NCBI GenBank assembly: GCA_017540175.1
Contig: JAFYBN010000105.1
Span: 1 to 34,275 of the forward strand
Direction of reading: 5' to 3'
Length of the DNA: 34,275 nucleotides
Source: Clostridia bacterium
GTDB taxonomy: Bacteria; Bacillota; Clostridia; Oscillospirales; CAG-272
Shown here: one piece after another, positions 1 through 34,275 of the stretch
How positions within the stretch are numbered: the stretch's first letter is position 1
Layout: the number at the start of each line of letters is the position of its first letter
Made by a program: the position numbers and the translations under genes
The notes under the pieces: generated by a model
Database searches by the model: none
Told to the model about the DNA's origin: nothing
What the model saw: only the letters and a program-made list of their open reading frames with translations

Positions 1-93
1 CTGACAGACTCCTTATCGGACTTGTTAGTCCATGGAACATGTAGTCATCCGTCAGCTCTCATTATACAGCCTGAGCAACGAGACGGCAATACT

Positions 94-110
94 CCCGACT
101 GGCTGTCGGG
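94..110. repeat. Small hairpin in leader of the primase-like gene
   Basis: CCCGAC (94-99) and GTCGGG (105-110) form a 6-bp stem with a 5-nt loop, about 37 nt before the first start codon. A second short dyad, GGACT/AGTCC, lies at 18-31. The first 146 nt otherwise show no gene. These dyads could be leader RNA structures or protein sites; nothing decides between the two. Confidence 0.35.
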
Positions 111-146
111 GCGGTAAACCGTTCATCTATATTGTAGGAGAGGAAC

Positions 147-749
147 ATGACAATTTTCGACAAGGTGAAAAGCGCCGTAAGCGTGAAGGACGCGGCGGAT
201 CGCTACGGTCTCGAATTTGACCGAAAGGGTATGGCACGATGTCCGTTCCATGACGACCATCACCCCAGTCTGAAACTGAACGAGGATTATTACTACTGTT
301 TCGGATGCGGGGAACATGGCGACGCGATCGCGCTGACTGCCGGACTTCTGGGGCTGAAGCCTGGGGAGGCGGCGCGGAGAATGGCGGAGGATTTCGGGAT
401 CGGAGAGGATTTCAAGCCCTCCGTGATGAAACAGCTCAAATCGTACAGCAGCCGCGTGGCAGATGAACGCCGGTGCTTCCTGGCGCTCAGCGATTATCTG
501 CAGTTCCTTCGGGAATGGAAAACCTCTTATGCGCCGCAACCGGACATCGACGAGCCGGATCCGCGCTTTCTCGAAGCCTGCCGGATGATCGAACCGATCA
601 CCTATTGGATCGATCTGTTGATTACAGGAGACACCGAACAGAAGAACAAACTCGTAAAAAAACTGAAGGAAGACGGAAAGCTTTCCGCACTTGAAAAATA
701 TTTGGAGGAAATTCGTGGAGAAAACAAAAGCAGTGAAGAACGGAAATGA
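147..749 (+). CDS. CHC2 zinc-finger DNA primase-like protein
   Basis: A 200-residue protein whose N-terminus is a CHC2 zinc-binding domain: Cys32-Pro-Phe-His35, then Cys51-Phe-Gly-Cys54, the pattern of DnaG-type primases that grips template DNA. No TOPRIM catalytic domain follows. The remaining ~130 residues are helical and unrecognised, so this is a stand-alone zinc-finger primase accessory protein as found on phages, plasmids and integrative elements. The ATG at 147 is preceded by AGGAGAGGA. The 3' end overlaps the next gene by 35 nt, suggesting translational coupling with the primase-helicase, and the two probably act together in element replication. The family assignment is firm; the exact role is inferred. 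Confidence 0.85.
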   Translation: MTIFDKVKSAVSVKDAADRYGLEFDRKGMARCPFHDDHHPSLKLNEDYYYCFGCGEHGDAIALTAGLLGLKPGEAARRMAEDFGIGEDFKPSVMKQLKSYSSRVADERRCFLALSDYLQFLREWKTSYAPQPDIDEPDPRFLEACRMIEPITYWIDLLITGDTEQKNKLVKKLKEDGKLSALEKYLEEIRGENKSSEERK

Positions 750-2100
750 AGAGAGCATTTATGAAGAACAGGAAAATGCGAATGAAGAGGAGGAGATTAT
801 CAACGAAATCCTGCCACGGTGGTTTGACGGCAAGCACATCTTGGAAGGCACCTTCTGCCGATATTATCTGACGGAGCATCCGATGCTTTGCGTCGACGGG
901 AGCTTTTTCACGACGGAGGGGCGGATCACGGACGAGACTGCGGTCAGCAAGGAAATCTACGATATGCTGCGGCCTTACGTAAACACCGGGATCGCCAAAA
1001 AGGTGAAAAGCCTGCTCGAAACTCTGCGGCTTGAGGCGTTTTGTCCCGATCTGCCCATCCGGACGGATCGGATCCATGTGGCGAACGGGACGCTGTTTCT
1101 GGACGAAATGAAGTTTACCGGGGATAAAGAGTTCTGCAGGAACCGTCTGCCTGTGGCATACAACCCGGATGCCGATCTTCCAGTGAAATGGATGCTGTTT
1201 GTGGAGGATCTTCTGGAACACGAGGACGTGGCGACGCTTCAGGAGTATATGGGCTACTGCCTGATCCCGACGACACGGGGACAAACGATGCTTCTTCTCA
1301 AAGGCAGCGGCGGTGAGGGCAAATCGCGGATCGGGATCGTCATGCGCGCCCTGCTCGGAGAGAACCTGAAAAACGGGAGCATCGCCAAGGTGGAGCACAG
1401 CCCCTTCGCCCGCGCCGATCTGGAGCACGAGCTCTGCATGGTGGACGACGATATGCAGATGGAAGCCTTGAAATCGACCCACCACCTGAAATCGCTCATC
1501 ACGGCGGAAATGCCGATGGATCTCGAAAAGAAGGGCGAGCAGAGCTATCAGGGGGAGATGTACGTTCGGTTCCTCGCGTTCTCGAACGGGGACCTGCAGG
1601 CTCTGTACGACCACAGCGAAGGATTTTTCAGAAGGCAGCTCATCCTGTCGGTGAAAAAGCGACCGCCGGATCGGAAGGATGATCCGTTCCTCGCGGACAA
1701 GCTCTGCGCGGAGGGCGAGGGCATCTTTCTCTGGTGTCTCGCCGGGCTGAAACGCCTGACGGAAAACGATTTCCGTTTTACCGAGAGCGAGCAGACGAAG
1801 GCCAACCGGGAGGAAGCCCGCCGGGACGCCGATAATGTGATCCCGTTCCTCTCGTCCGAGGGATACATCCGGTTCAAAGCGGACGCTGCCATCCCGTCCG
1901 CGGAGCTGTACGCCATCTATAAGCAGTGGTGCGAGGACAATGCCATGAAGCCCCTGTCGGCGAGGACGGTGAGCGTGACCCTTGTGAAGCATGCCGACGA
2001 GTTCCGTCTGGAGCACGACAACCACATCATGAACAAGAAAGGCAAGCGAGTCAACGGTTTCTGGGGCATTGAAGGCTTGATTTCACCGGTGGATTTGTAA
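715..2100 (+). CDS. P4-family phage/plasmid primase-helicase (D5-like)
   Basis: A superfamily 3-type helicase of the P4/D5 primase-helicase family, expected to unwind and help replicate the element. The Walker A motif GSGGEGKS is at about residues 197-204, Walker B-like MVDDDMQ about 45 residues later, and a sensor region with FSNGD follows. The N-terminal part resembles D5_N, and the C-terminus holds a winged-helix-like segment. I chose the GTG at 715 because GGAGGAA (704-710) stands 4-6 nt upstream; the in-frame TTG at 691 has no such site. At 461 residues it is shorter than phage P4 alpha because the zinc-finger part is encoded separately upstream. It ends about 140 nt from the convergent vapC. 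Confidence 0.88.
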   Translation: MEKTKAVKNGNEESIYEEQENANEEEEIINEILPRWFDGKHILEGTFCRYYLTEHPMLCVDGSFFTTEGRITDETAVSKEIYDMLRPYVNTGIAKKVKSLLETLRLEAFCPDLPIRTDRIHVANGTLFLDEMKFTGDKEFCRNRLPVAYNPDADLPVKWMLFVEDLLEHEDVATLQEYMGYCLIPTTRGQTMLLLKGSGGEGKSRIGIVMRALLGENLKNGSIAKVEHSPFARADLEHELCMVDDDMQMEALKSTHHLKSLITAEMPMDLEKKGEQSYQGEMYVRFLAFSNGDLQALYDHSEGFFRRQLILSVKKRPPDRKDDPFLADKLCAEGEGIFLWCLAGLKRLTENDFRFTESEQTKANREEARRDADNVIPFLSSEGYIRFKADAAIPSAELYAIYKQWCEDNAMKPLSARTVSVTLVKHADEFRLEHDNHIMNKKGKRVNGFWGIEGLISPVDL

Positions 2101-2116
2101 GCGGATTGAGATCTTT

Positions 2117-2175
2117 CCATCCCATCCGTCCCGGCATACCAAAGCGGGGACCGGATGCTCGGATGGGTGGGATGG
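2117..2175. terminator. Inverted repeat between convergent genes, possible bidirectional terminator
   Basis: CCATCCCA (2117-2124) pairs with TGGGATGG (2168-2175), with extra imperfect pairing inside. It is followed on the plus strand by ATGTTTTTG. It lies between the stop of the primase-helicase gene and the end of convergent vapC, the usual place for a shared terminator. The large imperfect loop makes this tentative. Confidence 0.4.
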
Positions 2176-2217
2176 ATGTTTTTGAGATCATGCCGGAAGA
2201 AAAAAGACCAGCTGAGA

Positions 2218-2232
2218 TTCGGCTTTGCCGAA
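2218..2232. repeat. Short dyad TTCGGC-N3-GCCGAA, copy 1
   Basis: A perfect 6-bp stem with a 3-nt loop just after the vapC stop. Read on the minus strand it is followed 12 nt later by six T residues, so it may contribute to vapBC termination. Near-identical dyads recur at 4003-4017 and, shorter, at 4280-4292 within the same element. Confidence 0.5.
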
Positions 2233-2237
2233 CTCAC

Positions 2238-2636
2238 TTATGCAGTCCAGTCTTCAAGGACGAGGCCGGGGACGCGGCTGAACTCGCCCGTGTTGTGGGT
2301 GACGACGGTATGACCGCGGGCGAGACCCTGTGCGGCGATCCGGAGATCGTAGACGCCGATCGGCAGCCCCTGACTCTCGAGAAATGCGCGGATCTGTCCG
2401 GCCTTCGCGGCGTCGGACGCGTCGAATGGGACAATCTCAAACCCGGATAGGAAAAGACGGAGGTTTTCGAGTGTACGTGTTCCCCATTTGCTCTTCGCCG
2501 CGCCGTATTCCAGTTCGAAAACAGTTACGGAGGAAACGGCAAGCTCGGACGGGGAAACCTTCATAAATCTCTCCGTGAGAGAGGGAAAACGGTTCTTCAT
2601 GAGATAGATACAGATCTTCGTGTCGAGCAGGAACAT
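2238..2636 (-). CDS. vapC: VapC-type PIN-domain toxin (ribonuclease)
   Basis: A 132-residue PIN-domain nuclease, the toxin of a type II toxin-antitoxin pair that cleaves RNA when not bound by its antitoxin. Acidic metal-binding residues are visible: Asp5 in FLLDT, Glu41 in VFELEYG, and Asp97 in VYDLRIA. The closing motif THNTGEFSRVPGL...EDW is typical of the VapC/FitB branch. The ATG at 2636 has GAGAGG at a good 7-nt distance; a GTG at 2639 overlaps the vapB stop and is the alternative. It is translationally coupled to vapB upstream. No truncation or missing catalytic residue is seen, so it should be functional. It lies inside the mobile element, consistent with a maintenance role. Confidence 0.92.
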   Translation of the reverse strand: MFLLDTKICIYLMKNRFPSLTERFMKVSPSELAVSSVTVFELEYGAAKSKWGTRTLENLRLFLSGFEIVPFDASDAAKAGQIRAFLESQGLPIGVYDLRIAAQGLARGHTVVTHNTGEFSRVPGLVLEDWTA

Positions 2637-2878
2637 CACAGATCCTCTCTTTTCGGCGCGTCCAGAATGGATGGCTGCTCACGGTCGCGGTCTTCCATAA
2701 AATCGTCAGGGAAGGTACCGATGGTCATGCGGAAGGGAAACCACGGGTCGTCCACGGGGTAGATCACGTATCCTTCTCCGACGCGGCGGATATAGAATTC
2801 TTCCTTGTCCGTACGGACTTCCTTGGGGATGCGGATGGCCTGGCTGTTGCCGGACTGAAACATGCGGGTCGTCAGCAT
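2636..2878 (-). CDS. vapB: VapB-type AbrB-fold antitoxin
   Basis: An 80-residue antitoxin that neutralises VapC and normally represses its own operon. The N-terminus (MLTTRMFQSGNSQAIRIPKE) is the swapped-hairpin AbrB/SpoVT fold of VapB proteins, and the acidic C-terminal half would wrap the toxin. The ATG at 2878 is favoured because AGAGG stands 8 nt upstream; a GTG at 2887 would leave almost no room for a ribosome site. The stop overlaps the start of vapC. Its promoter lies across the oriT-like sequence of the divergent relaxase gene, so VapB and the relaxase may compete for the same DNA. Confidence 0.9.
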   Translation of the reverse strand: MLTTRMFQSGNSQAIRIPKEVRTDKEEFYIRRVGEGYVIYPVDDPWFPFRMTIGTFPDDFMEDRDREQPSILDAPKREDL

Positions 2879-2896
2879 AGCTATCACCTCTTTCGT

Positions 2897-2930
2897 AGGT
2901 CATAGTGGGTTATACGTGCGGTATATACGA
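2897..2930 (+). other. Candidate oriT with MobV-type nick site
   Basis: The sequence TAGTGGGTTATAC (2903-2915) closely matches the MobV nick region of pMV158 as I recall it (AGTGTG, nick, TTATAC). The predicted cut is after G2909. Imperfect inverted arms (GTCATA to the left, TATAC to the right) flank the cut, and a second dyad TATAC-gtgcg-GTATA (2911-2925) lies just downstream. The site sits about 135 nt upstream of the relaxase gene, as in pMV158. No other region of the element shows this motif. Confidence 0.6.
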
Positions 2931-2948
2931 AGTCGGCGGATTTGTCAA
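2920..2948 (-). promoter_or_regulatory. Promoter of vapBC
   Basis: On the minus strand TTGACA (2948-2943) and TATACC (2925-2920) are separated by 17 bp, a good sigma-A promoter aimed at vapB. The -10 region overlaps the right half of the oriT-like dyad. VapB autorepression or relaxase binding could occur here; that is inference. Confidence 0.6.
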
Positions 2949-2998
2949 GAAGCCCCGAAAAGAACACAACCGGAAACCAATTCCATATCGGAGGAAAC

Positions 2999-3046
2999 AT
3001 GAAAAGGAAAAAGAACGAGGACGATGATTCAAAGAAGGAGGACTGA
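2999..3046 (+). CDS. Fifteen-residue charged leader peptide overlapping the relaxase start
   Basis: A tiny ORF (MKRKKNEDDDSKKED) with a strong GGAGGAA ribosome site. Its TGA overlaps the ATG of the relaxase gene, and it carries a second strong site (AAGGAGG) inside its last codons that serves the relaxase. The layout suggests translational coupling or a way to keep ribosomes loaded at the relaxase start. The peptide itself is highly charged and matches nothing I recognise. It may be only a spacer. Confidence 0.4.
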   Translation: MKRKKNEDDDSKKED

Positions 3047-4095
3047 TGGGAAAAGCGCAGTACGGAATCCTCCGGTTCGCCAAATACAAGGGACCGGAGA
3101 TCGGACACATTGAAGCCCACAACGAACGCACGAAAGAACAGTACGCCAGCAATCCCGACGTGGACATGAGCCGGAGTCCGAACAACTTCCATCTTGTGAC
3201 GCCGGATCGGAAATACCGGGCCGAGGCTGAAAAGCAGATCGCGGGGGCCGGATGCAAAACCCGTTCGGACAGCGTGAGGGTCGTGGAGGCCCTCGTCACG
3301 GCAAGCCCCGAGTTCTTCAAGGGAAAGAAGAAAGCACAGATCAGGGAATACTTCGCCTATGCTCTTGATTTCATCAAGGGACATCAGAGTGAGAAGACGA
3401 TCATCTCCGCCGTGGTCCACATGGATGAGCGGACGCCGCATATGCACCTGTGCTTCGTGCCGTTGACGGAAGACGGTCGGCTTTCCGCAAAGGATATCGT
3501 CGGGAACAGGAAAAAGCTGACCTGGTGGCAGGATGAATTCTGGAAGCACATGACGAAAAAGTATCCCGAACTGGAGCGGGGAGAGAGCGCGAGCCGGACC
3601 GGACGGGAACACCTTCCGCCGCGGCTGTACAAGGAAGCGGTGCATCTGAGTGCCCAGCGTGACCGGCTCATGGAGCTCTTGTCCGGGACGAACGCCTTCA
3701 ACGCCAAAGCCCGAGCAGGGGAGATCGCCAAGCTTCTGGACGAGTATATCCCGGGGGTGGAGAAATTCAAGACGAAAATCAAAAAGGCATTCGAAGCGAA
3801 CAGAACGCTGATCACGGAAAACGATGAGCTGAAAAGTAAGATCGCCAAGGCGGAAGAAGCGGGGAAGGAGAGGATCGCCGAGAGGCTGGAGCGGATGAAG
3901 CGGGACAAGGAGTACGCGGAGCTGCTTGAAACGGTGGAGAGGATACCGCCGGAGATTTTAGAGGCATATACGGAAGTTCGCGCCTCGCGCGAATTCCACG
4001 AGTTCGGCGAAGCCGAAGCTCGGACCGACCATAACAATCCGAAGAACGGTATAAATCGTGAGAAAAAAGAGAAGAATCTTACAAAAGGAGGATGA
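3046..4095 (+). CDS. mobV: MobV-family relaxase (Pre/Mob plasmid mobilization protein)
   Basis: A 349-residue relaxase that would nick the element at oriT, attach to the 5' end and lead the strand into a recipient. The N-terminus has the Pre/Mob pattern (YGILRFAKYKG, HIEAHNERTK, NPDVD...N) and the metal-binding signature HMDERTPHMH at residues 125-134. The C-terminal third is a long charged coiled coil (about residues 230-330), as usual in Mob proteins. The start at 3046 has AAGGAGG 5 nt upstream and overlaps the stop of a tiny leader ORF. The gene ends in AAGGAGGATGA, which supplies the ribosome site of the next small gene. The family is firm. No coupling protein is present, so transfer would rely on a co-resident conjugative element. 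Confidence 0.93.
   Translation: MGKAQYGILRFAKYKGPEIGHIEAHNERTKEQYASNPDVDMSRSPNNFHLVTPDRKYRAEAEKQIAGAGCKTRSDSVRVVEALVTASPEFFKGKKKAQIREYFAYALDFIKGHQSEKTIISAVVHMDERTPHMHLCFVPLTEDGRLSAKDIVGNRKKLTWWQDEFWKHMTKKYPELERGESASRTGREHLPPRLYKEAVHLSAQRDRLMELLSGTNAFNAKARAGEIAKLLDEYIPGVEKFKTKIKKAFEANRTLITENDELKSKIAKAEEAGKERIAERLERMKRDKEYAELLETVERIPPEILEAYTEVRASREFHEFGEAEARTDHNNPKNGINREKKEKNLTKGG
4003..4017. repeat. Short dyad TTCGGC-N3-GCCGAA, copy 2
   Basis: Same dyad as at 2218-2232, here inside the last codons of the relaxase gene. With its flank, GAGTTCGGCRAAGCCGAA matches copy 1 (read in reverse) at 17 of 18 positions by my count. Confidence 0.5.
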
Positions 4096-4097
4096 TT

Positions 4098-4271
4098 ATG
4101 GCGGAGAAAAAGCTGTCTGCAGCAGAACAGAAAAAGCTGATCGGCGAGGAATTGTGGCTGAGATACTTCAACAGGATTCTGTTCGAAAATGGACTGATCA
4201 CGGAACAGGAGCGCAGCCGCATGAGCGCGAAGATCGACGAGCGTTCGGCGAAAATCAGAAGAGGTCGTTAA
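4098..4271 (+). CDS. Small SHOCT-like accessory protein of the mobile element
   Basis: A 57-residue ORF with the AAGGAGG site of the relaxase 3' end placed 6 nt upstream of its ATG, so it is cotranscribed and coupled to the relaxase. The sequence is helical and charged, with a central LFENGLITEQERSRM segment. That resembles the short SHOCT-like motif (L...G.IT.EE...) of small proteins often encoded next to large serine recombinases in clostridial elements. The role is unknown; it may assist excision or dimerise with a partner. It is short but well supported by its ribosome site and position. Confidence 0.75.
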   Translation: MAEKKLSAAEQKKLIGEELWLRYFNRILFENGLITEQERSRMSAKIDERSAKIRRGR

Positions 4272-4304
4272 TCGGGAACTCGGCTGTGCCGAATATAAAT
4301 CGGA

Positions 4305-4336
4305 AAGAGGTCTGCGGAAGTTTTTGCGGACCTCTT
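4305..4336 (+). terminator. Strong inverted repeat between relaxase operon and recombinase
   Basis: AAGAGGTCTGC (4305-4315) pairs with GCGGACCTCTT (4326-4336), an 11-bp stem with one G-T wobble and a 10-nt loop. It follows the small gene at 4271 and overlaps the -35 box of the recombinase promoter. There is no T-run directly after it, so it may act as a weak terminator, an operator, or both. Confidence 0.5.
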
Positions 4337-4363
4337 GACTTTCATTTCGACTTATGATATATT
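4335..4363 (+). promoter_or_regulatory. Promoter of the serine recombinase
   Basis: TTGACT (4335-4340), a 17-bp spacer and TATATT (4358-4363) stand about 40 nt before the recombinase ATG. Having its own promoter would let the recombinase be expressed separately from the relaxase operon. Confidence 0.6.
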
Positions 4364-4404
4364 TTAGATGATGATTTTGAGAAATTCAAGAAGGGGAAGG
4401 GTTA

Positions 4405-6177
4405 ATGGATATCCATGAGATTCGGGAACAGCTCCGGACAAGAACGATATACGACATACCGATGCGCGTCACGTATTACGCACGCGTATCGAGCGAAAGC
4501 GACGAGCAGCTCAACTCGCTCGGAAATCAGATCAAGTATTATGAAGACCTGATCCGCAAGAATGAAAAATGGACCTTTGTGCCCGGCTACATCGACGAAG
4601 GGTTGTCCGGGATTTCCACAAAAAAACGCGAGAATTTCAACCGGATGGTGGATGACGCGGCGGAGCATCTGTTTGATCTGGTTATCACAAAAGAGATTTC
4701 CCGGTTTGCGCGGAATACGCTCGATTCGATCCGGTTCACGCGTCAGCTTCTCGAATGCGGCGTCGGTGTATTCTTCCAGAACGACAACATCAACACGCTT
4801 GACGAGGACGCGGAGCTTCGGCTGTCGATTATGTCCAGTCTGGCGCAGGACGAGCTGAGAAAGCTGTCCAGCCGCGTAAAGTTCGGGCATCAGCAGGCGA
4901 TCAAGCAGAACGTCGTCCTCGGTAACAGCCGCATTTTCGGATACCGGAAGGAGAGCAAGCGGCTTGTCATCGACGAGTCGGAGGCGGTGATGGTTCGGGA
5001 GCTTTTCGAACTGTACGCCACGGACGAGTATTCCATGAAGCAGATCGAAACGATTTTCTGGAACAAGGGGTACCGAAATCTGAACGGAAACCGAATCGCC
5101 CACAGCACAATGGCAAACATGATCGCCAATCCGAAATACAAAGGGTACTACGTCGGGAACAAGGTCAAGATCGTGGACATGTTCACGAAAAAGCAGAAAT
5201 TCCTGCCGCCTGAAGAATGGGTCATGTTCAAGGACGAGACGGGAGAGATCGTCCCGGCGATCGTGAGCGAAGAACTATGGGATAAGGCAAACGCCGTATT
5301 GAAACGGCGGAGCGAGGATGTAAAGAACCGGCAGGGAATCTGCAACCACGCCAACCTTCTGACCGGCAAGCTCTGGTGTACGGAGTGCGGACAACCGTAC
5401 TACCGCCGAGAGTCCCGGGACCGCTTCGGAAACAAGAACAGCAAATGGATCTGTTCCGGCAAGATCAAGAACGGAGCGGATTCATGCGGGTCGTTCGCAA
5501 TTTATGAGAGTGAGATCCAGCCGATCCTTTTCGACGTGTTCCGGGATACGAAAGCCGACGCGGATGCGATGGTCAGAGAATACATGCGGATGTACGACGA
5601 GATGACGGAAGGCGGAACACTGACGCAGAAAATCGCAGAACAGCAAAAGGTCATCGACTTTGCGAACAGAAAGAAGAACAAGTTGCTGCAGTTGGTTGCC
5701 GACGACAGCGTATCGCACGCGGATTTCAAGTCCATGACCGCCGCCTGCAACGAAGAGATCGGACAGGCTGAGAAGAGAATCGCGGAGCTCGAAACCCTTT
5801 GTTCCGAAAGCGAGACATTCAAAAAGAAGATCGAAAGCATCCGTCAGGTCATGGCGGACGCGCAGCGCGACGCGGCAAAGGGAATGGTCGACAAGGAATT
5901 CATTGAGGTGTATGTCGACAAGATTTTCGTCACTCCCATCGACGAAAACACCATGCAGCTGACGATCAAAATCTTCACGGAAGAGAGTACCGAAAAACTG
6001 CTCCGAAAACTCGAATTTCATGGAGGTATCATGACCGGGGCGGAGCAGCGAAACGAAGAATCTCCCTCAAACGCATCAAAATCTCCCTTGATCTCATCCG
6101 ATTGCGACGGCATTCCTGCGGGTCACACGTTCAAGAAGATGATCGAAAAGTACGAGAACGAAATCTCCGCGAAATAA
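4405..6177 (+). CDS. Large serine recombinase (site-specific integrase/excisionase)
   Basis: A 590-residue large serine recombinase that would integrate and excise the element by a four-strand break through a serine-DNA link. The resolvase domain starts near residue 20 with YYARVSS, so Ser29 is the expected nucleophile; further catalytic-domain features are ITKEISRFARNTLD and an Arg-rich LRKLSSR helix. A Recombinase domain follows, then a zinc ribbon with CTEC and two later Cys (about residues 330-365), and a coiled coil (about 410-490). The length is normal and the frame intact. It stands alone behind its own promoter and is the last gene before the chromosomal bioY, the usual position next to an attachment site. 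The short tail after the coiled coil is element-specific. Confidence 0.94.
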   Translation: MDIHEIREQLRTRTIYDIPMRVTYYARVSSESDEQLNSLGNQIKYYEDLIRKNEKWTFVPGYIDEGLSGISTKKRENFNRMVDDAAEHLFDLVITKEISRFARNTLDSIRFTRQLLECGVGVFFQNDNINTLDEDAELRLSIMSSLAQDELRKLSSRVKFGHQQAIKQNVVLGNSRIFGYRKESKRLVIDESEAVMVRELFELYATDEYSMKQIETIFWNKGYRNLNGNRIAHSTMANMIANPKYKGYYVGNKVKIVDMFTKKQKFLPPEEWVMFKDETGEIVPAIVSEELWDKANAVLKRRSEDVKNRQGICNHANLLTGKLWCTECGQPYYRRESRDRFGNKNSKWICSGKIKNGADSCGSFAIYESEIQPILFDVFRDTKADADAMVREYMRMYDEMTEGGTLTQKIAEQQKVIDFANRKKNKLLQLVADDSVSHADFKSMTAACNEEIGQAEKRIAELETLCSESETFKKKIESIRQVMADAQRDAAKGMVDKEFIEVYVDKIFVTPIDENTMQLTIKIFTEESTEKLLRKLEFHGGIMTGAEQRNEESPSNASKSPLISSDCDGIPAGHTFKKMIEKYENEISAK

Positions 6178-6209
6178 GTATAACCTGAACAGAGACCGTC
6201 GATAAACGA

Positions 6210-6240
6210 AAAATCTCCCTGATTCGTTCGGGGAGATTTT
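6210..6240 (+). terminator. Terminator after the recombinase gene
   Basis: AAAATCTCCC (6210-6219) and GGGAGATTTT (6231-6240) form a perfect 10-bp stem with an 11-nt loop, ending in a T-rich arm. It lies 32 nt after the recombinase stop and can serve the convergent bioY as well. Confidence 0.75.
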
Positions 6241-6293
6241 CATTTGCTTTGTATGCCGATACCGCCGCGACCGCCGTACTGCGGACGGTCTAT

Positions 6294-6839
6294 TTACATT
6301 CTGACCCGTTTCCCGAGTCTCGCTTTCAAGGCCTTCGCGAACAGGTACGCGCAGGCGATCTTGATCAGATCGGGGACGACGTAGGGCAGCACGCACATGG
6401 TCAGCGCGGCGGCGAGGGAGGGCTTTGAGGACGCGGCAAGCATGAACCACGCCGTGCCGAACGCGTAACAGAGGAAATTGCCGAGCGCCATCCCGAGAAG
6501 GGAGGGAAGCGGACCCGTGCCGAACAGCGCGGTCACGCCCCAGAACGCGAGCGCGGCAAAGATGAAGCCGATGAGATATCCGCCGGTCGGACCCGCGAGC
6601 TTGCCGACGCCGCCCGTAAAGCCGGAGAACACCGGCAGCCCGATCAGCCCCAGTCCGAGATACACGAGCACCGACACCGTTCCCCACGCGCCGCCGAGGG
6701 TGCACAGCGCGCAGAAGACGCCGAAGGTCTGCAGCGTGAAGGGAACGGGACCGATGGGTACCGTGATCCACGCGCAGACGGAGATGAGCGTCGCCATCAG
6801 CGCGGCGTAAACAAGCTGATTGATCTTTGCGGTTTTCAT
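6294..6839 (-). CDS. bioY: BioY-type biotin transporter (ECF S-component)
   Basis: An integral membrane protein of 181 residues that binds biotin and delivers it with the shared ECF energy-coupling module. Visible features are the GPVPFTLQTFGVFCA motif near residue 31, GAWGT, and the Gly-rich GGVGKLAGPTGGYLIGF loop near residue 77, all hallmarks of BioY, with about six hydrophobic segments. The start at 6839 has AGAGGGG at a proper distance; the ATG at 6848 would abut the ribosome site. It is a single-gene unit with its own promoter and a palindrome over the -10 box. No biotin synthesis genes are in the window, which suggests biotin scavenging. Confidence 0.93.
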   Translation of the reverse strand: MKTAKINQLVYAALMATLISVCAWITVPIGPVPFTLQTFGVFCALCTLGGAWGTVSVLVYLGLGLIGLPVFSGFTGGVGKLAGPTGGYLIGFIFAALAFWGVTALFGTGPLPSLLGMALGNFLCYAFGTAWFMLAASSKPSLAAALTMCVLPYVVPDLIKIACAYLFAKALKARLGKRVRM

Positions 6840-6862
6840 CTTACCCATCCCCTCTTTGCGTC

Positions 6863-6878
6863 ATGATGCGTCCATCAT
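6863..6878. promoter_or_regulatory. Palindrome over the bioY -10 box, candidate operator
   Basis: ATGATG-CGTC-CATCAT is a perfect 6-bp dyad overlapping the -10 element of bioY on the minus strand, a classic repressor position. It does not look like the BirA operator (TTGTAAAC-type arms). The binding protein is unknown. Confidence 0.45.
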
Positions 6879-6902
6879 ACCACAAAATCCGGGGAATGTC
6901 AA
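6874..6902 (-). promoter_or_regulatory. Promoter of bioY
   Basis: On the minus strand TTGACA (6902-6897), a 17-bp spacer and TATGAT (6879-6874) precede the bioY start by about 35 nt. This is close to the sigma-A consensus. Confidence 0.8.
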
Positions 6903-7039
6903 TGCCGCAGAAGAAGATTCTGCCGCCTGAGCCGAGCAGGGGGGGCGGTGCGGGTGCATGCCCTCAGACCGAAAAATTCGCATGTGTTTCCTCGTCGACC
7001 TCGCAGAGTAGGGCTTTCATCCGCGTGGGAGGTATGCTC

Positions 7040-7756
7040 TCAAACGATTCCTCCGTCCTCCATCCGCACCACACGGTTGGCGAGCGCGGCGGCGTCGGGG
7101 CTGTGCGTCACCATGACGACCGTGATGTTTTCCTCGTCGCGCAGCTCGAAAAGCAGCTTCAAAAGCTCCTCGCCGTTCTTCGTGTCGAGATTCCCGGTCG
7201 GCTCGTCGGCGAACAGGATGCGCGGGCGGCTGATCATCGCCCGGATGACGGCGACTCTCTGCTGTTCGCCGCCCGACAGTTCGGACGGGAGGTGATGCAC
7301 GCGTTCGGAAAGACCGAGGCGTTCGAAAAGCCGCGCGGCGTAGTCCTCGTCGAACTGCGTGTTGTTGTAGATCGAGGGCGTCATCACGTTTTCCCATGCC
7401 GTCAGCACGGGGAGCAGAGCGTAATTCTGGAAAACGAAGCCGAAATTCGCCCCGCGGAACTTCGCGAGCTTGGATCGGGATAGAGAATAGAGATTGATTT
7501 CGCGCCCGTCGCTTTCGCTCTGCGGGTACACCCAGACCGAGCCGCCGGACGGGTTGTCGATGCCGCCGAGCAGATGCAGCAGGGTGCTCTTGCCCGAGCC
7601 GGACGGACCGACGATCGCCGTGAATTCCCGCTCGTAGATCGCGAGATTGACCCGGTTCACCGCATTGACGAAGACGCCTCCCGTGCCATAGGTCTTCATG
7701 AGATTCTCGGCGCGGAGAATGACCTTGCGATCCTGTTTCTGTGCCGTGTGTTCCAT
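7040..7756 (-). CDS. ABC transporter ATP-binding protein (LolD/MacB type)
   Basis: A 238-residue ATPase that would drive the two FtsX-type permeases encoded just upstream. Visible motifs are Walker A GPSGSGKST (residues 50-58), Q-loop Gln110 in VFQNYALLP, signature LSGGEQQRV (from 160), Walker B ILFADEPTGNLD (180-191), and the switch His in VMVTHSPDAA. I use the ATG at 7756 because it directly follows the upstream permease stop with AAAGGA before it; the longer reading from 7789 runs into the permease gene. It is the last gene of the operon. Transporters of this group usually work mechanically on envelope substrates or export peptides or drugs; the substrate here is unknown. Confidence 0.9.
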   Translation of the reverse strand: MEHTAQKQDRKVILRAENLMKTYGTGGVFVNAVNRVNLAIYEREFTAIVGPSGSGKSTLLHLLGGIDNPSGGSVWVYPQSESDGREINLYSLSRSKLAKFRGANFGFVFQNYALLPVLTAWENVMTPSIYNNTQFDEDYAARLFERLGLSERVHHLPSELSGGEQQRVAVIRAMISRPRILFADEPTGNLDTKNGEELLKLLFELRDEENITVVMVTHSPDAAALANRVVRMEDGGIV

Positions 7757-7757
7757 A

Positions 7758-10418
7758 TCAGTCCGTGTCCTTTCTGATCCCCTCGACAACGGATTCCTTC
7801 AGCGCACGGCGGGTAGGCAGCCATGCTCCGGCGAGGGAGGTGAAGTGTGTGATGAGCTGGATGGGCAGGGAAGCGACGCTCACGGCGAGAATGATCCCCG
7901 TGACCATGAAATAGCCGCTCCTCAGTTCGGCGTATTTTTCGGGCGGATAGCTTCCGGGGAAGCGGTCCCGCGCGATGTTCAGCTCCTGCATGGCGCTTGA
8001 AAGATAGTTCCACGCGATCAGCACCGCGGCGAGCGCGATGAGTGAGGCCACGAAGAGGGAGACGATGCTCACGCCGACGCGCACGGTTTTCTTGATATCG
8101 CGGTCGTCCGCGCCGATCTGCCGCAGGATCGCCCACTCCCGGCGGGAGCGCGCGGCCTTGATGTTCGCGTTCATGAGCGACGTCATGCAGAAGGTGATGT
8201 AAAGCATCGAGCCGAAGAGCAGGAGCATCGAATAAGCCGCCGCCGAGGTCTTTTCCGTCGACGCTTCCTTCACACGCATGTGATTCACCGTATAGCGCAT
8301 GAAAACGGGATCGTTCGAAATCGCCTCGACGATTTTCCTCGTCTCTTCATCCGAGAGGGATTTGTCGTAATCCACGTAGATCGCGTCGACCGAATCGGAC
8401 GCGGCGTCGTCGGACACGAGCCCGATCCTTTCGGCGGCGGAACGCGGAATGAGCAGACAGTCTCTGAGCGAAATACGGTTGGTCGGCTGAACGGAAACAA
8501 TTTTGAATGCCGTTTCGGTGTCCTCGGGCCGATCGAAGACCGGTCGGTATCCCATATACGAGGTTTCGGCTGAGAAGGTGATCGTCTCGCCCGTCTGTCG
8601 GAGCGATCCCCCGAAATACCCCGTCTCACTGATGACGATCGCGCACTCGTCCTCGAAAAACGCGTCCGCGTCGAAAGACGCAAGATCGGCGGCGTACAGC
8701 GGAAGCTCATCCCGGTCGACGACCGCGACGGAGATGAATTCCCAGCCGCCGTCTCCCCGAACGCGCGGCGAGACGGCGCGCCCCGAGCCGTTTTTCTCAT
8801 CCGGGTACCCGTAATCCCTTCCCGTGAAAACCTGGAATACCGCGATCCGTTCGATGCCGGGGATGCCCCGGAGCCGTTCGGCGTCCGCGCGGTACAGCGG
8901 CGAATGGGATTCGAGAATATCCCGCGGGTTTGCGGCGTAGATCACCGAGTCGGCAGGCGTTTCCGCGGTGAAACGCGAGAGCTCCGACCCGGTCAGAATC
9001 TTCACGAACACGGCGAGCAGGAGCACCCCGCCGACCAGAAGAGAGGTCAGGGCGGTGAGGATCGCCGGAATGAGATCGGTGCGCCAGCGGCGGAGGGACT
9101 GGACGACGGCCAGCGTGCGGATGCGGTCGCGGGCCTTCCGAAGCCGCTTCGACGTGCGCTTGACGAAGAGGCTTCTTTTCCGGAAGGTGCCGGAAATCAG
9201 CGCGAACGGATCCGCTCGGGTCAGGTTCAGAACGCCGAGGATCGTTAGGAGCACGGACAGGAGAACGAACCATAGCGCCGCTTTCAGAAGATTGCGCCAC
9301 GGCACGGCAAAGGCGAACCCGGTGCCCTCGATCGCCGCGTTGAAAGCGTTCACATAATGCAGCGCGATGAGACAGGCGAGCGGCACCACAACGATGCACG
9401 CGGCGGTCGTTACGATTAAAACCTGCCCGGATACAAGAAACCCGAGATCGGCCCGAGTCGCCCCAACCGCGCCGAGGACGCCCAGCTCCGCGGAGTGGTT
9501 TTCCGTCCAGTTCATCATGAACGCGGCGAGGATCAGGGCGGCGACCGCGATCACCGGCAGGCACCAGAGCACGACGGGCGTCGCGCCGTAGAAGGTGCGG
9601 TTTTCGAGGAGCTTGTTGTTGATGTATTCCTCAAGGATCTTCGCCGTTCCGGAAAGCCTGCTGAAATCGTTGTACTCGCCGGGATTTTTCTGCTGCTCCT
9701 CCGTGTCCCCTATCCGGTTGTCCGTGAGGATTTCGCGCACGACTTTCGCGACCTGAAGCTCCGTTTCGCGCTTTGTCACGATGTAATGGTCGAATTTCGG
9801 ATGCGCGCCCGTTCCCCGGTCGATCCTGTGGGCGGTGGCGGCGGTCGTAAGAATGTAGTTCTGACTTTCATCAAATACCGAAAAGATCCCGCTGATCTTC
9901 ATCGGCTCGTAGACCATTTCGGCGGCCTTGAACCAGAGCTCGTTTTCCTCTCCCGCCATGAGCCAGCGGGACGATTTGTAGAGCTGTTTCGGCACGGCGA
10001 TCTCGCCGTCCGCGGGGGGCCCTCCCCAGATCCAGCGCACGCCGAGCAGAGCGTCGATCTCGTCTGTTTCGACCACCAGCTTGCCGGGCGCGGAGGCGTC
10101 CACGGACGAGGCGAGCTTCGACGTCCACGGGATGGCCCAGACCTGCTTCACCGCGTCGTATCCCGCGATTTTTTCCCTGAGATCGTTCGGCTGGGAGAGG
10201 ATCGAGGCGGAATAGGTCCCCGCGGCGTCGAGCTCAACGCTGCGCAGATAGTAGGACTCAAAGAGCATGAGCGCGGTCATGACAAGAGTCACGAGTATGA
10301 CGGAGGTGACAAACACGGAGAGATACATCCGGGGACGGCGCGCGATCTGCCGGGACGAATAGAAGAACAGCCTCCGGAAGCGGGTTCCGGGCTTGAATCT
10401 TTCGAAGAAGGATTTCAT
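7758..10418 (-). CDS. FtsX-like ABC transporter permease (second of two paralogs)
   Basis: An 886-residue membrane protein with an N-terminal membrane helix (about residues 30-55), a large extracytoplasmic domain, a central group of helices (about 285-400), a second long extracytoplasmic domain and three C-terminal helices (about 735-870). This is the double-FtsX layout of MacB-like permeases. It is clearly a paralog of the gene just upstream: both share RRLFFYSSRQ, TLVMTALMLF-SYYL and SVDASAPGK. The ATG at 10418 follows the upstream stop by a few bases and has AAAGGA upstream, so the genes form one operon. It probably pairs with its paralog and the ATPase downstream as a heterodimeric transporter. 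The substrate is unknown. Confidence 0.87.
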   Translation of the reverse strand: MKSFFERFKPGTRFRRLFFYSSRQIARRPRMYLSVFVTSVILVTLVMTALMLFESYYLRSVELDAAGTYSASILSQPNDLREKIAGYDAVKQVWAIPWTSKLASSVDASAPGKLVVETDEIDALLGVRWIWGGPPADGEIAVPKQLYKSSRWLMAGEENELWFKAAEMVYEPMKISGIFSVFDESQNYILTTAATAHRIDRGTGAHPKFDHYIVTKRETELQVAKVVREILTDNRIGDTEEQQKNPGEYNDFSRLSGTAKILEEYINNKLLENRTFYGATPVVLWCLPVIAVAALILAAFMMNWTENHSAELGVLGAVGATRADLGFLVSGQVLIVTTAACIVVVPLACLIALHYVNAFNAAIEGTGFAFAVPWRNLLKAALWFVLLSVLLTILGVLNLTRADPFALISGTFRKRSLFVKRTSKRLRKARDRIRTLAVVQSLRRWRTDLIPAILTALTSLLVGGVLLLAVFVKILTGSELSRFTAETPADSVIYAANPRDILESHSPLYRADAERLRGIPGIERIAVFQVFTGRDYGYPDEKNGSGRAVSPRVRGDGGWEFISVAVVDRDELPLYAADLASFDADAFFEDECAIVISETGYFGGSLRQTGETITFSAETSYMGYRPVFDRPEDTETAFKIVSVQPTNRISLRDCLLIPRSAAERIGLVSDDAASDSVDAIYVDYDKSLSDEETRKIVEAISNDPVFMRYTVNHMRVKEASTEKTSAAAYSMLLLFGSMLYITFCMTSLMNANIKAARSRREWAILRQIGADDRDIKKTVRVGVSIVSLFVASLIALAAVLIAWNYLSSAMQELNIARDRFPGSYPPEKYAELRSGYFMVTGIILAVSVASLPIQLITHFTSLAGAWLPTRRALKESVVEGIRKDTD

Positions 10419-10424
10419 ATCGGT

Positions 10425-13076
10425 TCAGTCCGTATCCTTTCTGAGCCCCTCCGTGATGGGCTCGTCCAGCAGGCGTTTGGTCGGATGCCGGGTCCCGAGC
10501 ACGGAAGCGGCAAAGGCAAAAATGTGCATCGGCAGGCTGAGCGGCAGCAGCAGAAATACCGTCTTCGCGCGCTCGAGGATCTCCCGTCGGCAGAGGCTGT
10601 AGTAAGCCAGCGTATAGGTCAGCGGGTGATCGTGCGCGTCGACGTTGAGGTAATACATCGGGATCGTGAGAATGAGCAGGGAAGCGAGGGAGAGAACGGC
10701 GAGGGTGATCAGGGCGGCAAGCGCGGAGGTCGGATAAGTTCCGATCCGCGTCGTCTTATACACCGCCGCGTCATCCGCGCCCATCTGACGCAGGGCGGCA
10801 AACTCAGCCCTTGCCTTCGACGCCTTCATGCCCGCGTTCATCGAGGTCATCACGAAGAACGCGAGGAGGGTCATTGCGGCGCATACGCCGAGCATGACGA
10901 GCACCGCCCGCGCGCTTTTCAGCTCGTCCGAGGAGAGCACGCGCGTGTTCTTCACCGCATAGCGCATAAGCTCCGTGTCGCGCGCGAACGACTCGACGAT
11001 CTCAGCCGTTTCGTCGTCGCCGAGCGCGGGATTATAATTCACAAGAAGCGTGCGGTGCTCGTCGGCGTCGATCAGCCCGAGTCGCTGTCCGCCCGCGGGG
11101 GAATAGACCATCAGGTATTCCGTTGAGGCAAGACCGTATTTCAAAGCTTTGTCCGACACCGTCCCGACGGCGGTCACGGTGAACGAGGCGCTGTACTCGT
11201 CGTCCGCTGTCTCAGTGATTCCCGACACACTGCGGTAAACCGTGCGCGGCCTCGCAGAGATCACGTCGCCGACGTGGAAACGTTCCTGGTTGTACCAGCC
11301 GTCGATCGAGCTGTTGGGAAGAAGCAGGATCACCCCGTCCTCGCCGGGATCGTCGAGGGACCCCTCCGTCAGGGAGCCGACGAGCAGGGGAAGGCTTTCG
11401 CCGTCCGCGACCGCCGCGTCAAGAAGCCGCCAATACTCCGAGCCGACCTGCTGGGGGATTTGGATCATCGGCTCGTCGGATATTGTAAGTTCGCCTGAGA
11501 CCGTCGTTCTGCGGTTAGAAGTACCGAAGAAGGAATAGGTCCCGACAGACGCGACGCCCGGAGTCCTTTGTATGCGTCCCGCGATTTCGTCGGTAATGGG
11601 GGCTCCTTCACCGACGGAGGAATCCGCGTCGGATAGCACGGAGATCACCGTGTCCGCCGCACCGGGCGTTTTGAAAAGCGCCGCGCTCACCTCGCCGCCG
11701 GAGCGGATCAGCACGAGTACCGCCGCGCCGAGCATCATCGACACGAGGGAAGCGACGACGGCGGGAATGATCTCCGAGGCGATCCGCCGCAGGGTCATGA
11801 GCACGGAGAGGGCGGCGATCTTGTCCTTCAGGCGGGACAGCGCGAGAAAGGAGCGGCGCACGAAGGGCATTTTCGCGCGGAAGGAGCCGGATATCAGCTC
11901 ATACGGTGTCTCCCGCGTGAGCCGCGCGATGCCGAGCCAGGTGAAGAAAGCCGAGAAAAGGGCGAACCGGACGGCAGCGCTCACGAGCAGTTTCCACGGC
12001 ACGGCGAGCGCCGCGGCGGATAAGGACGGCATGGCGGAGAGATAGATTCTCGAAAGGAGCCCGGCGAGCAGGATGACCCCGGGAGAGGCGATCAGCGTGA
12101 GCAGGAGAATCTGCCCGGCGGGGATGGCGCAGAGACCGATCCGGTTCGCGCCGAGGGCGGAGAGGGTACCGAACTCCGGCGCGTGGGACACGCTCCAGTC
12201 CGTCATAAAAGACGCAAGGATCAAGGAGGCCGCGAGGATCACGGGGAGTGTGTACAGCGTGACCGGCGTCGCGGAGTAGCGCTCTTCGTTTTTGATGTTC
12301 ACCGTATTGAGATATTCCGCGTACCGGTTTACGAGATAGCGCGTGCCGTCCGCCGCTTCCCGCGGGTTCTGCGCGTCCGTGGGGATCATGCCGAGGGAGC
12401 GGTAGAGCCGGTCGGCGGCTTTGGCAGCGCCGCGCTCCGTCGCGTGACTGACCCGGATGAAATGGTCGTATTTCAGGATCGCTCCCGTCTCCGCGTCGAT
12501 CGAGGCGGCGTCGGACTGCGAGAGAAAAACGTAGGAGCTGCCCACGCCGGAGATCGTGAAGATGCCCGAGAGCGTCATTTCGCGGTATGTCATCCGCGTC
12601 GCCTTGAAATAGAGATCGTTCGGCTCCCCCGCCTTCAGAAAAGGGCAGGCGCGGTAGAGATCGAGCGACACCGCGACCTCGCCCTCTCCCGGAGCGTGCC
12701 CCCAGATATAGCGTACACCGAGGGTGCGGTCCGTCTCCTCCGTCTCCACGACGATTTTGCCCGGCGCGGACGCGTCGACGCTCGAGGCGAATTTCGAGGA
12801 AGAAGGCACGGCAAAGACGCTTGTCACCGACCTGTCCCGCCCGATCCCCTCGGTGAAATCGTAGAGCTGATCGAGAAAGGCGATATGGTGCGTTCCCGTC
12901 GATGCGCGCTCCACGGAGGCGAGGTAATAGGAATCGAACAGCATGAGCGCGGTCATGACGAGCGTGAGAAGAACGGTCGTGCTGATGAACACTGATCGGT
13001 AGGTGCGCCGCTGCCGGACAAGCTGACGTGAGGAATAGAAGAAAAGACGTCTCAATACCCGTTTGATCCGTTCCAT
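10425..13076 (-). CDS. FtsX-like ABC transporter permease (first of two paralogs)
   Basis: The first gene of the operon, 883 residues, with the same architecture as its downstream paralog: an N-terminal helix, a large outer domain, a central FtsX helix cluster, a second outer domain and a C-terminal FtsX cluster. The start at 13076 (MERIKRV) is chosen because AAAGGAG lies 5-6 nt upstream and the promoter -10 is only ~35 nt away; the longer reading to 13145 would run through the promoter. The outer domains are much more diverged between the two copies than the N-terminal segments, as expected if the pair evolved to contact an asymmetric substrate. The MarR gene next to it is divergent and may regulate it. 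Confidence 0.87.
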   Translation of the reverse strand: MERIKRVLRRLFFYSSRQLVRQRRTYRSVFISTTVLLTLVMTALMLFDSYYLASVERASTGTHHIAFLDQLYDFTEGIGRDRSVTSVFAVPSSSKFASSVDASAPGKIVVETEETDRTLGVRYIWGHAPGEGEVAVSLDLYRACPFLKAGEPNDLYFKATRMTYREMTLSGIFTISGVGSSYVFLSQSDAASIDAETGAILKYDHFIRVSHATERGAAKAADRLYRSLGMIPTDAQNPREAADGTRYLVNRYAEYLNTVNIKNEERYSATPVTLYTLPVILAASLILASFMTDWSVSHAPEFGTLSALGANRIGLCAIPAGQILLLTLIASPGVILLAGLLSRIYLSAMPSLSAAALAVPWKLLVSAAVRFALFSAFFTWLGIARLTRETPYELISGSFRAKMPFVRRSFLALSRLKDKIAALSVLMTLRRIASEIIPAVVASLVSMMLGAAVLVLIRSGGEVSAALFKTPGAADTVISVLSDADSSVGEGAPITDEIAGRIQRTPGVASVGTYSFFGTSNRRTTVSGELTISDEPMIQIPQQVGSEYWRLLDAAVADGESLPLLVGSLTEGSLDDPGEDGVILLLPNSSIDGWYNQERFHVGDVISARPRTVYRSVSGITETADDEYSASFTVTAVGTVSDKALKYGLASTEYLMVYSPAGGQRLGLIDADEHRTLLVNYNPALGDDETAEIVESFARDTELMRYAVKNTRVLSSDELKSARAVLVMLGVCAAMTLLAFFVMTSMNAGMKASKARAEFAALRQMGADDAAVYKTTRIGTYPTSALAALITLAVLSLASLLILTIPMYYLNVDAHDHPLTYTLAYYSLCRREILERAKTVFLLLPLSLPMHIFAFAASVLGTRHPTKRLLDEPITEGLRKDTD

Positions 13077-13110
13077 GGCGGCTCCTTTCGCACCCTTCGT
13101 TTTCATTCGC

Positions 13111-13139
13111 ATTATACCATGTCGAATGTCGGTTGTCAA
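13111..13139 (-). promoter_or_regulatory. Consensus promoter of the FtsX-type ABC operon
   Basis: On the minus strand TTGACA (13139-13134), a 17-bp spacer and TATAAT (13116-13111), preceded by TGG (an extended -10). This is a perfect sigma-A promoter about 35 nt before the first permease gene. Such a strong promoter would normally need repression. Confidence 0.88.
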
Positions 13140-13153
13140 TAGCAAATGTGGTG

Positions 13154-13180
13154 CATTTTGTTTTTTTGTAGAACAAAATG
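13154..13180. promoter_or_regulatory. Inverted repeat between divergent promoters, candidate operator
   Basis: CATTTTGTT (13154-13162) and AACAAAATG (13172-13180) form a perfect 9-bp dyad with a 9-nt loop. It lies just upstream of the -35 box of the minus-strand ABC operon and about 95 bp before the MarR promoter. It may bind a regulator of either operon. Confidence 0.5.
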
Positions 13181-13273
13181 AATCAAACCTTCGTTTTTTT
13201 GCACGGAATGCTGGGGCAGGGCCGCCGTTGGGGAGGTCAAATGGCTGAAACTGCTTTTTTTGCTGAAGGATTC

Positions 13274-13302
13274 TTGACGGCGCGGGACTGCGGTGCTATA
13301 AT
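13274..13302 (+). promoter_or_regulatory. Consensus promoter of the marR-ABC exporter operon
   Basis: TTGACG (13274-13279), a 17-bp spacer and TATAAT (13297-13302), with TGC just before the -10 (extended -10). It lies 48 nt before the MarR start. Confidence 0.88.
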
Positions 13303-13308
13303 AAGGCA

Positions 13309-13330
13309 GTAAATAATTTACAAATAAATT
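13309..13330. promoter_or_regulatory. Overlapping palindromes at the marR transcription start, likely MarR operator
   Basis: GTAAAT-A-ATTTAC (13309-13321) is a perfect palindrome, and AATTTA-CAAA-TAAATT (13315-13330) is a second one overlapping it. Both lie over or just after the expected transcription start of the marR operon. AT-rich dyads in this position are typical autorepression sites of MarR proteins. The binding itself is inferred. Confidence 0.65.
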
Positions 13331-13349
13331 AACTGAGAAAGGAATGAAG

Positions 13350-13850
13350 ATGAATCTGCAAATCAACGGGAAGTCTTCGGAAAAAGGCGAAGACCGCATG
13401 ACGGATTATCGGAAAACCCCGATGATCCTCATCAACGAGGTGTCCCGTCTCATGTGGGAAAAGGTCCGTTCGCGCGGCATGACGCACCCGATCTCCCAGC
13501 GCTCCGGTCAGCTCATTTTGATCGAGCTCGCGAAGCGGGACGGCAGGACCCAGCTCGACCTCGCCAACGCGACGCACCTCAAGGCCCCCACGATCAGCGT
13601 TTCCCTTCAGAAGCTCGAAAAAGAAGGCTACGTCAGCCGCCGGCCGGACGAATACGATCTGCGCGCGACGCGGGTTTTCCTCACCGACAAGGGCAGGGAA
13701 CTCGACGCGCGGCTGAAGACGTTCATCCGCGAACAGGAAGCGATCTCGACCTCCTGCCTGACGGAGGAGGAGTGCGATTCCCTCGTTGCCATTCTGCTCA
13801 AGATCCGTGAAAACCTCGTCGGAGAGGTGCCGGAGGAGGAGATCCCGTGA
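13350..13850 (+). CDS. MarR-family transcriptional regulator
   Basis: A 166-residue winged-helix regulator. The core runs from about residue 45 to 125: RSGQLILIELAKRDG, the recognition helix region HLKAPTISVSLQKLEKEGYV, and the wing SRRPDEYDLRATRVFLTDKG. MarR dimers usually repress their own operon and let go when a small molecule binds. The ATG at 13350 has AAAGGA 6 nt upstream; an ATG at 13344 would touch it. The stop codon overlaps the GTG start of the first exporter gene, so regulator and exporter are coupled. This MarR-ABC-ABC arrangement is common in Firmicutes multidrug exporters. The likely target is the palindrome pair at 13309-13330. Confidence 0.92.
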   Translation: MNLQINGKSSEKGEDRMTDYRKTPMILINEVSRLMWEKVRSRGMTHPISQRSGQLILIELAKRDGRTQLDLANATHLKAPTISVSLQKLEKEGYVSRRPDEYDLRATRVFLTDKGRELDARLKTFIREQEAISTSCLTEEECDSLVAILLKIRENLVGEVPEEEIP

Positions 13851-15607
13851 AAAGAGTCAGACTGATTTCCTTTTTGAAAAAGTACTGGATCTTCGCCGTT
13901 ATCTCCCCCCTCATGATGGCGGGCGAGGTGATCGTGGATCTTCTGCAGCCCAGACTGATGGCGCTCATCGTCAACAAAGTCGTGTCCACCGGAGTGACCG
14001 GCACGCCCGATCCGGAGGTCATGTCCTTCATTCTCATCACCGCCCTCAAAATGATCCTCCTCGTCGCGTTCGGCGGCTTCTGCGGCATCATGTGCTGTTA
14101 TACCGCCTCCGTGGCGTCACAGGGCTTCGGAAACGATATCCGCGTGAAGTCCTTCAACAAGGTCATGTCCCTCTCTCTCGAGCAGACGGACCGCTTTACC
14201 ACCGGCTCCCTTGTGACCCGGCTGACGAACGACATTTCCACCCTTCAGGATTTCGTCATGATGCTGCTGCGCATGTTCGTGCGCGCGCCGATCTTCTTTG
14301 TGATGGGCATCGTCATGTGCCTGAGCCTGAACGTCAATTTCGCGCTCGTGGCGGTCATCGCCCTTCCTCTCGTGCTCATCATCGTCACGATCATGGTCGT
14401 CAAGGCCGTGCCGATCTTCACCGTTGTGCAGGGCAAGCTCGACCGCGTAAACTCCGTCGTGCAGGAAAGCGTGACCGGAGCCCGCGTGGTCAAGGCCTTC
14501 ACGCAGGAAGAGCATGAAATCGCCCGCTTCGAGGCGGCAAACGCGGATTTCCGCAACACCAACCTCAAGGTCAGTTACATCATGTCTGCCATTTTCCCGG
14601 CGATGTCCCTCGTCATGAACGCCGCCGTCATCGCCATCATCTACATCGGCGGATTGCAGGCCGAGGCGGATAAAATCAACATCGGTGACATCATGGCTGC
14701 CGTTCAGTACATCACGCAGGTCCTGTCCTCCGTCATGATGATGTCCTTCATGTTCCAGTCCGTCGCGCGGTCCAAGGCCTGCGCCGTGCGTGTCCGCGAG
14801 GTTCTTGAAGCCGATCCCGCAATCGTCTCCGGAACGCGGACGGCGGCTGACGAAGTCGGCACCGTGCGTTTCGAAAACGTGTCCTTCCGCTATCCCGGCG
14901 CGTCCGGCGACAACGTGCTCAAGGACATTTCGTTCGAGGTGAAGAAGGGAGAAACCGTAGCCGTGATCGGCGCGACCGGCTCGGGAAAGACCTCCCTTGT
15001 CAACCTGATTCCGCGCTTTTACGACGCGACCGACGGCGAGGTCTATGTGGACGGCGTCAACGTGAGGGACTGGGACCTCAAGGCTCTGCGTTCCCGTATC
15101 GGATTCGTGCTGCAGAAGAGCGAGCTGTTCTCCGGCAAGGTCGACGAAAACATCCGCTGGGGCGCGAAGGATGCGACGGACGAAGAGATCGTCGAAGCCG
15201 CGAAGATCGCGCAGGCGGACGAATTCGTCTCGAAAATGGAGGAAGGCTATTCCTCCTACGTCGCCGAACGGGGCGCGTCCCTCTCCGGCGGTCAGAAACA
15301 GCGCATCGCCATTTCCCGCGCCGTTCTCCGCCATCCGGAAATCATCATCTTCGACGACTCCACCTCCGCGTTGGACCTCGCGACCGAGTCGAAGCTCCGC
15401 CAAGCCCTGAACCGTGAATTCGCAGACACCACCGTCATCATGATCGCGCAGCGCATCGCGTCCGTCAAGCACGCGGACCGCATCGCCGTCATCGAGAACG
15501 GAAGGATCACCGCGTTCGACAACCACGAGAACCTCATGGCGACAAGCGCAGCGTACCGGGATATTTACAGCTCCCAGATGAAATCGAACGAAGGAGGAGC
15601 GGACTGA
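13847..15607 (+). CDS. ABC exporter half-transporter, degenerate-site subunit of a heterodimer
   Basis: A 586-residue fusion of a six-helix exporter membrane domain (residues ~15-310) and an ATPase domain. It carries Walker A GATGSGKT (375-382) and signature LSGGQ (479-483), but its Walker B reads IIIFDDS, with Asp504 in place of the catalytic Glu, and the switch position is Gln535 (IAQRIAS) instead of His. These changes mark the degenerate ATP site of heterodimeric exporters such as TM287/288 and BmrCD. The start is GTG at 13847 with GGAGGAGG upstream. It overlaps both its neighbours by 1-4 nt. With the next gene it should form a drug or peptide exporter controlled by the MarR protein. Confidence 0.93.
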   Translation: MKRVRLISFLKKYWIFAVISPLMMAGEVIVDLLQPRLMALIVNKVVSTGVTGTPDPEVMSFILITALKMILLVAFGGFCGIMCCYTASVASQGFGNDIRVKSFNKVMSLSLEQTDRFTTGSLVTRLTNDISTLQDFVMMLLRMFVRAPIFFVMGIVMCLSLNVNFALVAVIALPLVLIIVTIMVVKAVPIFTVVQGKLDRVNSVVQESVTGARVVKAFTQEEHEIARFEAANADFRNTNLKVSYIMSAIFPAMSLVMNAAVIAIIYIGGLQAEADKINIGDIMAAVQYITQVLSSVMMMSFMFQSVARSKACAVRVREVLEADPAIVSGTRTAADEVGTVRFENVSFRYPGASGDNVLKDISFEVKKGETVAVIGATGSGKTSLVNLIPRFYDATDGEVYVDGVNVRDWDLKALRSRIGFVLQKSELFSGKVDENIRWGAKDATDEEIVEAAKIAQADEFVSKMEEGYSSYVAERGASLSGGQKQRIAISRAVLRHPEIIIFDDSTSALDLATESKLRQALNREFADTTVIMIAQRIASVKHADRIAVIENGRITAFDNHENLMATSAAYRDIYSSQMKSNEGGAD

Positions 15608-17556
15608 TGAAGAAACCGGACAAGAAAGAAGAACTCCGGGCGGAAAACGCGACGCCTTCGGAGATGAAACCCGAAAAGAAGAAAAAGGACGGGGAAGAGG
15701 AAGAACCTACCGCCGACGAGCTCCGTCAAATGATGAAAAAGAACAATTCCGAGGTGCGCGGGCCTGGCGCGGGACGCATGATCCGCGAGAAGCCGAAGAA
15801 CTTCGGAAAGACCGTCGGCAAGCTGCTGCGCTATATCGGCAAGAGCAAATGGCTCGTTCTGCTCATCATGGTCACCACGATCGTCTCTTCGGTGCTCAGC
15901 TCCATCGGGCCGCGCCTGCAGGGCAACGCGATCAACACCATGCACATGAACGAGGCGACGCAGCACGTTGATGTGGATTTCGACACCCTTGTGCGGACCC
16001 TCGTCACGATGGGGATCGTCTATCTCGCCGGGGCGCTGATGCAGCTCTTTCAGGGCTTCGCCTCCGCGAAGATCTCCCAGACCACCGTTTACACCCTGCG
16101 TCAGGATCTCTTCCGCAAGATCTCCCATCTCCCGATTTCCTATACTGACACGCATCCCTCCGGCGACATCATGTCCCGCATGACCAACGACGTGGACAAC
16201 GTGTCAAACGCCATCTCCGGCTCCCTGACCTCTTTGATCTCCGCCGTTCTGACGCTGGTTCTCTCCCTGTACTGGCTCCTGCGGTATGACTGGCGCATCG
16301 TTCTCGTGACCCTTATCACGATTCCCCTCACGGTTTTCCTTTCCATGAAGCTTTCCGCCTTCATGCGCAAGTATTTCGTGCGCCGTCAGGTCCTGCTCGG
16401 CAAGATGAACGCACAGGTGGAGGAAATGGTCACCGGGTACAAAACCGTCATGGCATACGGCAAGGAGGAGGACGCGTGCGGTGAGTTCGCTGAAATCAGC
16501 GAGGATTTCCGCAAATGCTCCATTAAAGCCAACCTCTGGGGCGGCGTCATGGGCCCGGTCAACAACATCATCAACAACATCAACTATTTGCTGGTAGCCG
16601 CGTACGGCGCGTATCTGGCGATGAAGGGAGACATCAATCCCGGCGACATCCAGGCGATTCTGCAGTACTCCCGCCAGCTCACCTTCCCGATCAACCAGAT
16701 CGCGAACCAGTACGCGTCCCTGCTCACCGCCGTCGCGGGCGCGGAGCGCGTCTTCGCCATCCTCGAGACCCCGGACGAGGTCGACGAAGGCAAGTCCGAC
16801 ATGAACGTCGACGATATCCGGGGTGAGATCGAATTCAGCCACATCAACTTCTCCTATATCCCCGGCAAGCAGGTGATCCACGATTTCAACCTGAAGGTGA
16901 GTCCCGGACAGAAGATCGCGCTCGTCGGCGCGACCGGCTCCGGCAAGACGACCGTCGTCAACCTGCTCACGCGCTTCTACGACGTGGACAGCGGGGAAAT
17001 CACGGTGGACGGCGTGAACATCAACGACATCCCGAAAAACACGCTCCGTTCGGCGATCGGCATCGTGCTTCAGGATACCGTTTTGTTCCGCGACACCATC
17101 GGCAACAACATCCGCTACGGCAGGCAGGACGCGACCGACGAGGAGCTCGATCAGGCCGCGGACATGTCGGAATCGGACGAGTTCATCAACCGTCTCCCCG
17201 AGCGCTACGAAACCGTGCTTGCGGAGGGCGGCAGCAATCTCTCCCAGGGTCAGCGCCAGCTGCTCGCCATCGCGCGCGCCGTGCTCGCCGATCCGAAGAT
17301 CCTGATCCTCGACGAGGCGACCTCCTCCGTTGATACGAGAACGGAAATGCACATCCAGCAGGCGATGGTCGCGCTCATGAAGAACCGCACAAGCCTCATC
17401 ATCGCGCACCGCCTCTCCACCATCCGCGACGCCGACGCCATCGTCGTCATGAAGGACGGCAGGGTCATGGAGGTCGGCAGCCACGACGAGCTTCTCGCGA
17501 AGCGGGGCGTGTATTACGATCTCTACCAGACCCAGTTCGCGGGCTTTGAGACCTGA
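15607..17556 (+). CDS. ABC exporter half-transporter, catalytic subunit of a heterodimer
   Basis: A 649-residue half-transporter with a highly charged ~65-residue N-terminal extension, six membrane helices and an ATPase domain. Walker A GATGSGKT begins at residue 441, Walker B ILILDEATSSVD holds the catalytic Glu570, and the switch His601 lies in IIAHRLST. Its signature is LSQGQRQL (545-552), with Gln where Gly is usual. That altered signature completes the degenerate site formed with the partner, while the partner's LSGGQ completes this subunit's catalytic site. The ATG overlaps the upstream stop (ATGA) and GGAGGAG is present. The operon ends in a hairpin terminator 20-55 nt downstream. The substrate is unknown. 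Confidence 0.93.
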   Translation: MKKPDKKEELRAENATPSEMKPEKKKKDGEEEEPTADELRQMMKKNNSEVRGPGAGRMIREKPKNFGKTVGKLLRYIGKSKWLVLLIMVTTIVSSVLSSIGPRLQGNAINTMHMNEATQHVDVDFDTLVRTLVTMGIVYLAGALMQLFQGFASAKISQTTVYTLRQDLFRKISHLPISYTDTHPSGDIMSRMTNDVDNVSNAISGSLTSLISAVLTLVLSLYWLLRYDWRIVLVTLITIPLTVFLSMKLSAFMRKYFVRRQVLLGKMNAQVEEMVTGYKTVMAYGKEEDACGEFAEISEDFRKCSIKANLWGGVMGPVNNIINNINYLLVAAYGAYLAMKGDINPGDIQAILQYSRQLTFPINQIANQYASLLTAVAGAERVFAILETPDEVDEGKSDMNVDDIRGEIEFSHINFSYIPGKQVIHDFNLKVSPGQKIALVGATGSGKTTVVNLLTRFYDVDSGEITVDGVNINDIPKNTLRSAIGIVLQDTVLFRDTIGNNIRYGRQDATDEELDQAADMSESDEFINRLPERYETVLAEGGSNLSQGQRQLLAIARAVLADPKILILDEATSSVDTRTEMHIQQAMVALMKNRTSLIIAHRLSTIRDADAIVVMKDGRVMEVGSHDELLAKRGVYYDLYQTQFAGFET

Positions 17557-17574
17557 GAAATTGAAAAAAACGGG

Positions 17575-17610
17575 AAAAACCGAACGGGACGCGCTCTCGT
17601 CCGGTTTTTT
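17575..17610 (+). terminator. Terminator of the marR-ABC exporter operon
   Basis: AAAAACCG-A-ACG (from 17575) pairs with CGT-C-CGGTTTTT (to 17609), one mismatch, ending in a run of six T. This is a standard intrinsic terminator. Confidence 0.85.
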
Positions 17611-17713
17611 CGTCGGATGCCGGAAAATTATGAAAAAACTTTTGAAACAGCGGAACAATTCCCCCGCCCGCGTCGTCTAATCGGCAGAAACAGAAAAACG
17701 GAGGGATATATCA

Positions 17714-19837
17714 ATGAAAAGAATCCTGATTTTGATGCTGGCTGCTTTGTTGCTCGTCACGTCCTGCGGCTCGAAGACCCCGGCCGATCCGGGAACGACC
17801 GTCACAGAGGACCCGGCATCCGTTCCCGCGAACAACGGCAGCGGAGAAGAGAAGCCCGGAGATGTGACCGAGCCCGGAGAAACGACTGAGCCGGTCGGAG
17901 CGGTTGAACCCGGGAAAACGAACGATCCCGCCGGAAGCGGGAAGGATATCGTCACGCCCGCGAAGAGCGTGGAGATGAAGAGCCCGAAAAACTACGAGGA
18001 GCTTTATAAGCTCGTCAACTCCTATTCCTACGGCTATCACGGCGGCATGCGCTACACCGACGACGTGGCGGTCGATCTGGCAGTCGAGGAGGAGGCTATG
18101 GAAGCGCCCGCCGCAGCACCGGCCGAAGCGTCCTTCGGCGCGAAGAACGCCGGAGCTGTGGCGGAGCAGTCGTACGCCGCTGAGTCCGGGGATTATTCCG
18201 AAACCAACGCGCAGGTGAAGGGAATCGACGAAGGCGACATCGTCAAGACGGACGGCAAGTACATCTATGTCCTGAAGGACCGCCGGCTCATCATCCTTTC
18301 GGCGGCGGGAGAAAACACCGAAGTGCTGTCCGATACCGAAATCGCTGAGGACAATACGAACGATTACTACGAATACCCCTATCTTTACGACAAATCGGTC
18401 GATGAGTACGGCGAAGCCTACGAAAGCCAGTATCCAACCGAAATGTACGTGCAGAACGGCACGCTTGCCGTGATCATGAACTGCTCCTCGTGGTACAGCG
18501 GCTACGTGGACAGCATGTGGCGGTATGAGGATCACACCTATACCCTCGTCGCGTTCTACGACGTGAGCGACCCGTATAATCCCGTCAAGTTTGCCGAACG
18601 CGGTCAGGACGGCTATTATCAGACGAGCCGCCTCAAGGACGGCAAGCTCTATCTGATGACGAACTATTACATCTACCGTTACTGGGATTACGAAGAAAAG
18701 GATTATGAGGACTATGTTCCCGAGCTCTACGACGACGGTTCGCGCAGGCTGATTGCCGCCGACTGCATCGTTTACCCGAATCAGATCGAGAGCACGAACT
18801 ACACCGTGATCACCCGCCTGTCGATGGAAGACGGCGCGCGCGAGGATGATCTGAGCGTGCTCGGCACGGGTTCGACCTTCTACATGAGCCCGAACTACCT
18901 CTATCTCGCCGATACCCGCTATTTCGAGGAAGAGATTTCGCGGCGTCAGGAAAGCGTCTACACCGTGACGGAGTGGAAGAGCGGGAACAAGACGGACTTT
19001 GTCAAAATCTCCTTTGAAGGCGACATCCAGGTCGAAGCGACCGGCTCGATCTATGGCAGCCTCCTGAACCAGTTCTCCATGGACGAGTACGACGGAAAGC
19101 TCCGCGTCGTCACGACCGACTGGAACAACGGCTATTCGATCTACGAGGACGAGGAATTCGGCTTCCGCAACTGGAAATACAACGATTCAAAGCAGACGAA
19201 CGGACTCTACGTCTTCGACGAAAACCTGAACGTGATCGGCGCGCTCACCGATCTGGCGGAGGACGAACGGGTCTATTCCGTCCGCTTTGACGGCGAGGTC
19301 GGCTACTTCGTGACCTTCCGTCAGGTCGACCCGCTCTTCACGGTCAATCTGAGCGATCCCTATGACCCGAGGATCATGAGCGAGCTGAAGATCCCCGGCT
19401 TCTCGAACTACCTGCATCCCTATGCCGACGGCCTGCTCTTCGGTCTCGGCCAGAACGCGGACGAGGAGACCGGACGCACGGAGGGCATGAAGCTCTCGAT
19501 GTTCGACGTGTCCAATCCCTACGACGTCTTCGAACGCGACAAGCTCTCCCTCGATCTCACCTATTCCGAGGCGCTGTACAACCACAAGGCGATCCTCGTC
19601 GCGCCGAACAAGGGACTCATCGGCTTCCCGTCGACCAACGGCTACGTGCTCTACGGCTATTCCGCCGACCGCGGCTTTTATCTCCTGCACGAAGTGACGA
19701 TCAACGACAGCGAATGGTGGTGGAACTCCAATTCCCGCGGCCTCTACGTCGGCGACACGATCTACATCGTCACCTCCGAATTCACTGTCGCGATCGACAT
19801 GAATACGGGCGACCTGCTCGCGAGAGTGAGATACTGA
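17714..19837 (+). CDS. Lipoprotein with a beta-propeller domain (PF09826-like)
   Basis: A 707-residue exported lipoprotein: signal MKRILILMLAALLLVTSC with lipobox Cys18, then a ~100-residue linker rich in Pro, Thr, Glu and Gly, then a large beta-propeller. The motif SETNAQVKGIDEGDIVKTDG near residue 160 is the signature start of the secreted beta-propeller family (Beta_propel, PF09826). The domain is very rich in Tyr, Trp, Asp and Glu, with blade-like repeats (SRLKDGKLYLMTNYY; YDGKLRVVTTDW). The start has GGAGG 8 nt upstream. It stands alone between two terminators. Its function is not known; a surface binding role is a guess. Confidence 0.85.
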   Translation: MKRILILMLAALLLVTSCGSKTPADPGTTVTEDPASVPANNGSGEEKPGDVTEPGETTEPVGAVEPGKTNDPAGSGKDIVTPAKSVEMKSPKNYEELYKLVNSYSYGYHGGMRYTDDVAVDLAVEEEAMEAPAAAPAEASFGAKNAGAVAEQSYAAESGDYSETNAQVKGIDEGDIVKTDGKYIYVLKDRRLIILSAAGENTEVLSDTEIAEDNTNDYYEYPYLYDKSVDEYGEAYESQYPTEMYVQNGTLAVIMNCSSWYSGYVDSMWRYEDHTYTLVAFYDVSDPYNPVKFAERGQDGYYQTSRLKDGKLYLMTNYYIYRYWDYEEKDYEDYVPELYDDGSRRLIAADCIVYPNQIESTNYTVITRLSMEDGAREDDLSVLGTGSTFYMSPNYLYLADTRYFEEEISRRQESVYTVTEWKSGNKTDFVKISFEGDIQVEATGSIYGSLLNQFSMDEYDGKLRVVTTDWNNGYSIYEDEEFGFRNWKYNDSKQTNGLYVFDENLNVIGALTDLAEDERVYSVRFDGEVGYFVTFRQVDPLFTVNLSDPYDPRIMSELKIPGFSNYLHPYADGLLFGLGQNADEETGRTEGMKLSMFDVSNPYDVFERDKLSLDLTYSEALYNHKAILVAPNKGLIGFPSTNGYVLYGYSADRGFYLLHEVTINDSEWWWNSNSRGLYVGDTIYIVTSEFTVAIDMNTGDLLARVRY

Positions 19838-19879
19838 TCCGCCGTCGGAGAAGACCCACAGCGAATCCGTAAACATCGC

Positions 19880-19910
19880 GGACCCGGAGATTTTCTTCGG
19901 GTCCTTTTTT
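19880..19910 (+). terminator. Terminator of the beta-propeller lipoprotein gene
   Basis: GGACCCG (19880-19886) and CGGGTCC (19898-19904) form a perfect 7-bp stem, followed by six T residues. Confidence 0.9.
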
Positions 19911-19919
19911 CGTTATGGG

Positions 19920-19948
19920 TGGACAAAACGTGAGTTCTGCGGTATAAT
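19920..19948 (+). promoter_or_regulatory. Promoter of the rRNA methyltransferase gene
   Basis: TGGACA (19920-19925), a 17-bp spacer and TATAAT (19943-19948). The -10 box contains the upstream in-frame ATG at 19947, which rules that ATG out as the start. Confidence 0.8.
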
Positions 19949-19982
19949 GAAAAAAACTGTATGTCAAAACGGAGTGACGGAC

Positions 19983-21125
19983 ATGAAGGATGAGAAAAGA
20001 AGCTGTCCGTACGCGGGCAAATGCGGCGCGTGCCAGACCCTGAACCTCGATTACGAATCGGAGCTTTCGATGAAAATGAAGCGCCTGATCCCCCTCCTCG
20101 GACGTTTCGGTCATGTCGACGAGATCCTCGGCGCCGAGAACCCGATCCATTACCGCAACAAGGCGCAGTATCTCTTTTCCTTCAACGGCGGGAGGATCAA
20201 TTTCGGGCTCTACCGCGCGTCGGACGGCGGCATTGTGCATGTCGAACGGTGCCTCATGGAGGACCCGGAGCTCTACTCCCTCGCGCGGTGCGTGCGCAGA
20301 CTGCTTGAGGACTTCGGCGTGAAGGTCTGGGACGGACGGCGGGGATCCCTCCGTCACGTTCTCGCCCGCAAGGGCTTTTCGACGGGCGAGCTTCTCTGCG
20401 CGCTCGTGACAAGGGACGGCGTGACCGACGGGGTGAGATCGCTCGCGAAAGAGCTCGTGAAGCGGTTCCCGAAGCTCGTTTCGGTTTCCGTGATCGTCAA
20501 CGATTCCGATATCCCGCTCTGGACGGAGGGGGAGGAATACGTGCTTCACGGAGAGGGCGCGTTCACGGACGAGCTCTGCGGCCTCACCTTCCGCGTCCCG
20601 ACCAAGGCGTTTTATCAGATCAATCCCGCGCAGACCGAAAAGCTCTATGAGATCGCCGCGGAGCTCGCGGGGATCGGGAGCGAAGACCGCGTCCTCGACG
20701 CCTTCTGCGGCATCGGCACGGTCGGCATCACCGCAGCGAAAAACGGCTGCGCATCGCTCGAAGGCTTCGACGTCAGCCCGGACGCGATCCGGGCCGCCGG
20801 CGAAAACGCGCGGGCGAACGGTGTCAAAAAATCGCACTATCAGGTGAGAAAGGACGCGTCCTTTCTCGTCGGAGCGGGGAAGTTCGACGTGATTTTCGCC
20901 GACCCGCCACGCGCGGGCTGTTCCCGCTCCTTCCTGGAAGCGGTAAAGAACGCCGCGCCTGATCGGTTCGTTTATATCTCCTGCAATCCCGATACCCTCG
21001 CCCGCGACCTCGCGATCCTGAAACCGGCGTTTCAGGTGAAGAAGATCCGGCCGGTGGACCTCTTCCCGGGGACGGAGCATGTGGAGACAGTCGCTGCGTT
21101 GACCCGAGCCCGGGTGGGTAAATGA
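19983..21125 (+). CDS. rlmCD: 23S rRNA (uracil-5-)-methyltransferase, RlmCD/RumA type
   Basis: Transfers a methyl group from S-adenosylmethionine to C5 of specific 23S rRNA uridines. The 380-residue protein has four cysteines for a 4Fe-4S cluster (Cys8, Cys14, Cys17 in CPYAGKCGACQ, and Cys90), the cofactor motif VLDAFCGIGTVG, DPPRAGCS, and the catalytic Cys334 in YISCNPDT. It lacks the N-terminal TRAM RNA-binding domain of the longer members. The ATG at 19983 has GGAG 8 nt upstream; the earlier ATG lies inside the promoter. The closing residues HVETVAALTRARVGK are encoded by a 50-nt stretch that recurs downstream. The 3' end of this gene is a known mobile-element integration site in streptococci. 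The gene itself appears intact. Confidence 0.93.
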   Translation: MKDEKRSCPYAGKCGACQTLNLDYESELSMKMKRLIPLLGRFGHVDEILGAENPIHYRNKAQYLFSFNGGRINFGLYRASDGGIVHVERCLMEDPELYSLARCVRRLLEDFGVKVWDGRRGSLRHVLARKGFSTGELLCALVTRDGVTDGVRSLAKELVKRFPKLVSVSVIVNDSDIPLWTEGEEYVLHGEGAFTDELCGLTFRVPTKAFYQINPAQTEKLYEIAAELAGIGSEDRVLDAFCGIGTVGITAAKNGCASLEGFDVSPDAIRAAGENARANGVKKSHYQVRKDASFLVGAGKFDVIFADPPRAGCSRSFLEAVKNAAPDRFVYISCNPDTLARDLAILKPAFQVKKIRPVDLFPGTEHVETVAALTRARVGK

Positions 21126-21127
21126 TC
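21078..21127 (+). repeat. Methyltransferase-tail repeat, copy A (native 3' end)
   Basis: The last 50 nt of the methyltransferase gene through its stop codon (frame HVETVAALTRARVGK-stop). By hand count it matches copy B at 36 of 50 positions and copy C at 34 of 50, without gaps. The first 25 nt match copy B at 23 positions. Confidence 0.75.
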
Positions 21128-21185
21128 GTGATTTTTCAGTCTCAGGTTTGGAATTGCAATAGGATCATGTAAGGAGGTATGTATA

Positions 21186-22346
21186 TTGGCACAGATACAG
21201 GATTTCATCATTCGGGATGGCGTTTTGAGGAAATATACAGGTACCGGCGGAGACGTTGTTGTACCGGATGAAGTACAGGCAATCGGAGATGTCTTCCAGG
21301 GAAACTCCGCTTTGACGGGCATTGTGCTTCCGGATACGATACAAGCGTTGGATGAATTTGCATTTGCAAACTGCGTTTCATTACGACACGTCAGATTGCC
21401 TGAGAACGCAGACGCGTTGCCGCCAATGGCTTTCTATAATTGCAAAAGTCTTCGGGAAATCGATTGGCCCGAATCCGTGCAGAAGATTCGGCAATACTGC
21501 TTCTTTCATTGCGAGTCCTTGCGTCAGGTGAATATACCGCGGGTTGGGATCATTGATAAGGCCGCTTTTTCCGGCTGCAGGAGTCTGTCTGCGATTTCAT
21601 TTTCGCCAGTCTTGCAGCGCATCGGTGTTCGATCGTTTTATGAATGTGAAGGATTAAGTGAGGTGATTATTCCACAAGGGGTTGAGAGCATCGGAGAGAA
21701 GGCTTTTGCTGGATGTATAAAGCTTAAGCATGTCTCGATCCCAAAGAGTGTACGCCGGATGGGCAAAAGCGTGTTTGCGGATTGTCCGGCTCTGTCCGTG
21801 GAAAGACTTGAATGGGCGGAGCACACGGACGAGGAAAAGATGGATCTGCTCAACAGAAAAGACTATCCTCTTTGTCTTGACCAAAACGACGATAGACCGG
21901 TTTATAATGAAGTATGCCGACGGGAGCGTGTCGAGCGCGGTTTCTGTGAAAGGGACTGGGCAAATATGACGGAGTTTATTCCCGCTTTGCTGGCGGATAT
22001 GCTTCAAGAGTTTTCTGAATTGCACTATGCAGCTCCCGAACACATGACCCATGAGCAGTGGGACAGTATTTTGAGGGAGATGGCGCAGCACTTCCGGAAC
22101 GCAGCAGAGCTGAGCCGGACGGACCTGTCGGACGGTATACTGCAGTCAATCATACCGCAAATACTCGAAAAACCGAGCCTCAAAGGCGCCTTGGAAAGCT
22201 TCCCGCCGGAAATGACAGAAGCTTGGCGGGAAAACAGACTGAGCAACTTAAGCAAGTCTTATGCGATCATGAATAAACTCGCCGACCAGGAAATGCGCGC
22301 CGGTTTTGATATGCTTAAAGAATATATCTGGATGCTTTGGGACTGA
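21186..22346 (+). CDS. BspA-like leucine-rich repeat protein
   Basis: A 386-residue protein. Residues ~20-200 are BspA-type (LRR_5) repeats of about 23 residues with the pattern I...AF..C.SL..V.LP, seen at AFANCVSLRHVRLPE, AFYNCKSLREIDWPE, AFSGCRSLSAISFSP and AFAGCIKLKHVSIPK. The ~180-residue C-terminal part is helical and unrecognised. There is no signal peptide or membrane anchor, so it may stay in the cytoplasm. The start is TTG at 21186, supported by AAGGAGG 8 nt upstream; no better ATG exists in frame. It is flanked by copies A and B of the methyltransferase-tail repeat. Its base composition is more A+T-rich than the genes before it, suggesting later arrival. Confidence 0.8.
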   Translation: MAQIQDFIIRDGVLRKYTGTGGDVVVPDEVQAIGDVFQGNSALTGIVLPDTIQALDEFAFANCVSLRHVRLPENADALPPMAFYNCKSLREIDWPESVQKIRQYCFFHCESLRQVNIPRVGIIDKAAFSGCRSLSAISFSPVLQRIGVRSFYECEGLSEVIIPQGVESIGEKAFAGCIKLKHVSIPKSVRRMGKSVFADCPALSVERLEWAEHTDEEKMDLLNRKDYPLCLDQNDDRPVYNEVCRRERVERGFCERDWANMTEFIPALLADMLQEFSELHYAAPEHMTHEQWDSILREMAQHFRNAAELSRTDLSDGILQSIIPQILEKPSLKGALESFPPEMTEAWRENRLSNLSKSYAIMNKLADQEMRAGFDMLKEYIWMLWD

Positions 22347-22483
22347 ATCGATGCTTGCTGACTTTGTCGGGTCGTAAAGATATGTTCCCGGAGCCAAAAG
22401 GGCGAACAGAAACGTGAATGTGTTCCTCACCGCGATTTTGCGAACCGTCGCGAAAGATGACGATCTGTTTCATTTCCTTGTGC

Positions 22484-22533
22484 CATATGGAAACAGTCGC
22501 TGCGTTGAATCGTGCCGGATCGAGAGAATCATT
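22484..22533 (+). repeat. Methyltransferase-tail repeat, copy B
   Basis: A 50-nt ungapped relative of the methyltransferase 3' end; in that frame it reads HMETVAALNRAGSRESF. It lies in the otherwise gene-free gap between the LRR gene and the DUF6273 gene. The bases just before it (TTTCATTTCCTTGTGC) nearly match those before copy D. Confidence 0.75.
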
Positions 22534-22578
22534 TTGATATCAAGCAAAAAACCAGGAAATCGAAGGAGGTGAAATGAA

Positions 22579-23229
22579 ATGTTATTCAAGCGACTATTTG
22601 GGAAAAAACAGCATACGGGCAAGGTTGATCAAAATAAAATACAGCATACTGAGCTTATACAAAAGCTTGAGTACGGTACATCACTGCAAATCGGACAAAT
22701 TGTTTCATTTGGACATTATTATCAAAGTAAAGACAATGATAAACCTGAGAATATAGAATGGATAGTATTGGATAGAAGTCATAATTCTTATCTGTTAATT
22801 AGTACATATGCATTGGATTCAGTATGTTTTCACCCTCATTATACCCACTGGAAAGACAGTTACTTGCGTAAATGGTTAAATGGAGTTTTTTTGGATCACG
22901 CGTTCTCTACGGAAGAGCAGTCTCATATAAAGAGGCGCATCCTTCCGGACAATGGTCCGGGGATGGACCAAGTGTTTTTGTTAAGCATTGACGAAGCAAA
23001 ACGGTATTTCCGCTCAGATCAGGACAGGCAATGTAAACCAACATGGGTTGCGCTTATGAATGGTTCCGGAGAAGATAAATCCGGAAACTGTTGGTGGTGG
23101 TTGAGATCTCCTGCCAGGGACATAGAATCCACTTCATACGTTTGGAATGATGGTTCTATTCAAGATAATGATGTTGTGATCTATTGCGACCCTCGTGGGG
23201 TTCGGCCTGCTGTGTGGGTTGACTTATAG
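22579..23229 (+). CDS. DUF6273 domain-containing protein
   Basis: A 216-residue protein matching the DUF6273 pattern: EWIVLDRSHNSYLLISTYALD near residue 60, a WKDSYLRKWLN...AFSTEEQ segment near 93, WWWLRSPA near 170 and the closing GVRPAVWVDL. Such domains are common in clostridial proteins of unknown function and resemble the sulfatase-modifying/C-type-lectin-like folds. No signal peptide is visible. The ATG at 22579 has AAGGAGGTG at a suitable distance. The DNA is A+T-rich compared with the chromosome-like genes upstream, and the gene sits between tail-repeat copies B and C. After its TAG stop the same frame stays open for 88 more codons. Confidence 0.82.
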   Translation: MLFKRLFGKKQHTGKVDQNKIQHTELIQKLEYGTSLQIGQIVSFGHYYQSKDNDKPENIEWIVLDRSHNSYLLISTYALDSVCFHPHYTHWKDSYLRKWLNGVFLDHAFSTEEQSHIKRRILPDNGPGMDQVFLLSIDEAKRYFRSDQDRQCKPTWVALMNGSGEDKSGNCWWWLRSPARDIESTSYVWNDGSIQDNDVVIYCDPRGVRPAVWVDL

Positions 23230-23496
23230 AGAAAAGGTATTGATTCAGCTATAGCTCAAAACACCATTAAAAGAACAGTCAATAAGAACTATCATCAAAT
23301 TCCTGCAAGAAACGTATGGGATGACGAAGAAATCAGGCAAAGAAGTTACTTGATTGTTTTTTCAAATTCCGAATTGATCGACTTTTGTAATCAGGTAATA
23401 ATACACACAGAAGATGAAAAGCAGAGCCACCTTCAAAAACGAATCGGAGCTCTGCTTTCGTCCTGTACCGTTTGGGGATCATCTTTTCGATTGTGA
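23230..23496 (+). other. Open frame directly following the DUF6273 stop, possible relic
   Basis: The frame of the DUF6273 gene continues without a stop from 23230 to the TGA at 23494-23496 (88 codons). It has no good start codon or ribosome site. The predicted sequence (for example KRTVNKNYHQIPARNVWDD) looks protein-like, but I recognise no family. It may be a decayed C-terminal extension or part of another broken gene, or chance. From here to 23753 no intact gene is seen, only a hairpin, a promoter and a structured leader. Confidence 0.3.
23418..23458 (+). terminator. Terminator after the DUF6273 unit
   Basis: AAAGCAGAGC (23418-23427) and GCTCTGCTTT (23449-23458) form a perfect 10-bp stem. 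The T-run is short and lies partly in the stem, so it may work in both directions. Confidence 0.6.
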
Positions 23497-23524
23497 CTTC
23501 TTTGCAAACAATGCTCAATAGCTC

Positions 23525-23553
23525 TTGAAAAACCCATCGGATTCATGTATACT
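23525..23553 (+). promoter_or_regulatory. Promoter of the beta-helix adhesin gene
   Basis: TTGAAA (23525-23530), a 17-bp spacer and TATACT (23548-23553). The start codon is about 200 nt further on, leaving a long leader RNA. Confidence 0.65.
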
Positions 23554-23655
23554 TTTATATTATGAGATTGTATGTGTCCCTTGCTTGATCGAATGCTGTT
23601 CATCCCATAACTGCGGCTTCCGGGGATACAGGAAACGGGAATTATCTGCAAAGGA

Positions 23656-23725
23656 GCACTTGTCTATACATCACTCCGTCGGTCCGGGTCCAACCCGGTC
23701 TGAAGTGCGCTGTTTTGCTTTTTCC
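23656..23725 (+). promoter_or_regulatory. Structured leader RNA with terminator-like end upstream of the adhesin
   Basis: Nested dyads: outer GCACTT (23656-23661) with AAGTGC (23703-23708), inner CCGGGT (23684-23689) with ACCCGG (23693-23698). A T-rich stretch (23710-23724) follows directly. This is the shape of an attenuator or a riboswitch expression platform, about 30 nt before the ribosome site. I could not match it to a named riboswitch class. Confidence 0.45.
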
Positions 23726-23753
23726 GGCTGAAATACACAATGGAGGAACGAAC

Positions 23754-24782
23754 ATGAGAATCAGAAAAGCAGTTTTCATCATGCTGATGCTTACGCTGGC
23801 GGTCGGTCTGCTGTCCGTAACGTCGCAGGCGGCGCAGGATGAGCCGATCACCTCTTGGAAACAGCTGCAGGCTGTCATCAGCCAGGCGGAAAACAATGAT
23901 ATCATCTATCTTCAGCAATCGATCACCGCTGATCCGGACGACACGATGCTGGAGGTTACCGGCAACAACAAATCCATCACGCTTGATCTGAACGGATGGA
24001 CGCTTGACCGTGCCCGTATGTCCACCCACAATGACGGTCACGTGATCATCGTTCGCCCGGGCAGCACGCTAACCATTATCGACTCTTCCGGCGACAACAG
24101 CGGCGTCATCACCGGCGGCTGGGCCACAAACGGCGGAGCGATCAACAATCAGGGCAAGCTGATCATCGAAGGCGGCACCTTTGCCGGCAATAAGGCTGAA
24201 AACGGCGGCGCGATCTGCAACAGGAGCTCGCTTACCATCAAGGGCGGTGTGTTTGAGAACAACACGGCGTCCGTCTGCGGCGGCGCGATCTGGTCGGAGG
24301 GCTCCGCGGCAAACAGCGGCGCGGCAAACAGCGGCGCGGCAAACAGCGGCGCGGCAAACAGCGGCGCGGTGATCAGCAACACGGCGATCGTGAACAATAC
24401 CGGGGGCGACGGCGGCGCGATATATCTGACCGAAACGGCGAATTGTACGCTTGAAAACGTTCAGATTAACGGCAACCGGACAACCGAGCACGGCGGCGGC
24501 GGCATCACAAACTACGGTACGCTCACGCTGTCCTACTGCGAGGTGAAGAACAACACCGCAGAAGGCTCCGGCGGCGGCATCTTTAACGGCAAAACGCTGA
24601 ACGCTGACCACACGGAGATTTCCGGCAACACCTCCGGCAATCTCGGCGGCGGCGTCTGCAATTATGGCAGCAGCGGCGAAACTGGGCGAGTCGCAGCCGC
24701 CGATCTGTCGTCTTCGGCAACACCGCCGACGACGGCGGCGGCATCTATAACTGCGACGATCTCATGGGGCAAATCTCCGTAA
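23754..24782 (+). CDS. Secreted beta-helix adhesin, 5' part (frameshifted)
   Basis: The N-terminal 342 codons of a large exported protein: signal peptide (residues 1-27, ending SQA-A), then right-handed beta-helix turns with GGAI/GGGI and N-N repeats (GGAINNQGKLIIEGGTFAGN; GGAICNRSSLTIKGG), as in polymorphic-outer-membrane-type and pectate-lyase-like surface proteins. The ATG at 23754 has TGGAGG 7 nt upstream. After about NYGSSG the reading turns into low-complexity Ala/Thr/Ser and stops at 24782. The other frame (see next entry) resumes typical beta-helix sequence (VFGNTADDGGGIYN) at about 24708. One missing base between ~24668 and ~24708 would join the two into a protein of about 1,290 residues. 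It contains a 15-bp tandem repeat at 24306-24365. Confidence 0.75.
   Translation: MRIRKAVFIMLMLTLAVGLLSVTSQAAQDEPITSWKQLQAVISQAENNDIIYLQQSITADPDDTMLEVTGNNKSITLDLNGWTLDRARMSTHNDGHVIIVRPGSTLTIIDSSGDNSGVITGGWATNGGAINNQGKLIIEGGTFAGNKAENGGAICNRSSLTIKGGVFENNTASVCGGAIWSEGSAANSGAANSGAANSGAANSGAVISNTAIVNNTGGDGGAIYLTETANCTLENVQINGNRTTEHGGGGITNYGTLTLSYCEVKNNTAEGSGGGIFNGKTLNADHTEISGNTSGNLGGGVCNYGSSGETGRVAAADLSSSATPPTTAAASITATISWGKSP
24306..24365 (+). repeat. 15-bp tandem repeat, four copies, inside the adhesin gene
   Basis: GCGGCAAACAGCGGC repeats four times exactly (24306, 24321, 24336, 24351), encoding AANSG four times between two beta-helix turns. The unit is a multiple of three, so changes in copy number would keep the frame. 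Exact identity suggests recent expansion by slippage. Confidence 0.9.
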
Positions 24783-27619
24783 CGCCCATATTGATCGCGC
24801 GCCTCGGCACGGTGACTCTCTCCGGAAACACCGATATCGAAGATAACTGCTCTCTTGTACACGGCGGGGGAGGCATCCGCAACGGCGGTCTGCTGCAGCT
24901 GAAAGATAACATCAACGTAAAGAGCAACACCTGTGCCGGAAACGGCAGCGGGATCTGGAACAACAGTGCACTGGAAATACAGGGTATCATCTGTGTGGAA
25001 GACAATACCAGCAGGGACAAGCCCTTGTCGAACAACGTGTACCTGACGGCGGGAAAGAAGATCACGCTGACCGGCGCGCTGGGCGGCCATATCGGCGTCA
25101 CCTCCGAGATAGCGAACGCGGTTCTGACGTCGGGATACAGCACCTATAACGCCGGTACCGCCCCCGAAGAAATCTTCTTTACAAACGAGGGGTATGTGAT
25201 CCGCATCGACGACAGGGAGATCCGCGCACGGCTGGCGAAAGCGGTAAGCTATTACGATCCCATCGATAAAACTGATAAAACCAAGGAAGAGTGCCTGGTC
25301 GTTGATTCCACCGCGACCATATGGGAGAACGACTGGTACGTGGTCACCGGGTTCGTGCGGATCGGCAGCCGGGTGCAGGTGTCGGGCAATGTAAACCTGA
25401 TCCTCACAAACGGGGCGAATCTTATCGTTCCGAAGGGGATCGAAGTCCCGTTGAACGCAAACTTCACGGTCTGGGGACAGATCGAGGGATACACAACGGA
25501 ATACAGCGAAGAAGATTTCAAAAAGGCGGGTGAACTGTCTACCTTTGAGTTCGTTGACGACGACATGGTAATTCCCGACGAGAAAAATGCGGGGATCGGC
25601 GCGGAGATGCCCGGGAATATCATCGTCAACGGGGGAAAAATCAATGTCCAGGGAGGTCAATATGCGCCGGGGATCGGCATATCCAGTACGTATTATATTC
25701 AAGCAACCGGGATCACGATAAACAACGGATACATCTGGGCGATGGGCGGGAAGAATAGCGCGGGGATCGGCGGCGGCGATGGCGGCACCTGTCCTCCTCT
25801 CGAAATCAACGACGGCGTTGTGATCGCCTTCGGCGCGGGCGATGCGGCGGCGATCGGCGGTGGATACTTCGGGTATTATTATCCGATCACCATTCGGGGC
25901 GGCGAAGTCTACGCGTACGGCTCTCCCTGGACCGCCGGCATCGGCATGGGATGTACCGATGGGGATTATACGGGAATTTTCGCAAGCGACGTAGGCGGCG
26001 GACTGATCGACATTCAGGGCGGCAAAGTCGTCGCGAACTGTGCGGGACATAATAAAGATCATCCCGACTGCGGAGCGCTGGTAAACAGCGAGCACAGAAT
26101 TGCTGAATATGGTTTTAATTTCCATGGCGGCGTGCAAGTATACCCCGCAGCGAAGGTAACATATGTAAAGGATTATATCTTGGACGTTACTTCGCACCCG
26201 GAGCTTCATATCGTTTACAGGGGAACCGCCGCTCATTTCACGGCAGACGAGCTTGCGGAGCGGGCGGGTATTATGATGTCCAGCGATTGGGTGTTTATCG
26301 AGCCCTGCGATCACCCCGGCGCGACGTATACCGTGGTCACCCTTCTCCCTCAAAGCGGTCATATCATGCACTGCACCGCCTGCGATCTGGAGGAGAAAAT
26401 TGAGGTGCACACCTATGACAGAACCGGCAAATGCGCCTTGTGCGGCTGGTATGAGGGGGAAACCGTTACCGTCACGTTCGACTCGGACGGCGGCAGCGCG
26501 GTGGCGTCTCAAACAGTTGTCAGCGGCTATAAAGCAGTAGAACCGGACGATCCCGCGAAGGACGGCTTTGCCTTCAAAGGTTGGTATCAGGTGACGGGCG
26601 GCATGACGGCTGAGACTGCGTTTGACTTTGATACCGCCGTCACCGGGGATATCACGCTGAAAGCGGTATGGGTGACGTCGCCGACGTTCGCGACCGTGAA
26701 CCTCATTCTCTCTGGCAAAATCGGTCTGAGTTTCAATATGTGTCTGCCCGAAATCAACGGCGTGGACTATACGACCAGCTGGATGACCTTCACGATCCCG
26801 CACGGGACGGTCGCGGAGCGCGTCAATTACGCCGATTCGGAAAGCAAGGAAAGCGGAAATCGGGCGTTCGCGGCATATGTGAACTCCATCCAGATGGCGG
26901 AGCCCGTGACGGCGACGTTCCACTACCTGCAAAGCGGCGTCGAAAAAACGGTGACGAAGACCTGTGCCGTGCGCGATTACTTCGATGGGTTCGACGCCGC
27001 CGTCTCCCAAGGCAACGTCACGGACGAGAAAACGATCGCACTGACCCACGCCGTCGCGGACTACGGTCATTACGTGCAGCCGTTCCTTGCAGAGGCGCAT
27101 CAATGGTCGCTGGGCGAGGATTATGCGACGATGACGAAGCACTATACCGAAGCCGCAGACTTCAATATGGAGGCCATCAAAACAGCGGCGGCGGATCATG
27201 CGATCGTGAACACCAACCAAACCAACGGCGACATCGCGGCGGTTACCTACTCCCTGACGCTGGAGAGCGAAACAGCGATCAACGTGTACTTCCGGCCCGC
27301 GCCGGGGTACAGAGGCACTCCGACCGCGACCGTTGACGGCACAGCGGCAGAGGTTGAAACAGTGGGCGGCGTATACTGCGTGCGGATCACAGGCATCGCG
27401 GCGCATAAGCTGAGCGACTCCTATGTGATCGTGCTCACGACCGGGGAAGGGCGCACGGTGACGGTCAGGGTTTCGGCGCTGTCCTACGTCAATACGGCAC
27501 TGAACTATTACAACGACACAACAAACGAATTCCACATGAAGGCGCGGAACGCTGTGGCGGCGATCTACGCGTACTCTCAGGCAGCGGATGCGTACAAAAC
27601 AGCTCATCCCAACGGTTAA
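24764..27619 (+). CDS. Secreted beta-helix adhesin, 3' part with InlB-type repeat
   Basis: A 951-codon continuation of the upstream ORF in another frame; the M at 24764 is only the first in-frame ATG, and coding clearly begins earlier (~24708). Domains in order: remaining beta-helix turns (to ~residue 110); a Gly-rich repeat region with GIGGGDGG-type motifs (~270-410); a Cys pair zone (HCTACDLEE, KCALCGWYEG, ~540-565); an InlB/Listeria-Bacteroides-type B repeat (VTFDSDGGSAV...GFAFKGWY...LKAVW, ~570-640); and a ~300-residue C-terminal domain beginning LILSGKIGLSF. There is no LPXTG sorting motif or C-terminal anchor, so the product is probably secreted or held by non-covalent contacts. Whether the frameshift is a sequencing error or a true break cannot be told here. 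Confidence 0.8.
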   Translation: MGQISVTPILIARLGTVTLSGNTDIEDNCSLVHGGGGIRNGGLLQLKDNINVKSNTCAGNGSGIWNNSALEIQGIICVEDNTSRDKPLSNNVYLTAGKKITLTGALGGHIGVTSEIANAVLTSGYSTYNAGTAPEEIFFTNEGYVIRIDDREIRARLAKAVSYYDPIDKTDKTKEECLVVDSTATIWENDWYVVTGFVRIGSRVQVSGNVNLILTNGANLIVPKGIEVPLNANFTVWGQIEGYTTEYSEEDFKKAGELSTFEFVDDDMVIPDEKNAGIGAEMPGNIIVNGGKINVQGGQYAPGIGISSTYYIQATGITINNGYIWAMGGKNSAGIGGGDGGTCPPLEINDGVVIAFGAGDAAAIGGGYFGYYYPITIRGGEVYAYGSPWTAGIGMGCTDGDYTGIFASDVGGGLIDIQGGKVVANCAGHNKDHPDCGALVNSEHRIAEYGFNFHGGVQVYPAAKVTYVKDYILDVTSHPELHIVYRGTAAHFTADELAERAGIMMSSDWVFIEPCDHPGATYTVVTLLPQSGHIMHCTACDLEEKIEVHTYDRTGKCALCGWYEGETVTVTFDSDGGSAVASQTVVSGYKAVEPDDPAKDGFAFKGWYQVTGGMTAETAFDFDTAVTGDITLKAVWVTSPTFATVNLILSGKIGLSFNMCLPEINGVDYTTSWMTFTIPHGTVAERVNYADSESKESGNRAFAAYVNSIQMAEPVTATFHYLQSGVEKTVTKTCAVRDYFDGFDAAVSQGNVTDEKTIALTHAVADYGHYVQPFLAEAHQWSLGEDYATMTKHYTEAADFNMEAIKTAAADHAIVNTNQTNGDIAAVTYSLTLESETAINVYFRPAPGYRGTPTATVDGTAAEVETVGGVYCVRITGIAAHKLSDSYVIVLTTGEGRTVTVRVSALSYVNTALNYYNDTTNEFHMKARNAVAAIYAYSQAADAYKTAHPNG

Positions 27620-27651
27620 CATACACGGAACCGGTTATAGAGGACAGCATT

Positions 27652-27792
27652 ATGGAAAAGGAAGTACAGGAACCTGCAGAAATCGAAGTCATAGCGTTTG
27701 ATACCGAAGACGTGACAGCGACCGGCGACCTGACTGAGTTGCCTGCACTGACGTTGAAACAAATCTATAAGCATATCGCAAACACGAATTGA
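27652..27792 (+). CDS. 46-residue small protein downstream of the adhesin
   Basis: A short ORF starting 32 nt after the adhesin stop, with AGAGGA 7 nt upstream of its ATG and a hairpin terminator right after it, so it is probably the last gene of the adhesin operon. The sequence is acidic, with the segment EIEVIAFDTEDVTATG followed by LPALTLKQIYKHI. I recall similar short proteins with an (E/D)-V-(I/V)-x-F-x-x-E-D-V-(I/T) core in other Clostridia, usually unannotated; this is from memory only. It could be a secreted peptide precursor, a chaperone for the adhesin, or a regulatory peptide. No function is assigned. Confidence 0.6.
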   Translation: MEKEVQEPAEIEVIAFDTEDVTATGDLTELPALTLKQIYKHIANTN

Positions 27793-27796
27793 CGCC

Positions 27797-27829
27797 GGGC
27801 GGCACATGGATTTTCACCGTGTGCCGCCC
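27797..27829 (+). terminator. Hairpin after the adhesin operon
   Basis: GGGCGGCACA (27797-27806) and TGTGCCGCCC (27820-27829) form a perfect 10-bp GC-rich stem with a 13-nt loop, 5 nt after the small ORF. The following sequence is only moderately T-rich. Confidence 0.7.
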
Positions 27830-27920
27830 GAGTTGTCTTGTTCAATGAATCGTGGTGATACATGAAGGGAACCAAAGGCTTTTCGTCATTCTCCCGGACC
27901 GGATCATCGAAATTCCCCTG

Positions 27921-27952
27921 AGCCGCAGCCTTTCCCGGCTGCGGCTGTTTTA
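27921..27952 (+). terminator. Second strong hairpin, terminator-like
   Basis: AGCCGCAGCC (27921-27930) and GGCTGCGGCT (27937-27946) form a perfect 10-bp stem with a 6-nt loop, followed by GTTTTA. It lies about 90 nt after the previous hairpin and inside a long but unconvincing ORF (27852-28283), which argues against that ORF being real. Confidence 0.7.
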
Positions 27953-28369
27953 CGCCCTGCCGCGGGAGCCGGCGGAGAAGCGGCCGGAGCATCTGGACTT
28001 GCCGCGGAATATCCAAGAAGTGCCGAACAGCGAAGAGTACCTCATAGAATCCGGCATAGAATCCGGCAAAGACGTGCTTCTGCCGCAAGACGCTTTCGGT
28101 GGGCGCGGGAATCGCCTCTCTTGTCGGTCACGGCGGCCTATCCGTACTGTAAATACAAAATCGATGGAATCGCAAGGACGATCGGGATCGATTCGCTCGA
28201 TTCCGATGACAAACAACGTGCTCGGTGAAAATCAGGTCTTGACGCGCGGCTGTAAAAGATGTATGATAAGTATGATAAGATAGACGGATATCACAGCCGG
28301 GACGAAGAAGCTGCCGAAAGGGTTCCGATCGTCGAGGAGGATATGATCTTATGTTTGGACGATGGATCG
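27953..28369. other. Gene-poor stretch with degraded coding traces
   Basis: No intact gene is supported here. A 27-nt stretch near 28047-28074 repeats ATAGAATCCGGC-like units. Short protein-like pieces appear in shifting frames (for example VGAGIASLVGHGG near 28100 and KIDGIARTIGIDSLDSDD near 28155), which suggests a decayed gene with frameshifts. A 52-codon ORF (28259-28417) runs from MYDKYDKIDGYHSRDEE into tail-repeat copy C and ends at its stop codon. I take the whole stretch as debris of earlier insertions. Confidence 0.4.
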
Positions 28370-28419
28370 CACGTTGAATCAGCTGCACCGTTGACTCGAG
28401 CCGGGTCAAGAAAATGATT
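28370..28419 (+). repeat. Methyltransferase-tail repeat, copy C
   Basis: A 50-nt ungapped relative of the methyltransferase 3' end. In that frame it reads HVESAAPLTRAGSRK-stop, with the stop at the same place as in the real gene. It matches copy A at 34 of 50 positions and copy B at 36 of 50 by hand count. Confidence 0.75.
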
Positions 28420-28612
28420 CTGCGGGAGACAGGAGATTGTTATGTATAGTTTAAAGATCGGAACAATTCTTCAAGGAAAATACCAGGTTAAATCCCTTGT
28501 CGGCCGTATTCCTCATGTCGAATACGATTCCAGCTCATACGTCTATCTATGTACTGGACTTAATGGGGCTGATTATACAATCTATGAGTATTATCCTTTT
28601 CATTTTTCGTGC

Positions 28613-28660
28613 CATGTGGAAACGGTTGTCCTTCTTTGTCGGAGTCCGAACACTCAGCCC
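28613..28660 (+). repeat. Methyltransferase-tail repeat, partial copy D
   Basis: Starts with CATGTGGAAACGG, 11 of 13 identical to copy A, then diverges at DNA level while the protein frame (HVETVVLLCRS) still resembles RumA-type C-termini. The flank just before it (TTTCATTTTTCGTGC) nearly matches the flank of copy B, with one base of length difference. Confidence 0.5.
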
Positions 28661-28714
28661 GACCGTTCGCGGCGAATTCTGAAGCAAGGGAAGGCATCGG
28701 GAGGAGAGCGGATA

Positions 28715-28765
28715 ATGGCTCTGTTCAGCGATATCGATCGAAGTTTGCGGAGGCATGCGGGATGA
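28715..28765 (+). CDS. Sixteen-residue ORF overlapping the start of the DUF3267 gene
   Basis: A tiny ORF (MALFSDIDRSLRRHAG) with a strong GGAGGAG ribosome site. Its TGA overlaps the ATG of the DUF3267 gene, and GGAGG for that gene lies inside it. It could be a leader peptide for translational coupling, or the surviving tail of a larger lost gene. I recognise no family. Confidence 0.3.
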   Translation: MALFSDIDRSLRRHAG

Positions 28766-29355
28766 ATCGAACTTATGAAGAAAAGCTTCCCGAAGGTTAT
28801 TCGGAAACGCTTGTCGTCGACGCAAATGACAAAAAGCTCGCTCTGAGGCTGCAGATTGCGGCAGGCATAACAGCTGCCGCGCTCGTCAACGCATTTTTCT
28901 TCCTGTATGCGCTGCCGAGGCTCGCTGAAATCGCCGCCGGTTTCAGCATCATGAAATGTATCTGTTTTGTGCTCGGATATCCTTTTTATATCGTGCTGCA
29001 CGAGCTGACTCACGGTTTGGTTTATAAGCTTCTGACAAAAAAGAAGCTCACGTTCGGCTTCAAGCCTCCTTCCGCTTATTGCGGCGTCCCGGACGTTTAT
29101 ACCTACAGATTCACCTCGCTGCTGTCCTTATTCGCACCGCTTACGGTTTTCAGTGTCTTGTTTGTATTGTTGTTTTTCTTGATCGGCGAACCGTTCTCGA
29201 GGGCGATGATTTTGCTGTTATTTTCTTTGCATCTGTCCGGCTGTGTCGGCGATCTTTACGGCATTGGGCTGTTTCTTTTCAGATTCAAAAGTCCGACTGC
29301 TCTGCGCAGAGACTACGGTCCGAGACAAGTGTACTGCACAAAAGACGGAAGCTGA
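28762..29355 (+). CDS. DUF3267 membrane protein, putative zincin metallopeptidase
   Basis: A 197-residue protein with membrane segments at about residues 28-50, 60-80, 118-140 and 145-170. The second ends in VLHELTHGLVYKLL, giving the zinc-binding HExxH motif at His80-Glu81...His84. This fits DUF3267 (PF11667), a family proposed to be membrane metallopeptidases, though activity is not established to my knowledge. The start at 28762 has GGAGG 8 nt upstream; the longer reading from 28609 overlaps relic sequence and is rejected. It lies just beyond the last methyltransferase-tail copy. Confidence 0.85.
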   Translation: MNRTYEEKLPEGYSETLVVDANDKKLALRLQIAAGITAAALVNAFFFLYALPRLAEIAAGFSIMKCICFVLGYPFYIVLHELTHGLVYKLLTKKKLTFGFKPPSAYCGVPDVYTYRFTSLLSLFAPLTVFSVLFVLLFFLIGEPFSRAMILLLFSLHLSGCVGDLYGIGLFLFRFKSPTALRRDYGPRQVYCTKDGS

Positions 29356-29489
29356 TCAACCCCCGGCAAATTCCGGCCGCAGGTTTCTCCGAGATGGTCG
29401 TTTCGTAATACTCTGTTGACGCGCAACCGAAGGCGAACGGCATGCCGAAGCCATGGATGTTTATCAAGCAACTTTTTAGGAGTATGATT

Positions 29490-29882
29490 ATGAAAAAAAT
29501 CGTTGTTCTGCTCATTTCCGCAATTCTGCTGCTGTCGCTGACAGGCTGCGGCAAGTATTTTTCCAGCTATTCGGCATTAGGTTTCGTTCATTCCAACACA
29601 TCCGATTCGGCTTATATGAGCTTCTATTCCTTTAGCGGCCGCATGGTTTTCAGACTGAAAAGCTCCGGTGAGGGGGACCTGAAATACACGGCCAAACTGG
29701 AGTCCGGAAATGTCGCTGTGTACTATGATTACAACGGAACCAAGCAGGAGCTCTTTTCGATTTCCGACGGAGAGGAGTTTGATTCTCACGGCGGATATGT
29801 GGAATCCGGGACGGTTTATATCATCGTTGAAACGGACGGCGCCTGCCGGGGCGGTGATTTCCGGTTCAGCTTCAACAAATAG
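29490..29882 (+). CDS. Small lipoprotein of unknown function
   Basis: A 130-residue exported lipoprotein: signal MKKIVVLLISAILLLSLTGC with lipobox Cys20. The mature part is rich in Ser, Tyr and Gly, with alternating polar/hydrophobic residues (YTAKLESGNVAVYYDYNG; GTVYIIVETDGACRGGDFRFSF) that suggest a beta-sandwich. The start at 29490 has AGGAG 7 nt upstream; the ATG at 29484 is too close to it. It sits alone between the DUF3267 gene and the carboxypeptidase gene. No family was recognised. Confidence 0.75.
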   Translation: MKKIVVLLISAILLLSLTGCGKYFSSYSALGFVHSNTSDSAYMSFYSFSGRMVFRLKSSGEGDLKYTAKLESGNVAVYYDYNGTKQELFSISDGEEFDSHGGYVESGTVYIIVETDGACRGGDFRFSFNK

Positions 29883-29959
29883 CTGTCTGTATCGTTTTCC
29901 CGTGCCATGCTCGGACCGCGCATCGTGCACGGCTTGAAAAGCAAGGCACGAAAAAGCGC

Positions 29960-29981
29960 GCGCCGAATGGTTTTTCGGCGC
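29960..29981 (+). terminator. Hairpin between the lipoprotein and carboxypeptidase genes
   Basis: GCGCCGAA (29960-29967) and TTCGGCGC (29974-29981) form a perfect 8-bp stem with a 6-nt loop. There is no T-run after it. It lies 6 nt before the ribosome site of the next gene, so it could also shape that gene's translation. Confidence 0.45.
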
Positions 29982-29995
29982 ATTACGGAGGATGT

Positions 29996-31024
29996 ATGAT
30001 CAAAACAATTGGTATCGTCAGTCTGTCGAGCGGGATTCTCGGCGAACCCTATATCCGCTTTGAAGCCGAGATCGGCCTTCGCCGACTGAAGGAATACGGT
30101 CTGAATGTAAAATTCATGCCGCATGCTTTGAAGGGAATCGACTACATCAAAGCGCACCCGGAGAAAAGAGCGGAGGATCTCCTGCAGGCGTTCCGTGATC
30201 CCGAGATCGATATGATTCTCTGCGCCATCGGCGGGGACGATACTTACCGCCTGCTGCCGTACCTGTTCGATCACGACGAGCTTGCAAACGCCGTGACGGA
30301 CAAGATATTTCTCGGCTTTTCGGACACGACGATCAACCATCTCATGCTGCACAAGGTCGGACTGAACACTTTTTACGGACAGGCTTTTCTTCCCGACGTC
30401 TGCGAACTGAGTCCGGAAATGCACCCTTATACGCGGAAATACTTTGAGGAGTTGATTTCTGCCGGAGGTGTCCGTGAAATAACGCCCAGCGACGTCTGGT
30501 ATGAAGAACGGAAAAGCTATGCGCCCGATCAGGTCGGCAAACCGCTGACCGCTCATCCCGACTGCGGGTTTGAGTTACTGCAGGGCTCTCCCGTTTTTTC
30601 CGGCAAAATCCTCGGCGGGTGCATCGACTCCATGTATGATCTGTTCAGCACCGAGCTGTATGCGGATATGCCGGTTCTGTGCGAAAAATACCATTTGTTC
30701 CCCGACGCGGAGGACTGGAAAGGACGCATCCTGCTTCTGGAATCCAGCGAAGAAAAACCTTCACCGGAAAAGTATCGGCAGTCGCTTCTATACCTGAAAG
30801 AACGAGGCTTGTTTGACGCCGTCTCGGGCGTGCTCGCCGGGAAGCCCATGGACGGGACTTACGCGCCGGAATACCGGCAGCTTCTGATTCAGGTCATAGA
30901 CGATCACGATCTTCCGGTCGTTTTCAACCTGAACGTCGGACACGCGATGCCGCGGTGCATCATTCCGTTCGGTGTTGAAGCGTCCGTCGACGCGGAAAAG
31001 CAGATGATCCGGTTTGCCGTTTGA
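29996..31024 (+). CDS. S66-family LD-carboxypeptidase (LdcA/MccF-like)
   Basis: A 342-residue serine peptidase of family S66. Members cleave the L,D bond of peptidoglycan tetrapeptides or, in the MccF branch, inactivate microcin C-type aminoacyl-nucleotide antibiotics. The catalytic triad can be placed: Ser109 in the nucleophile elbow GFSDTT, Glu249 in ILLLESSEE, and His316 in NVGHAMPR. The N-terminal IGIVSLSSG and AIGGDDTYRLLPYL segments also fit, and the length is normal. The ATG at 29996 has GGAGG 4 nt upstream. The long insert around residues 140-190 and the sequence near Ser109 resemble the MccF-like branch in my judgement, but the substrate cannot be decided. No signal peptide is present, so it acts in the cytoplasm. 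Confidence 0.88.
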   Translation: MIKTIGIVSLSSGILGEPYIRFEAEIGLRRLKEYGLNVKFMPHALKGIDYIKAHPEKRAEDLLQAFRDPEIDMILCAIGGDDTYRLLPYLFDHDELANAVTDKIFLGFSDTTINHLMLHKVGLNTFYGQAFLPDVCELSPEMHPYTRKYFEELISAGGVREITPSDVWYEERKSYAPDQVGKPLTAHPDCGFELLQGSPVFSGKILGGCIDSMYDLFSTELYADMPVLCEKYHLFPDAEDWKGRILLLESSEEKPSPEKYRQSLLYLKERGLFDAVSGVLAGKPMDGTYAPEYRQLLIQVIDDHDLPVVFNLNVGHAMPRCIIPFGVEASVDAEKQMIRFAV

Positions 31025-31052
31025 GAAAAGGAAACATCCGACCTGTCAATCT

Positions 31053-31076
31053 GTTCCCGGCTGTAAAACCGGGAAC
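31053..31076 (+). terminator. Hairpin after the carboxypeptidase gene
   Basis: GTTCCCGG (31053-31060) and CCGGGAAC (31069-31076) form a perfect 8-bp stem with an 8-nt loop, about 30 nt after the stop codon. No T-run follows, so termination is uncertain. Confidence 0.45.
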
Positions 31077-31141
31077 GGACGGCGCTCTGCGGACCTGCCG
31101 GCAGCGGGCGGTTCCGACATCCGAAATAACAGAGGAAAAAC

Positions 31142-31909
31142 ATGCGTATGAGAAAAAACGAAATCCCGATTCTGGAATATGATGATAACCCCGCCGCGGT
31201 CATCATGCCCGACCACGAGCATCTGAACATTCGCCTGCCCCCCAAAGCGGTTTTTGCTTTTTTGGGCGACGCGATAGACCGATATGCCAAGGCTCACAGC
31301 GCGGTATTGGCCGCTCACTTTGAGTCGATCACAAAAAAGTATCCTGTCTATCTGCTCGAAAAAGACGGACAGCGGTTTTGCCTTGCAGAGGCTCCTGTCG
31401 GAGCTCCTGCGGCCGTACAGATTTTAGACTGGCTGATCGCTTACGGCGCTCGGAAAATCGTCAGCGCCGGTTCCTGCGGCGCGCTTGAACATTTTGACGA
31501 GAATACGTTTTTGGTTCCCTATAAGGCGTTGAGAGACGAAGGAACGTCCTACCATTATCTGCCCGCGTCAAGATTTGTCGAAACGGCAAAGGACGCAAGA
31601 GCGGCCATTGAAAAAACCTTAAAGAACCGTGGCCTGAACTATACGGAAGTCATCACCTGGACAACGGACGGTTTTTACAGAGAAACACGGGAAAAAGCTG
31701 CCTATAGAAAAAGCGAAGGCTGCGCCGTCGTAGAAATGGAATGCGCCGCCTTGGCGGCTTGCGCTGAGCTCCGGGGAGCGGTTTGGGGAGAACTCCTGTT
31801 TACGGCGGACACCCTTGCCGATACGGAACACTATGACGAACGGAATTGGGGCGCAGATTCGATCGATTATGCCCTGGAGTTGTGTATCGAATCTGTTTTG
31901 AACATGTAA
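31142..31909 (+). CDS. Nucleoside phosphorylase (PNP/UDP family)
   Basis: A 255-residue enzyme of the purine-nucleoside/uridine phosphorylase superfamily, which splits nucleosides with phosphate into base and ribose-1-phosphate. The phosphate/ribose-site motif KIVSAGSCGAL (about residue 101) and the ribose-binding VVEMECAALAA (about 198) are clear, as is the closing FTADTLADTEHYDERNW. The exact base preference cannot be told. The ATG at 31142 has AGAGGA 5 nt upstream. It is probably cotranscribed or nearly so with the carboxypeptidase gene 117 nt upstream. A GC-rich dyad (31930-31947, GCCGCC/GGCGGC) follows. Confidence 0.88.
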   Translation: MRMRKNEIPILEYDDNPAAVIMPDHEHLNIRLPPKAVFAFLGDAIDRYAKAHSAVLAAHFESITKKYPVYLLEKDGQRFCLAEAPVGAPAAVQILDWLIAYGARKIVSAGSCGALEHFDENTFLVPYKALRDEGTSYHYLPASRFVETAKDARAAIEKTLKNRGLNYTEVITWTTDGFYRETREKAAYRKSEGCAVVEMECAALAACAELRGAVWGELLFTADTLADTEHYDERNWGADSIDYALELCIESVLNM

Positions 31910-32012
31910 GGCCGCCGCAAGCCGCCCCAGCCGCCGTCACAGGCGGCGCGGAGCGGACAAAGTGCTTTCCGCATTCCCGCGTGTCCCTGCACGAAATATT
32001 TTCGAAATGCTC

Positions 32013-32041
32013 TTGCATATCCTTCGACACAGTGATATAAT
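32013..32041 (+). promoter_or_regulatory. Promoter of the SpaA/Cna-B adhesin gene
   Basis: TTGCAT (32013-32018), a 17-bp spacer and TATAAT (32036-32041), about 75 nt before the adhesin start. Confidence 0.75.
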
Positions 32042-32115
32042 GCAATTGAATTAAAGTTAATCCTTCGCTCTTCCGGCCTGCGGAGGGAATTGAGCGGAGA
32101 TATCCGGAGGTATTT

Positions 32116-34275
32116 ATGAGAATCAAACGCTTGTTCACGGTCCTTTTGGTCCTCTGCCTTGCTGCGGCAGCCGCGCTGTCTGTCGACGCGGCCAGGGCAG
32201 ACGGACCGAAAAATCCCGCAAGTGTCGGGCTCAGCGCTCTTGTGGAACTCGAGGGCATGGACCTCAAATCCGACATGTTTTCATTTGGACTGTACACGCT
32301 CAGCGGCTCGACACTGCAGACTAAAAATAACGACGCGGACGGAAACGTGGTATTTGGCGATCTCACATTCGCCGAGCCCGGCACATACGTCTATCAGGTC
32401 CAGCAAGTCCTCCCCGGGTCACTTGAATCCGGCATGATCTATTCGCTTGAGGTGTACACGGTAACGGTAACGGTTACTGACGACGGAACCGATCATCTCA
32501 AAGCGGAAACTGTCATCAGGAATGACGGCGGCAACGACGTGAAAGTCATGAGTTTTGAGAACACGTACAAAGCAGGGACGATATCCGTAGTGTTTGGCGG
32601 AAAAAATGTCGTTTACGGATTCGACTCGTGCGACGAACCGTTCTATTTCACGCTTTATGAAGGCGCAAAGGAGCTCCGGACAAAGTCCGCCATAGGAACG
32701 GGCGATTATCGGTTCGATCCCATCGTCTACGAAGAAGGGGGCGAGCATAATTACACGGTCTGCCTGTCATCGACGAACGTTAATACGGATTACGTTTACA
32801 GCGATAAAATATTCGAAATCAATGTTGTTGTAACCGATAATATGGCGGGTACACTCTCCGCGAAGGTGACGGGGGCAAAAAGTAACGGCACGGGTCTTGA
32901 TTTTGAGAGTTTTTACGTGTGCGTCAATGTCATGTGTGTCGACGCGGAGGACGGTACGCCGCTCAGCGGGGGTAAGTTCCAGCTTTTCGACGGGGAAGGC
33001 AGTGTCGTTGACGAGTGGACAGGCACCGTGCAAGCCCACAAGAGCAAGAGCTTGAAGATGGACGAGACGTACACTCTGAAGGAGAAATCGGCGCCGGGAG
33101 GCTATATCATTGCCGACGAGACCACCTTCAGCATTGACGATACCGGCAAGGTAACGAGCTCCGGCACAACCACGACCGATAAAGAAGGCCGCACCGTGCT
33201 GCTGGTCGAAAACGTAAAGATGCCGGAAGCTACAGTGGTCCTGACCGGCACCGTGAACCTGGTAGGCCGTGATCTGACCGAAGACGAATTCACCTTCAAT
33301 GTGTGGGAGGGCGAGGCCCTTGTCGCAATCGGTAAAAATACCGACGACGGCAGGATCGTCTTTGATACGATCAAATACACTACGGACGACGCCGGTCGTC
33401 ATGTCTACACCGTGACCGAGGATGACAACGGTGACAGCACCGTCATTTCCGACGACAGTGAGATCCAAGTGACCGTGGAGGTGACGACGGGCAGTACCGA
33501 CAGCCTGGAGGCGAAGATCATCGAGGGCGAAAACAGTATAATCTTTACCAATACTCAGGTGAACGTGGTCAAGAAGGATCTCGACGGCAGCATGCTTTCC
33601 GACGCGGATCTGCAGGTGCTTGACAGCGAAGGCGACGTTGTGGATTCCTGGATCTCGGATAAGAACGTTGGGATTCACGCTGTTGAGGGTCTGGAATACG
33701 GTAAGGAATATACCCTGCACGAAGTCTCCGCGCCTGAAGGGTTCATTCTCTCTGACGATATCACCTTTACCGTCAATAAGGACGGCAGCATCGACTGCGA
33801 CAGCCTGGATGCCGACGGCAGCCTGCTGATGATCGATGTCAAGACGCTGGTGAAGGTCAGCGTGACCGATATCGCCGACGGAGCTGAGCTCGAAGGCGCG
33901 ACGATCCAGGTCCTCGACAAGGACGGGAACGTCGTAGAAGAATGGGTCTCTTCAGACGAAGCCCATGAGATCAAAGGCCTGAAGACGGGCGTGGAATACA
34001 CGCTCGAGGAAACCGTCGCGCCGGACGGATATACCGTCGCGTCTCAGACCAAGTTCAGCCTCGATGAAACGGGAAAGGTCACCTCGACCGGAACCGTGAC
34101 CGAAGACGGCGTCATGCTCGTGGAGAACGCGAAAACCGGCGTGAAGGTCAGCGTGACTGATATCGCCGACGGGGCCGAGCTCGAGGGCGCGACGATCCAG
34201 GTCCTTGACAAGGATGGAAAAGTCGTCGAAGAATGGGTCTCATCAGACGAAGCCCATGAGATCAAAGGGCTGAAG
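32116..34275 (+). CDS. Large secreted pilin-like adhesin with SpaA/Cna-B repeats (3' end outside window)
   Basis: The first 720 codons of a surface protein; the frame is still open at the window edge. A signal peptide (residues 1-~29) is followed by modules of two kinds. The first are pilin/isopeptide-type domains (FctA/Spy0128-like), for example MFSFGLYTLSG...VMSFENTYKAG and EFTFNVWEGEALVAIG...IIFTNTQ. The second are SpaA/prealbumin-like domains of the form VxVxxxDGTPLSGGKFQLFD...TYTLKEKSAPGGYIIADE, repeating to the end. The last 97-residue unit (VKVSVTDIADGAELEG...) starts a second, nearly identical copy at 34141. Such modules often carry internal Lys-Asn isopeptide bonds, and full-length proteins end in a sortase motif, which cannot be checked here. 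The ATG has CGGAGG 6 nt upstream. Confidence 0.88.
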   Translation, partial: MRIKRLFTVLLVLCLAAAAALSVDAARADGPKNPASVGLSALVELEGMDLKSDMFSFGLYTLSGSTLQTKNNDADGNVVFGDLTFAEPGTYVYQVQQVLPGSLESGMIYSLEVYTVTVTVTDDGTDHLKAETVIRNDGGNDVKVMSFENTYKAGTISVVFGGKNVVYGFDSCDEPFYFTLYEGAKELRTKSAIGTGDYRFDPIVYEEGGEHNYTVCLSSTNVNTDYVYSDKIFEINVVVTDNMAGTLSAKVTGAKSNGTGLDFESFYVCVNVMCVDAEDGTPLSGGKFQLFDGEGSVVDEWTGTVQAHKSKSLKMDETYTLKEKSAPGGYIIADETTFSIDDTGKVTSSGTTTTDKEGRTVLLVENVKMPEATVVLTGTVNLVGRDLTEDEFTFNVWEGEALVAIGKNTDDGRIVFDTIKYTTDDAGRHVYTVTEDDNGDSTVISDDSEIQVTVEVTTGSTDSLEAKIIEGENSIIFTNTQVNVVKKDLDGSMLSDADLQVLDSEGDVVDSWISDKNVGIHAVEGLEYGKEYTLHEVSAPEGFILSDDITFTVNKDGSIDCDSLDADGSLLMIDVKTLVKVSVTDIADGAELEGATIQVLDKDGNVVEEWVSSDEAHEIKGLKTGVEYTLEETVAPDGYTVASQTKFSLDETGKVTSTGTVTEDGVMLVENAKTGVKVSVTDIADGAELEGATIQVLDKDGKVVEEWVSSDEAHEIKGLK
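33850..34275 (+). repeat. 291-bp tandem repeat in the adhesin gene (second copy cut by window end)
   Basis: One unit runs 33850-34140 and a second begins at 34141 and continues past the window edge. Each encodes a 97-residue SpaA-type domain. The overlapping 135 nt are almost identical, with a handful of mostly silent changes, so the array is recent or kept similar by recombination. Confidence 0.85.

Follow-up and report, generated by a model that had tools for sequence, protein, structure and literature searches.

A probable decayed array of site-specific insertions at the 3' end of rlmD in a Clostridia bacterium

In the window, that is the whole 34,275-nt stretch of DNA analysed here, the rlmD (rumA) gene for 23S rRNA (uracil(1939)-C5)-methyltransferase is located on the plus strand at 19947..21125 (TIGR00479, 263 bits, cut-off 183.6), and its product shares 54-64% amino acid identity with the ten best rlmD matches in the genus. 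The gene is the anchor of a ladder of copies of its own 3' end, all on the plus strand. Copy 1 (21078..21127) comprises the core CATGTGGA and the current rlmD tail with a right half of type A1, copy 2 (22484..22533) a core and an A1-type tail, copy 3 (28370..28419) the core CACGTTGA and an A1-type tail, and copy 4 (28613..28642) the core CATGTGGA with a tail of another type (HVETVVLLCR), the right half of which is not A1. The tail of copy 4 is read as the oldest, displaced one.

The initial annotation had counted 36, 34 and 36 ungapped matches of 50 among the first three copies, and the same values were obtained here (21078 with 22484, 21078 with 28370 and 22484 with 28370 respectively), against 26, 27 and 29 at the next-best unrelated places of the window. 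The left border is sharp at the CAY codon, with 1-2 of 10 matches just to the left of it and 6-8 of 10 just to the right. All window positions on both strands were scored with a position matrix built from 31 tails of other loci, and the top four were 28613 (24.8 bits), 21078 (23.4), 28370 (17.8) and 22484 (15.8), followed by 10.5 bits. The partial copy proposed at 28613 is therefore real, since it ranks first with a matrix derived from other loci; its right half, compared with the tail type shared by copies 1-3, does not rise above background. Among 5531 GA-anchored windows compared with A1 tails of other genera, the right halves of copies 1-3 were the three best (25, 23 and 25 matches of 35), the next window having 20 and copy 4 having 14. 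The suggested search of the motif through the whole genome (93.5% complete) was carried out with a profile of the three copies; exactly these three were found at E < 1e-12, and the two remaining matches had E of 0.58 and 0.77. A dispersed repeat in this genome is ruled out, because all three strong matches fall in the window.

Unit 1 carries a gene for a 386-aa BspA-type leucine-rich-repeat protein (21186..22346, plus strand; LRR_5, E=8.7e-44), which starts 108 nt after the core's start, is preceded by AAGGAGG and has a GC of 0.49 versus 0.62 in rlmD. The right end of this unit, GTTTCATTTCCTTGTGC (22467..22483, plus strand), is of B3 type and agrees in 15 of 17 nt with locus L216 of genome G132, where the match sits at a ladder core; over 90 nt, 3 of 3000 shuffles score as high. 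Unit 2 is 5.9 kb long and holds more than one gene. A 216-aa DUF6273 protein (22579..23229, plus strand; PF19789, E=6e-20; GC 0.40) begins 95 nt after the start of the copy 2 core, and is followed by a beta-helix/List_Bact repeat surface-protein gene of host-like GC (23715..27619, plus strand; 0.57), which is probably broken because it is open in two different frames (23715-24782 and 24764-27619). Unit 3 (243 nt) is truncated and contains the first part of an open frame (28442..28612, plus strand) that continues into copy 4 and that gave neither a family match nor a solved-structure match; its kinase-like start was a by-eye impression that found no support and was dropped. The right end of unit 3, CTTTTCATTTTTCGTGC (28596..28612, plus strand), is B3-like (5 of 3000 shuffles against L216), and the left side of copy 1 is also fairly similar to L216 (72 of 3000). 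The similarity before copies 2 and 4 taken alone is unconvincing (84 of 2000 and 395 of 3000 shuffles) and becomes stronger with L216, the one other locus, picked after the fact, from which B3 in the window is drawn. A small lipoprotein gene (29490..29882, plus strand) has 70% amino acid identity to locus L077, and this neighbour likewise lies behind a displaced tail in G023. The array is flanked by rlmD and by genes that in relatives follow rlmD or a displaced rlmD tail. Defence models had zero matches among eight proteins, two of them from the window. The single-gene pattern is fitted in the window by unit 1 only, and the window by itself would not reveal a cassette array, given the multi-gene unit 2 and the truncated unit 3.

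The 3' end of a large serine recombinase gene persists as a relic which reads into copy 3 (28187..28369, plus strand; tblastn). Positions 28187-28276 and 28319-28399 match residues 428-457 and 532-558 of the recombinase open frame of genome G022, the best E values with the recombinases of G022 and others being 6e-6 and 5e-7, and stops and a deletion lie between the two pieces. It had been stated that no recombinase is present within the array; this holds for an intact gene, none of which was found there, but not for remnants. In G022 the 560-aa open frame ends at the core, and between it and the second rlmD lie a primase and a relaxase, which share 82 and 85% identity with window proteins matching the P4-primase and MobV models; this element does carry its own integrase and transfer module. 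The proposal to look for recombinases next to copies elsewhere proved fruitful, as those of G022, G014, G050, G076 and G169 end in rlmD-like tails; in these, and in the relic at copy 3, attR lies inside the integrase gene and the C-terminus is exchanged. In a viral collection, one contig has a recombinase frame passing through the core into a long tail, exact patterns had zero matches in viral and genome contigs, and same-species sequence was not found in the viral contigs.

Among relatives, an rlmD 3' end with one to four core-bounded units was found in the window's genus and in six other genera of the family, and a seventh has such units on contigs without rlmD. Of the closed units in other genera, all 21 have their longest ORF on the same strand as the core, and one unit has two substantial ORFs; the median unit size is 867 nt, with medians of 90 nt from core to ORF and 114 nt from ORF to the next core. 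The unit ends are conserved. The B1 3' end, about 100 nt long and the commonest cassette end, was found in 12 of the 395 genomes of the family and in none of the control, a G262 match with a broken core having been removed before counting, and is absent from 20 genomes of the genus, the window's included. Eight of the 12 have rlmD on the contig in ladder order (G340 by reading), whereby sites near contig ends without rlmD in G145, G292 and G132 were not counted as rlmD-anchored. All loci come from draft assemblies, many of them cut in the array, with one genome per species; of 45 rlmD loci on named genome contigs only L110 (SVUC01000073.1, 'Oscillospiraceae bacterium') covers the RlmD protein, so this collection yields no statistics. 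With two serine recombinases as queries, tblastn detected no recombinase in 13 array loci, and none with an rlmD-like tail was found in the array genomes (12 with B1 and the window's own). PF07508 matched 27 loci across 9 of the 13 genomes searched, and a tail scan of these 27 loci returned one weak antisense match; an enzyme for B1 was not found in the array genomes searched. A recombinase origin of the B1, B3 and B5 unit ends is not evident. B1 as a recombinase coding end was considered and rejected, there being no codon periodicity and phage or plasmid matches with E of 0.7 or worse.

The unit border is an 8-nt core, CAYGTNGA, which codes for His-Val-Glu close to the C-terminus of RlmD. Nine junctions of recombinase type, including one cassette end, agree in columns 1, 2, 4, 5, 7 and 8 and differ in columns 9-20, 14 excepted. 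Five rlmD copies whose long tails are related differ in columns 3, 5 and 6, and their tails are uniform over columns 7 to 32, save a single base at column 13. It is thus most likely that crossover takes place within the core at GA, in the 3' part of rlmD both in the window and in relatives. GA is invariant in 25 tails, partly by choice, since the tails were picked by HVE. Cross-genome similarity ends 7 to 23 nt past the core's first base in five pairs. The motif TTYNNNTGYCAYRTNGARACNGT was present in 2 of 295 genomes, with one control match.

A unit of 1.31 kb is common to G012, of the window's genus, and G196, of another, with 94.5% identity over 1307 nt, the match running from 12 nt beyond the start of one core to 1 nt beyond the following core. 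It holds one large ORF without a Pfam match and lacks a recombinase, and its right end, RLSLDNDT|HVE, copies the recombinase ends EISLDNDT|QVE, the recombinase gene with these last codons ending at the same core. The unit seems to have spread in reduced form, because it is recombinase-less, core-bounded and 94.5% identical in two genera.

The region is probably, though not certainly, a decayed tandem array formed by successive site-specific insertions of the large-serine-recombinase type into the rlmD 3' end, made up of recombinase-bearing elements and recombinase-less cassettes. Successive insertions at this gene end, each leaving a gene-end copy, had been proposed initially and are upheld by the crossover at the core, the relic at copy 3 and the flanking genes, which are as in relatives. 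A circular unit, either a recombinase-bearing element or a recombinase-less cassette served in trans, would recombine with the rlmD core; rlmD would gain the start of the unit as a substitute C-terminus (HVET..LxR) with a stop, and its former tail would be displaced to the unit's far end. Repeated insertion would give a ladder with the newest unit adjoining rlmD and the original tail outermost. The gene of a unit could be read from the rlmD promoter, because it has the same orientation as the core and lies some 70-110 nt behind it. The chances are about even that a separate class of cassette platform exists in gut Clostridia, in which enzyme-less one-gene cassettes are gathered and exchanged at the rlmD end through serine recombinases that elements of the same site provide in trans, so that the C-terminal codons of RlmD are replaced at every insertion and the discarded tails behind it preserve the order of events. 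In the window both element decay and cassette gathering seem to have acted, since other genera favour cassettes while the window holds an element relic. The initial annotation had placed loss of mobility genes first and cassette collecting second; the single-gene units, conserved ends and two-genera unit favour the latter for this kind of array.

Plain accretion of ICEs or IMEs decayed to CIMEs, in which every unit would descend from a complete element that had a recombinase of its own and no recombinase-less cassette moved, is an unlikely account. The relic at the end of window unit 2 and the complete element that G022 has at its second rlmD speak for it, as do the tandems of att sites described in the available part of a report on ICESt1-type accretion (PMC5704250); it is weakened by the regular size and spacing of units in other genera, nearly all with one substantial ORF and conserved ends, and by the recombinase-less, core-bounded unit shared between two genera. 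Tandem units with att sites and without recombination genes are the likeness to the CIMEs of that source (PMC5704250), and att sites kept without recombination and transfer genes were found here too, but the present units are small, regular and mostly of one gene, with conserved ends and at least one common to two genera.

That the rlmD end was duplicated through homologous or illegitimate recombination, with no site-specific step, is extremely improbable: the 202-nt rlmD-end copy located on a separate contig of G019, starting 6 nt before the core, would suit it, but the left border falls at the same place across unrelated genera, units common to genera stop at the core and successive cores bear different tails. 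Integrons are ordered arrays of single-gene cassettes in one orientation, built by a tyrosine integrase at a fixed anchor, with a conserved site at the cassette 3' end. The arrays described here resemble them in their mostly single-gene, unidirectional cassettes, fixed anchor and conserved 3' end of about 100 nt, although in the window this applies to unit 1 only. Movement by a tyrosine integrase through folded attC-like sites at the 3' ends is nevertheless very unlikely, as 17 aligned B1 ends have no conserved hairpin (4 pairs, -1.27 kcal/mol, no compensatory change) and the core position is the same as in the serine-recombinase element. Folded as single-stranded DNA, two of five B1 ends beat nearly all shuffles (0 and 1 of 200) and the other three did not. 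A further difference from integrons is that a housekeeping gene's end serves as the anchor. No integrase family was found among the scanned cargo proteins.

The streptococcal parallel drawn initially was right in kind. ICEs and IMEs with a single serine integrase in rumA (e.g. ICE_Spy2096_rumA) are described, in the portion of the source available, as having a short repeat common to rumA and the integrase gene, the 3' ends of which are exchanged reciprocally (PMC4701971); the target gene region is the same here, and tail exchange is seen in the G022 element and at window copy 3. In contrast, those are full elements in which the reading frame changes, while here the His-Val-Glu frame is kept, and recombinase-less single-gene tandem units do not figure in that portion (PMC4701971). 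The streptococcal elements have their own integrase and transfer module, whereas the window array has no intact recombinase. RlmD adjoins prophages in Erysipelothrix and others, according to an excerpt of another report (PMC12785378). Staphylococcal SCC and enterococcal ECC, as far as the accessible text goes, share serine recombinases, att sites of about 50 nt at the 3' end of an RNA methyltransferase gene and remnants, but their target is rlmH, not rlmD (TIGR00479), and ccrAB lies inside large multi-gene elements (PMC6222049). The G022 and window recombinases do not reach the curated Ccr score, having 222 and 112 bits against the CcrB cut-off of 900. Searches of PubMed Central listed no description of rlmD-anchored cassette arrays of this kind.

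If true, the proposed platform would be a second solution to single-gene cassette arrays, with another type of enzyme and a housekeeping-gene anchor, in uncultured gut and rumen Clostridia. It would be directly testable, the core, several unit ends and a candidate recombinase now being defined. It would also offer a new route of single-gene transfer and would account for broken assemblies at rlmD: in genomes of the genus, with the partial rlmD matches of G012 and G021 left out, a contig end lies within 600 nt of rlmD downstream in 8 of 17 cases and upstream in 1 of 17.

The 50-nt 3' end of rlmD (gene 19947-21125) recurs behind the gene with 36 matches at 22484 and 34 at 28370, and these two copies share 36 of 50 nt with each other; the best unrelated places reach 26-29. 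The similarity sets in sharply with the CAY codon of HVET, petering out about 55 nt further on. When a matrix built from 31 tails of other loci was applied, the top four positions in the whole window were the native end at 21078, the copies at 22484 and 28370 (copies 1-3) and a short copy 4 at 28613. The initial annotation had considered these to be copies of the gene end. In the window's own genome, a profile of copies 1-3 gave no further notable match.

Similar ladders of the 8-nt core CAYGTNGA, encoding His-Val-Glu, were found in other genera of the family. With a cut-off of E<=0.02, a profile of the window's copies picked out 10 of the 395 genomes of the family, the window's own included; the weak matches may include some due to chance. 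The unit-end block B1 ahead of the core (..TTTTTATTCACGCTATTGTCCCAAGG), matched with up to 3 mismatches allowed, is present in 12/395 genomes and 7/71 genera, with zero matches in the control, and stands in ladder order on an rlmD-bearing contig in 8 of the 12 genomes (6 genera; rlmD identified by tblastn in seven and by reading in G340). Cores are located at 7358 (rlmD), 8065, 9424, 9858 and 10493 on the minus strand in G306 (locus L220), at 8520 (rlmD), 9990, 10564, 11395 and 12246 in G213 (L218) and at 7963 (rlmD), 9158, 10025 and 11018 in G028 (L211); G080 has four cores (the left half of one degenerate), G258 three, and G230, G186 and G340 two each. The other four B1 genomes comprise G262, where the match has a broken core, and three with matches close to contig ends; many arrays are cut in these draft assemblies. 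No B1 was found in the 20 genomes of the window's genus that this search covered. Seventeen B1 ends align without gaps and 19 longer pieces with some gaps further out; neither codon periodicity in the ends nor a conserved fold in the 17 aligned ones was detected, and single strands folded individually gave a mixed outcome.

In all 21 closed units (10 contigs, 9 genomes) the longest ORF lies on the core's strand, which is rlmD's strand where the contig has rlmD (two contigs are without it). The median unit length is 867 nt (434-1470), with medians of 90 nt from core to ORF and 114 nt from ORF end to the next core, and two substantial ORFs occur in one unit only, the first of G028. The cargo includes GNAT acetyltransferases, SAM methyltransferases, an alpha/beta hydrolase, radical SAM, VanZ-like, HNH-repeat and TPR proteins. 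A Pfam scan of 20 cargo proteins, partly taken from last, open units, left 8/20 without a family at E<=0.001, and defence models matched none of eight proteins, two of them from the window. Kindred cargo proteins are shared among loci of different genera.

One entire unit is common to G012, of the window's genus, and G196, of another genus, with 94.5% identity over 1307 nt. In G012 it lies behind rlmD (on a contig with the 3' part of rlmD only), whereas in G196 it follows the end of a recombinase gene; its ORF of 374-378 aa is without a Pfam family. In both genomes the alignment runs from 12 nt past the start of the first core to 1 nt beyond the second, the flanks being identical at 3-5 of 20 positions on the left and, past the first 20 nt, at 8-10 of 20 on the right. 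Two more cores follow in G196 with a different left end (type B5), also present in G050. Counting the last aligned base from the first base of the core (core = 0 to 7), alignments end at 8 for G306/G258 (417 nt) and at 7 for G080/G306 (151 nt), both pairs of different genera, at 14 of the second core for G258/G230 (10.7 kb spanning rlmD and the first cassette), at 22 of the rlmD core for G080/G213 (6.2 kb) and at 23 for G145/G292 (151 nt). Judged by these sequence limits, the units appear to be mobile and cut at the core.

The sequence immediately left of copy 3 matches the ends of large serine recombinases, so copy 3 is the junction of a recombinase gene with an rlmD tail. This resembles the streptococcal rumA elements, for which a swap of the 3' parts of rumA and the integrase gene on integration has been published (PMC4701971). 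The 47-aa recombinase end is present in 8/196 family genomes, the window's among them; complete open frames have about 560 aa, and in the window's relic, which contains stops, recognisable residues are limited to 428-457 and 532-558. In G022, of the window's genus, genes for a primase (82% identical to the window's) and a relaxase (85%) separate the second rlmD from such a recombinase, kin of CcrB with a score far under the CcrB cut-off; behind it lies a single 1.47-kb unit with a NUMOD4/HNH frame and a degenerate core at its close. The window itself carries a P4-type primase, a MobV relaxase and a serine recombinase at 147-6177, the last only 26% identical to that of the G022 element; the integration module has probably been swapped. 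Within this mobile element, two adjoining small ORFs (2238-2887, minus strand) look VapC/VapB toxin-antitoxin-like by eye only.

In nine recombinase-type junctions, including one cassette end (G196 1428), core bases 1, 2, 4, 5, 7 and 8 are invariant, bases 3 and 6 have two or three letters and the majority of bases 3' of the core vary. Five rlmD genes whose long tails are related differ from one another at bases 3, 5 and 6, and their bases 7 to 32 are constant save one (column 13). Such mirror-image variation fits an exchange at the GA of the Glu codon; all 25 aligned tails share this GA, though they had been chosen by their HVE. Related long tails of rlmD (L041, L045, L046, L038 and L036, in G009, G002, G014, G023 and G022; for example ..LNAKQHIEINLDMDELDLT..HFGMI) are in frame in four, G002 being cut by the contig end, and interrupted in G022:C8; they look element-borne. 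A viral-collection contig (L176, IMGVR_UViG_2639763136_000003, 12420-12668) has a serine-recombinase frame that crosses the core and continues as a long tail, as would be expected in the excised state.

At its right end the G012/G196 unit has RLSLDNDT ahead of HVE, a copy of the recombinase gene's final codons (EISLDNDT ahead of QVE). Because of this and of the shared cores, the cassettes may have been moved in trans. PF07508 gave 27 matches in 9 of 13 genomes (the 12 with B1 and the window's own); no rlmD-like tail was found near them bar one weak antisense match, in loci reaching at most 1.5 kb past the match, and in three the ORF given is probably not the recombinase.

The right halves of copies 1-3 match six tails of type A1 from other genera at 25, 23 and 25 of 35 positions and are the three best among 5531 GA-anchored windows (next 20/35); copy 4, with 14, is outside the top group. 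On their left side, copies 2 and 4 are similar to a unit end that adjoins a ladder core of G132: of 3000 shuffles of two-base blocks, 3 scored as high for copy 2 and 5 for copy 4, compared with 72 for copy 1 and 1286 for copy 3. By these comparisons unit 1 (21086-22491, an LRR gene) has the complete cassette form. Unit 2, up to 28377, comprises a DUF6273 gene first, then a beta-helix gene that is probably broken, and the recombinase relic last; unit 3 has 243 nt, and copy 4 would be the original rlmD tail. The GC content is 0.39-0.49 in unit 1, the DUF6273 part and unit 3, against 0.62 in rlmD; the beta-helix part (0.57) resembles the host.

The window's array occupies a hot spot. Directly 3' of rlmD, G003 has a gene resembling, by eye, isoprenylcysteine methyltransferase. 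In G023 a displaced tail stands behind a recombinase end, and after it come a lipoprotein and a gene related to the one in G003 (51.5% identity); behind the window's array are a DUF3267 gene and the lipoprotein known from G023. Among 17 of 25 genus genomes having nearly full rlmD, the contig ends within 600 nt downstream of it in 8 and upstream in 1. Elsewhere, a 63-nt rlmD-tail-like stretch is repeated head-to-tail in one frame at 5671 and 5734 of L079 (G010:C105), and in G019 a contig other than that of rlmD (L078, G019:C50, 645-846) carries a copy of the rlmD end together with about 150 nt of what follows it, which shares 89.6% identity with the stretch at rlmD and starts 6 nt ahead of the core. 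The window closes, at the contig end, with a 171-nt direct repeat (33814-33984 and 34105-34275, 84% identity).
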